64,000 nucleotides of DNA, taken from a virus. Positions 1-64,000 of the stretch are shown piece by piece. Where the stretch lies: the IMG/VR virus record IMGVR_UViG_3300009126_000404, positions 1-64,000 of that record; one strand, 5' to 3'. Within the stretch, counting starts at the first letter, position 1; the number at the start of each line of letters is the position of its first letter. The position numbers and the translations under genes were made by a program. Below the pieces are notes generated by a model that saw only the letters and a program-made list of their open reading frames with translations, did not search any database and had not been told where the DNA came from.

Positions 1-258
1 TCAATAGCGGCAGTTTACTTTTCATTGCAGGGCAAAATATCACAACTACAACTAGATGTTATTCGAATGCAAGATACTTCGGAATTGAATACAGAATTCC
101 GTATTAAGTGGCCCAGAGGAGAACTTGGTGCATTACCAGATGATGCTGTACAAGACATAAACATTGAATATCTTAAAGAAGAAATAGAAGAGACTAAGGA
201 AGTTCTTGAAGAATTAGAAGAAGAACTAGAAAAACACATAAGAGCCCAAGGACAGTAA
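1..258 (+). CDS. Small acidic coiled-coil protein, 5' end outside the window
   Basis: The frame is open from base 1, so the gene probably starts upstream. An in-frame TTG at 25 and an ATG at 67 are possible internal starts. The first visible residues (SIAAVYFSLQG) look like the end of a membrane segment, and the last 40 are Glu/Lys-rich with coiled-coil character. No family is recognised. It is followed one base later by another small gene, as in a phage operon. Confidence 0.6.
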   Translation, partial: SIAAVYFSLQGKISQLQLDVIRMQDTSELNTEFRIKWPRGELGALPDDAVQDINIEYLKEEIEETKEVLEELEEELEKHIRAQGQ

Positions 259-259
259 T

Positions 260-331
260 ATGAAAGATTTACCTAGCTGTCCTGGATGTGGTCATTCAAT
301 AGAAAAATGTATATGTGGAAGTGGAGAATAA
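260..331 (+). CDS. 23-residue Cys-rich mini-protein
   Basis: This tiny frame has the pattern CPGCGH...CICGSGE, that is CxxC followed by CxC, which could bind a metal such as zinc. It lies one base after the preceding stop and ends five bases before the rubredoxin start, so it would be translated from the same message. Its GGAG-containing end also supplies the rubredoxin ribosome-binding site. The tight packing supports a real gene, but at this length it could be chance. Confidence 0.45.
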
Positions 332-335
332 TAAA

Positions 336-500
336 ATGAAAAAATGGAAATGCTTATTTTGTGGCTACATATATGATGAAGCCGCAGGTGACCCAGACGA
401 AGGCCTAGCACCAGGCACACGTTGGGAAGATATAGATGATGATTGGTTTTGTCCAGACTGCGGTGCAAGTAAAGCAGATTTTGAGATGATAGAAATATAA
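336..500 (+). CDS. Rubredoxin
   Basis: This 54-residue protein has the two rubredoxin iron-binding knuckles, CLFCGY near the N-terminus and CPDCGA near the C-terminus, with the usual acidic middle ([11 protein letters not shown]). Rubredoxins hold one Fe(Cys)4 centre and pass single electrons in the cytoplasm. I chose the ATG at 336 over the in-frame ATG at 315 because it has a GGAG at 323-326 and gives the normal family length. The partner is unknown; the many radical SAM and oxygenase genes here are conceivable electron acceptors, but that is inference. Confidence 0.93.
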
Positions 501-501
501 T

Positions 502-621
502 ATGATGGAACTATTACAAACAGAAGTAACTGTAAATCAAGTAATGTTGTTTGTTATGTTTGTTGTAGTCGCTTTCTTAGTATTTTGTTCTTGCTCTAAT
601 ATCATGATAAAGAAAGACTGA
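502..621 (+). CDS. 39-residue single-pass membrane protein
   Basis: The frame starts one base after the rubredoxin stop with two consecutive ATGs. It contains one hydrophobic stretch (VMLFVMFVVVAFLVF) followed by two cysteines and a short basic tail. It ends just before the promoter at 629. Small inner-membrane proteins like this are common in large phages. No function can be assigned. Confidence 0.5.
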   Translation: MMELLQTEVTVNQVMLFVMFVVVAFLVFCSCSNIMIKKD

Positions 622-628
622 ATATCGC

Positions 629-657
629 TTGACAGGTGACCTCTTTAAGCGTATACT
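629..657 (+). promoter_or_regulatory. Sigma70-type promoter for the proX/proW genes
   Basis: TTGACA lies at 629-634 and TATACT at 652-657, with a 17-base spacer. A hyphenated palindrome (AGGT-G-ACCT, 634-642) sits at the start of the spacer, and 5-bp arms CGCTT/AAGCG (626-630, 647-651) flank it. A strong Shine-Dalgarno (AAGGAGA) at 712-718 precedes the start at 724. Confidence 0.75.
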
Positions 658-723
658 ATAAGTAATAAGTTAGTACTATTAACTAATTTATGGTCAAAGT
701 TTATAAACTCTAAGGAGAAAATA

Positions 724-1722
724 ATGAAACGTTTTATGACAATACTCGGCTTTGTGTTAATGTCAGCAATTGCAAGTGCTGGCTTATTTACTGCAAAAGC
801 GGATGATATAAAAATTGCCGAGTTAAACTGGCAATCAGGTTCAATGATAGCCAGCATTGACGCTTATATATTAAAACATGGCTACGGACACAATATTGAA
901 ATTGTTCCAGGCGGAATTGACGCAACAATACAATCAATGATGGCAACAGGCTCACCTAATATATTTGGCGAAGCATGGACTTCATTATTGGGCGATAGTG
1001 CTCACGAATATATTGCTAACGGAGATCTTTTACAAGTAAGAGATGAAGTTGTAACAGGAGCTGGAGAAGGTTGGTTTATACCAAGTTATATAGCTGAAGA
1101 ATATGGTCTTAATACTATTGAAGATGTATTAGCAAGACCTGACTTATTCCCACATCCAGAAGATCCTAGCAAGGGTGGAATTGTAATTTGTCCTGAAGGT
1201 TGGAGTTGTAAAAAACATAACGAAAATCTATTTAGAGCATATGACATGGAAGCCAAAGGCTGGAAAATTATTGATCCAGGATCAGGTACTGGTTTAAATG
1301 CTTATTGGGAAGGACAAGTTGTCAAAAACAAAAGTGCATTTGGGTACTATTGGACACCTACTGTATTAGTAGGACGTTTAAATCTAATGGCACTTCCTTC
1401 TACTGAAGGCTATGCAGGAGATGATAATTGGACAAATTGTATTTCTAGAGCAGTTGATGAATGTGCTAATCCACAAGCGTCATCTTGGCCTACATCTAAA
1501 ACAGGAACTATTGTTACGCCAGGACTTCATCCAGCCGTAATGGTTTATCTTTCTAAAAGAGGATTTGATGGAAGTATTATTACTTCAATGCTAGTTTGGT
1601 CAGATGATAATCAAGCAACAGCAGATGAAGCCGCAGTTGAATTTTTAAGACAACATCCAGAAATTTGGACAAAATGGGTAACACCTGAAGCCGCAACAAG
1701 AATTACTGCGTCTTTAAATTAA
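724..1722 (+). CDS. Glycine betaine/proline-type ABC substrate-binding protein (ProX/OpuAC family)
   Basis: This 332-residue protein has a Sec signal peptide (basic MKR, hydrophobic core, Ala-rich end near residue 25) and an OpuAC-like body: an early IAELNWQSG strand, aromatic residues typical of a quaternary-amine cage, and a GTGLNAYWEGQ hinge region. Family members bind glycine betaine, proline betaine or related compounds in the periplasm and hand them to a permease. The permease gene follows 11 bases later. It has its own sigma70-type promoter. No ATPase gene is nearby, so it may work with the host's ATPase. Confidence 0.88.
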   Translation: MKRFMTILGFVLMSAIASAGLFTAKADDIKIAELNWQSGSMIASIDAYILKHGYGHNIEIVPGGIDATIQSMMATGSPNIFGEAWTSLLGDSAHEYIANGDLLQVRDEVVTGAGEGWFIPSYIAEEYGLNTIEDVLARPDLFPHPEDPSKGGIVICPEGWSCKKHNENLFRAYDMEAKGWKIIDPGSGTGLNAYWEGQVVKNKSAFGYYWTPTVLVGRLNLMALPSTEGYAGDDNWTNCISRAVDECANPQASSWPTSKTGTIVTPGLHPAVMVYLSKRGFDGSIITSMLVWSDDNQATADEAAVEFLRQHPEIWTKWVTPEAATRITASLN

Positions 1723-1733
1723 GGTGATACATA

Positions 1734-2603
1734 TTGAACTTTCCATCTTTAGATAGAGAAACTATCACAGTTCTTAAGAAGTCTATTGACAGTACATTTA
1801 GAGAGTTTGCTAGTAATTGGGGAGAATGGTTTACAGAACTGCTCTCCCCAATTCATTGGCTACTTATTCATTTTGAGAAACTATTAATTGCTACGCCTTG
1901 GTATATATTTTTAGGTTTAACAAGTTTATTACTTTGGAAAGTAACACAAAACTGGAAACTAATATTAGGTTTCTTAATTAGTTTTAACTTAATTGGTTTA
2001 GTTGGTATGTGGGACGACACAATGCGAACACTAGCCATTGTAGTTGTTTCTACTCTTGTTTGTATAGTTGTCGGTATTCCTACAGGAATATTAATGGCAA
2101 AGAACAATTTAGCACAAAGAATTATCTTACCCATACTAGATTTAATGCAAACTATTCCAAGTTTTGTATATCTAATTCCTGTTATAATGTTATTTGGACT
2201 TGGCAAAGTTCCAGGCTTAATTGCTATAAGTGTCTTTGCTATACCTCCAGTGATTAGGTTTACAAATATTGGCATTCGAGAAATTGATAAAGATTTAACA
2301 GAAACAGCACACGCATTAGGATTAAGACCTATGCATATTTTAAGACTAATTGAATTACCACTGGCACGTAATGTTATACTTGGTGGAGTAAATCAAACAG
2401 TTATGATGGCTTTAGCAATGGTTGTTATTGCTAGTATGATTGGAGTACGAGGATTAGGCTCTCAAGTTATGAACTCAATAGGTAATGGATACTTAGGATT
2501 GGGTGTAATAAGTGGATTATCCATTGTAGCATTAGCAATCATTATAGATAGAGCAATACAATCACATAATAAACGCCATGATAAATGGAGAGATTATAAA
2601 TAG
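1734..2603 (+). CDS. ABC transporter permease, ProW/OpuAB family
   Basis: This 289-residue inner-membrane protein has about six hydrophobic segments and the binding-protein-dependent permease signature, including the EAA-like loop around TAHALGLRPMHILRLIELPLA, where the ATPase normally docks. ProW moves glycine betaine-type osmolytes through the inner membrane. The start is a TTG preceded by AAGGTG at 7 bases. It pairs with the upstream ProX-like gene. An intact EAA loop with no ATPase gene in the window suggests use of a host ProV (inference). Confidence 0.88.
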   Translation: MNFPSLDRETITVLKKSIDSTFREFASNWGEWFTELLSPIHWLLIHFEKLLIATPWYIFLGLTSLLLWKVTQNWKLILGFLISFNLIGLVGMWDDTMRTLAIVVVSTLVCIVVGIPTGILMAKNNLAQRIILPILDLMQTIPSFVYLIPVIMLFGLGKVPGLIAISVFAIPPVIRFTNIGIREIDKDLTETAHALGLRPMHILRLIELPLARNVILGGVNQTVMMALAMVVIASMIGVRGLGSQVMNSIGNGYLGLGVISGLSIVALAIIIDRAIQSHNKRHDKWRDYK

Positions 2604-2624
2604 TGTTAATAAAGGATTAGGTCA

Positions 2625-3491
2625 ATGAAACAAATAAAAGATTATACTGATGCCGAAATAATAGACGAAGCACAACGTATACTAACAGAAGGCTTTACCC
2701 TTCATTATGATCAGGAATTTACTCAAAGAGAATTAGTAGACTATTGTAAACGAATAGGCAATACTGATGATGATATGTTAGGGTATATGCAATTTAACCC
2801 TAAAGATAATCCAGATATATCAATTGTTTCTCCTGACCCAAGAATGTTGTTAGGACACAATGATTTAGAATGGCATTCAAATGGAACTGTACATCATGTA
2901 GTTGACGGTAAATGGGGACACAAAGAATGGTTAATTTGTTTATACTGTAAAGATTATTGCCCAGACACAGTTTTATCAGTAAGCAATAATCGTGATGCTT
3001 TTTTAGACTTACCAAAAGAAGAAAAGGATTGGTGGAGAGGTGTTGAAGTACAACTAAACAATAATGGTGGAAGTATATTAGGAAAGTATTATCATCAGAG
3101 CAAAGAAGCAATGACAGATGAAGATAGAGTTATTCCTATTGATGATGGATACAGAAAAGAATATAAAGAAATTCCAGAACACACCGGCGATGAGCGTATG
3201 CCTGTTGTTAATATTCATCCAGTTGGTGGGCAAGAATTTTTATATTGGCAACCACCTTTGATTACTAAAGCATGGTTTGATGGTGAACTTATAAATGACT
3301 TAAATGGATTACAACAAAAATTTGATAAGGTTATTAATAGAACCAAGTACATCAAAGACATTGTGTTTAGGCCCGGTGATATATTAATTATGGATCAATT
3401 TTATACACTACACAGACGTTCGCCAATAATGAATAAGAATAGAGAACTTTGGCGTGTTGCTATAGACTATACAAATTCTATAGACAAGTAG
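2625..3491 (+). CDS. TauD/TfdA-like Fe(II)/2-oxoglutarate oxygenase with altered metal triad (HxN)
   Basis: This 288-residue protein is a paralog of the next gene and has the TauD-type ending YTLHRRS...LWRVAIDYT, which carries the distal His and the 2-oxoglutarate-binding Arg. At the proximal metal site it reads EWHSNG, so the usual Asp of HxD is Asn. The paralog has HGD there. Family members hydroxylate or desaturate small substrates such as taurine or gamma-butyrobetaine. The Asn could weaken iron binding or change the reaction. It opens a run with an AMP ligase, a radical SAM enzyme, a nitroreductase and a methyltransferase. Confidence 0.75.
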   Translation: MKQIKDYTDAEIIDEAQRILTEGFTLHYDQEFTQRELVDYCKRIGNTDDDMLGYMQFNPKDNPDISIVSPDPRMLLGHNDLEWHSNGTVHHVVDGKWGHKEWLICLYCKDYCPDTVLSVSNNRDAFLDLPKEEKDWWRGVEVQLNNNGGSILGKYYHQSKEAMTDEDRVIPIDDGYRKEYKEIPEHTGDERMPVVNIHPVGGQEFLYWQPPLITKAWFDGELINDLNGLQQKFDKVINRTKYIKDIVFRPGDILIMDQFYTLHRRSPIMNKNRELWRVAIDYTNSIDK

Positions 3492-3501
3492 GAGAATTAA
3501 C

Positions 3502-4425
3502 ATGATGAAAAAAATAACAGACTATACAGATTTCGAATTAAGAGAAGCAGTTGACATACTGTTACGAAATGGCCATGTATTATTTCACGATCAATACTTA
3601 ACACAAGATGAATTAGTAGAGTTTTGTAGACGAATAGGCAATACTGATGATTCTAATCCATCTATGGGACACATGGAGTTTAACCCAAAAGATAATCCAG
3701 ATATTTCCCTAATCACAACACAACCAGTAGGAAAGTCACCACATGGAATGTTTGGCCCAACAGACTTAGTATATCACGGAGATGGTGGTATGTGTCATGT
3801 TGGTGAATTTAAAGAATTATTAACAGGATTATATTGTGTAGGGTCATGTCCTGATACTGTATTAAGTTTATTAAACACTAATAAAGCATTTAGTTATTTT
3901 ACAGAAGAAGAAAAAGAATATTGGCGTAATGTAGAAACACAATTAAATGGTCAAGAAAAAGGAATATATGGAACTTATGAAGAGATGAAAAGAGATGGAA
4001 GTATGAAAGCCATTGACGGTGTTCAAGAAGCCTATAAAACTCCAATATACCATTATGATGATGAAAGACAAAACGTAGTTAATGTACACCCATATACCGA
4101 TAAAGAATTTATGTTATGGCAACCTGCATTTATCTGCAAAGCGTGGTACAAAGGCGAACCAATTGACGTAGATGAAATACAAAAGAAGTTTCGGAAGGCA
4201 TTAGTTCAAGGAAAGAATATAACAGACTTTGTTCTTAGAGAAGGCGACTTCTTAATTTGTGATCAATACTATACACTACACAGACGTTCATGGGTTAATA
4301 GTGCTGAGAGAATGATATGGCGAACAGCATTTGATTATTCTACATTATTAGGACCTGATAGTGTGTATGATAGTAGCATTGAAGAACAAAAATACATTTC
4401 ACGTAAACGCAAGAACAAAAGTTAA
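3502..4425 (+). CDS. TauD/TfdA-like Fe(II)/2-oxoglutarate oxygenase
   Basis: This 307-residue protein keeps the whole facial triad: VYHGDG gives the proximal HxD, and YTLHRRSW...IWRTAFDYS gives the distal His and the cosubstrate Arg. It aligns along its length with the upstream paralog (shared DELVEFCRRIGNTDD, NPKDNPDIS and SCPDTVLS blocks), so the pair arose by tandem duplication. The enzyme should be cytoplasmic and use O2 and 2-oxoglutarate. Its substrate is unknown. It lies 10 bases after its paralog and 5 bases before the AMP ligase. Confidence 0.82.
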   Translation: MMKKITDYTDFELREAVDILLRNGHVLFHDQYLTQDELVEFCRRIGNTDDSNPSMGHMEFNPKDNPDISLITTQPVGKSPHGMFGPTDLVYHGDGGMCHVGEFKELLTGLYCVGSCPDTVLSLLNTNKAFSYFTEEEKEYWRNVETQLNGQEKGIYGTYEEMKRDGSMKAIDGVQEAYKTPIYHYDDERQNVVNVHPYTDKEFMLWQPAFICKAWYKGEPIDVDEIQKKFRKALVQGKNITDFVLREGDFLICDQYYTLHRRSWVNSAERMIWRTAFDYSTLLGPDSVYDSSIEEQKYISRKRKNKS

Positions 4426-4430
4426 ACATT

Positions 4431-5864
4431 ATGTTAAAACAAAAACAAAAACCATTAAGCGATGATCAGATATTTCTAAGTTCATCAACTGAACAGATTA
4501 CTTGGGGCGAACTACATGCAAATCTTGATGCTAAAGTAGAAAGATTAAAAGAGCATGGAATTGGACCACACGTTGTTTTTGTAGTAGCAGAAGAGCAAGT
4601 AACAATAGATGATTACTTATGGATACTTGCTAGTATTAAGAACGGTGGGTCAGCTACACAAGCAGATGGTAGACAATCTAAAATGGAATTAGATGGGTTA
4701 ATTGCAGGCTGTAAAGCAATATGTATTATACGAAGTAATGAGATAACCATGCTAACAGACGATTTGACACCCACAATCCTACATCCATTAGAAGTTTATA
4801 GAGGTATGACAAGTGGAACTACAGTTAAAGAATTCTTTGAAATGTATCCTTTCTTTTGGGATTATGAAGACCACGAAAACGCAATTGTAGATGGACAAAC
4901 ACTATTAGGTTGTACAGCACATGCTTCAACACAACATTTATTTGCAATAGCACCAGAGTTTGAATTTGCTCAACGTCCCTATATACTTTGCACACACGGA
5001 TTTACAGCAACATACAATCCATATAACTTATTAAGAATGTATTATATAGGTGGCGGATTACACTTCTTAAACTATGGTGATAATATTCCAGAACAAATAC
5101 AAAAAGCAAATCCCAATTGTTGTATCTCATATCCTAATGCTGTTAAAAGAATAGTTGATGCATGTCCAGATGATTTCAATTGGAATGGAATCAAATATTG
5201 GGAAATGTCAGGTGGGCATACTCCAGAATCAATTGTTAGAAGTATTGAGAAAAAGTTTAACTTTGTATGTATGCACAACATGATGGCAAGTACAGAAGCA
5301 GACTGTCATTCTAGTGCAAAATATAGACCCGGTGATCCAATAGAAAACTTTTATGGATTTGTACACGACCCTAAATTTTATAATGGCGAACTTAAATATG
5401 ATGATGAGGGTGTACTTTGGTATAGGTATGGAACACTTGATTGGCAAACAGATGGCGATAAGTTTGAGAATAGAAATGGTGCCTGGTTTTATACAGGCAG
5501 AGTGTTCGATGATGTTATTTTTATGAAAGGTGGTGTCAAGATTTATACAGGAATGGTTGAGGCTAAGGCACTTGAAACTCCTGGCGTTGAAAACGTTGCT
5601 AGTTGTGAGAAAGACGAACTTCATTACTTAATATATACAGGAGATGCATCAGCAAAGGATATTGCAAAAAGTTTTAAAGAAATGCAACCATCTAAAAGAC
5701 CACACAACATATATCATGTTACTGATGAACTATTCTTTGGACAATCAAGTGAAACACTAACTCCACAAAAACTACAAAAACATAAATTAGCAGAAATTGT
5801 TTTAAATGGGCCTGCAGATCAAAGACTAGAACATATTAATCTTAAAGATCACTCTCAAGTATAA
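4431..5864 (+). CDS. ANL-superfamily AMP-forming ligase (acyl-/amino-acid-activating type)
   Basis: This 477-residue protein has the core motifs of adenylate-forming enzymes: GMTSGTT (P-loop-like A3), MMASTEAD (A5), and a WFYTGRVFDDVIFMKGG block (A7/A8: hinge and ATP-ribose region) followed by the family-like IYTGMVEAKALETPGVENV. Such enzymes activate a carboxylate as an acyl-adenylate and pass it to CoA, a carrier or an amine. No carrier-protein gene is seen nearby. Its place between two oxygenases and a radical SAM enzyme suggests that it activates an acid in a small pathway (inference). Confidence 0.8.
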   Translation: MLKQKQKPLSDDQIFLSSSTEQITWGELHANLDAKVERLKEHGIGPHVVFVVAEEQVTIDDYLWILASIKNGGSATQADGRQSKMELDGLIAGCKAICIIRSNEITMLTDDLTPTILHPLEVYRGMTSGTTVKEFFEMYPFFWDYEDHENAIVDGQTLLGCTAHASTQHLFAIAPEFEFAQRPYILCTHGFTATYNPYNLLRMYYIGGGLHFLNYGDNIPEQIQKANPNCCISYPNAVKRIVDACPDDFNWNGIKYWEMSGGHTPESIVRSIEKKFNFVCMHNMMASTEADCHSSAKYRPGDPIENFYGFVHDPKFYNGELKYDDEGVLWYRYGTLDWQTDGDKFENRNGAWFYTGRVFDDVIFMKGGVKIYTGMVEAKALETPGVENVASCEKDELHYLIYTGDASAKDIAKSFKEMQPSKRPHNIYHVTDELFFGQSSETLTPQKLQKHKLAEIVLNGPADQRLEHINLKDHSQV

Positions 5865-5866
5865 TA

Positions 5867-6874
5867 ATGAATTGGCTAAAACAAATACACCATATGCAAA
5901 TTGATATTACAAGTTATTGTAACGCAAGGTGTGGTGCGTGTGCTAGAAACATAGCTGGAGGAAAAACACAGCCGTGGTTACAATTAAGTCACTTTGATAA
6001 ACATATTTGGTATCGTTTATTTACTGAAGATACTATTGATACAGAAATACTTAAATTAAAACTTAATGGAAATTGGGGAGACCCAGGTATGCATCCTGAT
6101 TTACCTGAATTAATTTCTGTGTTTGGTAAATGTAATCCAGAAGCATCTGTACAAATTTGTACTAATGGTGGAACACATAATGAAGAATGGTGGGGTAGTT
6201 TAGGCAATGCATTATCTAGAGATACAAAATATCATGCTGTTGATTTTGCTATTGATGGACTAGAAGACACACATTTAATATATAGGCGCTCAACAGATTA
6301 TAATAAAATATTAGCAAATGCAATATCTTTTGCTAAAGCAGGTGGAAAAAGTCGTTGGATAATGACATTGTTTGATTATAATATACATCAAATAGATGAA
6401 GCAATTGAGGTAGCAAGAAAGAATAACTTTACGTCAATTAAATTTAGATATAGTCATACAAAAAATGCATTAGTTGAAACACCAACAGAAGAATACAGGT
6501 TACATACTGATAAAGCAGATAAAGTTACATTGCCAGACACAGTATATTTTAATAATTCAGTAATGTTTTCTGAAAACTCAACAAAACATACAACTGATAG
6601 TAAATGCCCATGGTATAGAGATGAACGAATACAAATTGGGCCGTGGGGCAATGTGTGGCCATGTTGCTATATTGCAGATGTAATGGAAGGAATAACTGAG
6701 ATAAACCAACAAGAACAGTTAGAAAAAGAAATGCCTAATCAAGAATGGAACAATTTAACAAATCACTCATTAAATGACATACTTAGTCATAAATGGTTCA
6801 ATAGTACATTAAATAGTGCTGTAGAGCACGGTAAGTATGCTGTATGTATAAATAATTGTGAAATAACAACATGA
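5867..6874 (+). CDS. Radical SAM protein with C-terminal SPASM-like domain
   Basis: This 335-residue protein has the 4Fe-4S motif CNARCGAC at residues 18-25, the glycine-rich region NGNWGDPG, a DGLEDT segment, and a C-terminal SPASM-like set beginning CPWYRDE, then VWPCCY, then CINNC. Radical SAM enzymes cleave SAM to a 5'-deoxyadenosyl radical; SPASM domains hold extra clusters and are common in peptide- or protein-modifying enzymes. It is paralogous to the genes at 18339 and 37551. It follows the ligase by two bases and overlaps the nitroreductase by ATGA. Confidence 0.87.
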   Translation: MNWLKQIHHMQIDITSYCNARCGACARNIAGGKTQPWLQLSHFDKHIWYRLFTEDTIDTEILKLKLNGNWGDPGMHPDLPELISVFGKCNPEASVQICTNGGTHNEEWWGSLGNALSRDTKYHAVDFAIDGLEDTHLIYRRSTDYNKILANAISFAKAGGKSRWIMTLFDYNIHQIDEAIEVARKNNFTSIKFRYSHTKNALVETPTEEYRLHTDKADKVTLPDTVYFNNSVMFSENSTKHTTDSKCPWYRDERIQIGPWGNVWPCCYIADVMEGITEINQQEQLEKEMPNQEWNNLTNHSLNDILSHKWFNSTLNSAVEHGKYAVCINNCEITT

Positions 6875-7566
6875 ATGTAAATGACGCTATAAGAAAACGT
6901 AAATCAACACGTGCATTTTTAAATAAACAAGTGTATCCACATATTGTAATTAAAATACTAGAACAAGCAAAACGAGCACCAAGTGGCGATAATCATCAAC
7001 CTTGGGACGTTGTAGTACTTACTGGTAAAGCAAAAAACAACTTATGTATTAAGTTAGAAGAAGCATTTCGTTCAGGTAAACAACCTGTTATGGATTATGA
7101 ATACTATCCACAAGACAAAAAGTCTGAGAAAGATACTAAATGGTTTGGTAAGTATAAAGATAATAGAAAAGCATGTGGGATAGGGTTATACTCACAAATG
7201 GGTATTATTTCTAAAGGAATGCAAAAACAAAAAGACGACTTATATGCTAAAAACTACAGAGCTTTTGATGCACCCGTAATGCTATTATTCTTTATTGATA
7301 GAGAATTAGGGAAAGGTTCTTACGTAGACTATGGAATGTTTATACAATCTATTATGTTATTAGCAACAGAGAATGGACTAGCAACATGTTCACAAGGCTC
7401 GTTGGGTGAATATGCTGATATTATACGTGAAGAGTTGCCAAAGTACAAAGATAAGATAGTTTTATGTGGTATGAGTATGGGATATGAAGATCCATCAAAC
7501 CCAATTAATCAGTATAGAACTATGAGGCAAGACATAAACGAAATAGTAAAATATTATGACGAATAA
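6871..7566 (+). CDS. Nitroreductase-family flavoprotein
   Basis: This 231-residue protein starts with the nitroreductase signature RKRKSTRAF, followed by RAPSGDNHQPW, both part of the FMN site. Toward the C-terminus it has the typical GLATCSQGS segment and VLCGMSMGYEDP. Members reduce nitro groups, enones or other substrates with NAD(P)H; some oxidise azolines in peptide natural products. The substrate here is unknown. The gene overlaps both neighbours, which indicates co-translation with the radical SAM and methyltransferase genes. Confidence 0.9.
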   Translation: MNVNDAIRKRKSTRAFLNKQVYPHIVIKILEQAKRAPSGDNHQPWDVVVLTGKAKNNLCIKLEEAFRSGKQPVMDYEYYPQDKKSEKDTKWFGKYKDNRKACGIGLYSQMGIISKGMQKQKDDLYAKNYRAFDAPVMLLFFIDRELGKGSYVDYGMFIQSIMLLATENGLATCSQGSLGEYADIIREELPKYKDKIVLCGMSMGYEDPSNPINQYRTMRQDINEIVKYYDE

Positions 7567-8158
7567 AGAACAAAAATGGCTCGATGAAGTATATGATAAA
7601 AATAATAGCGAGTTATATGACGAATGGGATAACTATCATGAACAAGTCATAGAAGGATTAGGATGGAAATGTCATACAATAGCGGCTAAATGGATTGCTG
7701 ATAACTTTCCAGAAGGAACCGAAGTTGCAGACATTGGATGTGGTAACGGTCAAGTGGGTATTGGATTAGCAGAACATGATTATAAAATTGATGGATATGA
7801 CTTAAATCTCAAAATGCTTGAAAGATTTATAGCAACAAACTATAGATCAATTAGTAAACATGACATTACTGAAAAAGCATTACCAAAGAAGTATAAATGT
7901 ATAACAGCAATAGGTGTATTAACAAAAGGTCATGTTAATTCTATTGCGGCAGAACATTTAGCAAACAGTTTAACAAACGACGGACTACTATTTTGTAGTA
8001 TGTCTAAGCACGATGGCGATTGGTTTTATGATGGTGGATGGAATGCACAATCATATTTAGATGTTGTAAATATTACACCAGTACACAGTTTAACCACCCC
8101 AGAAGGCATAAAAACGTATCATAATATGGTTATTTGGCGAAAGAAAGCAAGATCTTAG
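7556..8158 (+). CDS. Class I SAM-dependent methyltransferase
   Basis: This 200-residue protein has motif I VADIGCGNGQVGIGLAE and an acidic post-I residue (DGYDLN) that would bind the SAM ribose. The rest fits a small Rossmann methyltransferase. The target (small molecule, peptide or other) cannot be told. The gene overlaps the nitroreductase by 11 bases and ends the run that began at 2625. A new promoter starts one base after its stop, so the operon ends here. Confidence 0.85.
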   Translation: MTNKEQKWLDEVYDKNNSELYDEWDNYHEQVIEGLGWKCHTIAAKWIADNFPEGTEVADIGCGNGQVGIGLAEHDYKIDGYDLNLKMLERFIATNYRSISKHDITEKALPKKYKCITAIGVLTKGHVNSIAAEHLANSLTNDGLLFCSMSKHDGDWFYDGGWNAQSYLDVVNITPVHSLTTPEGIKTYHNMVIWRKKARS

Positions 8159-8187
8159 TTGACATCTTGGTAATAATGTATTATAAT
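8159..8187 (+). promoter_or_regulatory. Sigma70-type promoter for the cold-shock gene group
   Basis: TTGACA at 8159-8164 and TATAAT at 8182-8187 are separated by 17 bases, and both hexamers match the consensus exactly. It drives the small membrane protein at 8231, the cold-shock gene and the two basic-protein genes. Confidence 0.85.
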
Positions 8188-8230
8188 AATAAAGAATTCG
8201 CAATAGATTTGCGATAGAAAAGGATATAAA

Positions 8231-8365
8231 ATGGGATATTTTATACTCGGGATTTTAATAGGATGGTTAGTACCTAGACCTAAATTAATAGGCAAGGTAG
8301 AATCATCTATATGGAGTCCAATTAAAGAAAGAATGCCAGAGAGCATAACTAAGCACTTTGGATAA
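8231..8365 (+). CDS. 44-residue membrane-anchored small protein
   Basis: The frame begins with MGYFILGILIGWLVPRPK, a short hydrophobic anchor followed by a basic stop-transfer, then an amphipathic tail ending in KHFG. An AAAGGATA upstream at the right distance supports the ATG. It is the first gene after a consensus promoter. I know no assigned function. Confidence 0.6.
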   Translation: MGYFILGILIGWLVPRPKLIGKVESSIWSPIKERMPESITKHFG

Positions 8366-8377
8366 AGAAGGAAGACA

Positions 8378-8623
8378 ATGAATACAGGTAAAATAAAATG
8401 GTTCAATCCTACAAAAGGATATGGATTTATCGAAGTCGGCGGCGGTAGTAAGGATGTGTTTTTACATATTTCTGCATTACAAGAAGCTGGTATCGATACT
8501 ATTACAGAAGGTGATGAAGTATCTTTTGAAATAGGTGAAAATAGAGGTAAAAGTACCGCTATTAATGTTAAAAAAGTCGCGAGCGACAGTAATACGCCAG
8601 CGGGTAACCCGCATATTGGTTAA
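8378..8623 (+). CDS. Cold-shock domain protein (CspA family)
   Basis: This 81-residue protein has the cold-shock fold signatures [15 protein letters not shown] (RNP1-like) and DVFLHISAL (RNP2-like). CspA-type proteins bind single-stranded RNA or DNA and melt RNA structure. A short charged tail follows the roughly 66-residue domain. It sits in an operon with two Lys-rich proteins under a strong sigma70-type promoter, so it may be made early in infection and act on phage transcripts (inference). Confidence 0.95.
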
Positions 8624-8640
8624 ATCATAAGGAGAAAATT

Positions 8641-8823
8641 ATGAGTACTACAACACACGATGAAATTGTAACTAGTTACGAAACTTATCTTTCAGAGCAG
8701 GCAAACTTTGAAAACAAAGGTGTAAAAGCATCAGCGGCCCGTGCTAGGAAAGCACTAGGCGCAATTGGAAAACTTTCAAAAGCAAGACGAAAAGAAATCC
8801 AAGAAAAGAAAAACAATCTATAG
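8641..8823 (+). CDS. 60-residue basic, alanine-rich helical protein
   Basis: The sequence is predicted helical, with a basic second half (KASAARARKALGAIGKLSKARRKEIQEKK) that resembles histone-like or nucleic-acid-binding tails. A good AAGGAGA precedes the ATG. The composition suggests nucleic-acid binding, but no family is firmly recognised. Confidence 0.7.
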   Translation: MSTTTHDEIVTSYETYLSEQANFENKGVKASAARARKALGAIGKLSKARRKEIQEKKNNL

Positions 8824-8835
8824 GGAAGAACTACT

Positions 8836-9096
8836 ATGTTTAACCTAGGAGATTGGCCAACTTTAACTGAAATATTTTTTGGCAAAGGTGTTGACCCAGC
8901 CAAGTATAAAGGAAGTATGATTCCTAGTTACTTGTCTGGTAAAACAAGTATGACCACAAAGAAGCCAGTTAAAACAACGGCAAAAAAGAAGATACGAGTA
9001 TCATCTAAAGGTAAAATAATTAAGAAGAAGCCTATTACGGAGGTGAAGTCAGCTACTTCTAAAGCCAAAGGAAAAAAAGCATCAAAAAAAAACTAA
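8836..9096 (+). CDS. 86-residue protein with very lysine-rich tail
   Basis: The first 40 residues (FNLGDWPTLTEIFFGKGVDP) look like a short ordered head. The remainder is a Lys/Thr/Ser-rich low-complexity tail ending in KKASKKN, comparable in composition to bacterial histone-H1-like tails. It probably binds DNA or RNA (inference). It is the last gene before the late-type promoter box at 9174. Confidence 0.65.
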   Translation: MFNLGDWPTLTEIFFGKGVDPAKYKGSMIPSYLSGKTSMTTKKPVKTTAKKKIRVSSKGKIIKKKPITEVKSATSKAKGKKASKKN

Positions 9097-9173
9097 ACTT
9101 AGATGATCTTCCGTTTGAAGGACCACAGCTTTAAGAGATAGCAGAATAGTCAACTGTAATGTATTGACTACGA

Positions 9174-9179
9174 TAAATA
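9174..9179 (+). promoter_or_regulatory. T4-like late promoter box (TAAATA) before tctA
   Basis: GATAAATA lies 19 bases upstream of the tctA ATG. T4-like phages use TATAAATA-type -10 boxes for late transcription with gp55. The same box occurs before several other genes in this window. Confidence 0.5.
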
Positions 9180-9197
9180 CCATAGAGGGAATACATC

Positions 9198-10637
9198 ATG
9201 GACGCAATTCTGACGTTACTCGCAGGAACATTTTACGGATTAATTATAGGACTTATACCAAGTGCTGGAGCCACAACAGGTCTCGTAGCACTTTTTGGTT
9301 TCATAAGTTACTTTGGTTTCGACCCATACTTGGGCGTAATATTCTGTATGGCAGTAGTTGCCTCAAGCACAACGGGTGATACTTATGCAGGAATACTATT
9401 AGGTATCCCAGGTGCAAACTCAGCCGCGGCTACAATGGTCGATGGGTATCCTTTAGCACAACAAGGTAGAGCCACAGAGGCTTTAACGGCCGCAATCACA
9501 ACAAGCACAATCAATGGATTATTTTGGGGTACATTAACTTTTGCCCTATTACCTCAATATGTGAAACTTATTATGTATTTCGGCATCCCTGAACTATGGG
9601 CTTTCATCTTATTAAGTTTAGCCTGTGTAGGATTTGTCAGTAATAGGTTTTGGTTTAGAAGTATCATAGCAATTTGTGTGGGTATTTTTGTAGGATTAAT
9701 AGGCATAAACCCAGAAACAAACATAGACAGATTTACTTTTGGATGGGAATATTTAGAAGATGGCGTACAACTTATGCCTTTTGTCGCTGGACTATTTGCT
9801 TTTCCTGAAATAGTACAAGGTTGGCGAAGAGGCAACTCAATTGCAACAATAGGTAAAGAAACGCATACGCATCAGACTTGGGAAGGTATTAAAGCAGTTT
9901 GGAAATATAAATGGGATGCTTTACGTGGCGGAGCAATTGGAGCATTTGTAGGATTTTTACCTGGTCTTGGTGGTGCTATGGGAGATTGGATGAGTTACGG
10001 TGCTACAGTAGCAAGTCATCCTGAAGAAGAATTTGGTAAAGGTAACCTAAGAGGTGTTATAGGGCCAGAAGGTAGTAACAATGCCCAAAAGGCAACTAGT
10101 ATGATTCCAACAGTATTGTTTGGAATACCTGGAGCAAGTTTTGCCGCAGTACTACTAGCCTTGTTTATGTATTTGGGTTTCGAATTAGGAACACAAGAAT
10201 TAGCAAATGATATAAAGTTCTTTGACAGTTTAACATTTGGATTTATGTGGGCGACAGTAATTACTGGTGTAGTTTGTGTACTATTCAATAAGCAAATTGC
10301 AAAAATAACTTATGTTCCTTACATTTATTACTTTCCATTCTTAGTAGCATTTATTATATGGGCTTGTGTTCAATACACAGGTGGTTGGCAAGATTATGCT
10401 ATACTAGGTATTACTACTTGTTTAGGATTGTTTTGTAAAAAATACAAGTTTAGTAGACCTGCAATGTTAATGGCATTTATACTTGCTACAAAGATAGAAG
10501 CATTAACATTACAAATGACAACAATTTATTCAATAGATAAACTAATGACAAGACCGTTGTTCTTAGTGATAATGAGTTGTGTAATTATGTTGTTAGTATT
10601 CAGCATAGTTAAAAGAAGTAAACTAGAATATGCTTAA
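9198..10637 (+). CDS. Tripartite tricarboxylate transporter large membrane subunit, TctA family
   Basis: This 479-residue, many-times membrane-spanning protein matches TctA: an N-terminal GLIPSAGATTG loop, STTGDTYAGILLGIPG, and a later repeated FLPGLGGAMGDW...LFGIPGAS half. TctA forms the inner-membrane channel for carboxylate uptake with small subunit TctB and periplasmic receptor TctC. The length is near the family's usual 500. The receptor gene follows, but no TctB gene is visible. A late-type box precedes it. Confidence 0.92.
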   Translation: MDAILTLLAGTFYGLIIGLIPSAGATTGLVALFGFISYFGFDPYLGVIFCMAVVASSTTGDTYAGILLGIPGANSAAATMVDGYPLAQQGRATEALTAAITTSTINGLFWGTLTFALLPQYVKLIMYFGIPELWAFILLSLACVGFVSNRFWFRSIIAICVGIFVGLIGINPETNIDRFTFGWEYLEDGVQLMPFVAGLFAFPEIVQGWRRGNSIATIGKETHTHQTWEGIKAVWKYKWDALRGGAIGAFVGFLPGLGGAMGDWMSYGATVASHPEEEFGKGNLRGVIGPEGSNNAQKATSMIPTVLFGIPGASFAAVLLALFMYLGFELGTQELANDIKFFDSLTFGFMWATVITGVVCVLFNKQIAKITYVPYIYYFPFLVAFIIWACVQYTGGWQDYAILGITTCLGLFCKKYKFSRPAMLMAFILATKIEALTLQMTTIYSIDKLMTRPLFLVIMSCVIMLLVFSIVKRSKLEYA

Positions 10638-10642
10638 TTTAA

Positions 10643-10648
10643 TAAATA
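10643..10648 (+). promoter_or_regulatory. T4-like late promoter box (TAAATA) before tctC
   Basis: AATAAATA begins just after the tctA stop and 26 bases before the next ATG, with an AAGGAGA in between. Confidence 0.45.
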
Positions 10649-10673
10649 CATATACAATTCCAAGGAGACAAGA

Positions 10674-11807
10674 ATGAAGAAAATTCTAATGGTCCTAGTG
10701 TTATCACTAGGAATCGCAACATCAGCACTTGCTGAAACATTTACATTTGTTGTTCCACAGAAACCAGGTTCTGGTACTACTGTGTGGACAGAAATTGTAC
10801 TTAAAGAACTGGCTAGGTTTATGCCAGAACACACTCTAAAACTTAGAAACTTTCCAGGTGCTAGAGATATACCGGCAGTTAATGCCTTTCAAAACGAATT
10901 AAGATTTGACGATACTATTATTATGGTTTCACATGGTGGTAATGGTGTATCATTCTTACAAGAACAAGTTGATTACAACTATGCTGATTGGGAATCAATT
11001 GGTATGATGAACTTAAACATCATTGTTGGTAAAAGACTTGATGCAGATTTAGACAATATTATATTTGCATCTAATCCAGGTCGTGTTCCAGATGCAATGG
11101 CACTAGCTCTATTATTATGTGGACCACTAGATTCCATTGATGCATACACAACTTGTTTTAAATCAAAAGTTACTTTCGTTCCAGGTTTTAAAAAGGGCGG
11201 CGACAGACGTTTAGCATTTAAACGTGGTGAACTAACTGTTGACAGAGAAAATCCTGCGGCATATAAGAAACATATTGCTCCTAACGAAGAAGCAGAAATT
11301 TGGTTCCATCATGGAATTCTACAAGCAGATGGTACACACGCAGATGACCCTAACTATCCAGGTTTACAAATGGAAATTTTATATGAGCAAAAATGGGGAG
11401 AAGCACCATCAGGTCCAATGTATGATGCATATGTACTTGTTAAGTCATTCCGTGATGCTTTACAAAAAGCATTTTGGGTAAACGCTGGTAATCCAAATGC
11501 AGAGTTGTTACAAAAAGCATTGTTAGAAATGTCTAAAGACGAGCAGGCTATCAAAGCCATTCAAAAGAAAGTTGGCAATTATGAATGGGTTATTGGTGAA
11601 GAAGGTAATGCTCGAAGAGATACACTAATGACATTTGTTACAGAAGATGCATTACGTAATTTAGTTAAATTCTCAAATGAGGCGTTAAACATTCAAGCAG
11701 TTTATAAAGAAAGCATTTTAACTCCAGATGCAGTAGACGTTGTTGAAGAAGCTGAACAATCTAAAAGCATCAGAGGTTGGCTTAAAGACTTTTTTAACTG
11801 GCAATAA
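10674..11807 (+). CDS. TctC-like periplasmic carboxylate receptor
   Basis: This 377-residue protein has a clear Sec signal peptide ending in TSALAE and an early FVVPQKPGSGTTVW segment resembling the ligand-binding start of Bug/TctC receptors. The middle is longer than a typical TctC (about 320) and includes a GGDRRLAFKRGE loop. It should bind an organic acid in the periplasm and serve the TctA protein encoded just upstream. A terminator follows, so tctA and tctC form a late unit. Confidence 0.72.
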   Translation: MKKILMVLVLSLGIATSALAETFTFVVPQKPGSGTTVWTEIVLKELARFMPEHTLKLRNFPGARDIPAVNAFQNELRFDDTIIMVSHGGNGVSFLQEQVDYNYADWESIGMMNLNIIVGKRLDADLDNIIFASNPGRVPDAMALALLLCGPLDSIDAYTTCFKSKVTFVPGFKKGGDRRLAFKRGELTVDRENPAAYKKHIAPNEEAEIWFHHGILQADGTHADDPNYPGLQMEILYEQKWGEAPSGPMYDAYVLVKSFRDALQKAFWVNAGNPNAELLQKALLEMSKDEQAIKAIQKKVGNYEWVIGEEGNARRDTLMTFVTEDALRNLVKFSNEALNIQAVYKESILTPDAVDVVEEAEQSKSIRGWLKDFFNWQ

Positions 11808-11823
11808 TTAATATTCTATCTAC

Positions 11824-11851
11824 AAAAGGGCAACTCTGGTTGTCCTTTTTT
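11824..11851 (+). terminator. Rho-independent terminator after tctC
   Basis: The stem AAAAGGGCAAC / GTTGTCCTTTT has a TCTG loop and one G-U pair, and is followed by a T run, 17 bases after the stop codon. Confidence 0.85.
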
Positions 11852-11888
11852 CATTAAAACTAGTGTTATTATTTTCGCACATAATCCA

Positions 11889-11894
11889 TAAATA
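11889..11894 (+). promoter_or_regulatory. T4-like late promoter box (TAAATA)
   Basis: CATAAATA stands 30 bases before the next ATG and downstream of the terminator, so the three-gene group starting at 11924 likely begins a new late transcript here. Confidence 0.5.
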
Positions 11895-11923
11895 GTAGTA
11901 GTTAATTAAGGAGAAGCATACTA

Positions 11924-12469
11924 ATGAAAGTATTAATACAAGCATTAGTATTTTTTGTTTTTATACTAGGTACAGCCGCATATGCTGATCCTATTGTAAC
12001 TGAAAGTACTAGTAATAGCACAGTAACAACAACCGGAAATACAACAACAACAGTAAAAAGTTCGCCACCTAGTGCGATTTCGCCTAGTATTAATAGTAAT
12101 AATAGCGATTTATGTACTGTAGGTATATCAGGTGCAGTTCAAACACAGATACTTGGTATTAGTGGTGGTTCAACAGTACGTGACATGAATTGTGAAAGGC
12201 TCAAGTTAGCCAAAACAATATATGACATGGGCATGAAGGTAGCCGCAGTTAGTATAATGTGCCAAGACGAAAGAGTATTTAAAGCCATGGAAATGGCCGG
12301 CACTCCTTGTCCGTACTTAGGTAAAATTGGTGAAGAAGCTCAACAAGCATGGGATTCTAACCCTGAATTAAAGCCTGAAAACACAGAACAGGAGACTAAG
12401 AAGAATGACAAACTTGAAGGTGCTATGCAAGGCATTGGTCTTATTGGTTTGCTTATGTTTTTACTCTAG
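11924..12469 (+). CDS. Exported protein of unknown function with Ser/Thr-rich linker
   Basis: This 181-residue protein has a Sec signal peptide ending in AAYAD, a Ser/Thr/Asn-rich linker to about residue 60, a globular part with four cysteines (DLCTVGISG, DMNCERLKLAK, SIMCQDERVF, GTPCPYLG), and a hydrophobic C-terminus (GLIGLLMFLL). The paired cysteines would suit disulfides outside the cytoplasm. Its last 65 bases also encode the start of the next gene in another frame. Similar proteins occur, as far as I recall, in marine T4-like phages. Confidence 0.75.
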   Translation: MKVLIQALVFFVFILGTAAYADPIVTESTSNSTVTTTGNTTTTVKSSPPSAISPSINSNNSDLCTVGISGAVQTQILGISGGSTVRDMNCERLKLAKTIYDMGMKVAAVSIMCQDERVFKAMEMAGTPCPYLGKIGEEAQQAWDSNPELKPENTEQETKKNDKLEGAMQGIGLIGLLMFLL

Positions 12470-14648
12470 TTTCACACTAGCTGATACAACAACAACAGCC
12501 GAAACATTAAATCTAAATGATGGAACAATAACACACCCAAATGGTGGTTGCCCTTCTGGTGACTCGCCTATAACTATTGACTCATATAATTGGGGCGTTC
12601 AGGCTATTCGTTACGGAGAATGCATAGATACATTTGCAATATCCGTAGCCATTAATAACGCATTAACAGCCTCAGGTATATCTGTTGATAAAGTACATTA
12701 TAAATGGCATTGGATTAACGGATGCTTTAACTATCCAGGCAAGTATTGTGATACTAATATCAGCAACAGAGTAAATCTATCTACTGGTGAAGTTCTAGAA
12801 GGTGCCTATGAGGATTATTTTGATACACTAGCCGTCACTGTAGAAATTACAGATGCTAACGGCACTGTTATTAAAACAGAAACGTGGTCACCCGATAAAT
12901 GGTATCACTGGCATAACGCAAACACTTACAGTACTAATGAAACAACTGATCTTGGTGGAGCAGTCTGGCAGATACATGAAGGCAACATAGAACTTTATAA
13001 TCACATAACAACAACAGGAACAATATACACACCCAATCAATTAGGTGATGTTAGGTTTAGAGTTGTAGGTAATGATGGCGGTGAATGGAATGGGTATTAT
13101 GGACCAGTTATATCAAATATGCAAACATGGTTTACGTATAGAACTAATCCTTGTACCGCTTCTGCTTTATATGATCCGAGTTGCCCAGGTTATGCGGCCG
13201 CCTACGCAACATATGTATACGATACCGCCTGTGCCGCAAGTGCATTGTACGATAGTGGTTGTCCAGGCTATGCCGCGGCATATTACACACAACAATGTAC
13301 AGCCGATCCACTATATGATTCGGGTTGTAATGGATATGCGTCAGCATATTATAATCAACAATGTGGGTTAAATGCATTATATGATAGTGGATGTACGGGC
13401 TATGCTGACGCCTATTTCGCTCAACAGTGTGGCATAAGTGCATTATATAATGAAGGTTGTACAGGTTATGCGGCCGCTTATTATGCACAACAATGTGGAT
13501 TAAATGCATTATATGATAGTGGATGTACTGGGTACGCAGAAGCCTACTTCACTCAACAGTGTGAAATAAGTCCATTATATAATTCAGGATGTGACGGATA
13601 TTTTGAGGCTAGTTGTGATGCTGACCCGTTGTATGATTTCTTATGTACTGGATATGATGTAGCATATTTTAATCAACAGTGTACATATAATCCACAATAT
13701 GATGAACAGTGTACAGGTTATATACCACCCGTTGTCACGACAGATATAGATGATATAATTGATGACGGTGCAGGAACAGGCGATAGTGTTGTTGATAGTG
13801 TTATTGAAGCACCAGCATTACCACCAACAGTTATAATAATACCACCTCCACTTGAACCCGAACCAATGCCTGAACCTGAACCTGAACCTGAACCAGAACC
13901 AACACCTGAGGTAGTGATTGTAGGACCTAATGTTATAGAAACAACACCTGAGGTAGTTGAACCACCTACAATAATAGAACAAATAGAACAAGAAATAGAA
14001 CAAGAAATAGAACAAGAAATAGAAGAACAAATGGAACAAGAATTAATTACAGAAGAAGTGGAAACAGAAACGGAGGCCGGCACTGAAGAAGTAGTTGAGG
14101 AAGAGGTAATAGAGGAAGAAGCAATTGAAGAAGAAGTAATAGAGGAAGAAGTAATAGAGGAAGAAGCAATTGAAGAAGAAGCAATTGAAGAAGAAGTAAT
14201 AGAGGACGAAACAGTAGAAGAAGAAGTAGTTGAAGAAGAGGCTCCTGAAGATGAGTCGAAAGAATCAGCAGAGGACACAAGTACTGAAACAGTTGTAACT
14301 AAAACTAAAACTAAAAAACTAACAAAGGCAGAAAAACAAAAGGCTAAAGAAAAGAAAATGAGAGAAATAATTACAGAAAAGTTAAAAGAGTTAGCAATTG
14401 CAGTAGGAGAAGCACAGTCATTAGAAGACCAGCAGGCCCTACAACAATTAATAGCGGCGTTGATTAATTATGTGCCAGGATTTAATGCATATGGAAAACT
14501 AATGATTCCTGGCGTAGACTTTTATCAACCTGAAGATATATACTTAGATAAAAAGATACCAGAGAACCAACGAGGTTTGAGAAATGGACTTGCGAGTGAA
14601 CTCCTTCATAAGAAGATGGTTGACATGCAATATGAAGGAATGGAGTAA
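12405..14648 (+). CDS. Large exported Cys-repeat protein with Pro/Glu-rich region
   Basis: This 747-residue protein has a signal peptide (residues 1-26, ending FTLAD), a roughly 220-residue N-terminal domain with Cys pairs, and nine 22-residue repeats of the form CxxxxLYDSGCxGYAxAYxxQQ (about residues 250-440). A Pro-Glu stretch follows, then a long Glu-rich segment predicted as helix, and a conserved-looking C-terminal domain (YVPGF, RGLRNG, MVDMQYEG). It resembles a surface or virion-associated fibre-like protein (inference). The signal peptide is encoded inside the end of the upstream gene, which supports the start at 12405. Confidence 0.8.
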   Translation: MTNLKVLCKALVLLVCLCFYSSFTLADTTTTAETLNLNDGTITHPNGGCPSGDSPITIDSYNWGVQAIRYGECIDTFAISVAINNALTASGISVDKVHYKWHWINGCFNYPGKYCDTNISNRVNLSTGEVLEGAYEDYFDTLAVTVEITDANGTVIKTETWSPDKWYHWHNANTYSTNETTDLGGAVWQIHEGNIELYNHITTTGTIYTPNQLGDVRFRVVGNDGGEWNGYYGPVISNMQTWFTYRTNPCTASALYDPSCPGYAAAYATYVYDTACAASALYDSGCPGYAAAYYTQQCTADPLYDSGCNGYASAYYNQQCGLNALYDSGCTGYADAYFAQQCGISALYNEGCTGYAAAYYAQQCGLNALYDSGCTGYAEAYFTQQCEISPLYNSGCDGYFEASCDADPLYDFLCTGYDVAYFNQQCTYNPQYDEQCTGYIPPVVTTDIDDIIDDGAGTGDSVVDSVIEAPALPPTVIIIPPPLEPEPMPEPEPEPEPEPTPEVVIVGPNVIETTPEVVEPPTIIEQIEQEIEQEIEQEIEEQMEQELITEEVETETEAGTEEVVEEEVIEEEAIEEEVIEEEVIEEEAIEEEAIEEEVIEDETVEEEVVEEEAPEDESKESAEDTSTETVVTKTKTKKLTKAEKQKAKEKKMREIITEKLKELAIAVGEAQSLEDQQALQQLIAALINYVPGFNAYGKLMIPGVDFYQPEDIYLDKKIPENQRGLRNGLASELLHKKMVDMQYEGME
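13152..13721 (+). repeat. Nine tandem 66-base coding repeats
   Basis: The repeats encode 22-residue units, each with two cysteines (C...YDSGC) and GYAxAY. Units 4 and 6 are nearly identical in DNA, which suggests recent duplication. Unit 1 has an altered end and unit 7 is shortened. Confidence 0.85.
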
Positions 14649-14653
14649 AACAC

Positions 14654-15163
14654 ATGAGTGAAAAAACAACACTAGAAGTAGGCGGGTTAAAGTTTACAGG
14701 TGGTAAATTATTTTTAGTTCTAACAGTGTTAAGTGCATTAGGTGGTGCGGCTTGGGGAGGCTTTGAGTTCTATAATGACTATAGAATGATGAAAGCCAAA
14801 ATAGAAAGATATGTAGCACCTGACCTAAGTGGAATTAGATCCGAACTAGCAGTAGTTAATACTAAGTTAGACGAAGCACTAGAGTATTCAAAGGATATTA
14901 AGAACGGATTACGTGATGATATTGTTAGATTAGAGAGAATAGTTGACCAAGTTGAAGATGATGTTAATGATATTGACGAAGATGTACGTGAACTATTAAC
15001 ATTAGCTGACCAACGTTTTGAAAACAAACGTGACCAGTTATTAACAGATTACGAACAAAAAGCAGATAGTCTAAGAACTAGCACCGATCTTAAACTTACA
15101 GATCTTGAAGAAAGACTCAATAAAAGATTACAAAGAGCATTAGATAACCCACTTGCACAATAA
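14654..15163 (+). CDS. Membrane-anchored coiled-coil protein
   Basis: This 169-residue protein has one transmembrane helix near residues 17-40 (LFLVLTVLSALGGAAWGGF) and then a long charged heptad-rich region running almost to the end (SELAVVNTKLDEALE...RLERIVDQVEDDV). It is probably bitopic with an extended coiled coil. The last gene of the 11924 group, it is followed directly by a terminator. Spanin-like or holin-like roles are possible, but nothing specific supports either. Confidence 0.75.
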   Translation: MSEKTTLEVGGLKFTGGKLFLVLTVLSALGGAAWGGFEFYNDYRMMKAKIERYVAPDLSGIRSELAVVNTKLDEALEYSKDIKNGLRDDIVRLERIVDQVEDDVNDIDEDVRELLTLADQRFENKRDQLLTDYEQKADSLRTSTDLKLTDLEERLNKRLQRALDNPLAQ

Positions 15164-15173
15164 TTGATAATTG

Positions 15174-15204
15174 CAACACCCCCCAAATCGGGGTGTTGTT
15201 GTTG
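15174..15204 (+). terminator. Rho-independent terminator
   Basis: A perfect 9-bp GC-rich stem (CAACACCCC/GGGGTGTTG, 15174-15182 and 15190-15198) with a 7-base loop and a T-rich tail lies 10 bases after a stop codon. Confidence 0.88.
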
Positions 15205-15208
15205 TCGA

Positions 15209-15214
15209 TAAATA
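15209..15214 (+). promoter_or_regulatory. T4-like late promoter box (TAAATA)
   Basis: GATAAATA lies immediately after the terminator. A sigma70-type promoter follows 33 bases downstream, so the next operon may be read both early and late. Confidence 0.4.
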
Positions 15215-15246
15215 TAGTTATAACGAGACAAAACCCGCACAATCAC

Positions 15247-15275
15247 TTGACATTTCAGTCAACTTAATGTATTAT
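15247..15275 (+). promoter_or_regulatory. Sigma70-type promoter
   Basis: TTGACA at 15247-15252 and TATTAT at 15270-15275 have a 17-base spacer. A TTGAC/GTCAA inverted repeat overlaps the -35 element. Confidence 0.75.
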
Positions 15276-15294
15276 ATGATAAAGGAAATAGTTT

Positions 15295-15999
15295 ATGTTA
15301 GATGTTTTCATGCTAACGTTCGGAGAACCAGAAGCAGATGATAATTTTAAAATACTACAAGAAAAAGCACCACATGCTAAACGCATAGACGGTGTTGAAG
15401 GATTACTTAACGCACATAAAGCCTGTGCTGAAGAATCACGCACAAGTTATTTTTATGTGTGTGACGCAGACGCAGTTATAACAGAAAACTTTGCATTTAA
15501 GTTTACACCAAGCGATAGACGATTGGCTTATCCAGGTGTAAAAGAAACAGAATGTGTATTTACATATCGTAGCCACAATCCTATTAATGATTTAGTGTAC
15601 GGCAATGGTGCATTAAAACTATTTCCTAAAAAGAATTTACTAGCAGTAAAAGAGTTTAAAGTAGATATGACTACAAGCATTGGAGCAATATTTAAGCCAA
15701 TGTTTGAAATTTCAAATATAACACAGTTTAATACAGACCCATTTAACACATGGCGAAGTGCATTTAGAGAATGTACTAAACTTTCAAGTAATATCATTGA
15801 CAATAATAAACAAATAGATGATGCATACAGATTGAAAGTATGGTGCGAACGTGGCGAGGACAGGCGTTACGGAGACTATGCAATACTAGGTGCTAACCAA
15901 GGCAGAGACTTTGGAGAGCATTATAAAAATAACACTAAAGCATTAAATAAGATTAATGATTGGGAATGGCTAAAGGAAAAGTTTAATGAAGCACTCTGA
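15295..15999 (+). CDS. Glycosyltransferase-like (GT-A type) protein
   Basis: This 234-residue protein has a FYVCDADAVIT segment, the DxD-type metal/sugar-nucleotide motif of GT-A enzymes, and late FREC and RYGDYAILGANQGRDFG blocks. It would be cytoplasmic. Phage glycosyltransferases may modify DNA, virion proteins or host glycans; nothing here decides. It is the first gene of a long operon and overlaps the next by 14 bases. Confidence 0.5.
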   Translation: MLDVFMLTFGEPEADDNFKILQEKAPHAKRIDGVEGLLNAHKACAEESRTSYFYVCDADAVITENFAFKFTPSDRRLAYPGVKETECVFTYRSHNPINDLVYGNGALKLFPKKNLLAVKEFKVDMTTSIGAIFKPMFEISNITQFNTDPFNTWRSAFRECTKLSSNIIDNNKQIDDAYRLKVWCERGEDRRYGDYAILGANQGRDFGEHYKNNTKALNKINDWEWLKEKFNEAL

Positions 16000-16921
16000 A
16001 TTTACAAGTAAGTTTCATTGGTTGAATGGACTGAGCGAATACTTTCGGGCTACCGGACAAGAAGAAAAATACGAGCCAGTATTTAAAGCATTATATCATC
16101 AAAACTATTATCGTAAACGTGATATAATAATGAATATGATAGAAGGCAAATACGAAGGAATTGAAAAAGTTCCATATGAGTTGCGTAGAGCCTGGGTGAA
16201 CATGCTTTTAAATGAACATATGGATGATGTAGAAGTAAAAACAGAACTCATTACTAGTTTAATTGCAACAGTGGCAGATGATGATTTTGTTAATAGAATT
16301 TGTAGATTTATTGATTACTTTGTAGTTGATCATGCAACATCTTTATTACTTCCTGACTTAGGAGACTTTTTATCACGTGGACAAGTAAAGAGTAAAATTT
16401 GGTTAGCAACCGAACTTGCAAAATGTGTAGAAGGTAACTTAGGTAATGTAGTATTTTATGGTGGTTGGTATAATTTTGTAGCATACTTTTTATTCTCACA
16501 GTTTGAAGTAAATAAAATTTATACTGTTGATAACGATCCAAAAGTTATTCCTCCTACTGAATGTTTATACGAAAAAGAAGTTAGCGAAGGTAAATTCTTT
16601 GCTATTACACATGATGTTAACAAAATTAAATGGAATGGAAAGAGCATGATATATAATGCTCATCATACTGAACATGAAGAAAAGATTCATATGGTCATTA
16701 ATACAAGTTGCGAACATATGAATAATACTTGGTTTGAAAATTTACCAGAAGGAACGTTTGTAATACTACACACAAATGATTATTTTGATAATCCACAACA
16801 TAGTAATTGTTGTGAAGATATAGAAGAAGCTAAGTCTAAATATCCAATGCAGAGTATAATGTATGAAGGTAATTTAGACACTGAGCTTTATAATAGGTTT
16901 ATGCTAATCGGCATTAAATAA
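15986..16921 (+). CDS. Methyltransferase-like Rossmann protein
   Basis: This 311-residue protein has a helical N-terminal half and a C-terminal Rossmann-like half. GNVVFYGGWYNFVAYFL takes the place of SAM motif I, KIYTVDNDPKVI supplies an acidic beta2 end, and VINTSCEHMNNTWFENLPEG follows as motif IV-like. The motif I glycines are reduced, so activity is uncertain. It overlaps the glycosyltransferase-like gene. Confidence 0.5.
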   Translation: MKHSEFTSKFHWLNGLSEYFRATGQEEKYEPVFKALYHQNYYRKRDIIMNMIEGKYEGIEKVPYELRRAWVNMLLNEHMDDVEVKTELITSLIATVADDDFVNRICRFIDYFVVDHATSLLLPDLGDFLSRGQVKSKIWLATELAKCVEGNLGNVVFYGGWYNFVAYFLFSQFEVNKIYTVDNDPKVIPPTECLYEKEVSEGKFFAITHDVNKIKWNGKSMIYNAHHTEHEEKIHMVINTSCEHMNNTWFENLPEGTFVILHTNDYFDNPQHSNCCEDIEEAKSKYPMQSIMYEGNLDTELYNRFMLIGIK

Positions 16922-16926
16922 AACAT

Positions 16927-17166
16927 ATGAAAGATGTAATATACATAGATTTTGTTATGGATGACTTTACTGAGCATTCTGATATGGATGCGTGTTGTAA
17001 AATATCAGCAGAGATAGGTGCAAAAGGATTAGTATACGGGCCAGACTTTTGGTTTCATGAATCATATCGCGAAGGTGATGAACAAGTTCTTAAGTTTGGA
17101 TTTAGAGATAAACATGAAGCTATGCTAATTAGACTAGCAGGTGTTCAAAAATTAACATTACATTAA
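16927..17166 (+). CDS. Small alpha/beta protein, paralog of the next gene
   Basis: This 79-residue protein has the pattern DFVMDDFTEHSD...GLVYGPDF...KFGFRDKHEAMLIRLAG. The neighbour at 17168 shares the same order of strands and the final F-x-F-x-D-xx-x-A-M-L-x-x-L block, so the two are duplicates. No function is known. Confidence 0.7.
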   Translation: MKDVIYIDFVMDDFTEHSDMDACCKISAEIGAKGLVYGPDFWFHESYREGDEQVLKFGFRDKHEAMLIRLAGVQKLTLH

Positions 17167-17167
17167 T

Positions 17168-17413
17168 ATGAAATCGACAGCAGTAATAAGATTTTTTACA
17201 GACGAGTACACTGACAATACAGATGCATTTGCCACTTACGATGCTATTGCAAACATAGCATCATTACTAGGGCAAGAAGGACTAAAGTATAATGTTGATT
17301 ATAAATTAGCAGAAGTATTTTATAAAGAAACAAACGGAAGACAAATATTAGCATTTGAATTTGTAGACGAAAAAAGAGCTATGCTATTAAAGTTAAAAGG
17401 AATTGAAGATTAA
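17168..17413 (+). CDS. Small alpha/beta protein, paralog of the previous gene
   Basis: This 81-residue protein reads RFFTDEYTDNTDAF...GLKYNVDY...AFEFVDEKRAMLLKLKG, matching the gene at 16927 in layout. It starts one base after that gene's stop. Confidence 0.7.
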   Translation: MKSTAVIRFFTDEYTDNTDAFATYDAIANIASLLGQEGLKYNVDYKLAEVFYKETNGRQILAFEFVDEKRAMLLKLKGIED

Positions 17414-17414
17414 A

Positions 17415-17660
17415 ATGGATAAAGAATTGTGGAATGTAATACTTGATAATTATACACTAAGAGAATTACAGAGAGAAGCGGCACGAGCAATTAGTACAAT
17501 GCCTGCAGACAACAATAGTATCTATAAATTTAATAAAGAAGCACATCATAACAGTCAGCAATGGTATAGAGCTGTTATTATATATTACTGTGAAGAGCAC
17601 GGTGGATTTCCAAGTGAAATTGGACCAGGAAAAAATGTGAAACTAATAATGGATGATTAA
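17415..17660 (+). CDS. Hypothetical protein, 81 residues
   Basis: Start chosen at 17415 (ATG one base after the previous stop), not the in-frame TTG at 17403. The protein is mostly helical and ends in a Gly/Pro segment (GGFPSEIGPGKNVKLIMDD). It carries a single Cys and several aromatic residues. It is not recognised. Confidence 0.65.
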   Translation: MDKELWNVILDNYTLRELQREAARAISTMPADNNSIYKFNKEAHHNSQQWYRAVIIYYCEEHGGFPSEIGPGKNVKLIMDD

Positions 17661-17662
17661 AT

Positions 17663-17989
17663 ATGTATTTAAAAATAAACGATATAGGTGGTGTAGTTGT
17701 TAAAGATAATAAAACATATAAACTTAAAGATAACACATTATTAAATAATCTTGTTGTTAGTTCAACAGACTTAAAACCATACCAAAGTACAAACGGACAT
17801 ACACATCCTGGCCAAGAAGAAGTTTATTATTTTGTTAAAGGTGCAGGAACAATGTATTTAAATGATGTTCCAAAGTTTGTAGAAGCAGGTGATGTAGTTT
17901 TGATAGAAGACGGAGTACATCATAGAGTGAGTTGTGGACCAGAAGGACTATATTTTGTTTGTGTCTTTGATGGTAAGCGATCACATTGA
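17663..17989 (+). CDS. Cupin-domain protein
   Basis: This 108-residue single cupin has motif 1 TNGHTHPGQEEVYYFVKGAG (two His and a Glu as metal ligands) and motif 2 GDVVLIEDGVHHRV with the third His. Small cupins include isomerases, dioxygenases and ligand-binding proteins. Nothing in the sequence tells which. It sits between small phage proteins and a membrane protein just before four radical SAM genes, and might act on the same substrate (inference). Confidence 0.88.
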   Translation: MYLKINDIGGVVVKDNKTYKLKDNTLLNNLVVSSTDLKPYQSTNGHTHPGQEEVYYFVKGAGTMYLNDVPKFVEAGDVVLIEDGVHHRVSCGPEGLYFVCVFDGKRSH

Positions 17990-18339
17990 TGGAACTATTA
18001 TTAACTAATATAATATATGTAGGCTTTAGATTATTAGTTACAGCACATATAGTAAAATTCTTTCATAAATATTTTCCATTTGGAATTGCAGTATTAATTG
18101 CCGCACAGGTTAGTTTTTTATATGACGGTGGAATATTTGCATACTTATTTCAAGCACAAGCATTGCCAGAAGCAATGGAAATACTACAAGCAAATATATT
18201 ATATACATTGCGAGTAGGAATAGCATGGTGGATTATTAAAATGCTATGGGATAAGCTAAATAATTATTACTTAGCAGTCTTTATTGGTGCTGAATTAACA
18301 TTTATAGTAGACTATTTTATATTTGATGGATTATATTAA
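17989..18339 (+). CDS. Small integral membrane protein
   Basis: This 116-residue protein has about three hydrophobic segments (LLLTNIIYVGFRLLV, FGIAVLIAAQVSFLY, AVFIGAELTFIVDYFIF) with few charges. The ATG overlaps the cupin stop as TGATG, and its own stop overlaps the radical SAM ATG as TAATG, so translation is coupled. No function is recognised. Confidence 0.7.
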   Translation: MELLLTNIIYVGFRLLVTAHIVKFFHKYFPFGIAVLIAAQVSFLYDGGIFAYLFQAQALPEAMEILQANILYTLRVGIAWWIIKMLWDKLNNYYLAVFIGAELTFIVDYFIFDGLY

Positions 18340-19433
18340 TGTACAATTATAAGCAAATAAACGAAGTTCATTTAGAAGTTACACAACGTTGTAATGCAAG
18401 TTGCCCTATGTGTGACCGTAATGAAAATGGTGGACCAGTTAATCAACATATCAGAGGAAATTTACAAGAATTAACACTTGATGATTGTATTGATATATTT
18501 CCAGCAGACTTTATAGCACAATTAAAAACAATGTATATGTGTGGTAACTTGGGCGACCCAATTAGTGCTAGAGATACATTAGAAATATTTCAATGGTTTA
18601 GAGATTGTAATCCTAATATGTGGTTAAGCATGAATACAAACGCAGGTGCTAGAGATGTAGAGTGGTGGGCTGATGTAGCAAAAGTAATAGGTAAAAATGG
18701 ATGTGTTATCTTTAGTGTAGATGGGCTTGAAGAAACTAATCATTTATATAGGCAAGGAGTTAAATGGGAGTACGTTGAACGTAACATGAAAGCATTTATT
18801 GCCGCTGGTGGCAGAGCTCGTTGGGACTATTTAATATTTGAACATAGTGAATGTGATGTTGAACGTGCTGAACAACTTGCTAAAGAATGGGGCGTTGAAC
18901 GTTTTATGAAAAAGAAAACAGGTCGCTTTGTTAGAGCAGACAGTACAGCTAAACAAACACACCAAGCAAAGAATCGTAAAGGTGCAGATATGCAAAAACT
19001 TGCTAAACCTAAAAAAGCAGAACATCAAAACCTTGCACTATTAAAACAAGAAGAGATTGAAAAAACGTATGGTAGTATGATGGACTATTATAATCAAGCA
19101 ACAATAACATGTAAAGTAGCAAAGAAAGACCTTAAAAGTATTTTTATAACAGCAGAAGGATTAGTTATGCCTTGTTGTTGGACAGCAGGTCGTATGTATA
19201 AATGGTGGCACACTGATCCTAAAGTGGAACAGATATGGGACTTTATAGACAGAGTAGGAGGCAAGAATGGAATTAGTGCTAAGATAAATACCATAAAGGG
19301 TGTCTTTGAAAGTGGCATTATGAAAGATATACAACGTAGCTGGACATTAAACAGCATTAAAGAAGGTAAATTGGGAGTTTGTGCTATGAAATGTGGCACT
19401 GAATTTGATCCATATGGGGAGCAGTTTAAATGA
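18339..19433 (+). CDS. Radical SAM protein with C-terminal SPASM-like domain
   Basis: This 364-residue protein has CNASCPMC at residues 18-25, then CGNLGDP, the VDGLEETNHLYR block shared with the genes at 5867 and 37551, and a C-terminal VMPCCWTAGR plus CAMKCG that would bind an extra cluster. A roughly 60-residue Lys-rich insertion (about residues 195-255) separates the barrel from the SPASM part and is absent from its paralogs. The substrate is unknown. It is the first of four adjacent radical SAM genes. Confidence 0.88.
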   Translation: MYNYKQINEVHLEVTQRCNASCPMCDRNENGGPVNQHIRGNLQELTLDDCIDIFPADFIAQLKTMYMCGNLGDPISARDTLEIFQWFRDCNPNMWLSMNTNAGARDVEWWADVAKVIGKNGCVIFSVDGLEETNHLYRQGVKWEYVERNMKAFIAAGGRARWDYLIFEHSECDVERAEQLAKEWGVERFMKKKTGRFVRADSTAKQTHQAKNRKGADMQKLAKPKKAEHQNLALLKQEEIEKTYGSMMDYYNQATITCKVAKKDLKSIFITAEGLVMPCCWTAGRMYKWWHTDPKVEQIWDFIDRVGGKNGISAKINTIKGVFESGIMKDIQRSWTLNSIKEGKLGVCAMKCGTEFDPYGEQFK

Positions 19434-20689
19434 CAATGAGTTTAGATGACTTACCAACAAAAAGTTTTTGTATATTACCTTGGGTAAGTGCCAATATTGG
19501 CTCTGAAGGTGATGTAGTTCCTTGTTGCTTATGGCATGGTAAGAGTGCAAGATTTGCCAAAGAACATAATGTGAAACGAGCAATGGTTAGCGATGGATTA
19601 ACAAATGCTAGAAACAGTGAATATTTTCAAAAAATCAGACAAATGATGCTCGAAGGTAAAAGACCAAGCGGTTGTAATGTATGTTATAAAAATGAAGATA
19701 GCAAATTCCACAAAAATCACAAAGAGGCATACGGAAAAGAACATCTTAGAACTATACATCATAAAAGATTCGCACCTTGGTATAGATTTCATACGTATAA
19801 AAACGAACCAATGGCTATGAAATGGTTGGAGACGGGATTAAGCAACCTATGTAATATGGCATGTGTAATGTGTAACGGCGGCTCTAGTAGCATAATATAT
19901 AGTGCATTTAATCCTGGAAAAAGTATTCCTAAAGGATTTATTCAATCAATAGATAGTATAGATGAAGACTTAGAAGGATTAAAGTTACTAACACTCTTAG
20001 GTGGCGAGCCTATGATAGAAAAGAAACATGATACGTTCTTAGAAACGATTATAGAACAAAATAAAAACCCCAATACTTTAGAAATAGACTACCACACAAA
20101 TGGAAGTATACTTCCTAGTCAACGTGTAATTGAGCAATGGAAGAAAGTAAAACAAGTTAGAATTGTTTTCAGTATGGATAGTGTTGGCAAACATGTAAAA
20201 ATACAACGCCCTGGTAACTATGAATGGCAAGATATAGAAGATACTGTAGACAAGTACGTACAATTAGCAGAAAGTAATGCTAATATTATATTTTCAGTTA
20301 ATGTATTACTTACAGCATTAAACATAGGGTGCATAACAGAAACATGTGATTATCTTTATAGCAAATTAAAGAATTCAAAAACTGGCTGGATGCACACAAA
20401 TAGAATTGCACCCGGAATGGAATGGCATAGATATATTGATTATAGAAACTTGGGTAAAAAAACTAAACAAAGAATTAAAGACAAATGGAAAAAATGGGAA
20501 GATAGTAATCCGCCAGTTTTAGCTGACAAAGATCATGCAATATCTAGACTGTATCAAATAGCAAAAGTATCTATAAACGAAGAGGGAGACATGGATGAAC
20601 CACTTACAAAAGAACTTATGCTAAAAAAACATCCTCAGGCTAAATTATGGAAATTATATAAACAAGACTTAAAGGAATTAGATATATGA
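19430..20689 (+). CDS. Radical SAM protein with N-terminal twitch-like domain
   Basis: This 419-residue protein begins with KSFCILPW, then VVPCC, then CNVC, an auxiliary-cluster-like set placed before the radical SAM motif CNMACVMC (residues 141-148). A GGEPM motif follows. This order, with the cluster domain first, is the N-twitch arrangement I associate with phage radical SAM families. Its closest relative in the window is the gene at 61051, nearly colinear from LDDLPTKS to the EPLTKELML ending. The substrate is unknown. Confidence 0.85.
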   Translation: MTMSLDDLPTKSFCILPWVSANIGSEGDVVPCCLWHGKSARFAKEHNVKRAMVSDGLTNARNSEYFQKIRQMMLEGKRPSGCNVCYKNEDSKFHKNHKEAYGKEHLRTIHHKRFAPWYRFHTYKNEPMAMKWLETGLSNLCNMACVMCNGGSSSIIYSAFNPGKSIPKGFIQSIDSIDEDLEGLKLLTLLGGEPMIEKKHDTFLETIIEQNKNPNTLEIDYHTNGSILPSQRVIEQWKKVKQVRIVFSMDSVGKHVKIQRPGNYEWQDIEDTVDKYVQLAESNANIIFSVNVLLTALNIGCITETCDYLYSKLKNSKTGWMHTNRIAPGMEWHRYIDYRNLGKKTKQRIKDKWKKWEDSNPPVLADKDHAISRLYQIAKVSINEEGDMDEPLTKELMLKKHPQAKLWKLYKQDLKELDI

Positions 20690-21009
20690 TTGAGCTGTTT
20701 CTTAGTGCAATTCCAAATGTACTTTCTGCTATGTTTGTTGGAAGTATAGCAGGCGGACTAGTACAGGTATGTGAAAATGATATACCTAAACTTAAGAATC
20801 TTAAACCCAAACTATCAAAAGTTATGATTGAAAGAGAAGTATCAGAAGACATTCGAACTGCTTTTTGGGATTCATATGATAATATCTATAATGGACCTAA
20901 ACTTCCATCAGCCTGCGAGGAGGCTTTACAAGCAGTAGGTACATCAAAACAAGAAGTTATAGATGAAATTAGTCCAGAAAAAAGCACACATGAACAAAGA
21001 TTTAGATAA
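20686..21009 (+). CDS. Small membrane-anchored hypothetical protein
   Basis: This 107-residue protein has one hydrophobic segment near residues 5-27 (FLSAIPNVLSAMFVGSIAGGL) and a soluble, charged remainder. It overlaps the upstream radical SAM gene by ATGA and the downstream one by 20 bases, so it is likely co-translated with both. No family is recognised. Confidence 0.65.
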   Translation: MIELFLSAIPNVLSAMFVGSIAGGLVQVCENDIPKLKNLKPKLSKVMIEREVSEDIRTAFWDSYDNIYNGPKLPSACEEALQAVGTSKQEVIDEISPEKSTHEQRFR

Positions 21010-22180
21010 TAAAAAACCAGCTTGTTATGTTCCATGGGTTACTCGATATGACTGGGGAAATGGAGATATAACTCCTTGCTGTGAGTTTGATCCTAATACG
21101 AAAATCAAAACAACAGAAAATATGTCATTAGAGGATAGCTTTAATCATCCCAAAATGAAAGCATTAAGAACACAATTATTAACTTGTGATAAAAATGATA
21201 TTGATGCCCTCCCGACTGGTTGCAACCAATGTAAAGTATTTGAAAAAGCAGGAATGAAGGACTCAATGAGGCTAGCCGTTACTGATGTAGTCGAAAGAGC
21301 TGAACAAAACTCATCATATAAATTTAACCCTGATGAATTTAAGTTGCTATGGTTAGATTATAGAGAGAGTAACCTTTGTAACTTTAGTTGCAAAATGTGT
21401 GGTGAGGATTTGAGCAGTACACACGCAAAGATACAAGGAAAATATGGCAAGACAGGTATAATAAAAAGTCCTCATAAATTACAAATGTACTTAGATAGAT
21501 TAGATGAAGTGAAATATGTTCAATTCTTAGGTGGTGAACCAGTATTAACTGATTCAATGTATATTATTCTAAAAGAAATAAAAAAGCGTAACCTACAGCA
21601 TCAGATTTGCATGAATATTACAACCAATGGTAGTTTACTGCATAAAGATAACGATAGTTTATTAGAATTATGTAAAGGATTTGATGCTGTACAAATTGCA
21701 ATAAGCATTGATTGTATGGGAGATCAACATAATTATTGGAGGCACAAAGGTACATGGAATATAGTATGGAAAAACACACGTGAAATAGAAAAATGGGTAC
21801 ACTCTCAAGACGGTGCAAATATGAAAATAAGAACTGCTATTGGTTGGCCAAATGCATATGCTGCCAGAAAGACATTTGATATATTTGCTGATAAGTTAGG
21901 CAATGGCAAAGTAATTCATGTATGGAATTTAGTTAATATTCCAAGAGGATTAAGTCTTACACAATTGCCTCAAGACAGATTAGATGATTTATCCGTTTGG
22001 TGGAAGGATTATCCAGATGTAGCAAAAATGTTTAAAAATACTATATCTAACCCTAATATAAGAGAATTAATGTGGGTAAAAAAAGATATATTTAAGAAAC
22101 ATGATGCATGGCATGGAAACAGTTTTGTAAAGGCCTTTCCTGAATTTGAAGATTTTTATAACAATATAGAAGATATGTAA
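20990..22180 (+). CDS. Radical SAM protein with N-terminal twitch-like domain
   Basis: I chose ATG 20990 because it gives MNKDLDNKKPACYVPW, matching the start of the following paralog. The N-terminal cysteines are CYVPW, TPCCEF and CNQC; the radical SAM motif CNFSCKMC starts at residue 130, followed by FLGGEPV. It is a tandem duplicate of the next gene, with identical blocks such as LQMYLDRLDEVK and YWRHKGTWNIVWKNT. The substrate is unknown. Confidence 0.86.
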   Translation: MNKDLDNKKPACYVPWVTRYDWGNGDITPCCEFDPNTKIKTTENMSLEDSFNHPKMKALRTQLLTCDKNDIDALPTGCNQCKVFEKAGMKDSMRLAVTDVVERAEQNSSYKFNPDEFKLLWLDYRESNLCNFSCKMCGEDLSSTHAKIQGKYGKTGIIKSPHKLQMYLDRLDEVKYVQFLGGEPVLTDSMYIILKEIKKRNLQHQICMNITTNGSLLHKDNDSLLELCKGFDAVQIAISIDCMGDQHNYWRHKGTWNIVWKNTREIEKWVHSQDGANMKIRTAIGWPNAYAARKTFDIFADKLGNGKVIHVWNLVNIPRGLSLTQLPQDRLDDLSVWWKDYPDVAKMFKNTISNPNIRELMWVKKDIFKKHDAWHGNSFVKAFPEFEDFYNNIEDM

Positions 22181-23343
22181 TGAATAATAAAAGACCAGCT
22201 TGTTATGCTCCATGGGTTACCACATATGAATGGTCTAATGGAGATATAACTCCTTGTTGTGAATGGGATAGAGGAGAAGATGTTGACCACATCATGCATT
22301 CAAAAAAGCATCTATCATTTGAAGATAGATTTAATCATTCTAACTCACAAGCACTGCGAAAGAAAATGATGGAAGGACCTATTACAAATATACCTGGGTG
22401 TACCCATTGTGTTAATAATGAAAGATTAGGAGCATTCTCACATAGGCAATATCTTGATAAGTTAGTAGAAGATAGACAACCAATAGATCTAAATAAATTT
22501 ATGTTAGTACATATGGATTATAGAGAAAGTAATCTGTGTAATTTTAGTTGTAAAATGTGTGGACACGATTTAAGTAGCACACATGCTGTAATAAGAAATT
22601 GGATTGATGGTGATAACAAACAATTTCCAAAAGATGGAGTAAGAAAAAATCAACATCATTTACAAATGTATTTAGATAGATTAGATGAAGTTAAAATAAT
22701 ACATTTCTTAGGTGGCGAGCCTATGTTAATGGACTCAATGTATATCATTTTAGAAGAAATAAAAAAACGCGATATAGGAAAAAATATAAATGTACGTATT
22801 ACAACTAACGGTAGTTTATTACATAGAGAAAAAGATAATCTATTTGAATATTTAGAAGGAATAAAGTACAAAGCATTTTTTATAAGTATAGAGGCTATAG
22901 GCGATCAACATAACTATTGGCGACATAAAGGCACATGGAATATTGTATGGAAAAATACTCTTGAGATAAACAAATATGTAAAAGAGAATAAACGTAATAC
23001 AGGAATAGGAATTAGAACTGTATTATCATGGCCAACTGCATATGCGGCAAAAAAAGCATTTGATTTAATGAAAGACAATGGTATAGATCACGGTTATACC
23101 TTTATCATGGATCCAAAAGGATTAAGAATATCACAGTTACCACAGCATCACCTTGATGCTTTAGTTGAACATTGGAAAGAATATCCAGAAATACAGGATG
23201 CATTCTTAAATACTAAATCAAGAATTAATTGGGCAGAACTTAGCGAACAAAAAAAGACAATGATGCAACATGATGCATGGCATAAAAATAGTTTCGTAGA
23301 TGCATTTCCTGAATTTGAAGAGTTTTATAACAAGATCCCTTAA
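22180..23343 (+). CDS. Radical SAM protein with N-terminal twitch-like domain
   Basis: This 387-residue protein shares its whole layout with the gene before it: CYAPW, TPCCEW and CTHC, then CNFSCKMC from residue 120, then GGEPM. Both end with the same HDAWHKNSFVDAFPEFEEFYN-like segment. The start overlaps the previous stop as TAATG. The divergence between the copies suggests related but distinct substrates (inference). The operon ends here; a promoter follows. Confidence 0.86.
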   Translation: MNNKRPACYAPWVTTYEWSNGDITPCCEWDRGEDVDHIMHSKKHLSFEDRFNHSNSQALRKKMMEGPITNIPGCTHCVNNERLGAFSHRQYLDKLVEDRQPIDLNKFMLVHMDYRESNLCNFSCKMCGHDLSSTHAVIRNWIDGDNKQFPKDGVRKNQHHLQMYLDRLDEVKIIHFLGGEPMLMDSMYIILEEIKKRDIGKNINVRITTNGSLLHREKDNLFEYLEGIKYKAFFISIEAIGDQHNYWRHKGTWNIVWKNTLEINKYVKENKRNTGIGIRTVLSWPTAYAAKKAFDLMKDNGIDHGYTFIMDPKGLRISQLPQHHLDALVEHWKEYPEIQDAFLNTKSRINWAELSEQKKTMMQHDAWHKNSFVDAFPEFEEFYNKIP

Positions 23344-23362
23344 ATATAAGCACTTATATAGG

Positions 23363-23391
23363 TTGACTTAACCTAATTTCCTTGCTATAAT
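23363..23391 (+). promoter_or_regulatory. Sigma70-type promoter for the exonuclease gene group
   Basis: TTGACT at 23363-23368 and TATAAT at 23386-23391 have a 17-base spacer. An AGGTT/AACCT inverted repeat (23361-23365, 23371-23375) surrounds the -35 element. Confidence 0.8.
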
Positions 23392-23437
23392 AACTAATAA
23401 AACAACAATTAACCAATCAATCGGAGAAAATCCCACA

Positions 23438-23938
23438 ATGATTGACATGAACTTAAACGGCGAGCAATTTGCTAAAGACTATTTTAAATGGTCAGCATAT
23501 TATAACTATATGCTAGTATCATTCTATGTAACTAGAATATCAAAGCAATGTGCAAGGTTTGACAAACCATTTCCATGGAATGTAAACTTTTATTCATTAC
23601 ATACTGACAAATATGTATTAACCAATGAATCAAATAGAGCTACAATGGGAAGAAATTTTGATGATACTCATTTTGTGCAAGATACATATTATAATATAGC
23701 CAGATACATATACAATCATCCCAACGAGGATAAACAATCAATCAAACAATATCTATTAGACGAAGGGCGATGCATACCCAAAGCATTCGCTATGCAATAC
23801 ATTATTGGTGCAATAGAAACATCTGACCTAGAAGCATTTAAACTATGCTTAAATAAATTAAGAATAATAAAATGGGATGAGGCTATGACAAATGGTGTAT
23901 CTAAATGGGACGTAAGTTGGGATGGATTAAACTTATAA
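23438..23938 (+). CDS. Hypothetical protein, 166 residues
   Basis: It is rich in Tyr, Phe and Trp and probably mostly helical. A CGGAGAAA-like ribosome site precedes the ATG. It is the first gene after the promoter and is coupled to the DexA-like exonuclease by a TAATG overlap, which hints at a role in DNA metabolism. No motif is recognised. Confidence 0.65.
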   Translation: MIDMNLNGEQFAKDYFKWSAYYNYMLVSFYVTRISKQCARFDKPFPWNVNFYSLHTDKYVLTNESNRATMGRNFDDTHFVQDTYYNIARYIYNHPNEDKQSIKQYLLDEGRCIPKAFAMQYIIGAIETSDLEAFKLCLNKLRIIKWDEAMTNGVSKWDVSWDGLNL

Positions 23939-24477
23939 TGACAACACACGCAATGATAGATTTAGAAACACTAGGCACTACACCAGATTGTGCAGTACTA
24001 ACAATTGGTGGTGTTAAGTTTGATCCTAATCTTATTCATAAACCAACACAAGAATTTTATTATAGATTTGAAGTAAATGAACAATTAGATAAAGGTAGGA
24101 CTACTTTAGAAAGTACACTTGAGTGGTGGGGTAAACAAGATGAAGCAGTGCGTGAAGAAGCCCTAGGTGACGGGAATCGTACACCTGTAATAGAAGTACT
24201 TCAAGCATTAAACAAGTGGTGCGTAGGAGTTGATGCTTTTTGGTGTCAAGGTCCTGCATTTGATATATGTATATTGGAAAATTTATATAGACAATATGAT
24301 CATCATATACCTTGGGCTTTTTGGAAAATTAAAGATAGTAGAACACTGTTTAGTATTATGCCAAAAGACCCACGTAAAGAAATAAACTTTTCGGCACACA
24401 ATGCATTAGAAGATTGTAAAGTACAAGCAATGTGTGTACAGCAAACAATAAAAGAATTAGGTTTAACCATAAGGTAG
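23938..24477 (+). CDS. dexA: DnaQ-fold 3'-5' exonuclease, T4 DexA-like
   Basis: This 179-residue protein has the DEDDh exonuclease residues: AMIDLET (first Asp and Glu), CQGPAFDICILE (second Asp) and HNALEDC (His and last Asp). T4 DexA removes nucleotides from 3' ends of DNA. Length and motif spacing fit that family, and the gene lies just upstream of a clamp-like gene. The ATG at 23938 overlaps the previous stop; the GTG/ATG-rich stretch further upstream lies inside that gene and was not used. Confidence 0.82.
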   Translation: MTTHAMIDLETLGTTPDCAVLTIGGVKFDPNLIHKPTQEFYYRFEVNEQLDKGRTTLESTLEWWGKQDEAVREEALGDGNRTPVIEVLQALNKWCVGVDAFWCQGPAFDICILENLYRQYDHHIPWAFWKIKDSRTLFSIMPKDPRKEINFSAHNALEDCKVQAMCVQQTIKELGLTIR

Positions 24478-24529
24478 ACTTGAGAAGTATTAGAAACATC
24501 AATTTTAAACTCATAAATCAATGTTTTTG

Positions 24530-24558
24530 TTGACATTTTCTAAATACTATTATACAAT
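24530..24558 (+). promoter_or_regulatory. Overlapping sigma70-type promoter and late box before the clamp gene
   Basis: TTGACA at 24530-24535 and TACAAT at 24553-24558 have a 17-base spacer. A TAAATA late-type box (24541-24546) lies inside that spacer, so the site may serve early and late transcription. Confidence 0.65.
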
Positions 24559-24585
24559 AAAGTAACTAAACACAGGAGAAAGTAT

Positions 24586-25338
24586 ATGAGTACAAGAGAT
24601 ATAGTGCAAGACATTGTCAAGCACACAGCCGGCCTAGGCTTTATTACATCAGTAAAAGTAACAGGTACAGACGAAAGCACGACACTAGATGCAATGGATG
24701 CAGATCGTACAGTGATTTTACAGGCTAAACTACACAACACAGTAGACGAGTTCAAAGGTGAATTTGGACTTGGTAACCTTGGATTTTTAGCAGGTGTTAC
24801 AGCATTACCAAACTATCAAACAGATGATTCAACAGTAGAAGTTGTATCACGTGAACGTAATGGAGTTGCAAGTCCAGATCATTTGATGTTCAGAGATGTT
24901 GAAGGTAACACAGACCAATATCGTTTTATGAGCAAAGAAATTATTGAACAAACTTTACAAACAGTTAAGTTCAAAGGTGTTGAATGGGATGTAACACTTG
25001 AGCCAACTAAAGCAAAAGTAAATGAATTACAAGCAGTAGCAGGAATATATGGTGGTATTGAACCAAACTTTACAGTTAAAACTGATAAAGATGCAAACCT
25101 TATTATTACTGTTGGTGCCGCTGATGGTAGTTTTACAGGTAAACGTACATTTGCACAAAATGTAAATGGTGAAATCACAGAAGGTTATGCATGGCCATTA
25201 AACCAAGTACTAGCAATTTTAAGACTTGGAATGAGTGGAACGTGTGTAATGCAAATTAGTAAGAAAGGTGCATTGTTAATTTCAGTTGATTCTGGCATTG
25301 GCAAGTATGATTATATTTTACCAGCACTAACAGTATAG
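24586..25338 (+). CDS. Sliding-clamp-like protein (T4 gp45 type)
   Basis: This 250-residue protein has two similar beta-rich halves. LHNTVDEFKGEFGLGNLG followed by FLAGVTALPNY matches the domain pattern of T4 gp45, and the end (GKYDYILPAL) matches the last strand of a clamp. A clamp encircles DNA and tethers the polymerase; in T4 it also switches on late transcription. The TAAATA boxes in this window fit that. Clamps diverge strongly, so a structure comparison is needed to be sure. Confidence 0.65.
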   Translation: MSTRDIVQDIVKHTAGLGFITSVKVTGTDESTTLDAMDADRTVILQAKLHNTVDEFKGEFGLGNLGFLAGVTALPNYQTDDSTVEVVSRERNGVASPDHLMFRDVEGNTDQYRFMSKEIIEQTLQTVKFKGVEWDVTLEPTKAKVNELQAVAGIYGGIEPNFTVKTDKDANLIITVGAADGSFTGKRTFAQNVNGEITEGYAWPLNQVLAILRLGMSGTCVMQISKKGALLISVDSGIGKYDYILPALTV

Positions 25339-25350
25339 GATAAAGACGAC

Positions 25351-26844
25351 GTGGCAGACATAAAAAACTTAACAGAAAGCAATAAAGACTACAGTGTATT
25401 CTTACCGAGTATCAGTAGTTTTTATTCAAAGTTTATAGCCCAAGCACAAAAGCGTCCAGACTTTGTTAAGCCTGAACGTATGCCTAAAGGATTTGAATTT
25501 GGGATAGATGGCTTTGACTTTTTAAAACCAAAAAATAGTTACTATCATTACAAATGGGGATTATACTCTGCAGGTCATGCTACTCGCGATACAGCGAAAA
25601 GTGATGTGCAAGAGCCAATGATCCAAAAACGTGATAGAGAAACTAGTTTTATTCTCGGCGACAGTGGCGGATATCAAATTGCTACTGGTGTAATTCAGTG
25701 TGATTGGGAAAACTTTAAAACAAATGATGATCTACGTAAAACAATGCTTAACTGGTTAGAACATACGTGTGATTATAGTATGATACTAGATGTACCAACA
25801 CTTGCCGCGGCTCCACCGTTGAATGCAAAGACAGGATTAAGAGATTGGATAGATTGCTTAGATTATACAATTCATAATAATGATTACTTTGTAAGACACA
25901 GAACAGGTAATACAAAGTTTTTAAATGTATTACAAGGAAACAACGAACAACAAGCAGACGATTGGTATAATGCAGTTAAGAACTATCAGTTTGAAGGATG
26001 GGCAATGGCTGGTTATAATATGAAGCAGTTACATCTTGCATTGCGTAGGCTTATTGTATTAAGAGATGAGAAGATGCTTGACCCAGGTAGAGATTTAATT
26101 CACTATCTAGGAACAAGTAAATTAAATTGGGCGTGTATTTTTACAGCCATACAACGTAATATTAGAGAAACTATTAATCCAAATATGATGGTATCATATG
26201 ATGCGGCTAGTCCTTTTCTTACAACAGCCAAAGGACAAGCATACAGTCAGCATGTACATAGAAACGATAAGTTTAGTAATGTTATGGAACAAGCAGTAGA
26301 TGATAAACGTTTACAATATAGTAATATACCTTTTCCATTTAATAGTCCTATTGGGCAACGTATGACAATGGGAGACATTTGTTATATGGGACCAGGTATG
26401 CTTAATAAAATTGGCAAGGAAGGCAAGACTAGTTGGGATAGTTTCTCATACTTCTTGCTAATGGCACATAACGTTTATCAACATATTGAAAGTGTACAAC
26501 GTGCTAATGCATTATCTGATATTGCATGTACAAGATATAAGCCAAACCATTTAGAATGGAGTAAAGTAAAAGCGAAACAACAAGAATTTGACTTATGGGT
26601 TCCACGTGATGTAATTTATGTTACAGAATTCATTAACAAATTATTTAAGAGCGAAACGCCTATGCAATTGCTTAACGAAGGTGAAGCAATGCTAACAAAC
26701 TTTAGTGGAATGAAATCCATCAAAACATCACAAGGTGCATTTGATAGTTTGTTTGATTCGGGCGATAACATTCAAGAGGAATCCGACGGTGAGTACACGG
26801 CGGAACAAGTAGAAGCGGCGGAGGATTTCTTAGAACACCTATAA
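25351..26844 (+). CDS. dpdA: DpdA-like DNA 7-deazaguanine transglycosylase (TGT family)
   Basis: This 497-residue protein contains the tRNA-guanine transglycosylase hallmark GDSGGYQ (about residue 105) and, later, ILDVPT and a GWAMAGYNMKQLHLALRR region that resembles the substrate pocket. It is unlike ordinary Tgt in length and lacks a clear C-terminal CxCxxC zinc site. DpdA enzymes exchange guanine in DNA for a 7-deazaguanine, protecting phage DNA from restriction. FolE, QueD and QueE genes in the same region support this. The start is GTG. Confidence 0.8.
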   Translation: MADIKNLTESNKDYSVFLPSISSFYSKFIAQAQKRPDFVKPERMPKGFEFGIDGFDFLKPKNSYYHYKWGLYSAGHATRDTAKSDVQEPMIQKRDRETSFILGDSGGYQIATGVIQCDWENFKTNDDLRKTMLNWLEHTCDYSMILDVPTLAAAPPLNAKTGLRDWIDCLDYTIHNNDYFVRHRTGNTKFLNVLQGNNEQQADDWYNAVKNYQFEGWAMAGYNMKQLHLALRRLIVLRDEKMLDPGRDLIHYLGTSKLNWACIFTAIQRNIRETINPNMMVSYDAASPFLTTAKGQAYSQHVHRNDKFSNVMEQAVDDKRLQYSNIPFPFNSPIGQRMTMGDICYMGPGMLNKIGKEGKTSWDSFSYFLLMAHNVYQHIESVQRANALSDIACTRYKPNHLEWSKVKAKQQEFDLWVPRDVIYVTEFINKLFKSETPMQLLNEGEAMLTNFSGMKSIKTSQGAFDSLFDSGDNIQEESDGEYTAEQVEAAEDFLEHL

Positions 26845-26860
26845 ACAAGGAGAGATTATT

Positions 26861-27061
26861 ATGGGAAGTGGTACAGTTAACAGTAAAAAAAGACATTTAG
26901 AACATTTGATTGAGAAACATAGAAACTTAGATGAACAAATAACAGCTTTTTATAATCAAATGCATCCAGATGAGAAAATTAGGCAAATGAAATTTGATAA
27001 GTTAATGTTAAAACAAGAAATCGCAAGTTTAGAAACAGAAATAGCAGGAATGAAAGATTAG
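26861..27061 (+). CDS. YdcH/DUF465-like small helical protein
   Basis: This 66-residue, two-helix protein follows the DUF465 pattern: HLEHLIEKHRNLDEQI, then a short break, then KLMLKQEIASLE. The family is found widely in proteobacteria and its role is not established. A good AAGGAGA lies 9 bases before the ATG. It follows the DpdA-like gene by 16 bases. Confidence 0.75.
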   Translation: MGSGTVNSKKRHLEHLIEKHRNLDEQITAFYNQMHPDEKIRQMKFDKLMLKQEIASLETEIAGMKD

Positions 27062-27064
27062 ATT

Positions 27065-27607
27065 ATGAAAAGAGATATAGGTGTACAAGGAGATACAAAG
27101 TATTTTATCGGCAACGAAGTTGAAAAAACTCCTGCCTTGCATATGAAAACATTATTTGTTAATGGTATGCTTGACCCTAATGATGTTGTAGCCAATGCAA
27201 AGTATAATGGCATACATCATGTATATCTAGGAGCTAATCAAAGTTTTTGGTTAGACGACAAAGACGCTTCAGGTGTAGCGACACCAGAACAATTTAGAGG
27301 ATGGAATAATCTATTTAATAAATTAAGAGAAGAAGGTTTTTGGATTACTTTAGATTATGATCTAAAATATCATTCATGGGTATTAGAACAAGGATTTAAT
27401 AAGTATGAAAAATTTATTAGTATGATTAGTGCTAAACTACCAAACATTGATCAACTAAATGAAAATGCTAGACTTAAACTCGATGATAGAGATTTTAAAT
27501 TTAGTAACAACGGTGTATGGGTTCACCCTGTACAACAACTAAAATCACAGGAAAGTATTACAACCTGGGATGAATATAAAAATGACAAGGAGATGCAAAA
27601 TGACTAA
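27065..27607 (+). CDS. Hypothetical protein near the deazaguanine genes
   Basis: This 180-residue protein starts MKRDIGVQGDTKYFIG and contains HVYLGANQSFWLDD and WITLDYDLKYHSW blocks suggesting an alpha/beta fold, perhaps a partial barrel. It sits between the DpdA-like gene and a T-fold gene, so a link to deazaguanine metabolism is possible but unproven. No family is recognised. Confidence 0.6.
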   Translation: MKRDIGVQGDTKYFIGNEVEKTPALHMKTLFVNGMLDPNDVVANAKYNGIHHVYLGANQSFWLDDKDASGVATPEQFRGWNNLFNKLREEGFWITLDYDLKYHSWVLEQGFNKYEKFISMISAKLPNIDQLNENARLKLDDRDFKFSNNGVWVHPVQQLKSQESITTWDEYKNDKEMQND

Positions 27608-27812
27608 GAAAATACGTCTAATGGACGAAACAGGTGAAGAGATGTCTGTAGATAATAAAACAGATGAAACAGCATCAATGGATTCAGACATAGTTGTAAA
27701 GCAACTCATGAAATACCTTGAAGCAATTGATTGGAAATTATGGGAAATGCTTAAATTAATGAAGGCTGAAAAAGACCAAGAAGATGAGGAAGAAGAGAAA
27801 ACAGATGCTTAA
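27600..27812 (+). CDS. Small acidic protein
   Basis: This 70-residue protein has a helical core (DIVVKQLMKYLEAIDWKLWEML) and an acidic tail (DQEDEEEEKTDA). I used ATG 27600, preceded by AAGGAGA, which overlaps the previous stop by 8 bases. No function is known. Confidence 0.65.
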   Translation: MTKKIRLMDETGEEMSVDNKTDETASMDSDIVVKQLMKYLEAIDWKLWEMLKLMKAEKDQEDEEEEKTDA

Positions 27813-28197
27813 CGTAACACAAAGACAAATTTGGGTAACATTTCAAAAGGAAGGTATACATTTATATCCTGCCGCAAAAGATGATCCAAAGTTGGCAACA
27901 GGTGAATGGGACGATGTTTCATTCTTAGGTGTACCACACAGGCACATCTTTCACTTTCGAGTAGCAATTGATGTATTCCATGATGATAGAGATATTGAAT
28001 TTATTCAATTCAAACGTTGGCTAGAATCATTATATGCTACAGATACATTAGAACTAAATCATCGTAGTTGTGAGATGATTGCAGAGGAATTAGCACAGGA
28101 AATACACAACAAATATCCAGGACGTTCTATAACAATTAGTGTTGCTGAGGATAATGAGAACGGAGCAACAATGACTTTTAACCCTAAACAAGGATAA
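27805..28197 (+). CDS. T-fold protein resembling QueD/6-pyruvoyltetrahydropterin synthase
   Basis: This 130-residue protein reads HRHIFHFRVAIDVFHDDRDIEF then FKRWLESLY, like the QueD metal-His strand pair and the DF..LK helix start. It continues with SCEMIAEELAQEI and ISVAEDNENGATM, like PTAENLA and VxETPTSGAEY. The canonical catalytic Cys is not obvious. It may be a divergent second QueD or a non-enzymatic T-fold protein. Its place between the DpdA-like gene and folE supports a deazaguanine role (inference). Confidence 0.5.
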   Translation: MLNVTQRQIWVTFQKEGIHLYPAAKDDPKLATGEWDDVSFLGVPHRHIFHFRVAIDVFHDDRDIEFIQFKRWLESLYATDTLELNHRSCEMIAEELAQEIHNKYPGRSITISVAEDNENGATMTFNPKQG

Positions 28198-28202
28198 CGA
28201 AA

Positions 28203-28574
28203 ATGTCTGAAGAAGAAAAAAAAGATATTCCAGTAAGTAACCCAGGTTCAGGTAATTATTTTAAAAACATGGGCTATTATAATATTAATGATATTAAATA
28301 TGATTTACTTAAAATTATACAACCGTATGATGGATATATGTATAATGAAGTAGAAACTAATAAACTTATTAGTGTTTTTACATCATATTTGGGTGACCTA
28401 AAGAGAAGTTACAAAGTTTATAGTTTTGAAATTGCACCAACTGAAAAAGAAAATGCAATTACATTTGATATTCAAATCAAAATGCAAAAGGACAGAAGTC
28501 CTAAGAAACTAAAAATTCATGTTGGTAAACTTTGGTTACCAAAGAAAGAGGAAGAAGAGGAAACAAATGCGTAA
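28203..28574 (+). CDS. Hypothetical protein, 123 residues
   Basis: A helix-strand pattern (DIKYDLLKIIQPYDGYMYNE...TSYLGDLKRS) is followed by a basic and then an acidic tail. It overlaps the glycosyltransferase gene by 8 bases. It is not recognised. Confidence 0.65.
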   Translation: MSEEEKKDIPVSNPGSGNYFKNMGYYNINDIKYDLLKIIQPYDGYMYNEVETNKLISVFTSYLGDLKRSYKVYSFEIAPTEKENAITFDIQIKMQKDRSPKKLKIHVGKLWLPKKEEEEETNA

Positions 28575-29748
28575 ATTATTTTATATGGGCCTTGAACCTT
28601 ACGAAGGTAGATACACATTACAGTTACAAGACTGGAGTGAAGAGGCTTTTAAAGAACGTGGTATAGATTATGTAATCGTGCCAGGTAAAACTATCGACAA
28701 TACTAAATCAATTTCAGTAGGACAAGTGTTAGACGCACATGGTCGTTCATACTTTGGTATGAGTCAGCTCATGAACCTGGTACAAATGATGCGTAACGGA
28801 GAGTGCGGAGGAGAAGATGTAGTATTTTTTGAAGATATGTTTCAACCCGGTATTGAAAGTCTTCCATACATTATGTGTCAAATTCCAAAAGAACAACAAC
28901 CAAAGATTTATTTACGTTGTTTAGCACAAGCAATTGACCCTGATGACTTTGTTCATGTATGGGGTATGAGTAAGTGGATGAGTTTGTATGAACGTATGTG
29001 TAACGAAATACCAAATGTACACATACTAGCAACAAACGAAGAAATGGTTGCTCATATGAGAATTGCTAATTGGAATGCACCTATCTATAATATTTCAGGT
29101 TTAAGTTTTGGCAAGAGGGAAGTGCTCTCCAGAATTAACAACCAAGTTAAGCCATGGGCAGAACGTAGTGACAGAGTGGTGTTTGCCGCACGTTTTGATC
29201 AGGAGAAGCAACCAGACTTCTTCATGGATATTATTGAGATGGTGAAGGCTATTAATCCTAATATTGAATTTGCAGTACTAAGTGGCGGACCGTTGCGTAG
29301 TAACAATCAAAAGTATTTGGATAGAGCCTTACAAATGGAAGCGGATGGCAAACTTACAATCCTAAAAGACTTACAAAAGAATGAATACTATAATGTAGTT
29401 AATGATTCTAAAGTAATGTTTAATTGTGCATTGCAAGACTGGGTATCAAATACTGTCAGTGAAGCAGATGCATTGGGTTGTAATGTTGTTTATCCTGCAT
29501 ACAGAAGTTTTCCAGAAACGTTTGCAAACGATCATACAAGACTTTATATGCCTTGGAGCAAGGAAGATGCAGTAAGCAAAATCCTTACAGGTATTGAAGC
29601 ACCAAGTAAAAACATGGGTAAGATTAGTGATCACACTAATGGTACTATTGATCGTATGCTTGATATTATGGAAGGTAGTTATAAACACAACAATTGGTTA
29701 CGTAATGGAAATAGATATAGAGATCATGTAGCAAAGGAAAAATATTAA
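28567..29748 (+). CDS. Glycosyltransferase-like protein (GT-B type)
   Basis: I used ATG 28567, which gives 393 residues. The C-terminal half fits a GT-B nucleotide-sugar domain: VVFAARFDQEKQPDFF, FAVLSGGP, and VSNTVSEADALGCNVVYPAYRSFPE, comparable to the E-x7-E region of family 4-like transferases. The target is unknown; phages glucosylate modified bases or host surface glycans. An epimerase gene follows with TAATG coupling, so the two may make and use one sugar nucleotide. Confidence 0.7.
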   Translation: MRKLFYMGLEPYEGRYTLQLQDWSEEAFKERGIDYVIVPGKTIDNTKSISVGQVLDAHGRSYFGMSQLMNLVQMMRNGECGGEDVVFFEDMFQPGIESLPYIMCQIPKEQQPKIYLRCLAQAIDPDDFVHVWGMSKWMSLYERMCNEIPNVHILATNEEMVAHMRIANWNAPIYNISGLSFGKREVLSRINNQVKPWAERSDRVVFAARFDQEKQPDFFMDIIEMVKAINPNIEFAVLSGGPLRSNNQKYLDRALQMEADGKLTILKDLQKNEYYNVVNDSKVMFNCALQDWVSNTVSEADALGCNVVYPAYRSFPETFANDHTRLYMPWSKEDAVSKILTGIEAPSKNMGKISDHTNGTIDRMLDIMEGSYKHNNWLRNGNRYRDHVAKEKY

Positions 29749-30707
29749 TGAAAGTATTAGTAACAGGAGCATCAGGATATATAGGATCACAAACTTGTAA
29801 CTACCTACATCAACAAGGACATACTCTATCTGGTGTAGATAGAAATATAATTAAACATCGATATTGTAGAGAAACTTATATTGGTAATTACAGTGATAAT
29901 GTAATGGATATTATGTTACAAAATGTAGATGCAGTTGTTCATATTGGTGCAACAAGTTTAGTAGGACCTAGTGTATTAGATCCTAGTAAGTATTATAATA
30001 ATAATGTAGTAGGAACTCTAAAACTACTAGATGCTTGTAATAAGAATGGAGTTAAACGTTTTGTTTTTGCAAGTAGTGCCGCAGTATATGGAGAACCAAA
30101 CGGTGGAGTAGGTTTAGAAACTGAACAACACCAACCTATGAATCCATATGGATGGAGCAAACGTATGACAGAAATTATGTTAAATGATTATGCTACTGCA
30201 TATGGAATGAATAGTGTTAGTTTACGTTTCTTTAATGTTGCAGGTGCAGACACACTTATGCTACATGGACAAGAAAAAGCCGCTACACATATTATTGCTA
30301 AACTTATAGAAATGACTATGCAAGGAAAAGAATTCACATTAAATGGTGGAGATTTTAATACACCTGATGGAACTTGTGTAAGAGATTATATACACGTAGA
30401 AGATGTGGCAAGAGCAATAGAAAACGCAATAACTTATACAAAAAATAACAATGGAGCATATATATTTAATTTGGGTAACAAACAAGGTTATAGTAATTTA
30501 GAAATTGTAGAAGCAGTAAAAAGAAACACACCTCTAAAACCTAATGTTAAAATAGGACCTGCTAGAGAAGGTGACCCTGCAACCTTAGTTGCAAATCCTG
30601 AACTAGCAAACGTAGAATTAAATTGGACACCAAAATATAATCTTGACACAATTGTTAAAACAGCATATAATTGGTATAAACAAAAAAACGACATGGAGAA
30701 AAAATAA
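29748..30707 (+). CDS. NAD-dependent sugar-nucleotide epimerase (GalE-like SDR)
   Basis: This 319-residue extended short-chain dehydrogenase has GASGYIG at residues 7-13 (NAD site), FASSAAVYGEP, the catalytic NPYGWSK (YxxxK), and the GalE-like RFFNVAGA and GTCVRDYIHVEDVA. UDP-glucose 4-epimerase exchanges glucose and galactose nucleotides in the cytoplasm. The GalE hallmark GTCVRDYIHV is strong, but the exact sugar is not certain. It follows the glycosyltransferase directly. Confidence 0.9.
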   Translation: MKVLVTGASGYIGSQTCNYLHQQGHTLSGVDRNIIKHRYCRETYIGNYSDNVMDIMLQNVDAVVHIGATSLVGPSVLDPSKYYNNNVVGTLKLLDACNKNGVKRFVFASSAAVYGEPNGGVGLETEQHQPMNPYGWSKRMTEIMLNDYATAYGMNSVSLRFFNVAGADTLMLHGQEKAATHIIAKLIEMTMQGKEFTLNGGDFNTPDGTCVRDYIHVEDVARAIENAITYTKNNNGAYIFNLGNKQGYSNLEIVEAVKRNTPLKPNVKIGPAREGDPATLVANPELANVELNWTPKYNLDTIVKTAYNWYKQKNDMEKK

Positions 30708-31385
30708 GTGGAAATAAGCAACGTAATTAAGCAAAGGATATTAGCAAAGAATAAAAGATTTCATTGTAATGATAATATATCTGAATTCATAGAAGAAGGT
30801 GAATTAGATTTACTACAACAAGAAGTAGAAGGAAAGTTACAAGGAGTGTTAGAAAGTCTTGTAATTGACACAGATAACGATCACAATACAAAAGAAACTG
30901 CAAAACGTGTAGCAAAGATGTATGTAAAAGAAACATTTGGTGGTAGATATGAACCAATGCCAAGAGTTACAAGTTTTCCTAATATGGGATATAAGAGTAT
31001 GTACACTAGTGGTCCAATTAGTATTAAGTCAACATGTGCTCACCACTTACAAAATATAGTAGGTAATGCTTGGGTAGGTATTATTCCAAATGGTGAAGTA
31101 ATTGGATTAAGTAAGTTCAACAGAATTATACATCACATTGTTGAAAGACCACAAATACAAGAAGAAATGACAACACAGATTGCCAATGCATTACAAGAAT
31201 ATGCACAGACAACACATATTGCAGTAGTAGTTAAAGCAGAACATCATTGTATGACACACAGAGGCATACGTGAACATGAATCAGATATGACAACGGCAAT
31301 CATGTTAGGTGCATTTAAAGAAGACCCGGCAACAAGAGATGAATTTTATAAAATTTGTATGAGCATGAAGGGGCATAATTCGTAA
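30708..31385 (+). CDS. folE: GTP cyclohydrolase I
   Basis: This 225-residue protein has the FolE zinc residues in STCAHHL and EHHCMTHRG, and the catalytic domain block GLSKFNRI. It converts GTP to 7,8-dihydroneopterin triphosphate, the first step toward 7-deazaguanines (and folate). The start is GTG, 17 bases after a GGAG, and it abuts the epimerase. With QueD, QueE and DpdA-like genes in the window it most likely feeds DNA modification. Confidence 0.95.
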   Translation: MEISNVIKQRILAKNKRFHCNDNISEFIEEGELDLLQQEVEGKLQGVLESLVIDTDNDHNTKETAKRVAKMYVKETFGGRYEPMPRVTSFPNMGYKSMYTSGPISIKSTCAHHLQNIVGNAWVGIIPNGEVIGLSKFNRIIHHIVERPQIQEEMTTQIANALQEYAQTTHIAVVVKAEHHCMTHRGIREHESDMTTAIMLGAFKEDPATRDEFYKICMSMKGHNS

Positions 31386-31882
31386 TGGCAATTAAGAAAA
31401 TATACTACACTTGGAAAGACGTAAAACATATGTGTGGACAAATCATTAATCAACTTTATAAAGATCAATGGAAACCAGATTATATAGTAGGAATTACAAG
31501 AGGAGGTAATGTACCTGCTACTATTTTAAGTAATACAACTGGAATTAGATGTGAAGCATTAAAAGTTTCTTTACGAGATGGGGAGTCTGGTAAGTATGGA
31601 GATAGCATTGAATGGATGGCTGAGGATGCTTTAAAAGGTAAAAAGATTTTAATAGTAGATGACATTAATGATACTGGTGCTACATTTAAATGGATTAGTG
31701 ATGATTGGAAACTTAATGGACGAGCAGGCGCCTATAACAATGTTCGTTTTGCTGTTTTAACTGAGAACTTATCAAGTGATTTTGATGGTGTTAATTATTG
31801 GTGCCATGAAGTAAACAAAGCAGAAGAAGATGTTTGGTTAGTTTATCCTTGGGAAGGCGATAGAGAGTATGGACAAATATAA
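31385..31882 (+). CDS. Phosphoribosyltransferase-family protein
   Basis: This 165-residue protein contains the PRPP-binding motif ILIVDDINDTGAT and an early DYIVGITRGGNVPATIL loop, as in xanthine/hypoxanthine-type enzymes. Such enzymes join a base to PRPP. Its place right after folE could mean purine salvage or handling of a base intermediate. The exact base cannot be told. The start overlaps the folE stop as TAATG. Confidence 0.88.
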   Translation: MAIKKIYYTWKDVKHMCGQIINQLYKDQWKPDYIVGITRGGNVPATILSNTTGIRCEALKVSLRDGESGKYGDSIEWMAEDALKGKKILIVDDINDTGATFKWISDDWKLNGRAGAYNNVRFAVLTENLSSDFDGVNYWCHEVNKAEEDVWLVYPWEGDREYGQI

Positions 31883-33041
31883 TGTATCAAAAATATTAGA
31901 AGCACCTACTTCAGATGTTCCTTGGAAACATAAAATAATTCGCAATGCATTAAATACTGCAACAGTTATTTCATTATTAAAAGTATTTAATAGAATAGAT
32001 TGGGATAATGCACCAAAAGATAATTTTGAAGACGGAATTTATACAAAAGATATATCAAAAGAATTTATTTCTTCTTTGCCATCTTCACTGGCCAAGCAAG
32101 TACTTACTGAATTAAAAAGCCCAGAAGCACACGAATTATTACTCCAACATTATAACATAGATTATAGTACTGGCTATAATGCTAGTCTTGTATTTGACTA
32201 TTGTGACCCGGCAGGACTTAATGAAGAACACAATGATGCAGGTCCACGTAAAGACACTTTAACATTACAATATTATTTGCAAGTAGACGATGCATCAAGG
32301 TCATTGTATTTAAATGATATGGACACAGGTGCCACATCTAGTGATGCAGTTATATTTAAAAGTCAACCTCACACGATGCATAGTTTTAAAGCTGGCCCAG
32401 GAAAACGATTCAGTTTACGTTTACGTATAGGAACTAATATATTAAATCCATCAGTTATACAAAATAAAAGTAACAGCAAAATTGGTGTATTAATTGATTG
32501 CAAAGATATGGAAAGTGATAGTTTGCATAAATTATTAGAAGTCAACTTAGGTGCAGTAACATATAGAAATTTAATTCAACATGGATTTAGCAATATTGTA
32601 GTTTTTAGAGATCGTAATGATTTTAACGTAGCAAAAAACTTATTAAAAGAACATGGTGTAGAAAGAATACTACTAGTATTTGCTGGTGCAACTGTAAATG
32701 AACAAACATTAGACGCAGTAATATCAGCAAAACACATAACAGCACCAGTTGACGGTGATACAGTACTTCGTCAATTTGTAGTATTTGATATTAATGATAG
32801 TGAGTTTGATATAGTAGGCGATTATTTAGGTAATGTTAAAAACAAAATAACTCATGCTGACATGATGGATTTAGGTATTGCTGTATTACATCCTGACAAA
32901 GAAACTGTAGATTTTTTAGGAGAAATTAGCGAATACATGATACCAAATGGATTAGATGATAATATGAGTGACTATGATAAACAACTAGCAAATATTATTA
33001 AAAAAAGAGTAAGTAAAATAGAATATGAAGACACAAGTTGA
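31869..33041 (+). CDS. 2OG-Fe(II) oxygenase-like protein with extra C-terminal domain
   Basis: The N-terminal 200 residues fit a prolyl-hydroxylase-type fold: NEEHNDAGP (HxD), an LTLQYYLQ strand, HTMHSF (distal His) and KRFSLRLRI (Arg for 2-oxoglutarate). The remaining 190 residues (from about NKSNSKIGVLIDCKD) form a second alpha/beta domain I do not recognise. The substrate is unknown. It overlaps both neighbours. Confidence 0.6.
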   Translation: MDKYNVSKILEAPTSDVPWKHKIIRNALNTATVISLLKVFNRIDWDNAPKDNFEDGIYTKDISKEFISSLPSSLAKQVLTELKSPEAHELLLQHYNIDYSTGYNASLVFDYCDPAGLNEEHNDAGPRKDTLTLQYYLQVDDASRSLYLNDMDTGATSSDAVIFKSQPHTMHSFKAGPGKRFSLRLRIGTNILNPSVIQNKSNSKIGVLIDCKDMESDSLHKLLEVNLGAVTYRNLIQHGFSNIVVFRDRNDFNVAKNLLKEHGVERILLVFAGATVNEQTLDAVISAKHITAPVDGDTVLRQFVVFDINDSEFDIVGDYLGNVKNKITHADMMDLGIAVLHPDKETVDFLGEISEYMIPNGLDDNMSDYDKQLANIIKKRVSKIEYEDTS

Positions 33042-33609
33042 AATTGAAATTTATGGATATGGTGGTGAATTAGTAATTGGGTCAATTACTAAAGCACAGT
33101 TTGATTATTGGCTTCCATTCATTGATAAAGGAGAAACAGAAGGATTAGATAGTCATTTATTTTGGGACCCATATGATGAAGGTGAAGGCAACCCAATTAC
33201 TGATGAAAAAGATTCTTGTTTTCTTGGATATTGGCATGATATGGACAATATAGCACACTCATGTGGTGCAGATTTAGATTCATGTACAGTTGTAGTAACA
33301 TCATTAGAAACAGGCGATGAAATATTTAAAACAGACGAACCTAATGTATCAGATACTGAACATTATGAAGATACTCAACTTGACCCAGGTTATTACTTTA
33401 AAGGATATGCTTATGAAAAAGGGCAATTTTTTCTTACAGAACTTGAAATAGAAGGTAAATTTGACCCTAATAAATTAACTGTAAGAATAAGCAATATTGA
33501 TGGCAATCATATCATTGATCAGGTAGAATATGACGGAGAATACCTAGAAAATGAAGGTGGAGGCACAAATGGGAAGGGTAATGACTATGAATTTGTCGAA
33601 ATTCCATAG
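33025..33609 (+). CDS. Hypothetical acidic beta-rich protein
   Basis: This 194-residue, strongly acidic protein has alternating hydrophobic beta strands (VEIEIYGYGGELVIG, GQFFLTELEIEG). It is the last gene before a promoter. No motif is recognised. Confidence 0.65.
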   Translation: MKTQVEIEIYGYGGELVIGSITKAQFDYWLPFIDKGETEGLDSHLFWDPYDEGEGNPITDEKDSCFLGYWHDMDNIAHSCGADLDSCTVVVTSLETGDEIFKTDEPNVSDTEHYEDTQLDPGYYFKGYAYEKGQFFLTELEIEGKFDPNKLTVRISNIDGNHIIDQVEYDGEYLENEGGGTNGKGNDYEFVEIP

Positions 33610-33637
33610 ATTTTACCTAAAAACCGATGTTTCTTGG

Positions 33638-33666
33638 TTGACAAATAACATATTTTCTGTTATTAT
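33638..33666 (+). promoter_or_regulatory. Sigma70-type promoter with inverted repeat in the spacer
   Basis: TTGACA at 33638-33643 and TATTAT at 33661-33666 have a 17-base spacer. The inverted repeat AATAACA/TGTTATT (33644-33650, 33658-33664) runs from the -35 edge into the -10 box, a likely operator position. It controls the exported subtilase gene. Confidence 0.8.
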
Positions 33667-33701
33667 ATGTATACAATAACCATAAAAGTCAGGAGACTAC
33701 A

Positions 33702-36395
33702 ATGAAAAAACTTATTGCAACTGCGATAATGGGCATAGCAATTGCCTTTACGTCGCTTTCGGCATCTGCATATACAAGTTATTATGATGCAAATTGGTTC
33801 CAAAACATGGATCAAATGCGTCAAATTAATTTTGCAAAATCAGTCGTACGTAATTATCAGAACATTAATCAAAATTATGCAATTATCTTTGACAAATATT
33901 CTCGTTATAGCCATCTAAGTTGGTATAAAACTATTCAGACACGATATGAATGGCATTTAGGCGAAATCGCCAAGTACAATACTATTATTAATTCAGATAT
34001 TGCACCTAAAGTTGTACGTACTTATGTAGAAGAAGTACCTGGAACAATTATTAATCGTGGTACTATGATCACTACTACAGACAATAATGTTGTTGAAGAA
34101 CAAGATGGTAACACAATTCGAGAGTATGCAGTAATTACTGTTACTCGAACTACACCGGTTACAACTACATATTATACTAATTACAAAACTGTTAGTGTAT
34201 ATGATAACGGTAAAGAAACGTATCAAAACGATGTAAAAATTGATCGTAAAGAAACTATAAATGAAATTGATATACAAGTTGATCGTGAACTTATTAGAGA
34301 ATATGCTCTTGTTATTCCGGAAGAAAAAACGGAAGAACCAGACGCACCTACTATAATTGTATTTACAGAAGCAGAATATCTTGCTAGAGGTGATGTTAAC
34401 TACACAGTAAGTGACAGTTATTACAATGCCGTTAAAACAATGAACAGTAATATTAACGATAGTTACATTGAAAAGTTAGGTGGGTACTTTGGTAACAATC
34501 TAGATAAGATTGGAGCACCAGCGGCATGGTCTCGTGGATACACTGGTGAAGGTAGTATAATTGCAATCTTTGATACTGGTATTGACACAGACCATAGTGA
34601 GTTTGAAGATAGTATTATTGAAGCAAAATGTTTTACAAATGTATGTGAACGTGGACTTGGAACTGTAGAAGATGGTAACAGGTTTGGACACGGAACACAC
34701 GTGGCAGGTATTGCCGCGGCAAACTTAGATGGTGTTGGTACTACAGGTGTAGCCTATGATGCAGACTTACTTATTGGTAAACTTGCATACGATAGTGGGT
34801 ATTTCCAATTTGATAAAATACCTGAGGCAATGAAGTGGGCAGTAGAAAACGGTGCAGATGTAGTAAACATTAGTGCTGGTACAACTACAAGTTGGGCATA
34901 TCGAAACAGTCTTACAGAAATTAGCGAAGGTGTTTACTATGCAGACATGACATTTGGTGATTACAATGTTCTTGGATATAACCAAATATATTCTACAAAT
35001 GGCCATGGTACTGCAATGATTGAGTCAATGAAAGGTCACGAAACTGTAATGGTTCTTGCCGCTGGTAATGATCGACTTGCAGTGGCTAGTCAAGAATCAC
35101 ATATTGCTCTTGATTCTGAAATTGGTGATCGTGTACTTGTAGTTGGTATGTTTGACGAAAGGAAGAACAGCCTTAGTAAGTGGAGCAATGCGGCAGGAAC
35201 TATTTGTCGAGAACTTAATGATGATGGCACTTGTAAATCCGATGCTCTTATTAGCGATAGGTATATTATGGCACCTGGTGTATATATTGCGGCACCAACT
35301 AACAATGGTGAATATACAACACTCACAGGTACATCGATGGCGGCCCCTCATGTAGCAGGTGCAGTTGCAATTGTACATCAAATGTGGCCACATATGACTG
35401 GTGCTAACCTTACTAAACTTTTGCTTAACACGGCAGATACAGAAGTTATTACAAATTACGATCCTAATAAACATGGACAAGGTATGCTAGACTTAGATGA
35501 AGCAACACTACCACAAGGTGCTATTGGATTAGTTACCACAGGTAGAATTGATGATAATAGAGTTAATATAAGTGACAGTGGTGTAATTGCAATGAGTGGT
35601 AATGCAAACATTTCAGCATTAAGTTCAATGATGGTAGCTGATGAGTATGATAGAGATTATTACTTTGACGCTAATAACATGGTACAAACAATAGATACAA
35701 GGACAGCAAGTCCAACATTAGCGGCAATGCATGGCTTCGCTCCAGATTACTACTTAGGTTTTAATGGTGGTAGTATTATTCCTGTAACAAACTCAGGAAC
35801 ACATATTGCACTTAATGATAATAATAACAATGTAAGTATTATGCAAACTTGGAATAAACTTACAGTAGGACTTGTAAACGAATCAGATAGGTTCTTAGGT
35901 AACTTTGCAGATAATGAATTTATGAGAGTTAACAATTCTAATACTGCATATTTTGGATATAGTGATAGCATAGAGTTAAACAATGGTATAAGTGTATTTG
36001 GTAATGCAACAATAGGTGCTACACGACTTGATGTAGACAATAGTTCTATGCTTAAAAGTGCAGATGTTATGATGTCTAATAGTGCTACACTTGGTGTGTC
36101 ACAAACAACAGGTGGCAGTACATTTGGATTTGTAACAAGTATGCCAGTTAGTATTACAAGCGGTGACGCACACTTTAATATTCCTAGCAGTGTTACTCCT
36201 GAAGGTGATGTTGTAAGCACAGACATTAACAGTTCATTAAAGGCTGACAAGAGAGAAATTGATGTTGGAATATTTTATATAAATAGGATTACAGATACAT
36301 CTTCGTGGACGGCAAATGTTGAAATGCGAAATAATTATGCAGGTTTAGATGAAACACAAGTAACTGCAGGTATAACATATAGGTTAGCATTTTAA
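33702..36395 (+). CDS. Secreted subtilisin-family protease with autotransporter-like C-terminus
   Basis: This 897-residue protein has a signal peptide (1-23, ending ASA), a roughly 240-residue N-terminal region, and an S8 catalytic domain with Asp near 290 (AIFDTGID), His near 331 (GHGTHVAG) and Ser near 545 (GTSMAAPHVAG). The last 200 residues alternate polar and hydrophobic strands and end in AGITYRLAF, with the terminal Phe that outer-membrane barrels use for insertion. This suggests a protease displayed on the host surface. The gene has its own promoter with a candidate operator. Such a protein is unusual for a phage. Confidence 0.85.
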   Translation: MKKLIATAIMGIAIAFTSLSASAYTSYYDANWFQNMDQMRQINFAKSVVRNYQNINQNYAIIFDKYSRYSHLSWYKTIQTRYEWHLGEIAKYNTIINSDIAPKVVRTYVEEVPGTIINRGTMITTTDNNVVEEQDGNTIREYAVITVTRTTPVTTTYYTNYKTVSVYDNGKETYQNDVKIDRKETINEIDIQVDRELIREYALVIPEEKTEEPDAPTIIVFTEAEYLARGDVNYTVSDSYYNAVKTMNSNINDSYIEKLGGYFGNNLDKIGAPAAWSRGYTGEGSIIAIFDTGIDTDHSEFEDSIIEAKCFTNVCERGLGTVEDGNRFGHGTHVAGIAAANLDGVGTTGVAYDADLLIGKLAYDSGYFQFDKIPEAMKWAVENGADVVNISAGTTTSWAYRNSLTEISEGVYYADMTFGDYNVLGYNQIYSTNGHGTAMIESMKGHETVMVLAAGNDRLAVASQESHIALDSEIGDRVLVVGMFDERKNSLSKWSNAAGTICRELNDDGTCKSDALISDRYIMAPGVYIAAPTNNGEYTTLTGTSMAAPHVAGAVAIVHQMWPHMTGANLTKLLLNTADTEVITNYDPNKHGQGMLDLDEATLPQGAIGLVTTGRIDDNRVNISDSGVIAMSGNANISALSSMMVADEYDRDYYFDANNMVQTIDTRTASPTLAAMHGFAPDYYLGFNGGSIIPVTNSGTHIALNDNNNNVSIMQTWNKLTVGLVNESDRFLGNFADNEFMRVNNSNTAYFGYSDSIELNNGISVFGNATIGATRLDVDNSSMLKSADVMMSNSATLGVSQTTGGSTFGFVTSMPVSITSGDAHFNIPSSVTPEGDVVSTDINSSLKADKREIDVGIFYINRITDTSSWTANVEMRNNYAGLDETQVTAGITYRLAF

Positions 36396-37033
36396 TGGAA
36401 GTACAGTCAACACAAAACATTTATCAATTTCCAAAAGCAGTAACAATGGATACAGGAATATATAATAAACGAGGCAAACTTGAAGTCATTGCAGGACCCA
36501 TGTTTGCTGGTAAGAGCAGTGAGTTACTTAAACGACTACTCTTTATAGAACACGGTGGACATAAAGTGCTGGTGTTAAAACCGATTGTGGACGACAGATA
36601 TCATAGTGAAAACAAAGATGAAATCGTAACACATAATAAATTAAGACACCCAGCCGTATCAGTAATTGACTTAGAACTAGTCAAAGACAATTACACAATT
36701 AAACCATATAACTTTCATTCAGTGTTTATTGATGAAGTACAATTCTTTGATACAAATGAAACTGTATGGTTTGTAGAAGAAGGTTTACGTTCAGGCGTAA
36801 ACTTTGCAATAGCAGGTCTTGACCAAGACAGCAGAGGAGTGCCATTTGAAACTACCGCACGTATGCTATCATTAGCAGATGAAGTAGTTAAAATTAAAGC
36901 ATTCTGTACAGTATGCGGTATTGATGCTGGTAAAACACAAAGACTAAAAGCAACAAAAAACTCAGAGAGAGTAAAAATTGGTGGTGCTGAATCGTACGAA
37001 CCGAGGTGCCATGAACATTGGGAGCCCAAATAA
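36395..37033 (+). CDS. tdk: Thymidine kinase (type II)
   Basis: This 212-residue protein has the P-loop GPMFAGKSSELL, the DEVQFF Walker B-like segment, and C-terminal zinc ligands CTVCG and CHEH. It phosphorylates thymidine to dTMP for phage DNA synthesis. About 25 extra residues precede the usual start, and the P-loop begins near residue 33. The ATG overlaps the protease stop as TAATG. Confidence 0.95.
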   Translation: MEVQSTQNIYQFPKAVTMDTGIYNKRGKLEVIAGPMFAGKSSELLKRLLFIEHGGHKVLVLKPIVDDRYHSENKDEIVTHNKLRHPAVSVIDLELVKDNYTIKPYNFHSVFIDEVQFFDTNETVWFVEEGLRSGVNFAIAGLDQDSRGVPFETTARMLSLADEVVKIKAFCTVCGIDAGKTQRLKATKNSERVKIGGAESYEPRCHEHWEPK

Positions 37034-37034
37034 A

Positions 37035-37523
37035 ATGAAATACAAATACGTAAGTACAAAAGAGTATGTAGATCAGTTTCCTGTCGCTTATAGGCAATGG
37101 AAGGCTGATAGTCACTGTAACATTATTCATGGATACAGTTTTAGCATGAAGTTTTTCTTCGGTGCAAATGACCTGGATATTCGTAATTGGGTAGCAGATT
37201 ACGGAGGTATGAAAGAACTTAAACAAATGCTACAAGATCAATTTGATCATACACTATTAGTTGCATCAGATGACCCTCATATTGATTGGTATAAAGAAGC
37301 CGAGAAACGTGGCATTGCAAAACTAATTGAACTTCCAAAACTTGGGTGTGAAGGATTAGCAGATCAATTATACAAATATGTAAATGGAATATACATTCCA
37401 GATATGTGGGGGCAATCAGAAGCAAAACGACTATGGTGTTTCAGAGTAGAAGTACGTGAAACACAAACTAATATGGCATATAGAGAAGGTCATAGAGAAG
37501 ATAACGAAGATTTATTTGCATAG
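37035..37523 (+). CDS. queD: 6-carboxytetrahydropterin synthase-like protein
   Basis: This 162-residue protein, from ATG 37035, shows the QueD pattern: Cys and metal His in SHCNIIHGYSF, VADYGGMKELKQML, QFDHTLL (His) and FRVEVRET (Glu). QueD turns dihydroneopterin triphosphate into 6-carboxytetrahydropterin, between the FolE and QueE steps. One of the usual metal-binding His appears as Tyr (HGYSF for HGHxF), so residue mapping should be checked. It starts 2 bases after the thymidine kinase. Confidence 0.85.
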   Translation: MKYKYVSTKEYVDQFPVAYRQWKADSHCNIIHGYSFSMKFFFGANDLDIRNWVADYGGMKELKQMLQDQFDHTLLVASDDPHIDWYKEAEKRGIAKLIELPKLGCEGLADQLYKYVNGIYIPDMWGQSEAKRLWCFRVEVRETQTNMAYREGHREDNEDLFA

Positions 37524-37550
37524 GAGGTGGCATAAAAACTAAATACATAT

Positions 37551-38183
37551 ATGCTACTAAATAGCCCATTAGAAATAGAACTTACAACAAAATGCACTCT
37601 TGGATGCCCTGCTTGTCCACGTAATAATCCTGGAGAGAAAAAAGAAGATTGGGATGTAGGGCATATGGACACAGACCTTGCTAAAAGTTTCGCAAACGAT
37701 TCAGAAGACCGTTCCTATCTTTTTGTAGGATGTTATGGTGATCCAATATATCATCCAGACTTTATAGACATTGTACGATACTATGTGGATAGAAATAAGG
37801 TTCTTACTATCCATACTAATGGTAGTTTTAAAAAACAAAAATGGTGGGACGAATTAGCAAGTCTTAATTGGTCACGTAGGCAAATATTTAACTTTAGTGT
37901 AGATGGACTAGAAGAAACTAATCACTTATACAGAATTCGTGCAAACTGGAAATCCATTATGATGGGAATGAAAACAATGGGAGCACTTCCGTTAGATCGC
38001 AAACCTAATTTAGATTGGAAATATTTGGTATTTCCATACAACAAATATCAAGTAGAAGATGCAAGAAAACTTGCAAATAGTTTAGGAATGGATAGATTTC
38101 TTCCTGTTACAAGTGAAAGAAATATTAAAGATTATCATGCTGATGATCCAGAAATATATAGGTGGCCAAATGATAAAGCCTAG
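37551..38183 (+). CDS. Radical SAM core protein, SPASM part encoded separately
   Basis: This 210-residue protein has CTLGCPAC at residues 15-22, GCYGDP, and FSVDGLEETNHLYR, closely matching the genes at 5867 and 18339. Those paralogs carry a fused SPASM domain; here the frame stops at 38183 and a SPASM-like frame begins at 38170 in the +1 frame. A strong AGGAGG lies 20 bases upstream of the ATG, farther than normal. The product could act as a two-piece enzyme, or the split could be a frameshift. Confidence 0.75.
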   Translation: MLLNSPLEIELTTKCTLGCPACPRNNPGEKKEDWDVGHMDTDLAKSFANDSEDRSYLFVGCYGDPIYHPDFIDIVRYYVDRNKVLTIHTNGSFKKQKWWDELASLNWSRRQIFNFSVDGLEETNHLYRIRANWKSIMMGMKTMGALPLDRKPNLDWKYLVFPYNKYQVEDARKLANSLGMDRFLPVTSERNIKDYHADDPEIYRWPNDKA

Positions 38184-38490
38184 ATGTTTACTACACAACA
38201 TGCCTATGTTTTTATCTGCTGATAACAAATTAAAGCCTTGTTGTTTTTTAAATCCAATTGAAACATGGAATGAATTTAAAAAATGGGGAGAAGATAATGG
38301 GTTAGATGTAGACGGTGATTTGGATATAACAAAACATAATATAGAAACAATATTAAAAAGTAAAACATGGACTATGTTAATAGAGGGATTTAAAACAGGT
38401 AATACTCCAGAAGAGTGTCATCTTAAATGTGGGCCTGATAGTTATAGCAGTACAAATCAAACTTCCTTACATAGTGACTATAAAAAATAG
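38170..38490 (+). CDS. SPASM-like domain protein (detached C-terminal part of the radical SAM enzyme)
   Basis: This 106-residue protein has MIKPRCLLHNM, then LKPCCFLNP, then ECHLKCGPD, the same Cys pattern as the C-termini of the paralogs at 5867 and 18339. The ATG at 38170 is preceded by AGGTGG 4 bases away and overlaps the upstream stop by 14 bases, which would allow coupled translation. A +1 frameshift giving one fused protein is the alternative. Confidence 0.6.
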   Translation: MIKPRCLLHNMPMFLSADNKLKPCCFLNPIETWNEFKKWGEDNGLDVDGDLDITKHNIETILKSKTWTMLIEGFKTGNTPEECHLKCGPDSYSSTNQTSLHSDYKK

Positions 38491-38499
38491 GAAATTAAA

Positions 38500-39279
38500 A
38501 TGAACATAGCAATATTCGGTTGCGGGTTTGTTGGTGGAACAGTAGCAGACTTCTTAGAAGAAACATACCAAGGTAATAAAAATAAAATAGTAAGAGTTGA
38601 TCCATTACTCTATCCAGAACAAGATCCACAAGAAGCGATAGCAAATGCAGATGGTATTATAATTTGTGTACCTACTCCTAGCCTATACTTTGGTGGATGT
38701 GATGATAGTATAATTCAAAAAATTTTAAAACTATGTAACGAAAGCACTCCTATATTACTTAAAAGTACAGTAACACCAGATTTAATACAATCATACCCAG
38801 ACAATGTAGTTTATAATCCAGAGTTTTTAAGAGAAGCACATGCAAAAGAAGACTTTGAAAATCAACATACATTTATATTAGGATACAACGAAGAAGACAC
38901 TATTAGCGAAGTATACGCCAAATGGTGGGCTGGTTTATTTAATAAGGCTGATTGGGATGTAATTTATACAAATAGACGTACTGCAAGTATGATAAAATAC
39001 ACACATAATGCATGGTTGTCTACTAAAGTAGCATGGTTTCACGAGCTATATAGTGAATTACCACCAGGTGTTGACTATGACACTTTATGTAGTGCCTTGG
39101 GTAGATTTCCTACTATTGGCTCGACACATATGCAAGTGCCAAACAGTAATGGAACCCTAGGATATAGTGGTAAATGCTTTCCTAAGGACCTAAAAGCCTT
39201 GACAAAAGTGGTAAAACATAGTATACTTAATACAGTAAAAAAGACTAATGATAAACTTAATAACTCTAAAGGAGAATAA
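38500..39279 (+). CDS. UDP-glucose/GDP-mannose dehydrogenase-like protein, compact
   Basis: This 259-residue protein has a GCGFVGG NAD motif at the start, YNPEFLREAHA, MIKYTHNAWLSTKVAW, and the catalytic-Cys segment SGKCFPKDLKAL. Cellular enzymes are about 390-440 residues; this one lacks the C-terminal UDP-binding domain. It may oxidise a sugar nucleotide to a uronate, using products of the epimerase gene at 29748. The truncation looks natural because the frame ends cleanly before a new ribosome site. Confidence 0.82.
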   Translation: MNIAIFGCGFVGGTVADFLEETYQGNKNKIVRVDPLLYPEQDPQEAIANADGIIICVPTPSLYFGGCDDSIIQKILKLCNESTPILLKSTVTPDLIQSYPDNVVYNPEFLREAHAKEDFENQHTFILGYNEEDTISEVYAKWWAGLFNKADWDVIYTNRRTASMIKYTHNAWLSTKVAWFHELYSELPPGVDYDTLCSALGRFPTIGSTHMQVPNSNGTLGYSGKCFPKDLKALTKVVKHSILNTVKKTNDKLNNSKGE

Positions 39280-39280
39280 A

Positions 39281-39760
39281 ATGAAATATATAGTAACACT
39301 GATTGCAAGTATGTTCTTGTTTTCTAATATAGCATATGCTGAAAATATGTACTCTGAAGCAGATGAAGTAAATGCTCATGTGAGACATTATTTTGAAAAT
39401 GTAGAAATACAAACAAAAGTTTCAAATAGAACTTGCCAAGAAATTGATATACCTATATACAAAGATGAGAAATCATCAACTGGTGAAGTACTAGGTGGTG
39501 CAATTATCGGTGGTGTAATTGGTAATCAAATTGGTAAGGGCAAAGGTAACGATGCCGCTACTATTTTAGGTGCAATTTTAGGTGCTGATTTTGCCAATAA
39601 AAAAGGCAATAAAACTATTGTTGGTTATAAAAGAACAACAGTATGTGAAGACAACCCTACATTTGTAACTGAAGTGAAAAAAGTATACACTCACAGTATA
39701 ATTAGGTTCCAACAAAACGGAAAACAGTATAATATTAAATTCATTAAACACGACCAATAG
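39281..39760 (+). CDS. Exported glycine-zipper protein (17-kDa antigen-like)
   Basis: This 159-residue protein has a signal peptide ending NIAYAE and a glycine-zipper region GEVLGGAIIGGVIGNQIGKGKGNDAATILGAILGAD, as in Rickettsia 17-kDa antigen/2TM families. It probably associates with the outer membrane. AAGGAG lies upstream of the ATG at 39281. A host-like envelope protein in a phage is notable; the role is unknown. Confidence 0.78.
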   Translation: MKYIVTLIASMFLFSNIAYAENMYSEADEVNAHVRHYFENVEIQTKVSNRTCQEIDIPIYKDEKSSTGEVLGGAIIGGVIGNQIGKGKGNDAATILGAILGADFANKKGNKTIVGYKRTTVCEDNPTFVTEVKKVYTHSIIRFQQNGKQYNIKFIKHDQ

Positions 39761-39771
39761 AGGGCAATATC

Positions 39772-40671
39772 TTGCAAAAACTTAGATATAGTGAAGCATT
39801 CTATTCAGTACAAGGTGAAGGTAAATTCGTAGGAGTACCTAGTGTATTCCTACGTACATTTGGTTGTAACTTTCGTTGTATGAACTTTGGACTAAATAGG
39901 AATGAGCCTAGTCGTGCAGAAAAACATGCACAAGGCAATCGTTATAATGATGAAGTTAAACTTCTATTAGATAATAAAGTACATGAAACTACAACTAATT
40001 TTAATGACTTACCTATTATACATACAGGATGTGACACTTATGCAAGTATCTATCCAGAATTTAAACATTTTAATAAAGAAGGAACAGTAGATGAAGTAGT
40101 AGATCATCTATTAAGTCTAACACCAGAGGGTAAGTGGACTTGCGATAATGGCCAGGATATACATCTTATATTAACTGGTGGCGAACCGTTGTTAGGGTGG
40201 CAACGATTGTACGTCGATTTATTTAATCACCCACGTATGAAGGATTTAAAAAATGTTACATTTGAAACAAACACTACACAACACTTACACAAAGATCTTA
40301 AAGACTTTCTTAGTAATCAAGACAGATTACAGATCACATGGAGCTGTAGTCCTAAACTCTCCGTTAGTGGAGAATCTTGGAGCGATGCTATACTTCCTGA
40401 TGTTGCTACTGAGTATAGTAGCACTAATGGTAGTAGCATTTACCTTAAATTCGTTGTTGCTGATCGTCGTGATATTGATGAAGCTGGTAGAGCAGTTGAT
40501 GAATATCGTAAAGCAGGCTTGGAATGCCCTGTGTACCTTATGCCATTGGGTGGTAGATCAGAAGAATACAATCTTAACGTCAAAGAAGTCGCAGACATCT
40601 GTATGGAACGAGGGTGGAGATTCTCACCCAGATTACACATCAGCCTCTTCGGCAATGCATGGGGAACATAA
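39772..40671 (+). CDS. queE: 7-carboxy-7-deazaguanine synthase-like radical SAM protein
   Basis: This 299-residue protein has the QueE start FYSVQGEGKFVGVPSVFLRTFGC and LTGGEPLLGWQ. The cluster cysteines are split: C32 and C36 are followed by F instead of the third Cys, and a CDTYASIY segment (like CDTxYxW) appears 50 residues later at C87. QueE contracts 6-carboxytetrahydropterin to CDG. The start is TTG after AGAGGG. With FolE and QueD it completes the path to CDG; no QueC gene is seen. Confidence 0.85.
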   Translation: MQKLRYSEAFYSVQGEGKFVGVPSVFLRTFGCNFRCMNFGLNRNEPSRAEKHAQGNRYNDEVKLLLDNKVHETTTNFNDLPIIHTGCDTYASIYPEFKHFNKEGTVDEVVDHLLSLTPEGKWTCDNGQDIHLILTGGEPLLGWQRLYVDLFNHPRMKDLKNVTFETNTTQHLHKDLKDFLSNQDRLQITWSCSPKLSVSGESWSDAILPDVATEYSSTNGSSIYLKFVVADRRDIDEAGRAVDEYRKAGLECPVYLMPLGGRSEEYNLNVKEVADICMERGWRFSPRLHISLFGNAWGT

Positions 40672-40694
40672 AGATCAAATGGAAAGGGCAAGAA

Positions 40695-40847
40695 ATGCAG
40701 GATTATAGAGAAGAACTCGCTAAAGAAATATACTATAATGGATATTATGCAAAAGAAATTCAAGCACAATATCCAAAGTTTGAAGATTATTTAAATTCAG
40801 AAGACTTTGATGAAGATGCACAAAGACTAAGAAACAAATTTGACTAA
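40695..40847 (+). CDS. Hypothetical protein, 50 residues
   Basis: An acidic helical protein (MQDYREELAKEIYYNGYYAK) with a GGAAAGGG ribosome site before ATG 40695. It is not recognised. Confidence 0.55.
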   Translation: MQDYREELAKEIYYNGYYAKEIQAQYPKFEDYLNSEDFDEDAQRLRNKFD

Positions 40848-40860
40848 ACAGGAGAAGTAT

Positions 40861-41037
40861 ATGACAAAAATGGATTTTGAATTTCAACAATGGATACAAC
40901 AAACATGGATGGAACATTTAGATGAAAAGTTTCATTGGAAAGAAAAAGTAGATTACACCCAAGAAGAGTGGCTTAAGAAGAATTTAGAGTTTTTAACTAA
41001 CAAGTTTCAAGAAACAAAGGAGAAAGCAAATGGCTAA
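40861..41037 (+). CDS. Hypothetical protein, 58 residues
   Basis: ATG 40861 follows CAGGAG. The protein is charged and rich in Trp and Glu (FQQWIQQTWMEHLDEKF) and helical throughout. It overlaps the next gene by 8 bases. It is not recognised. Confidence 0.6.
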   Translation: MTKMDFEFQQWIQQTWMEHLDEKFHWKEKVDYTQEEWLKKNLEFLTNKFQETKEKANG

Positions 41038-41239
41038 TATATACAGTGTTTTTAATGTACATACAAGAAAAGTTATCGCAGAAGGGTTTGATAAAAAAGC
41101 AGATGCTAAAGCCAAACGTGATGAACTTTGTAAAGACTCACATGACAAATGGGCTAAGAAAGTTAAAGATGATAAGGATTTAAGTAAACCATTTCCTTAT
41201 ATCGTAGTAAAAGGAACGGAACACCCAAGAGTACTATGA
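41030..41239 (+). CDS. Hypothetical protein, 69 residues
   Basis: A small alpha/beta protein, beginning MANIYSVFNVHTRKVIAEGF with a Lys-rich helix after it. It overlaps metK by ATGA. It is not recognised. Confidence 0.65.
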   Translation: MANIYSVFNVHTRKVIAEGFDKKADAKAKRDELCKDSHDKWAKKVKDDKDLSKPFPYIVVKGTEHPRVL

Positions 41240-42333
41240 AGCAAGGCAATTATATATTTACAAGCGAAAGTGTAAGTGCAGGACATCCTGACAAAGTAGC
41301 AGACCAAATTAGTGATGCATTAGTTGATGCAGGACTTAAAAATGGTGATGAAACAACACGAGTAGCGGTAGAAACATTAGTAACTACTAATATGGTAACA
41401 GTAGCAGGCGAAGTAAAAAACTTTAATGTTACTAAAGATCAAGTAGACGACATTATTCGTAACAAAGTTAAAGAAATTGGTTATGAACAAGATGGCTTCC
41501 ATTGGGAGAAATTAAAAATTCATAATTATATACATTCACAGAGCAAAGATATTGCTCTAGGAACAGATAGTTTTGGTGCAGGAGATCAAGGAATTATGTT
41601 TGGTTATGCTTGTAATGATAACGAAGCAATGATGCCAGCACCTATTTACTATGCACATAAGATTTTAAAAGAATTAGACAATAAGCGTCGAGGTGGATAT
41701 GAATATATGTTACCAGATGCAAAATCACAAATAAGTATTCAATATGAAGGCGGCGAGCCTAAACGTGTTGATCAAATAGTAGTATCACATCAACATACAA
41801 AAGGATTTGAACATAGTATTAAAATGCCGTGCAGAAATGCGGCTGAAAAAGTATTAGGAGATTTAGTAGATGAATCAACAAATTGGTATATTAACCCTAC
41901 AGGAATATTCGAAACTGGAGGACCAGATGGTGACACAGGCCTTACTGGCAGAAAAATTATTGTGGATACTTATGGTGGGTATGCTCCTCACGGTGGCGGT
42001 GCATTTAGTGGTAAAGATCCTACAAAAGTAGATAGAAGTGCGGCGTACATAGCACGTTGGTTAGCAAAGAATGTTGTAGCTGATGAAATGGCAGACTGGT
42101 GTAGTATCCAATTAAGTTATGCAATTGGTGTAAAAGAACCTACAAGCATTTATGTAGACTCAAATGGGCATAATAGAAGTATTCAAAAGTTTATTGAGGA
42201 AAATATAGACTTAACACCAAAAGGAATCATTGACAGATTTGGATTATTTAAGTATAATGAGTATAGTAAGAATTGTGTATATGGACACTTTGGCGACAAA
42301 GATGTACCATGGGAAAGGATAGGATGGAAATGA
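41236..42333 (+). CDS. metK: S-adenosylmethionine synthetase
   Basis: This 365-residue protein has the MetK signatures SVSAGHPDKVADQISDA, GAGDQGIMFGYA and GGGAFSGKDPTKVDRSAAY. It makes SAM from methionine and ATP in the cytoplasm. The length is close to the bacterial norm of about 384. It sits in an operon of small phage genes and overlaps the next gene. In a window with eleven radical SAM genes and at least three methyltransferase-like genes, it would boost the SAM supply (inference). Confidence 0.97.
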   Translation: MKQGNYIFTSESVSAGHPDKVADQISDALVDAGLKNGDETTRVAVETLVTTNMVTVAGEVKNFNVTKDQVDDIIRNKVKEIGYEQDGFHWEKLKIHNYIHSQSKDIALGTDSFGAGDQGIMFGYACNDNEAMMPAPIYYAHKILKELDNKRRGGYEYMLPDAKSQISIQYEGGEPKRVDQIVVSHQHTKGFEHSIKMPCRNAAEKVLGDLVDESTNWYINPTGIFETGGPDGDTGLTGRKIIVDTYGGYAPHGGGAFSGKDPTKVDRSAAYIARWLAKNVVADEMADWCSIQLSYAIGVKEPTSIYVDSNGHNRSIQKFIEENIDLTPKGIIDRFGLFKYNEYSKNCVYGHFGDKDVPWERIGWK

Positions 42334-42605
42334 GCATGTTTGATAAATTAAAGAAAATAGTTTCAAAGAACGAAAAAGAGATTTCAGCAAAAGAGCAGGC
42401 AACTGCTCGTGGAGAAGCCTACGTTAAGGTACTTGATGTTAAATTCGACAAAGATAATCCAGGTGATGGATACTTTGAATTAGAATGGAATAAAATATTT
42501 GTAAAGAAGTTACTTGATGCAGGCTACAGTGGTGACAAAGATGACGAAATTGTTGATGCATGGTTTACAGGTCTTTGTAGACAAATAGCTGACGACCAAT
42601 CTTAA
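42330..42605 (+). CDS. Conserved small phage protein of unknown function
   Basis: This 91-residue protein, from ATG 42330 (ATGA overlap with metK), contains VKVLDVKFDKDNPGDGYFELEWNK...GYSGDKDDEIVDAWF. I recall similar proteins in marine T4-like phages, without a known role. In-frame ATGs at 42324 and 42336 are alternatives. Confidence 0.7.
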   Translation: MSMFDKLKKIVSKNEKEISAKEQATARGEAYVKVLDVKFDKDNPGDGYFELEWNKIFVKKLLDAGYSGDKDDEIVDAWFTGLCRQIADDQS

Positions 42606-42620
42606 TACATAGGATAATAT

Positions 42621-43616
42621 ATGATGAGCTACATTTTAGTAGATGCGGCTAACATGTTTTTTAGAGCAAAGCATGTAGTACGTGGCAATGATATGCAAAC
42701 AAAAGTTGGCATGAGTTTTCACATCATGTTTAATAGTATTAATAAAGTATGGCGAGAACAAAAAGGTTCGCACGTTGTTCTATGTTTAGAAGGACGTAGT
42801 TGGCGTAAAGATGTTTATGAGCCTTATAAACGTAATAGGCAAGCCACACGTGATGCTCTTACAGAAAAAGAACAAGAAGAAGATAAAGCATTTTGGGAAG
42901 CCTTTGATGAGCTACAACAATTCTTTATTAATAAAACTAATTGCACGGTATTACAACACAATGATGTAGAAGCAGATGACTTTATTGCTCGTTGGATACA
43001 AAACCATCCTAATGATAAACATTGTATAGTAAGTAGTGATGGTGACTTCTATCAACTTATCAGTGAAAACGTTAGTCAGTATAATGGAATCATGGGTCAA
43101 CTAATTACACATGAAGGTGTATTTGACGATAAGGGCAATCCTATCATAGACAAGAAAACTAAAGAGCCAAAACAAATAGGTGACCCAGAATGGATATTGT
43201 TTGAAAAATGTATCCGTGGTGATACAAGTGATAATGTATTCAGTGCATTTCCAGGTGCTCGTAAAAAAGGCACTAAGAATAAAGTTGGTATGATGGAAGC
43301 CTTTGCAGATAAAGATAATAAAGGTTTTAATTGGAATAACTTTATGTTACAACGTTGGGTGGATCATGAGAATAATGAGCACCGTGTATTAGAAGATTAC
43401 GAACGTAATAAAATACTTATTGATCTTACACAACAACCAGATGAAATTAAAGAAAAACTAGATGGAGCTATTGTAGAACAAGTACAAAAAGAATCTAAAG
43501 CAAACGTAGGTATTCATTTTATGAGATTTTGTGGTAAATGGGATTTACAAAGAGTTGTCGATAAAGCACAAGACCATTCCAATTATTTAAATTCAAGTTA
43601 TGCCAATGCAAACTAA
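42621..43616 (+). CDS. 5'-3' exonuclease/flap nuclease, T4 Rnh-like
   Basis: This 331-residue protein has the FEN-type acidic residues: ILVDAANMFFRA at the start, NDVEADDFIAR and IVSSDGDFYQLI. T4 Rnh (RNase H) removes RNA primers and flaps. A later CIRGDTSDNVF segment fits the helix-hairpin-helix/metal region. It supports the T4-like assignment together with the clamp and DexA-like genes. Confidence 0.85.
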   Translation: MMSYILVDAANMFFRAKHVVRGNDMQTKVGMSFHIMFNSINKVWREQKGSHVVLCLEGRSWRKDVYEPYKRNRQATRDALTEKEQEEDKAFWEAFDELQQFFINKTNCTVLQHNDVEADDFIARWIQNHPNDKHCIVSSDGDFYQLISENVSQYNGIMGQLITHEGVFDDKGNPIIDKKTKEPKQIGDPEWILFEKCIRGDTSDNVFSAFPGARKKGTKNKVGMMEAFADKDNKGFNWNNFMLQRWVDHENNEHRVLEDYERNKILIDLTQQPDEIKEKLDGAIVEQVQKESKANVGIHFMRFCGKWDLQRVVDKAQDHSNYLNSSYANAN

Positions 43617-43637
43617 TTCAGTACTGAAAGGTATAAC

Positions 43638-43799
43638 CTGACGATAGAAGACGGAATATTACTGTTTATTATAGGTATGTCAATAACAGTAATAGGATTT
43701 TACATTGCATACACTATAGGTTCACGAGAACTAGAAAAAAGAACTAAACCAAAATCAATAAATCCAATAGATGAGTTTAGGGAAAGATTAGAGAAATAA
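43638..43799 (+). CDS. 53-residue membrane protein with probable CTG start
   Basis: From CTG 43638 the frame reads MTIEDGILLFIIGMSITVIG with a full transmembrane helix and a basic C-terminus. AAAGG lies 6 bases before the CTG. The first ATG (43677) would remove half the helix, so the CTG start fits better. A CTG start is rare; a lost ATG is the alternative. Confidence 0.5.
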   Translation: MTIEDGILLFIIGMSITVIGFYIAYTIGSRELEKRTKPKSINPIDEFRERLEK

Positions 43800-43801
43800 A
43801 T

Positions 43802-43996
43802 ATGGAAAAACTATATAGAGAGTTTGAAAAATTATCAATGAAACATGACCCATTAGCGTCAGCAGGAATAATGATGGCTCAAGCACTTAAAATTTATAAG
43901 GCTATATTATCTAAAGAAGAATATGATATGATGACTGAACATATATTAGAAAGTAGAGATGATATAGTACAACTTGAGAAGCCAACATTAAATTAA
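43802..43996 (+). CDS. Hypothetical helical protein, 64 residues
   Basis: Helical, with DPLASAGIMMAQALKIYKAIL and YDMMTEHILE. It starts 2 bases after the previous stop. I recall similar small proteins in marine T4-like phages. The function is unknown. Confidence 0.65.
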   Translation: MEKLYREFEKLSMKHDPLASAGIMMAQALKIYKAILSKEEYDMMTEHILESRDDIVQLEKPTLN

Positions 43997-44006
43997 TAGG
44001 TAATAA

Positions 44007-45452
44007 ATGAAAATTAATATTATAGGTGGTGGTACAAGTGGTTGGTGGACTGCTGGCTATCTAAGAAAAAATCATCCTGAGTTAGAAATAACACTAATAG
44101 AATCTCCTAGAATTCCTACACTCGGTGTAGGTGAAAGTACTCAGCCAAATGTTCGTGCGTTCTTTGAAGAATTAGAAATATCAGAAGCCGATTGGATTAA
44201 ATCATGTAGTGGTGTTAGAAAGCAGGGTAATATGAAATCTAACTTCAAACATGTCGGCGATGAACCTTTTAACTTTATGTTTATACACACTGGTTGGGAC
44301 GAATGGTTTCAAAAGTATAAAAAAGGTGAAGTAGAAAGAAACAGTATCTACGACCAATACAATCCGGATGACTGGAGAGGATTTGCATATCACATTGATG
44401 CTTTACAAGCATGGCAAATTGTAAAAGAATATACAAAAGATATTAATCATATATATGCAGAAGTAACCAGAGATACTCTCCCAGAAGCAGACTTACATAT
44501 AGACTGTACTGGATTTCGCCGGGCTCTTATACCAGATAAGACATTACATAGATATCCAGATACACTTAATAACTCTTGCGTTGTGAGACGAGTAGAAGAA
44601 GATACAAAAAATCATACTGAAACCATAGGGCGAGATTATGGATGGGAGTTTAACGTGTATCTAAGCGACAGGAGAGTCGGCTGTGGCTACGTTTTCAATC
44701 AAGACATGATAAGTGTAGACCAAGCAAAAGAAGAATATATGAAAAACAACGGACATAGAAAGTTCTTAAGTGATTTTCTACTGTTAGAATGGGAACCTGG
44801 TAGACTTGAACGTTCATGGCAAGGTGATACTGTAGCAGTAGGATTAAGCAGTGGATTTGTAGATCCATTGGAAGCCAACGCATTAAGTCTGCTTATTCAT
44901 CAAATTAGAACATTATCTAAGGTACTTCATAAACCTAACAGAGAAAAGATATACAATAGAGCAGTGGCAAAAGTACAGGATGAAGCCGCTCTCTTTATTT
45001 GGTGTCATTTTGCATGTTCTTCCCGAAATGATACACCATACTGGCAACATTATTATGCCCTTGATGGTGAATCAGTTTTATGGGACCGTGTTAGTAAAAA
45101 TACCAACTTAGAATTAAACATGTTTCCGTCTTACGTATACGAATACCTTGCTATATATTATGACCTTGTAAAAAGAGAATATAATAAAGATAATTTAGTC
45201 GAAAGACTTAGAAAGGAACAGTTAGTAGTTACATTTACTAAACTAAATGGTGATAAAAGAATTATGACTTGCACGTTAAATCCTAAATTTATTCCAGAAG
45301 ATCAAATGCCCAAATCTAATAAACCTACAAAAACTCTTAGTGAAAAACAATTAGAAAACATTGGTGTTTATGATATTAATGCAAAGGCTTGGCGTAGTTT
45401 TAAGGTTAATAGAGTTACTGATGTACAAACACATGAACAACTTAAAGATTAA
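44007..45452 (+). CDS. FAD-dependent halogenase-like protein (tryptophan halogenase family)
   Basis: This 481-residue protein has the FAD motif IIGGGTSGWWTAG (residues 5-17), GVGESTQP, a candidate catalytic Lys at about 72 (GVRKQGN), and SGFVDPLEANALSL near the C-terminal half. The family's WxWxIP motif is replaced by GWEFNVYLSDRR. Members chlorinate, brominate or iodinate aromatic rings using FADH2 and O2; viral versions are known in marine cyanophages. The altered motif leaves the reaction uncertain. Confidence 0.82.
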   Translation: MKINIIGGGTSGWWTAGYLRKNHPELEITLIESPRIPTLGVGESTQPNVRAFFEELEISEADWIKSCSGVRKQGNMKSNFKHVGDEPFNFMFIHTGWDEWFQKYKKGEVERNSIYDQYNPDDWRGFAYHIDALQAWQIVKEYTKDINHIYAEVTRDTLPEADLHIDCTGFRRALIPDKTLHRYPDTLNNSCVVRRVEEDTKNHTETIGRDYGWEFNVYLSDRRVGCGYVFNQDMISVDQAKEEYMKNNGHRKFLSDFLLLEWEPGRLERSWQGDTVAVGLSSGFVDPLEANALSLLIHQIRTLSKVLHKPNREKIYNRAVAKVQDEAALFIWCHFACSSRNDTPYWQHYYALDGESVLWDRVSKNTNLELNMFPSYVYEYLAIYYDLVKREYNKDNLVERLRKEQLVVTFTKLNGDKRIMTCTLNPKFIPEDQMPKSNKPTKTLSEKQLENIGVYDINAKAWRSFKVNRVTDVQTHEQLKD

Positions 45453-45882
45453 AGAAATTATAAAAGAAAAATACTGGATAGTAGAAAGTCAATTCGGTAA
45501 AGTAGGTACCTTACGTAAAGTAGATAAAGGATATGAGTTCTTTGATCAGAATAATAACACTACAGAACTATTAAATAGCCTTACAGGCTTCAAATCCGTT
45601 AATACAGCAGAGATCGGTGGCGACCTGCAAGTGTATAAAGGGTTACCAACGAACACGAGTATTTTACACCCTGTAGAGCATGAAACATTGCCATTGTTTA
45701 AAAAAGCCAAAAATGGTAAAACTATATTTGTTGCAGGTTATTACATTTTAAAATACGAAGGTATGGGTTGGCAACATGCATTTTGTCCTAAATTAGAAAC
45801 CATAAATAAGTATGAGCATAGAGGACCATATTTCACAGAATGGGATATGAATTTAAACTTAAGAAAGGCAAAACAAGAATGA
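45433..45882 (+). CDS. Hypothetical protein, 149 residues
   Basis: I used ATG 45433, overlapping the halogenase-like gene by 20 bases. The protein has an alpha/beta pattern: EKYWIVESQFGKVGTLRKVDKG, FKSVNTAEIGG and VAGYYILKYEGMGWQHAFCPKL. Its coupling to the halogenase-like gene may be functional. It is not recognised. Confidence 0.6.
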   Translation: MNNLKIKEIIKEKYWIVESQFGKVGTLRKVDKGYEFFDQNNNTTELLNSLTGFKSVNTAEIGGDLQVYKGLPTNTSILHPVEHETLPLFKKAKNGKTIFVAGYYILKYEGMGWQHAFCPKLETINKYEHRGPYFTEWDMNLNLRKAKQE

Positions 45883-46328
45883 ATATAAGATTTAGTTATG
45901 TAATAGGAACATTTTTACTTCTACTTTTAGTGCTACCAACATTTGCTTCAAGCAATGCTGAAGCACAACCAATGAATCCAAGTACATTATTAGAGACACC
46001 CAATGCAGTAGAAGACCAAACAGAACCAGAAGCTACTCCAGAAGATGTACCTCAAATATCTCAATGGAAATATTTAAATAGACAAATATTATGTAACACA
46101 ATACAAGTTATAAAAACTATATTAACAACTCGCGGTCAAGAGTTACTTGTAACAGGACATAAACCACCAGAATACGTACCAAGTGATCCATTTGACGCAA
46201 TTATTATTACTAGAAATCCGGAAACAATGGAATATACTATTCTAATAGTAAAAACTGATCAAAACCTAGCTTGTGTAATTGCATCTGGCACAAGTATGAA
46301 GACAATAGAAGAAATGGAACAAGAATAG
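45879..46328 (+). CDS. Exported or membrane-anchored hypothetical protein
   Basis: From ATG 45879 (ATGA overlap) the 149-residue protein has a signal or anchor segment (VIGTFLLLLLVLPTFAS), a Pro/Glu linker and a roughly 75-residue soluble domain with two cysteines (ILCNTIQ, LACVIASG). It may be periplasmic. It is the last gene before a late-type box. Confidence 0.65.
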   Translation: MNIRFSYVIGTFLLLLLVLPTFASSNAEAQPMNPSTLLETPNAVEDQTEPEATPEDVPQISQWKYLNRQILCNTIQVIKTILTTRGQELLVTGHKPPEYVPSDPFDAIIITRNPETMEYTILIVKTDQNLACVIASGTSMKTIEEMEQE

Positions 46329-46372
46329 TTATGAATTAAACCATTAACTGGTGTTTTTTCGGCAAGTATTGC

Positions 46373-46378
46373 TAAATA
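46373..46378 (+). promoter_or_regulatory. T4-like late promoter box (TAAATA)
   Basis: GCTAAATA lies 23 bases before the ATG at 46401, with CAGGAGA between. A weak hairpin with a T run (46338-46359) upstream may end the previous transcript. Confidence 0.5.
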
Positions 46379-46400
46379 CATGTAACAGGAGAAACATTTA

Positions 46401-46694
46401 ATGGCACGACCAAAACCTACAATTATACTTGATCAGGTAGATAAAAGTTATAATAGTGAACAAATTTTAAAAGCAGATGCGATATACGCAGTATATTACG
46501 AAGGGAATCCGATTAATTTAAGAACAATGAATACATTAGTAAATTATCCTGGTCCAAAATATAAGAAGGTAAGTTTCTCAAATAGTGGACATGCATTTAA
46601 CCTAGCAGATAGACTTAATAAAAAGTTTAATACTGACTTGTTTAGTGTAATGAAATTAATAAACGGTGAAACAGTCACGAGAGATTCAAAATAG
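46401..46694 (+). CDS. Conserved small phage protein
   Basis: This 97-residue protein starts MARPKPTIIL and contains AVYYEGNPINLRTMNTL and PGPKYKKVSFSNSGHAFNLA. I recall this pattern from marine T4-like cyanophages and pelagiphages, where the role is unknown. It follows a late-type box. Confidence 0.75.
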   Translation: MARPKPTIILDQVDKSYNSEQILKADAIYAVYYEGNPINLRTMNTLVNYPGPKYKKVSFSNSGHAFNLADRLNKKFNTDLFSVMKLINGETVTRDSK

Positions 46695-46983
46695 TCAAGC
46701 TAAGTTAATTAGTTTGATAGAACGTGACAGTTTGAAACCGAAAGAAATATTTAAAAATACACATACTTTACGTTTAACAAAGTATGGAAAAAACTTATTA
46801 AGTAAAAAATATGACGCTTACCAATTTGAATCTCCAAAGTTAAGTGCCAAAAACCTTATTAACCTTTTACGAAAAATGAGATATCCTTACTATGTTGACA
46901 AGAGTATAATAGTTTTGTTTACAGAGAAAGATGCATTTGTAGTAAAACTAGCTGGAGCCCAAGGGTGGTTAGATGGCAAATAG
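46666..46983 (+). CDS. Hypothetical protein, 105 residues, GTG start
   Basis: A basic N-terminal half is followed by DKSIIVLFTEKDAFVVKLAG, similar to the endings of the small proteins at 16927 and 17168. GTG 46666 overlaps the previous gene by 29 bases. The function is unknown. Confidence 0.55.
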   Translation: MKQSREIQNSQAKLISLIERDSLKPKEIFKNTHTLRLTKYGKNLLSKKYDAYQFESPKLSAKNLINLLRKMRYPYYVDKSIIVLFTEKDAFVVKLAGAQGWLDGK

Positions 46984-47182
46984 AAATAATAAAGTAGAAA
47001 TACCAGATACCATAGTAGTACACTGTACTGATAATGATCAAGACGTAGAAGTGGAATACATATCTCAATACAACGATATAATAAGAACAAGTCTACAAGG
47101 AATACCATTAAACTTTAAACATCATAGAGCAAACATATACGTTGCAAACGCCCATGGTAGAGAATTTGTAATGAAATTATGA
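46973..47182 (+). CDS. Hypothetical protein, 69 residues
   Basis: A small beta-rich protein (IPDTIVVHCTDNDQDVEVEY) that overlaps both neighbours, by 11 bases and by ATGA. It is not recognised. Confidence 0.6.
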   Translation: MANRNNKVEIPDTIVVHCTDNDQDVEVEYISQYNDIIRTSLQGIPLNFKHHRANIYVANAHGREFVMKL

Positions 47183-47487
47183 GCAAGTTAGACTTACATG
47201 GTTATAAAATTCATGATGCTTGGAAAGAGTTTTCTAAGCACGTAACTGAATGTTACTTTAATAATATTAAGCAAACTACAATAATTACAGGGCAAGGCAA
47301 AATAGCAGAAGAAATAATAGCATGGGTACATGCAAATCAATATTGTAAAACAGCTGAACGCAACGATAATAATAGTGGTGCAGTTGTAGTACATATCAGA
47401 AAAAATAAAGATAATCAAACGGCTAGTACTATAGAAAAGCCTAAAGTAGACTTATCGCCTTTATTAAAAAAATTTGGAAGTTATTAA
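47179..47487 (+). CDS. Smr-domain protein
   Basis: This 102-residue protein fits the Smr (MutS2 C-terminal) domain: LDLHGYKIHDAW, TTIITGQGK, and GAVVVHIRK as the closing strand. Smr domains nick DNA or RNA; the LDxH motif is present as LDLH. The last 20 residues are a tail. Its substrate in phage infection is unknown. Confidence 0.82.
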   Translation: MSKLDLHGYKIHDAWKEFSKHVTECYFNNIKQTTIITGQGKIAEEIIAWVHANQYCKTAERNDNNSGAVVVHIRKNKDNQTASTIEKPKVDLSPLLKKFGSY

Positions 47488-47488
47488 T

Positions 47489-48199
47489 ATGAAAAAGATG
47501 TTTACGTTTGAAACTATGAAAATAGGAATATTTGGCGATAGTTTTGCAGAAGATGATTATGACGAATCGTCACATGGGTGGGCGTGGCATGTTAGCAAAA
47601 ACCTCCCTAAAGCACATATAGATAATTATGGAAAAGGTGCATCAAGTATATACTTTACTTATAGTAAGTTCCTAAAAGAGCATACCAAGTATGATCGAGT
47701 TATTGTTTTTGGTACTGACATCAGTAGGTTATATCTTCCAGACATGCCAACACACTGGCGGATAAACCATGTATGTGGCCCTGGCCACTTTGATGAAGGA
47801 AGTGAAAGCTGGCTAAGATGGCAAGAAACTGGTACCTTCAACATTACCAATGTCCCTGATGAAATTAGAGAAGCAATAACCTTATATTACAAACATATTA
47901 TAAACTATGATCAAGAGAACAAAATGCGAGAGTTAATGATTACTGACATGCAAAAGTTAAGACCAGATATGCTATATTTTGATTGCTTTTATGAAACAAC
48001 ACGATTTTCAAAACATCTACCAATTGTAGAGATTTCAACTCTTGAAATTCCCGAATCATTTGGACAAGGGCCTTTCATAGATAACCGAAAAAATCATATG
48101 AATGAAGAAAATAATAGAATTTTTGGAGAAAAAGTTACAAATTGGATAAACACATCTCAATTTGAAATGAATATAACTGAATTTACTAAAGGAGACTAA
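47489..48199 (+). CDS. SGNH/GDSL-hydrolase-like protein
   Basis: This 236-residue protein has an early KIGIFGDSFAEDD block (GDSx nucleophile motif) and NYGKGASSIYF (block II Gly). The Asn of block III and the final DxxH are less clear; FIDNRKNHMNEENN may hold the His. SGNH enzymes remove acyl groups from sugars or lipids. I used ATG 47489 after GGAAG instead of the in-frame TTG at 47474. Confidence 0.65.
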   Translation: MKKMFTFETMKIGIFGDSFAEDDYDESSHGWAWHVSKNLPKAHIDNYGKGASSIYFTYSKFLKEHTKYDRVIVFGTDISRLYLPDMPTHWRINHVCGPGHFDEGSESWLRWQETGTFNITNVPDEIREAITLYYKHIINYDQENKMRELMITDMQKLRPDMLYFDCFYETTRFSKHLPIVEISTLEIPESFGQGPFIDNRKNHMNEENNRIFGEKVTNWINTSQFEMNITEFTKGD

Positions 48200-48201
48200 T
48201 T

Positions 48202-48291
48202 ATGATACTTAAACATTTTATTATATTTTGGATAGTTATAATTACAATATGTATTGTGTTAGGAATATATAAAGAAGTTCTTATATTATGA
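48202..48291 (+). CDS. 29-residue membrane peptide
   Basis: Almost the entire product is one hydrophobic helix (HFIIFWIVIITICIVLGIY). AAAGGAG lies 9 bases before the ATG, and the stop overlaps the next start as ATGA. The function is unknown. Confidence 0.5.
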   Translation: MILKHFIIFWIVIITICIVLGIYKEVLIL

Positions 48292-49040
48292 GAATAAACA
48301 AAAAAATAACTAAAGATCTGACAAACTTTATACAAACGCGATATGGTATTAGTGTAGATGATTTTGAACATAAATTTCCAGAATTATTTAAAAGTTTTCT
48401 AAAATTACAATATTGGTTAGATGAAGTAGTATTGGAACGATATTTTAGCGACACACCTGCTAAAGATGGTGGCACTGATGGTACTTATTTTGATGGATGG
48501 AAACAAAAATTAAAATGGGATACTCGCAGAACAGGACAGCAATTACTAGATAAAATTAATGATATACAAGACCTAACTCCTGATGTTCCACTTAAAATAC
48601 TTGACGTTGGATGCGGTGAAAACGAATGGAAAAAGCATTTAGGTGCAAGAGTAATTGGAATAGATCCATATCACAGTAAAGCAGACTTTAAAATAGGAAT
48701 AGTAGAATATGCCGCAAATCGTACGGCATATCTCGACATAATACTAGCATTAGGCAGTATTAATTTTGGTGATAAAAAAGTAATAGAACAACAAATATCC
48801 AATATAGTAAAATTAGTAAAACCTGGTGGTAAAATCTTTTGGCGATGTAATCCAGGTATCACACATGATAATCCACATGCACAATGGATTGACTTTTTTC
48901 CATGGTCAGAAGAGTATATAAATGACGTAGCAAAACGTGTTAAATGTACTGTTAATGAAATTGGTTGGGATCACCCAGAAGACGATACCCCACCCGAATG
49001 GGGCAACAGACTATATAGCGAATGGACTAGAGATGAATGA
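48288..49040 (+). CDS. Class I SAM-dependent methyltransferase
   Basis: This 250-residue protein has motif I ILDVGCGENEWKKHLG, an acidic GIDPYHSK, and IILALGSINFG in the motif IV position, followed by LVKPGGKIFWRCNPG. The target cannot be inferred. It overlaps both neighbours and lies in a run leading to a radical SAM gene at 49827. Confidence 0.85.
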   Translation: MRINKKITKDLTNFIQTRYGISVDDFEHKFPELFKSFLKLQYWLDEVVLERYFSDTPAKDGGTDGTYFDGWKQKLKWDTRRTGQQLLDKINDIQDLTPDVPLKILDVGCGENEWKKHLGARVIGIDPYHSKADFKIGIVEYAANRTAYLDIILALGSINFGDKKVIEQQISNIVKLVKPGGKIFWRCNPGITHDNPHAQWIDFFPWSEEYINDVAKRVKCTVNEIGWDHPEDDTPPEWGNRLYSEWTRDE

Positions 49041-49846
49041 GCAGAATAGATTATGAATTATTCAGCGAAGAAGATTTTAATGCATGTTTGAGCTCTATTC
49101 GAGAAAAATACAGTTGCACTTTTAATTTTATTCCAAACGTAAGTATTTCAGAAGTACACAATAAATTTCCAGATGCTAGTAGGTCAGGCTCAGCATTTAA
49201 TACTGGTGTACCTGGTGGTTTTTATAAACTTATTAACAACTTAATTGACAGAATAATAGACAACGAAAATACATATTTGCAAATAAGTTATCCTCCTATT
49301 GATTTTAAAAAGCAAGATGCACTTAGAAATATATTAGATTTGTATATTATGTACAATAGTTATAACAAAGAATCATTAATGCCAATTGTAATAACACGAA
49401 CAAATGAATGGACTCTTATACATCCAGGAAATACAAGAGTAGCAATGGCACAATATAAAAAGTTTAAAGATTGTACTGTTGATGTAGTTTTAATAGATCA
49501 CTCTACTACACCCGTTAAAGACAATATAAGTTTTAATAACTTTCCTTATGGTATTATGCTAACTGAATGGCTGAATGATGAACATAGAAAAATAGAATTA
49601 TTTGCACCAAAAGAATTACATGAAATATTTTCTTACGGATTACTCAACGAATATCAAATAAAATATATAAATGACACTTTATTTTTAAATGATATTAAAG
49701 TAGTAAAACTTCATCATGCAGATAAGCATGTTGAATTCTTTAGTGGAGTATATAAAGATCTTAGAACAGAAGGATGTATGCCTGAAGATATTCAGCGAAG
49801 AATAGAAAACTCGCTAAATATTGTTAATGCAAATAAAAAGACTTAG
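49037..49846 (+). CDS. Hypothetical protein with a ParB-like segment
   Basis: This 269-residue protein has VITRTNEWTLIHPGNTRVAM, which resembles the GxxR/N-Arg core of ParB/sulfiredoxin-like nucleotide-binding domains; the match is weak. Several aromatic and Asn-rich segments surround it. It overlaps the methyltransferase and the radical SAM gene. Confidence 0.55.
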   Translation: MSRIDYELFSEEDFNACLSSIREKYSCTFNFIPNVSISEVHNKFPDASRSGSAFNTGVPGGFYKLINNLIDRIIDNENTYLQISYPPIDFKKQDALRNILDLYIMYNSYNKESLMPIVITRTNEWTLIHPGNTRVAMAQYKKFKDCTVDVVLIDHSTTPVKDNISFNNFPYGIMLTEWLNDEHRKIELFAPKELHEIFSYGLLNEYQIKYINDTLFLNDIKVVKLHHADKHVEFFSGVYKDLRTEGCMPEDIQRRIENSLNIVNANKKT

Positions 49847-50798
49847 TTTAGAAATATTCGGCGGATGTAATTTCTCCTGTAAAATGTGTCCACAAGGCAA
49901 AGATAACAACGGCCGACAACAAGATTTCTTAAAATTACTTCCATTTAAACTATTTGAAAAAATATTAGATGATGCCTCCCAATATGGAGTACAAGTAGTA
50001 AACATAGAAGGTAGCGGAGAAGCAACATTAAATAAACATATTGTAAAGTATATCGAAGCAGTTAAAAAAAGAGATATGCTACCTTTACTTTATACAAATG
50101 GGTTACTTGTAAAAGGTAAATTAATGCATGATATGTTTAATGCAGGATTATATATTTGTAGATTCAGTGATATTGGGTATGATGCAGAAACATATAAGAA
50201 CTGGATGCAAATAGATGCATTTAACACTATTATAAAACATGCAAACGAAGCACTTAATTATGTACAACAACAAAACATTGATGCAGTCATAAGCAGTTAT
50301 CATTTAATAATTGACAATGATCGTACTGAATGGGAAATAGAACAGTATAAAAAGAATTTTATTGAACCAGCAGGTACAGAAGCAGAAATATGGAAAATGC
50401 ATAATTGGGCAGGACAAATTGATAGTAATACCAGACAAGGTACAGTAAGTTCATGTGGTAGACCTTTTAGTCCAGACCTAACAATACGTGCAGGCGGATT
50501 AAATGGAAAAAATGGAGCAGTTGTTCCGTGCTGTCAAACAATGGGAGCACCAAAAGAAAGTAAAAGTGTATTAGGTCATTTGCAAGACAATACAATTGAA
50601 GAAATATTTAATGGTGAAGAATATAATAACCTTAGAGAAGCACATACAACTGGTAATTATGAACAAGTACCTTATTGTTTAGATTGTGACTTCTTAATAC
50701 ATGATCCGAATGTGTTAGTATATACAAATAATCCGGAACGTGTTAAAATAGGAAACATGAAGGCGACAGATATCAGCCTACGAGATCTAAGGTTTTAG
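49827..50798 (+). CDS. Radical SAM protein with C-terminal SPASM-like domain
   Basis: This 323-residue protein, from ATG 49827, has CNFSCKMC at residues 14-21, NIEGSGEATLN, and a C-terminal set: SSCGRPF, VVPCCQ and PYCLDCD. The layout is that of peptide-modifying SPASM enzymes, but the substrate is unknown. The start overlaps the previous gene by 20 bases. It is less similar to the 5867/18339/37551 group than those are to each other. Confidence 0.86.
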   Translation: MQIKRLSLEIFGGCNFSCKMCPQGKDNNGRQQDFLKLLPFKLFEKILDDASQYGVQVVNIEGSGEATLNKHIVKYIEAVKKRDMLPLLYTNGLLVKGKLMHDMFNAGLYICRFSDIGYDAETYKNWMQIDAFNTIIKHANEALNYVQQQNIDAVISSYHLIIDNDRTEWEIEQYKKNFIEPAGTEAEIWKMHNWAGQIDSNTRQGTVSSCGRPFSPDLTIRAGGLNGKNGAVVPCCQTMGAPKESKSVLGHLQDNTIEEIFNGEEYNNLREAHTTGNYEQVPYCLDCDFLIHDPNVLVYTNNPERVKIGNMKATDISLRDLRF

Positions 50799-50844
50799 CG
50801 GTAAAATTAGTAAAACTAGAGTTTAATAAAAGCAGTAATAGTGG

Positions 50845-50850
50845 TAAATA
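50845..50850 (+). promoter_or_regulatory. T4-like late promoter box (TAAATA) before the HtrA-like gene
   Basis: GGTAAATA lies 47 bases before the ATG. A late transcript starting about 7 bases downstream would begin inside the left arm of the inverted repeat described at 50851-50899. Confidence 0.5.
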
Positions 50851-50899
50851 CATATAGTTTCCTATAGTTTGGAAACAAAACAGAAAAGGAAACTATATG
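50851..50899 (+). promoter_or_regulatory. 13-bp inverted repeat that would hide the ribosome site and start codon
   Basis: CATATAGTTTCCT (50851-50863) is perfectly complementary to AGGAAACTATATG (50887-50899), which contains the Shine-Dalgarno and the ATG at 50897. A competing 6-bp hairpin (GTTTCC/GGAAAC, 50857-50862 and 50871-50876) uses part of the left arm. This resembles T4 genes e, soc and 49, where early read-through RNA is blocked. Confidence 0.75.
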
Positions 50900-52192
50900 T
50901 CCAAGAAAAAATTGAACAATGGTTTTGGTAAGAGTTTAAAGACATTCTTCAAAAAACCATTCGTGAAAACTGTTTCGCTTATTATAATAGCCGTTACGTT
51001 GAGTACGGTAATTAATTCTTATTATAGAACTATTCAAACAAGCATTCATAAGGGCATCGTATCATTATACGATACTTATCCAACATTCGCTGAAGGATTA
51101 TATGAAGTTAATGGATGGATACTTAATGGCAAAGAGTTTGATCAAGAACGTAAATCGAAAAAAGTAATATACGAAAACTTTTCTCGTGTTGTCGTTATGA
51201 GCGTTTTTGCTCCAGATAATCCAGAACTTAATGGAATGTCGGGTAGAGGAACAGGTTTTATAATAGATGTTGATGATGAATCTGCAACAATTGTTACAAA
51301 TTATCATGTTGTTGATGCATATTTAGAACAACCGGACATATTTACAATAGCAGTACAAACAGCCTCAGAAATGTGGTCATATGACGCAGAAATCATTGGT
51401 TATGACATGATAACTGATGTAGCTGTATTAAAAATCCAGAAAAAAGATAATGAAGAATGGGAACCTATAGAATGGGGCACAAATGAAGATTATTCCCAAG
51501 GCACACCTATTGTTGTTATAGGACATGGAATGAGTATGTCTTGGTCATCTACACAAGGTCACGTTGTATATAAAGATAGATATGGTATGCGTCCATACAA
51601 CTTAATGCTACAAATAGATGCAGTTGTTAACCAAGGTAATAGTGGTGGACCTGTATTTAATGATAATGGGCAATTTATTGGTCTTGTACAGAGTATATAC
51701 AGTCCAGGCAGGAAAATTCCTGGTTGGGATGGTGTAGGAATGGCAGTAAGTGTAGATCAAGTAAAAAGAAGTGTTGACTATATTCTTAGCCCACAATATG
51801 ATGCTAAAGGTTATGTACCGTATGTAGAATTTCCTTTTAGTCTTGGATCATTTAAATTTCCAGAAGTTAAAGACATAGAAAAAGAAGATAGGCGTTATGC
51901 TTATTTTGACTACCCAGAACCACCAGTAGCGGCGGCTGGACAACCACCAGTAGAAAAAGAAAAAACAGTAGGCGAATTAGCTGGTTTTGAACAAGGTGAT
52001 ATCTTATTAGAAATAAACGGTGAAACTATATATAATAGTTTTAAAGTATTACGTATGACAATTACGGCTTTTCCAGGAGATCTTTGGACAGTTAAAGTAA
52101 GGCGTGGTGAAGAAGAAATAGAAATTGAAGTGGCTATGAGAGAAATTGACATAAAAACACTGACAGATATCATAAAAAGACAGGGCATTTAA
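50897..52192 (+). CDS. Membrane-anchored HtrA/Deg-type serine protease
   Basis: This 431-residue protein has an N-terminal transmembrane helix (about residues 25-45, SLIIIAVTLSTVI) and then a trypsin-like domain with His near 136 (TNYHVVDAY), Asp near 174 (ITDVAVLKI) and Ser near 248 (QGNSGGPVF). A C-terminal PDZ domain (LAGFEQGDILLEINGETI) completes the DegS/DegP layout. It should face the periplasm and degrade or cut envelope proteins. A late-type box and a start-hiding inverted repeat precede it. A terminator follows. Confidence 0.93.
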   Translation: MSKKKLNNGFGKSLKTFFKKPFVKTVSLIIIAVTLSTVINSYYRTIQTSIHKGIVSLYDTYPTFAEGLYEVNGWILNGKEFDQERKSKKVIYENFSRVVVMSVFAPDNPELNGMSGRGTGFIIDVDDESATIVTNYHVVDAYLEQPDIFTIAVQTASEMWSYDAEIIGYDMITDVAVLKIQKKDNEEWEPIEWGTNEDYSQGTPIVVIGHGMSMSWSSTQGHVVYKDRYGMRPYNLMLQIDAVVNQGNSGGPVFNDNGQFIGLVQSIYSPGRKIPGWDGVGMAVSVDQVKRSVDYILSPQYDAKGYVPYVEFPFSLGSFKFPEVKDIEKEDRRYAYFDYPEPPVAAAGQPPVEKEKTVGELAGFEQGDILLEINGETIYNSFKVLRMTITAFPGDLWTVKVRRGEEEIEIEVAMREIDIKTLTDIIKRQGI

Positions 52193-52216
52193 CGTAATAA
52201 TTCACAATTTTACCAG

Positions 52217-52249
52217 AAAAATACTAAAAAAATACTAAAAAAATACTAA
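52217..52249 (+). repeat. Three tandem 11-bp repeats
   Basis: The unit AAAAATACTAA occurs three times between the protease stop and the terminator. The function is unknown. Confidence 0.7.
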
Positions 52250-52274
52250 ACCCTTGTAAAATAAGGGTTTTTTT
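52248..52274 (+). terminator. Rho-independent terminator
   Basis: An 8-bp stem (AAACCCTT/AAGGGTTT) with a 7-base loop and a run of seven T. Confidence 0.88.
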
Positions 52275-52297
52275 ATGGCATTTTTAGCCTTAAAAGG

Positions 52298-52326
52298 TTG
52301 ACAAGTAAGACGTCTTACTGTATACT
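52298..52326 (+). promoter_or_regulatory. Sigma70-type promoter with a perfect palindrome as spacer
   Basis: TTGACA at 52298-52303 and TATACT at 52321-52326. The 17-base spacer is almost entirely a perfect 16-bp palindrome, AGTAAGACGTCTTACT (52304-52319), a very likely operator. Confidence 0.85.
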
Positions 52327-52357
52327 ATAGTTATAAAGTTAGAAAAAGGAATATTAT

Positions 52358-52531
52358 ATGTTTAGAGTAACACTAGCAATTATAAGTTTAATACTAGCAA
52401 GTGCATGTATTGACGGACCTACAGGATATGAGAGTAATAACTGGTTAGGTTGTTTCCTATTCGGAATTAGCGGAATAGGATTATTTATTTGGGTAGCATT
52501 AGATGGCACCCTTGCTAAAATTAACAATTAA
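52358..52531 (+). CDS. 57-residue putative small lipoprotein or membrane protein
   Basis: The N-terminus FRVTLAIISLILASAC ends in a lipobox-like ASAC, and a second hydrophobic helix (FLFGISGIGLFIWVAL) follows. AAAAAGGA precedes the ATG. It is the only gene between two operator-like promoters. The function is unknown; superinfection exclusion proteins are often like this (inference). Confidence 0.6.
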   Translation: MFRVTLAIISLILASACIDGPTGYESNNWLGCFLFGISGIGLFIWVALDGTLAKINN

Positions 52532-52534
52532 ATG

Positions 52535-52563
52535 TTGACTAATACAAAAATTTGTATTACAAT
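52535..52563 (+). promoter_or_regulatory. Sigma70-type promoter with inverted repeat in the spacer
   Basis: TTGACT at 52535-52540 and TACAAT at 52558-52563. The inverted repeat AATACAAA/TTTGTATT (52541-52548, 52551-52558) fills the 17-base spacer and touches the -10 box. Confidence 0.8.
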
Positions 52564-52631
52564 AGAAAGTAGCAGAAATGCCAAAGAAACAAAAGAAATC
52601 AATTTTACCATTAGAAGAAGGAAGTAAAAAT

Positions 52632-53756
52632 ATGAAAACTGCGATAAGTGATTCAAGAACAATTAAAATAAGCGAAGCGACCACTTTAATTACTAGGGCT
52701 TTTCAAAAGAAAAGACCTGTATTTTTATGGGGTCCTCCAGGAATTGGTAAATCAGAGTTAGTTAAAGAAATTGGCGACTCTGGTGTACTTGGTAAAACTC
52801 ATGTTATTGACATGCGTCTTGCTTTATTCGAACCTACTGATTTAAGAGGTTACCCTGTACCAGATATGGATTCAGGTGTTATGAAATGGTTACCACCAGC
52901 TGATCTACCAGATGCGAAGATGGCTAAAAAATACGATACAATAATTGTATTTTTAGATGAAATGAATTCAGCGGCACCAAGTGTACAAGCCGCAGGTTAC
53001 CAGTTAATCCTTAACAGACGTATTGGACAGTATGAACTTCCAGATAACGTTGTTATGATTGCCGCAGGTAATAGAGAAACAGATAAAGGTGTTACTTACA
53101 GAATGCCTAAACCACTTGAGAATAGATTTGTTCATTTTGAACTTAGAGTTGATTTTAACGATTGGTTAAATTGGGCTGTACTACATGAAGTTAATCCTGA
53201 TGTAGTTGGTTACTTGTCATTTGCAAAAGGTGACTTATACAATTTTGATCCTCAATCAAGTTCAAGAGGATTTGCAACACCGAGAGCTTGGACATTTACT
53301 TCAGAATTACTTGAAGGTGATGAACCAATGTCAGATTCTTTACAAACTGATATGGTAGCAGGTTGTGTTGGTGAAGGTATTGCCGTTAAGTTTATGGCAC
53401 ATAGAAAAATTGCAGGAGACCTTCCTGTTCCAGAAGATGTGTTAGATGCCAAAGTTAAAAAAATTGATACTACTGAGGTATCAGCCATGTATGCATTAGC
53501 AACATCACTATGTTATGAACTACGTGATAGATTTATTGCTGGTGAAAAAGCAGGTGCTGATAGTAAGGCAATGGAAAAATACCATAAGAGTTTTTCAAAC
53601 TTTATCAGTTTTATGATGGATAATATGGAAACTGAAATGGTTGTTATGGCATCAAGAATTGCAATGCAACAGTACAAGTTAGTACCTAAGCAGAAGAAAA
53701 TAGAAAGATTTGAAGAATACTTTTCTAGATATGGAAGATTGGTGCTGGACGCATAA
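52632..53756 (+). CDS. MoxR-like AAA+ ATPase
   Basis: This 374-residue protein has Walker A FLWGPPGIGKSE, Walker B TIIVFLDEMNS, and a sensor-like MIAAGNRETDKGVT followed by LENRFVHFEL. MoxR ATPases act as chaperones with VWA proteins, and the next gene encodes one. I used ATG 52632, which has GAAGGAAG at the right distance; an in-frame ATG at 52578 would add 18 Lys-rich residues but lacks a ribosome site. It has its own promoter. Confidence 0.9.
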   Translation: MKTAISDSRTIKISEATTLITRAFQKKRPVFLWGPPGIGKSELVKEIGDSGVLGKTHVIDMRLALFEPTDLRGYPVPDMDSGVMKWLPPADLPDAKMAKKYDTIIVFLDEMNSAAPSVQAAGYQLILNRRIGQYELPDNVVMIAAGNRETDKGVTYRMPKPLENRFVHFELRVDFNDWLNWAVLHEVNPDVVGYLSFAKGDLYNFDPQSSSRGFATPRAWTFTSELLEGDEPMSDSLQTDMVAGCVGEGIAVKFMAHRKIAGDLPVPEDVLDAKVKKIDTTEVSAMYALATSLCYELRDRFIAGEKAGADSKAMEKYHKSFSNFISFMMDNMETEMVVMASRIAMQQYKLVPKQKKIERFEEYFSRYGRLVLDA

Positions 53757-54940
53757 TGAATACTAATATTAAAACTGCCGAAGAAAGAATTACACAGTCC
53801 AGAGTTAGGTTGTTATTAACTAAACCTTTCTTTGGACAACTGGCTGTAAGATTAAAACTTGAAGATGCAAGTTCATTTTTACCGACAGCGGCAACAGACG
53901 GTCGTAGATTTATGTTTAATAGAGATTTTATTAATTCTCTAAATGATGAAATGCTTGATTTCCTAGTAGGACACGAAGTGTTGCATTGTGTATTTGATCA
54001 TATGCAGGCACGTGGAGATCGTAAACCAATGCTTTATAATGCGGCGTGTGATTATAATATTAATATGACGCTTGTAGAACAAAATATTGGTAAGCCTATT
54101 ACAGAAGATAAACTGCAAGGTGGTAAAATATGTATGGACTGGAAATATAAAGGCTGGAACAGTTATGAGATTTATGATGATTTATTAAAAGATCAAGAAG
54201 ATCAAAAAGGCATGGATGTTCATATGGATGAATTAAGCGATGAACAAAAAGAGCAGGCTGGACAAGGTGCTGGTGATGAAATGTCTGAAGAAGAAAAGAA
54301 AGCATTAGCAGACGAAATTAAACAAGCCACAATCCAAGCGGCACAGGCCGCAGGCGAAGGAGTACCAGAATCAGTTAAGAGAATGATTAGTGAACTAATT
54401 GCACCTAAAATGGACTGGAGAGATATACTTAGAACTCAGTTAGAAAGTTCACTTAAAAACGATTTTACTTTTATGCGTCCTAGCAAACGTTCAGGAGAAG
54501 TTCTTTTTCCAGGTATGAATAAAGATGAAGAATTAAATATTGCCGTAGGTCTTGATACCTCAGGTAGTATTAGTAAAGATATGCTACGTGATTTCCTTAG
54601 CGAAGTACAAGGCATTATGGATCAATACAATAGTTATAAGGTTCATATATTTCAATTTGATACTGATGTATATGGTGCAGAAAATTTTACTAGTGATGAT
54701 GGGCGTTCAATGGCAGACTATCAACTTACAGGTGGCGGCGGAACTGATTTTGATGTAGTATTTAAGTATATGGAAGAACATAACATTGACCCAGATCAAT
54801 TAGTAATGTTCACAGATGGCTATCCTTGGGGTAGTTGGGGTAATGCAGAATACTGTGATACACTTTTTGTAATACACGGAGATACAAAAAGAAAAATTAA
54901 ATCTCCATTTGGAGTTACAGTACATTATGAAGCGTCTTAA
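53756..54940 (+). CDS. VWA-like protein with zinc-metallopeptidase-like N-domain (DUF2201 type)
   Basis: This 394-residue protein has an N-terminal GHEVLHCVFDH zinc-site-like motif, a central Lys/Glu/Gln-rich linker (about 140-220), and a C-terminal VWA-like domain with GLDTSGSIS, GGGGTDFD and MFTDGYPWG forming a MIDAS-type metal site. It is paired with the upstream MoxR ATPase by TAATG coupling. Such pairs assemble or remodel other proteins; the target is unknown. Confidence 0.86.
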   Translation: MNTNIKTAEERITQSRVRLLLTKPFFGQLAVRLKLEDASSFLPTAATDGRRFMFNRDFINSLNDEMLDFLVGHEVLHCVFDHMQARGDRKPMLYNAACDYNINMTLVEQNIGKPITEDKLQGGKICMDWKYKGWNSYEIYDDLLKDQEDQKGMDVHMDELSDEQKEQAGQGAGDEMSEEEKKALADEIKQATIQAAQAAGEGVPESVKRMISELIAPKMDWRDILRTQLESSLKNDFTFMRPSKRSGEVLFPGMNKDEELNIAVGLDTSGSISKDMLRDFLSEVQGIMDQYNSYKVHIFQFDTDVYGAENFTSDDGRSMADYQLTGGGGTDFDVVFKYMEEHNIDPDQLVMFTDGYPWGSWGNAEYCDTLFVIHGDTKRKIKSPFGVTVHYEAS

Positions 54941-56147
54941 ACTATTAATTACATTACTTGCATTTACATTTACAACAAGTGTTAATGCTGGTAGTTTAGA
55001 ACCAAATCACTTAAAGCAAATTAAAATAGTAGACAACTGGTCGCCGGTAATTAACTTTGATGCTTTTAAAAAGATATCAAAAGAAATATCATACGACAAA
55101 GCAAACTACTATGCTATGGAATTTGATTTAGAGCAATGTATTACTCGTATTAAAACTGTAACACCATTTCCTAAAAACGATAAAACACACGAAGGTTGGT
55201 TTAAGTGTCAAGCATATATCAATAGTATAACAAAAGATAATATTAATCCATTAAAAGAAATATTACTTTCTTGGGCTACTAATCCAAAAGATGTAATGAC
55301 TCCAAAGATGTTACGGTCAAACGATTATAATGTATCAGGATATGATATTCCTAGTACATTGGGTACGTTTGGACAATTGTATGCAGTTTGGTACAATGAT
55401 TTTAATTATACTGCATCAGAACGTAAACTAGTTGATGCATATTTGTTAAGAAAACTAACAGAACAAACATTTCCAGTTATTGATGGAGGTTCAAAATCGT
55501 GTAGTATTTACGACCCATTGCAGGCAATGAGAAAAAACGTAGACACAAATACTTGTGGTAATATACGTACTAAAGTTGCATTGGCTGAAATCATGCTTGG
55601 GTTTAGATTTGAAAATCAAGCATTACTTGATAAAGGACATGACGATATTTACATAGTATTAAGCCAAGTTAATAAAGATGGAGTATGGGTAAACCAAGCG
55701 GCAAGAGGAGCAAATAATTTTAATTACTATATAGAATATTTAAACCATCTTAGTATTCTTACAGAAATTTACTATGCTCAAGGGTATGACTTTCTTGAAT
55801 TTACATTACCACACGGAGCAAAAGTACATCAAATATACAGCCATGGATATAAACTCTTAAAAGATCATACATATTTGGGTAAATGGGCCAGAGTAAACAA
55901 AGGTGCACTTTCTAATCCATATCGTAAGGTTAAGAATATGGATAGAGAAGATTGGATTAAAACATGCTATGCTGATTGTGGTTATAACAATCCTAATGAT
56001 GATGCAGAGTGGATTGCTTCACATACTCGTTATGTAAGTATATATCAGCCAGAACTTACTATTAAATTAGGGTATGTTAAGGGACAACTCACATCATCTT
56101 CAAACATATCAGTATCACCTGATAGACTTTATTGGGGGAACATTTGA
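54927..56147 (+). CDS. Exported alginate-lyase-like protein
   Basis: From ATG 54927 the 406-residue protein has a signal peptide ending SVNAG and an all-helical body with GANNFNYYIEYLNHLSIL and a late TRYVSIYQPEL region, suggestive of the alpha-toroid fold of alginate-lyase families such as PL5. Catalytic residues are not certain. It should leave the cytoplasm. A secreted polysaccharide lyase, separate from a tail fibre, could open host or community polysaccharide (inference). Confidence 0.55.
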   Translation: MKRLKLLITLLAFTFTTSVNAGSLEPNHLKQIKIVDNWSPVINFDAFKKISKEISYDKANYYAMEFDLEQCITRIKTVTPFPKNDKTHEGWFKCQAYINSITKDNINPLKEILLSWATNPKDVMTPKMLRSNDYNVSGYDIPSTLGTFGQLYAVWYNDFNYTASERKLVDAYLLRKLTEQTFPVIDGGSKSCSIYDPLQAMRKNVDTNTCGNIRTKVALAEIMLGFRFENQALLDKGHDDIYIVLSQVNKDGVWVNQAARGANNFNYYIEYLNHLSILTEIYYAQGYDFLEFTLPHGAKVHQIYSHGYKLLKDHTYLGKWARVNKGALSNPYRKVKNMDREDWIKTCYADCGYNNPNDDAEWIASHTRYVSIYQPELTIKLGYVKGQLTSSSNISVSPDRLYWGNI

Positions 56148-56176
56148 TAAAGAATTCATTAAAGGAGTATAGTAAC

Positions 56177-56533
56177 ATGGAAGACGGAGTTTTATACAAT
56201 TTAGGGTTAACACCTAAATTACAAGAAGAGGAGAAAGTGGATTTCTCCCTTTACAATCCAAATCAAAGGACCAATATAAGATTATATGGATTGAAATGTA
56301 AAGATTGGACTCCCTTAATGGTTATGGAATATAAGAAAAAATGGGCGCCAAAAAGCACACCAGTTGTAGTTAAATTTAATCATAATTACGAAGGTGCTCT
56401 TAAATGGTGTAGAAAGCATCTTTATCATCATACTTTTAATGCAGTAAAGTGGGCTAATCCAGATGATAGCCACACTTTTCATTTTGAAAATCCAGAAGAT
56501 GCAATGATTTTTAGGCTATCTTTTAAAGGTTAA
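56177..56533 (+). CDS. Small phage protein with FHF-DAM-type ending
   Basis: This 118-residue protein, from ATG 56177 after AAAGGAG, ends HTFHFENPEDAMIFRLSFKG, matching the recurrent strand-helix block seen at 16927, 17168 and 46666. The function is unknown. Confidence 0.7.
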   Translation: MEDGVLYNLGLTPKLQEEEKVDFSLYNPNQRTNIRLYGLKCKDWTPLMVMEYKKKWAPKSTPVVVKFNHNYEGALKWCRKHLYHHTFNAVKWANPDDSHTFHFENPEDAMIFRLSFKG

Positions 56534-56536
56534 TGG

Positions 56537-56565
56537 TTGACACGACTGTTAATTTATTATATAAT
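56537..56565 (+). promoter_or_regulatory. Sigma70-type promoter close to a start codon
   Basis: TTGACA at 56537-56542 and TATAAT at 56560-56565 with a 17-base spacer. The predicted start point lies about 4 bases before the ATG at 56576, so the message would be nearly leaderless. Confidence 0.8.
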
Positions 56566-56575
56566 ATAACATATT

Positions 56576-56923
56576 ATGGGAATGGTTAAAAAAGTGAAAA
56601 AAGAACAAACTAATAAAATAAAATTAGTTAGCAATGGCGGAAGCCTAAGTGAAACAGACTTGCAATTAATTGCAGGTACAGAATTAGTTGAAGCAATGAT
56701 GAGAAATAGAGTTGTTGTTGTAACTAATAACAATGATGTAGCCTGGAACGATCTGATGACAGATATAAAGGGGTTATACCATATTAGACCATTGGATAAG
56801 TCTAAGCAGATATATCAGCTATGGTTTGAACTAAAGGATGATATAGATCAATTTAATAAAAACCTTTATGTCAGCAAATTAAGTAATACAGCTCACGAAC
56901 CAACCCAAAAAACCGTCATTTAA
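56576..56923 (+). CDS. Hypothetical protein, 115 residues, possibly leaderless
   Basis: A basic N-terminus (MVKKVKKEQTNK) is followed by an alpha/beta domain containing QLIAGTELVEAMM, RVVVVTNNND and QLWFELKDDIDQF. No ribosome site is visible before the ATG. A palindrome (ATAATAT/ATATTAT, 56561-56577) overlaps the -10 box and the start. It is not recognised. Confidence 0.6.
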   Translation: MGMVKKVKKEQTNKIKLVSNGGSLSETDLQLIAGTELVEAMMRNRVVVVTNNNDVAWNDLMTDIKGLYHIRPLDKSKQIYQLWFELKDDIDQFNKNLYVSKLSNTAHEPTQKTVI

Positions 56924-56928
56924 ACCGG

Positions 56929-56962
56929 TATAAATAAACATAGTACTTAATTAGCATAAATA
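56929..56962 (+). promoter_or_regulatory. Two tandem T4-like late promoter boxes
   Basis: A perfect TATAAATA (56929-56936) and CATAAATA (56955-56962) share the 12-base repeat ATAAATAAACAT, 26 bases apart. They precede the genes at 57000 and 57285. Confidence 0.65.
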
Positions 56963-56999
56963 AACATGTAGTTTATATAATCTACCAAAGGAGATAAAC

Positions 57000-57281
57000 A
57001 TGGCAGAAAATACAAAAGTTAAAGAAGTTGTAGTAGAAGCACCAAAGAAACCAAATGTTGTAGAATTATCAATCCAAGATATTGTTCTTTCAGCAAATAT
57101 TATTGATCTTGCTACACAACGTGGCGCCTTTAAAGCGGCAGAAGCAGGTCAAGTAGGTGCGTGTTTTGAGAAGTTAGTAGCTTTTATCAAAGCAAATTCA
57201 CCACAACCACAACCTGAAGATAAAAAAGCAGATAAGAAAGATGCTAAATCTTCTAAGGAAAAAGAATCCTCTAAGGAGTAA
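57000..57281 (+). CDS. Hypothetical protein, 93 residues, Lys-rich tail
   Basis: An ordered core (VELSIQDIVLSANIIDLATQRGAFKAAEAGQVGACFEKL by eye) is followed by a Pro/Lys/Ser-rich tail. It has a strong AAAGGAG ribosome site and two late-type boxes upstream. It is probably a late protein. Confidence 0.7.
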   Translation: MAENTKVKEVVVEAPKKPNVVELSIQDIVLSANIIDLATQRGAFKAAEAGQVGACFEKLVAFIKANSPQPQPEDKKADKKDAKSSKEKESSKE

Positions 57282-57284
57282 ATT

Positions 57285-57920
57285 ATGACAACAAACATAA
57301 AACATGTTGGAAAATTGTCCAACACAGGTAAAAAAGTAGTAGTGGTATTCAGAGAATTACCGGACGAACCAAATCAATGCTTAGTAGTAGATACTGATGC
57401 ACTTCCTGATTGGTTCCACGATGATATTATGAGTGCCGTAGAATCACCTAGTGCTCAGGCAAGTACTGATTTTTATCAGTATGCTGAACGTTCAGTTCTT
57501 ACTGATGGAACAAATATGTTACAGGCATTACATTCTACAGGTAGGTTGCAAAAAACACCTACTGACAATGTTAAAATGACACCTAACAATTCAATTGCAG
57601 TTGGATTAACGGAAATTAATAATATTGTACGTGAAGAAAATAGTGGTAAAGCAGTAGTTCAACCACCAACAGATGAAATTAATATGGCAGGTAAAGATCT
57701 TACACCTGCACCTAGTTCAGTTATGGAAAGTACTGCTAGAGCTAAAGACGGTCTTAACGATACTGATTTAGCCAAAAACTTATTAGCACAGGCTAAAGGA
57801 TATGAAACAGAAGCAAAGAGCTTAAAAGCTCAAGCATATGATTTAGCTCCTGGTTTAAAACCTGGCCCTAAAAAAGCAGTCGCTAAGACGGAACCTGAAG
57901 TTGAAACTGCTTCAGAATAA
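57285..57920 (+). CDS. Putative virion-associated protein
   Basis: This 211-residue protein has an N-terminal domain (GKKVVVVFRELPDEPNQCL) and a long helical, Ala/Lys-rich second half. I recall similar proteins annotated as structural in marine T4-like phages; the late-type promoter supports a virion role. This is inference. Confidence 0.6.
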   Translation: MTTNIKHVGKLSNTGKKVVVVFRELPDEPNQCLVVDTDALPDWFHDDIMSAVESPSAQASTDFYQYAERSVLTDGTNMLQALHSTGRLQKTPTDNVKMTPNNSIAVGLTEINNIVREENSGKAVVQPPTDEINMAGKDLTPAPSSVMESTARAKDGLNDTDLAKNLLAQAKGYETEAKSLKAQAYDLAPGLKPGPKKAVAKTEPEVETASE

Positions 57921-57926
57921 TTGTTT

Positions 57927-57936
57927 TAAATAAATA
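57927..57936 (+). promoter_or_regulatory. Overlapping late promoter boxes (TAAATAAATA)
   Basis: Two TAAATA units overlap 25-34 bases before the ATG at 57961. Confidence 0.5.
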
Positions 57937-57960
57937 CAATAACAATTAAAAGGAATCCAC

Positions 57961-58254
57961 ATGCCGATAGAACGAAAGGACAGATCATTTGATCTGATCT
58001 TTGACCAGGTATCTATGGATCATGTTCCAGCCCAATACATCAAAGAAGTTAGGGTAGATTTAGGTACTGGTGAAAGAATAATACTAACAAAAGCAGATCT
58101 TCTGTTGATTAAGAATAAATCAGCAGATGAGATCATCAAAGCTCTCACTGTTGACTCAATGTCTAACATCAGTTTAAAGTTAGACTACGCCGCTATTAAA
58201 AAAGATGTAATTCGCGGAGTAACCGGTTTCTTGGGAAAACACTTTGACAAATAA
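57961..58254 (+). CDS. Conserved small phage protein
   Basis: This 97-residue protein (MPIERKDRSFDLIFDQ start, ISLKLDYAAIKKDV later) looks like a compact alpha/beta protein. A late-type box precedes it, suggesting a late role. It is not recognised with certainty. Confidence 0.65.
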   Translation: MPIERKDRSFDLIFDQVSMDHVPAQYIKEVRVDLGTGERIILTKADLLLIKNKSADEIIKALTVDSMSNISLKLDYAAIKKDVIRGVTGFLGKHFDK

Positions 58255-58921
58255 TGTTTGGTTATGTGGAATACCAGGAAGTAGATGGAGCGGCATTGAT
58301 ATACAAATACGTTCCATTCTGCCTTGCGATAGAACAGACGAAACTCCTGAAAGAACTTTCTATCATAGAGCATATAACCCAAAAGACAAAAACAATGGTC
58401 ACCGAGGAAGTTATTGGGGACCTGGACAAGGGTGTGGTGAAGACTGGATAGACTTTAACCATTTAACAAAAGACAAAATTCAAACAGACATCAATAACGT
58501 ATTCTCTGGTACAGGGTATAGAGTTATTAAATGTCATTTCTTAGCAAGAAAATTCAACTTAGACTATATATGGAATAACTTTCCGGGCGATTACATTGTC
58601 CTAATATATAGAGAACCCCAAAAATCATTTGCATGGTGGAGCGAAGTCATGGACTTTGCCCCAGACCATTATCCTGACTATAGGCCTGGCTATACAGACT
58701 ATAACACTATGCGTAAATTGTTATGGAAAGAGTCAGCTAAAATTACAGATTTTGCAATACGTAAAGGACTTAAATTTAAACCTTATGACATAGCAGAGTT
58801 TGATCAATGGGAAGGATTTGATCATTCCAAGGCATTTGAATTTGACTTTGATAAGATAAATAACGTTAAGTACAACGATGTTTATATAGCATCAAGTCAA
58901 ATATCAAGACTGTTGGAGTAA
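58244..58921 (+). CDS. Sulfotransferase-like protein
   Basis: This 225-residue protein starts VWLCGIPGSRWSG, similar to the PAPS 5'-phosphosulfate loop, and later has YIVLIYREPQKSFAW, similar to the 3'-phosphate block. A catalytic His is not clear. If correct it would move sulfate to a glycan or small molecule. The TTG start overlaps the previous gene. Confidence 0.55.
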   Translation: MTNNVWLCGIPGSRWSGIDIQIRSILPCDRTDETPERTFYHRAYNPKDKNNGHRGSYWGPGQGCGEDWIDFNHLTKDKIQTDINNVFSGTGYRVIKCHFLARKFNLDYIWNNFPGDYIVLIYREPQKSFAWWSEVMDFAPDHYPDYRPGYTDYNTMRKLLWKESAKITDFAIRKGLKFKPYDIAEFDQWEGFDHSKAFEFDFDKINNVKYNDVYIASSQISRLLE

Positions 58922-58925
58922 ATTC

Positions 58926-59630
58926 ATGTCATCACCCTTTAAAACACCTTGGCACTTTGACAACTTTAAAGTAGACAACGAAGGTGAGTACGTTAAAATA
59001 ATAGGACAATTCCAAGGCGATTGGGATGATGATGTTAGAAATGCTAGGTTGTTAGGATTAAGTACAAAAAAATATAATAAACAATCATACGAACATGCGG
59101 CTAATAAACCATCAGCTAATCATGAAATGGAAGATGCTGAAAATTTATATGGACAACCAGATGCACCTATTTTTGAAAAAATGGATATAACTGACTATCC
59201 TGGTAAGTTACCTGCATTTGAAAAAATAATTGATTCTGTAAAAATTGATACAACAAAATCGTTTACATTTAAGTTTCACGATCAATTGCCAAACCAGCAA
59301 CTAATGTGGCACATTGATAATCTTCCTGGTAATCCTCGTAAGGAACGAGTAATTGATAATCCAGACTTTAAGTATCAAGATCCTAATATGGTTCGTTTTT
59401 TAATTATGTTAAATGATTGGGAGCCAGGACAAGTAGTACAGTTTGGCAGTATAGTTTATACCCAATGGAAAAAAGGAACTGCTATTACATGGGAATGGTC
59501 AACTTTACCACATATTACATGGAATGGATCATGGGAACGTAGACCAGCTTTACAATTAACAGGATATGCTACAGAAGCAACATGGAATCTTATTACAAAA
59601 GGAAATAAAGATTCTATATATAAAATTTAG
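58926..59630 (+). CDS. 2OG-Fe(II)/aspartyl-hydroxylase-like protein
   Basis: This 234-residue protein has WHIDNLPG (HxD), a long middle, and TLPHITWNGSWERRPALQLTG (distal His and a cosubstrate Arg), the pattern of double-stranded beta-helix oxygenases. The substrate is unknown. It lies between a sulfotransferase-like gene and a radical SAM gene. Confidence 0.65.
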   Translation: MSSPFKTPWHFDNFKVDNEGEYVKIIGQFQGDWDDDVRNARLLGLSTKKYNKQSYEHAANKPSANHEMEDAENLYGQPDAPIFEKMDITDYPGKLPAFEKIIDSVKIDTTKSFTFKFHDQLPNQQLMWHIDNLPGNPRKERVIDNPDFKYQDPNMVRFLIMLNDWEPGQVVQFGSIVYTQWKKGTAITWEWSTLPHITWNGSWERRPALQLTGYATEATWNLITKGNKDSIYKI

Positions 59631-59639
59631 AGAATAACT

Positions 59640-61061
59640 ATGGCAGAAAATAAATTACCAAGTGATACTTTTTGTATATTACCATGGATTCATTTAAGCA
59701 CTAGACCTGACGGAAGTATGAGAGTATGTTGTACTGCAAATGCAAGTGCTGTAGGAGCCACAAATGATAAACTATATGGTGGTAGAGTAGGAATTGTTAA
59801 AACTGATGATGGCATTCCAGCAAATCTTAATAACAGCGACTTAAACAGTTCATGGAATAATAGTTATATGCGGAATGTTCGTAACCAAATGTTAGCTGGT
59901 GGAAAACCTGCTAGTTGTTTAAAATGTTATAAAGAAGAAGCCGCAGGACATAGATCAAAAAGACAATGGGAAACAGATTATTGGATAAGAGATGGAATTG
60001 ATGTAGACGAACTTGTTAAAGAAACATACGAAGATGGGTCAACAGATAGCAAATTACGTTATATTGATATCCGTATGGGTACTAAATGCCAGCTAGGTTG
60101 TATTATGTGTAGTCCACATGATTCAAGTGGTTGGGTTAAAGATTGGAATGCATTATATCCACAAATTACAAATGAGTCATTAAAAGAAACAATGACCTGG
60201 GAAGATAAAGGTAAGCAGTTTGGTGCTAATTATAACTGGCATAAAAATAATCCTACATTTTGGACACAGTTTTACGCACAAATTCCTTACATTAGACAAT
60301 TATACTTTGCAGGTGGTGAATCAACTGTTATTGAAGAACATTACACAATACTATCTAAAGTTATTGAAATGGGTTATGCAGATCAAATTGAAGTACGTTA
60401 TAACTCAAATGGTGTTGAACTTCCTGATCGTTTACTAGAACTATGGTCACACTTCCAAAAAGTACGTTTCCATTATAGTATTGACAGCATTGGTGCAATG
60501 AATGATTATATTCGTTACCCAAGTGAATGGGAACATCAACTTGAGATGTTCAAACGTTTAGACACACAAACATCTAACAATGTAGAAGTTACAATTGCAT
60601 GTGCTGTAAATGCCTTAAACATTCATTACATTCCAGATTTCCTAAAATGGAAATTACAACATGGATTTAATAAAACAAATATGTGGCCATTTGGTGCAGG
60701 AGGTATTAACTACCACTTTGTATACTGGCCAGGACACTTAAACGTTAAGATACTTCCTAACGATTTCCTAGACAAAACAGAAGCCAAGTATGAAGAATTT
60801 ATTAAATGGTGGAAAGAGAATTGGGAACTAGGTGTTCCAAGTTGGCATAAAGGTAAAGTAGATTACCAAACATGGGAAAATGCAAGTTATGGTATTAAAC
60901 GTTTAAGAGGAATGATTAGTTTTGCTCGTAGTGAAGACTGGAGCAGACGACTTCCAGAATTTAGAGAATATATTAATAAACTAGACAAATTGCGTGGAAC
61001 AGATTTCCGTGCAACATTTCCTGATATGGCATACTTGTTAGACGAACCTGATGAAAAATAA
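59640..61061 (+). CDS. Radical SAM protein with N-terminal twitch-like domain
   Basis: This 473-residue protein opens with DTFCILPW, MRVCCT and CLKC, then has the radical SAM motif CQLGCIMC from residue 150 and FAGGEST. It is the longest of the N-twitch group here, with extra helices at the C-terminus. It overlaps the next radical SAM gene by 11 bases. The substrate is unknown. Confidence 0.86.
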   Translation: MAENKLPSDTFCILPWIHLSTRPDGSMRVCCTANASAVGATNDKLYGGRVGIVKTDDGIPANLNNSDLNSSWNNSYMRNVRNQMLAGGKPASCLKCYKEEAAGHRSKRQWETDYWIRDGIDVDELVKETYEDGSTDSKLRYIDIRMGTKCQLGCIMCSPHDSSGWVKDWNALYPQITNESLKETMTWEDKGKQFGANYNWHKNNPTFWTQFYAQIPYIRQLYFAGGESTVIEEHYTILSKVIEMGYADQIEVRYNSNGVELPDRLLELWSHFQKVRFHYSIDSIGAMNDYIRYPSEWEHQLEMFKRLDTQTSNNVEVTIACAVNALNIHYIPDFLKWKLQHGFNKTNMWPFGAGGINYHFVYWPGHLNVKILPNDFLDKTEAKYEEFIKWWKENWELGVPSWHKGKVDYQTWENASYGIKRLRGMISFARSEDWSRRLPEFREYINKLDKLRGTDFRATFPDMAYLLDEPDEK

Positions 61062-62295
61062 TAAAACAAACACACAATCTCTAGAAGATTTACCAACGAA
61101 AAGTTATTGCGTATTACCATGGACTGCAACAGCAATAGGAGCAGAAGGCCTAGTCGTGCCTTGTTGTAGATGGTTTTCTCAAGAAGATAGATGGATAGAT
61201 GATAATCCACCAAATATTGCAGACGGTCTTACAAACGCCAGAAACAGTGAATTTTTCCAAACAATAAGGCAACAAATGATTGACGGAGAACACCCAAGAG
61301 GTTGTAAGAGGTGTTGGGACGAAGAAGAAAAAGATGTAGGTAATAGAGCAATGCATAGAGTAGGTCAACAACAAAGATTTTCCGATGAGTCACCATATGG
61401 TAGAATAATCGAAATTACTGATAAGCCAGCCAAACTACGACATTTAGAAACTGGCATAAGTAGCCTTTGTAACTTTTCATGTGTAATGTGTATTCCGGAA
61501 AACAGTAGTATAATACATAGTATTCTAAAGCCAGGTAAAAAAATACCCAAAGGGTTTCACAAAGACAATGAAAACATTGATGATGATTTATCTGAATTAC
61601 AATTATTAAAATTAGTAGGTGGCGAACCTATGATTGAAGCGAAACACGATGAACTATTAGAAAAAATTATTGAATTAAATAATGACCCTGGAAATTTAGA
61701 AATACAGTATCATACTAATGTGAGTGTATTTCCAAGCAACAGAGTAATTAATTGTTGGAAGAAATTGAAAAAAGTTGAACTAGTGTTAAGTATAGATGGC
61801 ATTGGAAAATTAGCCACATTACAAAGACCAGGCAATTATAAGTGGCAAGATATAGAAGATACAATAAATAAATATATACAATTAACTAGTGAAGTTAACA
61901 TTGTATTTTCTACCAACGTTGTTCTTACTGCATTAAACATAGGACAGATAATAAATATATGTGAGTGGCTATATAATAAAGTAGAAAAACATACTTCAAT
62001 GGGTTTTGCTTTCCTACAACCAATTGATAAACAACCTTACTCAACTTATATAGATTTTAGAAATTTAAGCAAAGAAACAAAAGAACGAATAAAAAAAGAA
62101 TGGGCAGATTGGGAAGCCACTAATCCACCTGTATTAAACACTGTTTTAAAAGACCTACTAATAGACGCAAAAGGCTATATAGACGAAAAAGGAATTTTAA
62201 ACGAACCATTAACAAAAGAACTAATGTTAGAAAAACATCCTAATGCTAGATTATGGAAACACTTTAACGAAGATTTAACAAATTTGGAGATATAA
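61051..62295 (+). CDS. Radical SAM protein with N-terminal twitch-like domain
   Basis: This 414-residue protein has PTKSYCVLPW, VVPCCRW and CKRC, then CNFSCVMC from residue 140 and LVGGEPM. It is nearly colinear with the gene at 19430, 42 kb away, down to the EPLTKELMLEKHPNARLWK ending. The two are clear duplicates. A nucleosidase-like gene follows directly. Confidence 0.87.
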   Translation: MKNNKTNTQSLEDLPTKSYCVLPWTATAIGAEGLVVPCCRWFSQEDRWIDDNPPNIADGLTNARNSEFFQTIRQQMIDGEHPRGCKRCWDEEEKDVGNRAMHRVGQQQRFSDESPYGRIIEITDKPAKLRHLETGISSLCNFSCVMCIPENSSIIHSILKPGKKIPKGFHKDNENIDDDLSELQLLKLVGGEPMIEAKHDELLEKIIELNNDPGNLEIQYHTNVSVFPSNRVINCWKKLKKVELVLSIDGIGKLATLQRPGNYKWQDIEDTINKYIQLTSEVNIVFSTNVVLTALNIGQIINICEWLYNKVEKHTSMGFAFLQPIDKQPYSTYIDFRNLSKETKERIKKEWADWEATNPPVLNTVLKDLLIDAKGYIDEKGILNEPLTKELMLEKHPNARLWKHFNEDLTNLEI

Positions 62296-62871
62296 ATGAA
62301 ATATTTACTAGTTGCACTTGAAACAGAGGTGCCAAACATTGAATTACCAGATGATTATACATTAATGATTACAGGCGTAGGTAAAGTAAATGCTACTGTA
62401 ATGGCTACTTTTGCAGCTCTCAACAAAGACTGCGAATGTATTATTAATTATGGAACAGCAGGAACTTTTAATCCTGATTTAGTTGGCAAACTATACAGAA
62501 TTAGCACAGTCAAACAGCGAGATATGGATGCTCGTCCAACATCACCATTAGGAATTACACCATACGAAAACACAAAATTTAATGGTGACTTGCAAATTTA
62601 CAAAGGAAGTAAATTTACATTAAGCACAGGCGATAACTTTGTAAAAGAAAAGCCTGAAATAAAAAGTGATTTCGTAGACATGGAAGGTTATGCTATCGCA
62701 AAAACAGCAGGTATGTTTAACAAGCCATGTATAATGCTAAAATATGCAAGTGACTTAGCTGATGAACAATCGCCAGAAGAATGGCAAGCCAATCAAGCCA
62801 AAGGAAAAGATATGTTTCTAGCATGGCTGTCAGATATGGAAAAGGAAATTCAAAAACTAAAAGATGAGTAA
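62296..62871 (+). CDS. MTA/SAH nucleosidase-like protein (PNP/UDP phosphorylase family)
   Basis: This 191-residue protein follows the Pfs/MTAN pattern: an early LVALETEV with Glu, MITGVGKVNATV, GTAGTF, the VDMEGYAIA segment and YASDLADE with the catalytic Asp. It is shorter than the usual 230. MTAN cleaves MTA, SAH and 5'-deoxyadenosine, all by-products of SAM enzymes. Its place between two radical SAM genes suggests it clears 5'-deoxyadenosine (inference). Confidence 0.85.
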   Translation: MKYLLVALETEVPNIELPDDYTLMITGVGKVNATVMATFAALNKDCECIINYGTAGTFNPDLVGKLYRISTVKQRDMDARPTSPLGITPYENTKFNGDLQIYKGSKFTLSTGDNFVKEKPEIKSDFVDMEGYAIAKTAGMFNKPCIMLKYASDLADEQSPEEWQANQAKGKDMFLAWLSDMEKEIQKLKDE

Positions 62872-64000
62872 AAACGATTCAGGCTTTTGTGCATTACCAT
62901 TTGTGCAATATAGCACCTATAACGGAGGCCGTTTTAGGCTATGTTGTATGGCTAAGGAACCTAAAGAACTTGTTAATCAAGAAGAACTAGGCATAGATGG
63001 TACATGGAATCATAATTATATAAAAGATGTAAGACGTAGAATGACTGCTGGTGAGAAACTACCAGAATGTATTGAATGTCATCATTTAGAACGTAACGAC
63101 ATAATGAGCTCACGCCAATGGGAAAACAAAGTGTGGGCAGATGTTATTGACGATGTAGTAGCCAAGGCATCCGTTAATGATTGGGAGATTGATCAACCCT
63201 TACAATTTGATTTTAGACTTGGTAATTTATGCAATTTGCAGTGTCAAATGTGTAACAAAGAAGCATCTCACTTAGTGAGTGTGGAACGTGCGGCAATGGT
63301 ACAAAGCGGACTCGGAGCGAACCATCCTGATTGGGACGGCATGATTGCAGACAAAAAAGAAGCATTACTTCAACCAGGAATAGAATGGGAAAGTTTCGAA
63401 AGAATGCTACCATATGCTCGTAAGATAAAGTTAATAGGTGGTGAACCAACAGTAGCGGCTGATATGTTCAAGTTGTTAGATATTGCTACTGAAACTGGAC
63501 ATGCAGATCATATAGAATTAAGTTTTTATACAAACATTACTAATATGCAAGACAAATGGCTTAACCAGTTAGCCAAGTTTGAAAAAGTAATTGTTAATTG
63601 CTCATTGGAAGGAATGGGAGATATGAATGACTATCTAAGACCCCCTTCCAAATGGGCTTCTGTTTGGAATAACTTTGATAAGTTAGTAAAGTTTTCTGAT
63701 ACTAAAGAAGGTAAACGTATAAAGCCTCGGGTTACTACAGTAAACCAATTAACTAATGCATTACATACAACAAAATTTTGGAAGTATATGCATGATTACC
63801 AAATGACTAGTAATAGAGGTATTGGAATGAGTTCCAATCAATTAGTGGAGCCAAACTATTATAGTATGGCATATGCTCCTGATTGGTTAAAATGGGAACA
63901 ACGTGAGCAAATTTTAGAATTCCTCGACAGTATTAAAGATAGTCCACATTTTAAGCAGTACGAAGAACCTCTTATGGAAATTGTTAATTTTAGTCTTGAT
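62864..64000 (+). CDS. Radical SAM protein with N-terminal twitch-like domain, 3' end outside the window
   Basis: The frame starts at ATG 62864 (8-base overlap with the nucleosidase-like gene) and is open to the window end, giving at least 379 residues. It has GFCALPF, LCCMA and CIEC, then CNLQCQMC from residue 123 and LIGGEPT. It is the sixth N-twitch member here. The end is missing, so its full length is unknown. Confidence 0.88.
   Translation, partial: MSKNDSGFCALPFVQYSTYNGGRFRLCCMAKEPKELVNQEELGIDGTWNHNYIKDVRRRMTAGEKLPECIECHHLERNDIMSSRQWENKVWADVIDDVVAKASVNDWEIDQPLQFDFRLGNLCNLQCQMCNKEASHLVSVERAAMVQSGLGANHPDWDGMIADKKEALLQPGIEWESFERMLPYARKIKLIGGEPTVAADMFKLLDIATETGHADHIELSFYTNITNMQDKWLNQLAKFEKVIVNCSLEGMGDMNDYLRPPSKWASVWNNFDKLVKFSDTKEGKRIKPRVTTVNQLTNALHTTKFWKYMHDYQMTSNRGIGMSSNQLVEPNYYSMAYAPDWLKWEQREQILEFLDSIKDSPHFKQYEEPLMEIVNFSLD

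Follow-up and report, generated by a model that had tools for sequence, protein, structure and literature searches.

A phage operon that joins a DmpX-like importer to oxidising and acid-activating enzymes: possible handling of DMSP or a close zwitterion

The bacterial Dmd route (DmdA-B-C) handles DMSP by demethylation, CoA ligation and a flavin redox step. Import in SAR11 and roseobacters is served by DmpXWV, and the paper on its binding protein, which names structure 7YLE, treats the DMSP-bound form of RnDmpX, in which Tyr200 contributes hydrogen bonds to recognition (PMC10030565). In DddP, a DMSP lyase of the M24 family, the metal ligands are D295, D297, D307, H371, E406 and E421, with Y366 and D377 proposed as catalytic (PMC4108388). 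Among Fe(II)/2-oxoglutarate (2OG) oxygenases, TauD and ScoE each hold the acid group of the substrate with a second arginine, and ScoE lacks the first, 2OG-binding arginine of TauD, relying on H299/R157 instead (PMC7949033). As for viruses, host dmdABC rises in one pelagiphage infection (PMC12753301), and the open-licence papers searched gave no account of DMSP import by viruses or of DMSP-directed viral enzymes. Here we describe a phage metabolic operon for which our preferred reading, given somewhat less than an even chance, is the import, oxidation and activation of DMSP or of an onium acid that is likewise zwitterionic and close to it.

The DNA considered here, referred to as the window, is a stretch of 64,000 nucleotides (positions 1-64000 of IMG/VR virus record IMGVR_UViG_3300009126_000404, the full record being 183,842 bases). 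We judge the type of phage from its relatives and from clamp-loader-like genes picked out by eye; a Gp23 capsid search was uninformative. An initial annotation had drawn attention to six genes at 2625-8158 on the + strand, and all six open reading frames are present, each with the family claimed for it when compared with Pfam: TauD1, an Fe(II)/2OG oxygenase-like protein (2625..3491; TauD, 6.7e-13); its paralogue TauD2 (3502..4425; TauD, 1.7e-14); a divergent adenylating enzyme of the ANL superfamily (4431..5864); a radical SAM/SPASM enzyme (5867..6874; Radical_SAM, 2.7e-8, with weak SPASM); an NfnB-like enzyme of the FMN nitroreductase family (6871..7566; Nitroreductase, 4.9e-23); and a SAM-dependent methyltransferase (7556..8158; Methyltransf_23, 2.1e-8). 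Their tight packing was borne out, with junctions of 10, 5, 2, -4 and -11 bases, as was the promoter placed at the end of the cluster, a perfect sigma70 TTGACA-17-TATAAT (12/12) at 8159..8187 (+), 1 base past the stop at 8158, which marks the end of the operon and serves a next unit with a cold-shock protein (8378-8623). The importer that had been placed just upstream is indeed there, at 724-2603, but it probably belongs within the operon itself, the likely operon promoter (TTGACA-17-TATACT, an 11/12 match at 629..657, +) preceding the importer genes. In a close relative, L005, both equivalent promoter sites are perfect (12/12, at 6248 and 12694). Promoter-like matches overall were no commoner than chance (42 found against 43.7 expected), so that we put weight on none but the 12/12 and 11/12 sites. 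On the strength of these two sites and their L005 equivalents we take the transcription unit as probably 724-8158, with the order X-W-T1-T2-ANL-radical SAM-NTR-MT, where X is the binding protein, W the permease, T1 and T2 are TauD1 and TauD2, NTR is the nitroreductase and MT the methyltransferase; co-transcription of the block is likewise probable.

The importer consists of a substrate-binding protein of the DmpX (DMSP-binding) type (724..1722, +; OpuAC, 1.5e-37) and an ABC permease of the DmpW type (1734..2603, +; BPD_transp_1, 3.7e-26). A profile built from nine phage binding proteins matched RnDmpX (7yle) with E=2.3e-57, as compared to 1.4e-5 for 4xz6 and 8.4e-5 for ProX (1r9l), and by these values the phage protein is nearer in sequence to DmpX than to TmoX or ProX. 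The simple betaine importer that had been suggested therefore gives way to a DmpX-like assignment: an importer of onium zwitterions is supported, but the profile fits the DMSP binder far better than the betaine or TMAO binders. When the nine proteins are aligned with the RnDmpX pocket, six of eight DMSP-pocket residues are kept, W35, W84, E113, W152, Y200 and W202 being invariant in 9/9, so that the Trp cage and Tyr200 are both preserved. Against a DMSP ligand, the carboxylate contact Thr64 is Ile in 8/9, and the position of Ala153 is occupied by Ser, Ala or Thr; the window's own protein has Ile and Ser at these two positions, and both contacts (Thr, Ala) are retained only in L014. With Thr64 mostly Ile and Ala153 mostly Ser or Thr, the ligand may differ from DMSP, and the phage binding protein is, on its sequence, DmpX-like but short of a proven DmpX. 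Bacterial relatives drawn from a single class, around an Alphaproteobacteria genome, share no more than 38-40% identity with the phage binding proteins, and the permease is 51-54% identical to permeases adjoining bacterial DmpX-like genes in that class. A profile search of the 183.8-kb contig found no ABC ATPase partner above cut-off, and the ATPase for the importer would come from the host. The closest bacterial permease lies in a 1.24-Mb genome with a local GC of 31%, where X-W also stands without an adjoining ATPase gene (L207), as in the phage; on size and GC this bacterium could, at a guess, be SAR11-like. No TauD/ANL/NTR/MT block was seen beside the bacterial DmpX-like genes when these were surveyed by the order of open reading frames and N-terminal sequences.

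The two oxygenases differ at the metal site. TauD2 carries HGD or HHD, which satisfies the 2-His-1-carboxylate triad; in the window it is a standard His-x-Asp. TauD1 of the window has His-Ser-Asn at the metal-ligand position, and across lineages the motif is HSN or HAN in eight of nine and HGD in L018, a column confirmed by alignment to 5vn6 and 6d3h. Distant phage TauD homologues, including that of the cultured pelagiphage Mosig, have HSN or HQN, and the motif Asn always precedes Gly in these His-x-Asn phage oxygenases. Asn-Gly is a motif prone to deamidation, so that conversion of the Asn to Asp is possible; from the sequence we see this conversion, or else a 2-His-1-Asn site, as a possibility. 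The His-x-Asn oxygenases offer a separate test of the iron ligands that Fe/2OG enzymes tolerate. Two C-terminal arginines, R273 and R277, are invariant in 14 TauD sequences and fall, in the alignment, on the two paired arginines of PIsnB (7tcl), and fold comparison (TM about 0.6, from a model of pLDDT 71) is led by SfaA, ScoE, Rv0097, MmaE and PlaO1. These features place the phage TauDs among acid-binding TauD-like oxygenases while leaving their substrate unfixed. DMSP and taurine are alike in being two-carbon zwitterions, and this likeness fits a DMSP substrate but proves nothing.

Since ScoE-type enzymes are the best TauD fold matches, the oxygenases might be taken for ScoE-like oxidase/decarboxylases that act with an acyl-AMP ligase in isonitrile-type biosynthesis, the more so as the ANL enzyme finds its best, though weak, fold match in FadD10, which serves as ligase in the isonitrile cluster of mycobacteria. 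That match is unusable, however, the ANL model being poor (pLDDT 52, TM about 0.24), and we have set aside the model and its Foldseek matches as evidence. Moreover the phage enzymes keep both R273 and R277, whereas ScoE does without the 2OG-binding arginine and uses H299/R157 (PMC7949033), and at the offset of H299 the phage TauDs have Pro, Trp or, in L018, His. Within 724-8158 no ACP, thioesterase or NRPS is annotated and there is no gene of NRPS size. The arginines and the residues at the H299 offset disfavour the isonitrile route, which we regard as very improbable.

For the ANL enzyme, the AMP-binding match in the window (PF00501, 1.7e-6) falls just under the curated cut-off, but PF00501 matches all 11 ANL orthologues, the best at 7.9e-9. 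The window protein has an intact TSGTT P-loop and an A10-type lysine, and invariant in the 11 sequences are the P-loop T127-T131, the STE motif S287-E289, the GRxxD hinge (G356-R357/D360) and the A10 lysine K447. The sequence is too divergent for its substrate to be named, which counts against the DMSP reading.

The radical SAM gene has a different history from its neighbours. At the ANL/NTR junction it occurs only in the window's virus and in 100%-identical copies (L002-L004), and it is missing from all orthologous blocks examined in relatives. In those relatives an ATGA overlap joins the ligase gene to the nitroreductase gene, within the sequence AAGTATGAATGT. In the window this junction is split, its left half, CTCAAGTAT, standing before the radical SAM gene and its right half, ATGAATGT, after it. 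Radical SAM domains number 25 in this phage, and a paralogue with 40% identity lies at 66125-67225. The split junction, the absence in relatives, the abundance of such domains and the paralogue indicate that the gene was most likely inserted here out of the phage's existing repertoire. SPASM enzymes often act on peptides, and the presence of one in the operon might suggest a RiPP-like cluster for peptide modification built around it, but a gene absent from every orthologous block, inserted cleanly at the ANL/NTR overlap and one of 25 such domains, was rejected as the core enzyme, and an unsystematic look at short open reading frames in the block noticed no precursor peptide. This reading is accordingly exceedingly improbable. 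The cluster had been presented as one of six genes; five are conserved together, and the radical SAM gene falls outside the conserved set.

Related phages do carry such a block. A viral search anchored on the ligase, which is thus present in every locus by construction, gave 23 loci; we sort these into about ten lineages from their identity and the order of their genes, and the block, TauD(1-2)-ligase-nitroreductase-methyltransferase, is syntenic in these marine phage contigs at 45-89% protein identity, with some losses. L005 and L010-L012 have X-W-T1-T2-ANL-NTR-MT, and in L009 the L005 block is preceded by X-W at a distance of about 0.8 kb on the one contig (L165). X-W follows T1-T2-ANL-NTR-MT in L006 and ANL-NTR-MT in L007, where TauD is absent from a 62-kb contig. 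A single TauD is found in L014 and L022 (X-W-T1-ANL-NTR-MT), in L013 and L015 (T1-ANL-NTR-MT), in L016 (X-W-ANL-DddP-like-T1) and in L018-L021 (ANL-T1-MT); L017 and L023 resemble this last group but have TauD as a remnant. The contigs of the relatives are fragments, so gene absences are local, and the losses of TauD (missing in L007, a remnant in L017) and of NTR (missing in L016 and L018) weigh against the DMSP reading. Searches anchored on the other genes mostly returned to the block: 15/15 viral matches for the nitroreductase; 20/21 for the methyltransferase, the exception being a 33% partial match and all matches of at least 45% lying inside; and 20/24 for TauD, the other four (34-35%) lying in different oxygenase-rich blocks. 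Among annotated phage records the ANL enzyme had no match and TauD matched only in Mosig. All genes tested are under purifying selection, with pN/pS of 0.14-0.61 and synonymous sites near saturation in the wider pairs, and together with the synteny this argues that the block is not a chance run. Only the radical SAM gene is found apart from the others in relatives; the remaining five co-occur, save for the losses noted.

The L016 variant also bears on the substrate. Its operon reads DmpX-DmpW-ANL-406aa-TauD1, the slot after ANL being occupied by a 406-aa protein of the M24 family whose best NCBIfam match is DddP (9e-83; next family 1.2e-18), although at 278.5 of 600 bits it scores under the equivalog cut-off. 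Its best PDB matches (8e-70 to 4e-65, with prolidase at 2e-17) are 4rzy, 4s01, 4s00 and 4b28, which we take to be DddP entries deposited as 'Peptidase M24', and in the alignment to these matches all eight DddP residues, the six metal ligands, Tyr366 and Asp377, are kept. By profile and alignment the protein is closest to the DMSP lyase DddP. It is a single case, found in one 27.8-kb contig only in the viral scan, which limits what it lends to the DMSP reading.

The importer adjoins or neighbours the block in 8/10 phage lineages, in both orders and in several contexts, with junctions down to -4 bases. Against the DMSP reading, importers without the enzymes occur in three lineages (L162, L163/L164 and L166) and enzymes without an importer nearby in two (L013 and L018). 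These cases would suit importer and enzymes that are functionally separate, the one bringing osmolytes or sulfur to the host and the block having no more than a promoter in common with it and acting on, say, lipid, surface or nucleic-acid precursors, and so would the more distant TauD paralogues that sit in other oxygenase-rich blocks, by tail-fibre genes in Mosig and in L133. The frequent and tight linkage speaks against such a separation, as does the DddP-like gene within the L016 variant, and we consider it rather unlikely. The same gp46-like, importer and o8641 neighbours recur in L166, L016 and L014; the importer stands alone in the first of these, and in the other two enzymes lie between permease and o8641. 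This same-site series suggests that the importer is useful alone too and that the enzymes tend to join behind or beside it, in both orders.

The initial annotation had called the cluster biosynthetic-like and proposed comparison with bacterial biosynthetic clusters. None of this gene order was found in bacteria: profile searches in two bacterial classes, of 385 genomes in one and 369 in the other, run without a positive control, gave no full-length relative of the ligase, the ligase profile making four weak partial matches only, all among the 385 genomes of the first class; a pattern scan of bacterial genome contigs, also without a positive control, found no relative of the ligase; and the TauD profile made one weak partial match in bacterial genomes. 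A bacterial origin of the block was rejected on these searches. Oxygenases in company with an ANL enzyme, a flavin enzyme and a methyltransferase, with natural-product enzymes heading the TauD fold matches, would be expected of a small specialised-metabolite cluster for a signalling, metal-binding or growth-inhibiting compound, the importer supplying a precursor. Yet no carrier protein, thioesterase, NRPS/PKS domain or exporter was recognised in the block, the bacterial counterpart is missing from the searches above, and the DddP-like gene of L016 points to catabolism; such a cluster is unlikely, if worth keeping in view. What survives of the biosynthetic description is a coherent, probably co-transcribed metabolic block, for which catabolism is no less likely than biosynthesis.

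Under the DMSP reading, whose steps are drawn from knowledge of the families, the substrate would be bound in the periplasm by the DmpX-like protein and imported through the DmpW-like permease, a host ATPase driving the transport. One or two TauD-type oxygenases would then oxidise the S-methyl or the carbon next to the carboxylate, the second conserved arginine holding the acid group of the substrate as in TauD and ScoE; the ANL enzyme would convert the free carboxylate to an adenylate and probably then a thioester; the acyl group thus activated would be oxidised or reduced by the flavin enzyme; and the methyltransferase would move a methyl group. A phage whose demand for SAM and Fe-S clusters is high could gain reduced sulfur, methyl groups or carbon in this way; such a demand is plausible because the same contig encodes a SAM synthetase (41236-42333), NifS/IscS-, IscU-, IscA- and Nfu-type proteins and the 25 radical SAM domains. 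The host may be SAR11-like. Among the families recognised in the operon of the window itself there is none of the Dmd or Ddd genes, and this counts against the reading. The substrate class, DMSP or a close zwitterion, is moderately supported; we infer the identity of the substrate, the chemistry, the product and the host. It is doubtful, though conceivable, that the operon amounts to a self-contained viral DMSP route with enzymes unrelated to Ddd/Dmd and a 2-His-1-Asn TauD, from which the phage gains reduced sulfur or methyl groups. Several lineages of marine phages may feed on or remodel DMSP during infection; if so, the phages themselves would steer the flux of DMSP through the cells they infect, and defined proteins would be at hand with which to test what becomes of DMSP in virocells.

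Compared with the described systems, then, the phage set shares with DmpXWV the binding-protein and permease families, the X-W order and six of eight pocket residues, but DmpV is missing, Thr64 is replaced by Ile in 8/9 and the importer is joined to enzymes in an operon. With the TauD/ScoE-type oxygenases it shares the fold, the distal His and, as in TauD, two invariant C-terminal arginines, whereas TauD1 and its relatives have His-x-Asn in place of His-x-Asp and only about 15% identity to solved structures. In the cultured SAR11 phage Mosig (EXVC030M) a TauD 31% identical to that of the window also has HSN and is followed by a methylase gene, but it keeps company with other oxygenases, a desaturase and an aminotransferase, adjoins tail-fibre genes and has no ANL annotated in the 18.8-kb stretch. 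DddP is by far the best family for the L016 protein, with metal and catalytic residues in common, although that protein has about 406 residues as against 447, scores below the cut-off and has no counterpart in the window's own operon. Finally, the phage block would parallel the logic of the Dmd route, with a C1 or oxidative step, acid activation by a ligase and flavin redox, but with enzymes that are probably unrelated, and the likeness serves as a working analogy only.

A single phage contig, the whole 183.8-kb record from which the window is drawn, encodes 25 radical SAM domains (examples lie at window 18339-23343, at window 59640-64000 and in L031, a further stretch at contig 64001-84000), many of which are held in tandem arrays, and it also encodes a SAM synthetase and Fe-S assembly genes of the IscS/IscU/IscA/Nfu type. 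A flavoenzyme of the tryptophan halogenase family, fused to a WYL_2 domain, is found at window 44007-45452 (Pfam 4.7e-60 for the halogenase family).

Near the block, a TctA family transporter and a probable binding protein occupy window 9198-11807 with no TctB-like gene between them, and several relatives also carry a TctA/TctC pair close to the block. Elsewhere on the contig, at L032:17768-19251 (contig 101768-103251), a 236-aa protein that matches just part of an AMP-binding enzyme neighbors a ~260-aa protein without a Pfam match; pairs of similar type occur in related marine phages (L007, L009, L013 and L018).

In a set of TauD-family phage oxygenases, made up of TauD1 (window 2625-3491) and members from viral loci L013, L014, L016, L131-L133 and L158 (the cultured pelagiphage Mosig), a conserved His-x-Asn-Gly replaces the iron-ligand motif His-x-Asp. 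The variant operon of phage contig L016 includes a DddP-like gene of the DMSP lyase family (L016:5353-6573). Further marine phage blocks, in L131, L132, L133, L134 and L158, contain many oxygenase, desaturase, flavin reductase and methyltransferase genes, and tail-fiber genes adjoin the oxygenase-rich block in L133 and Mosig.
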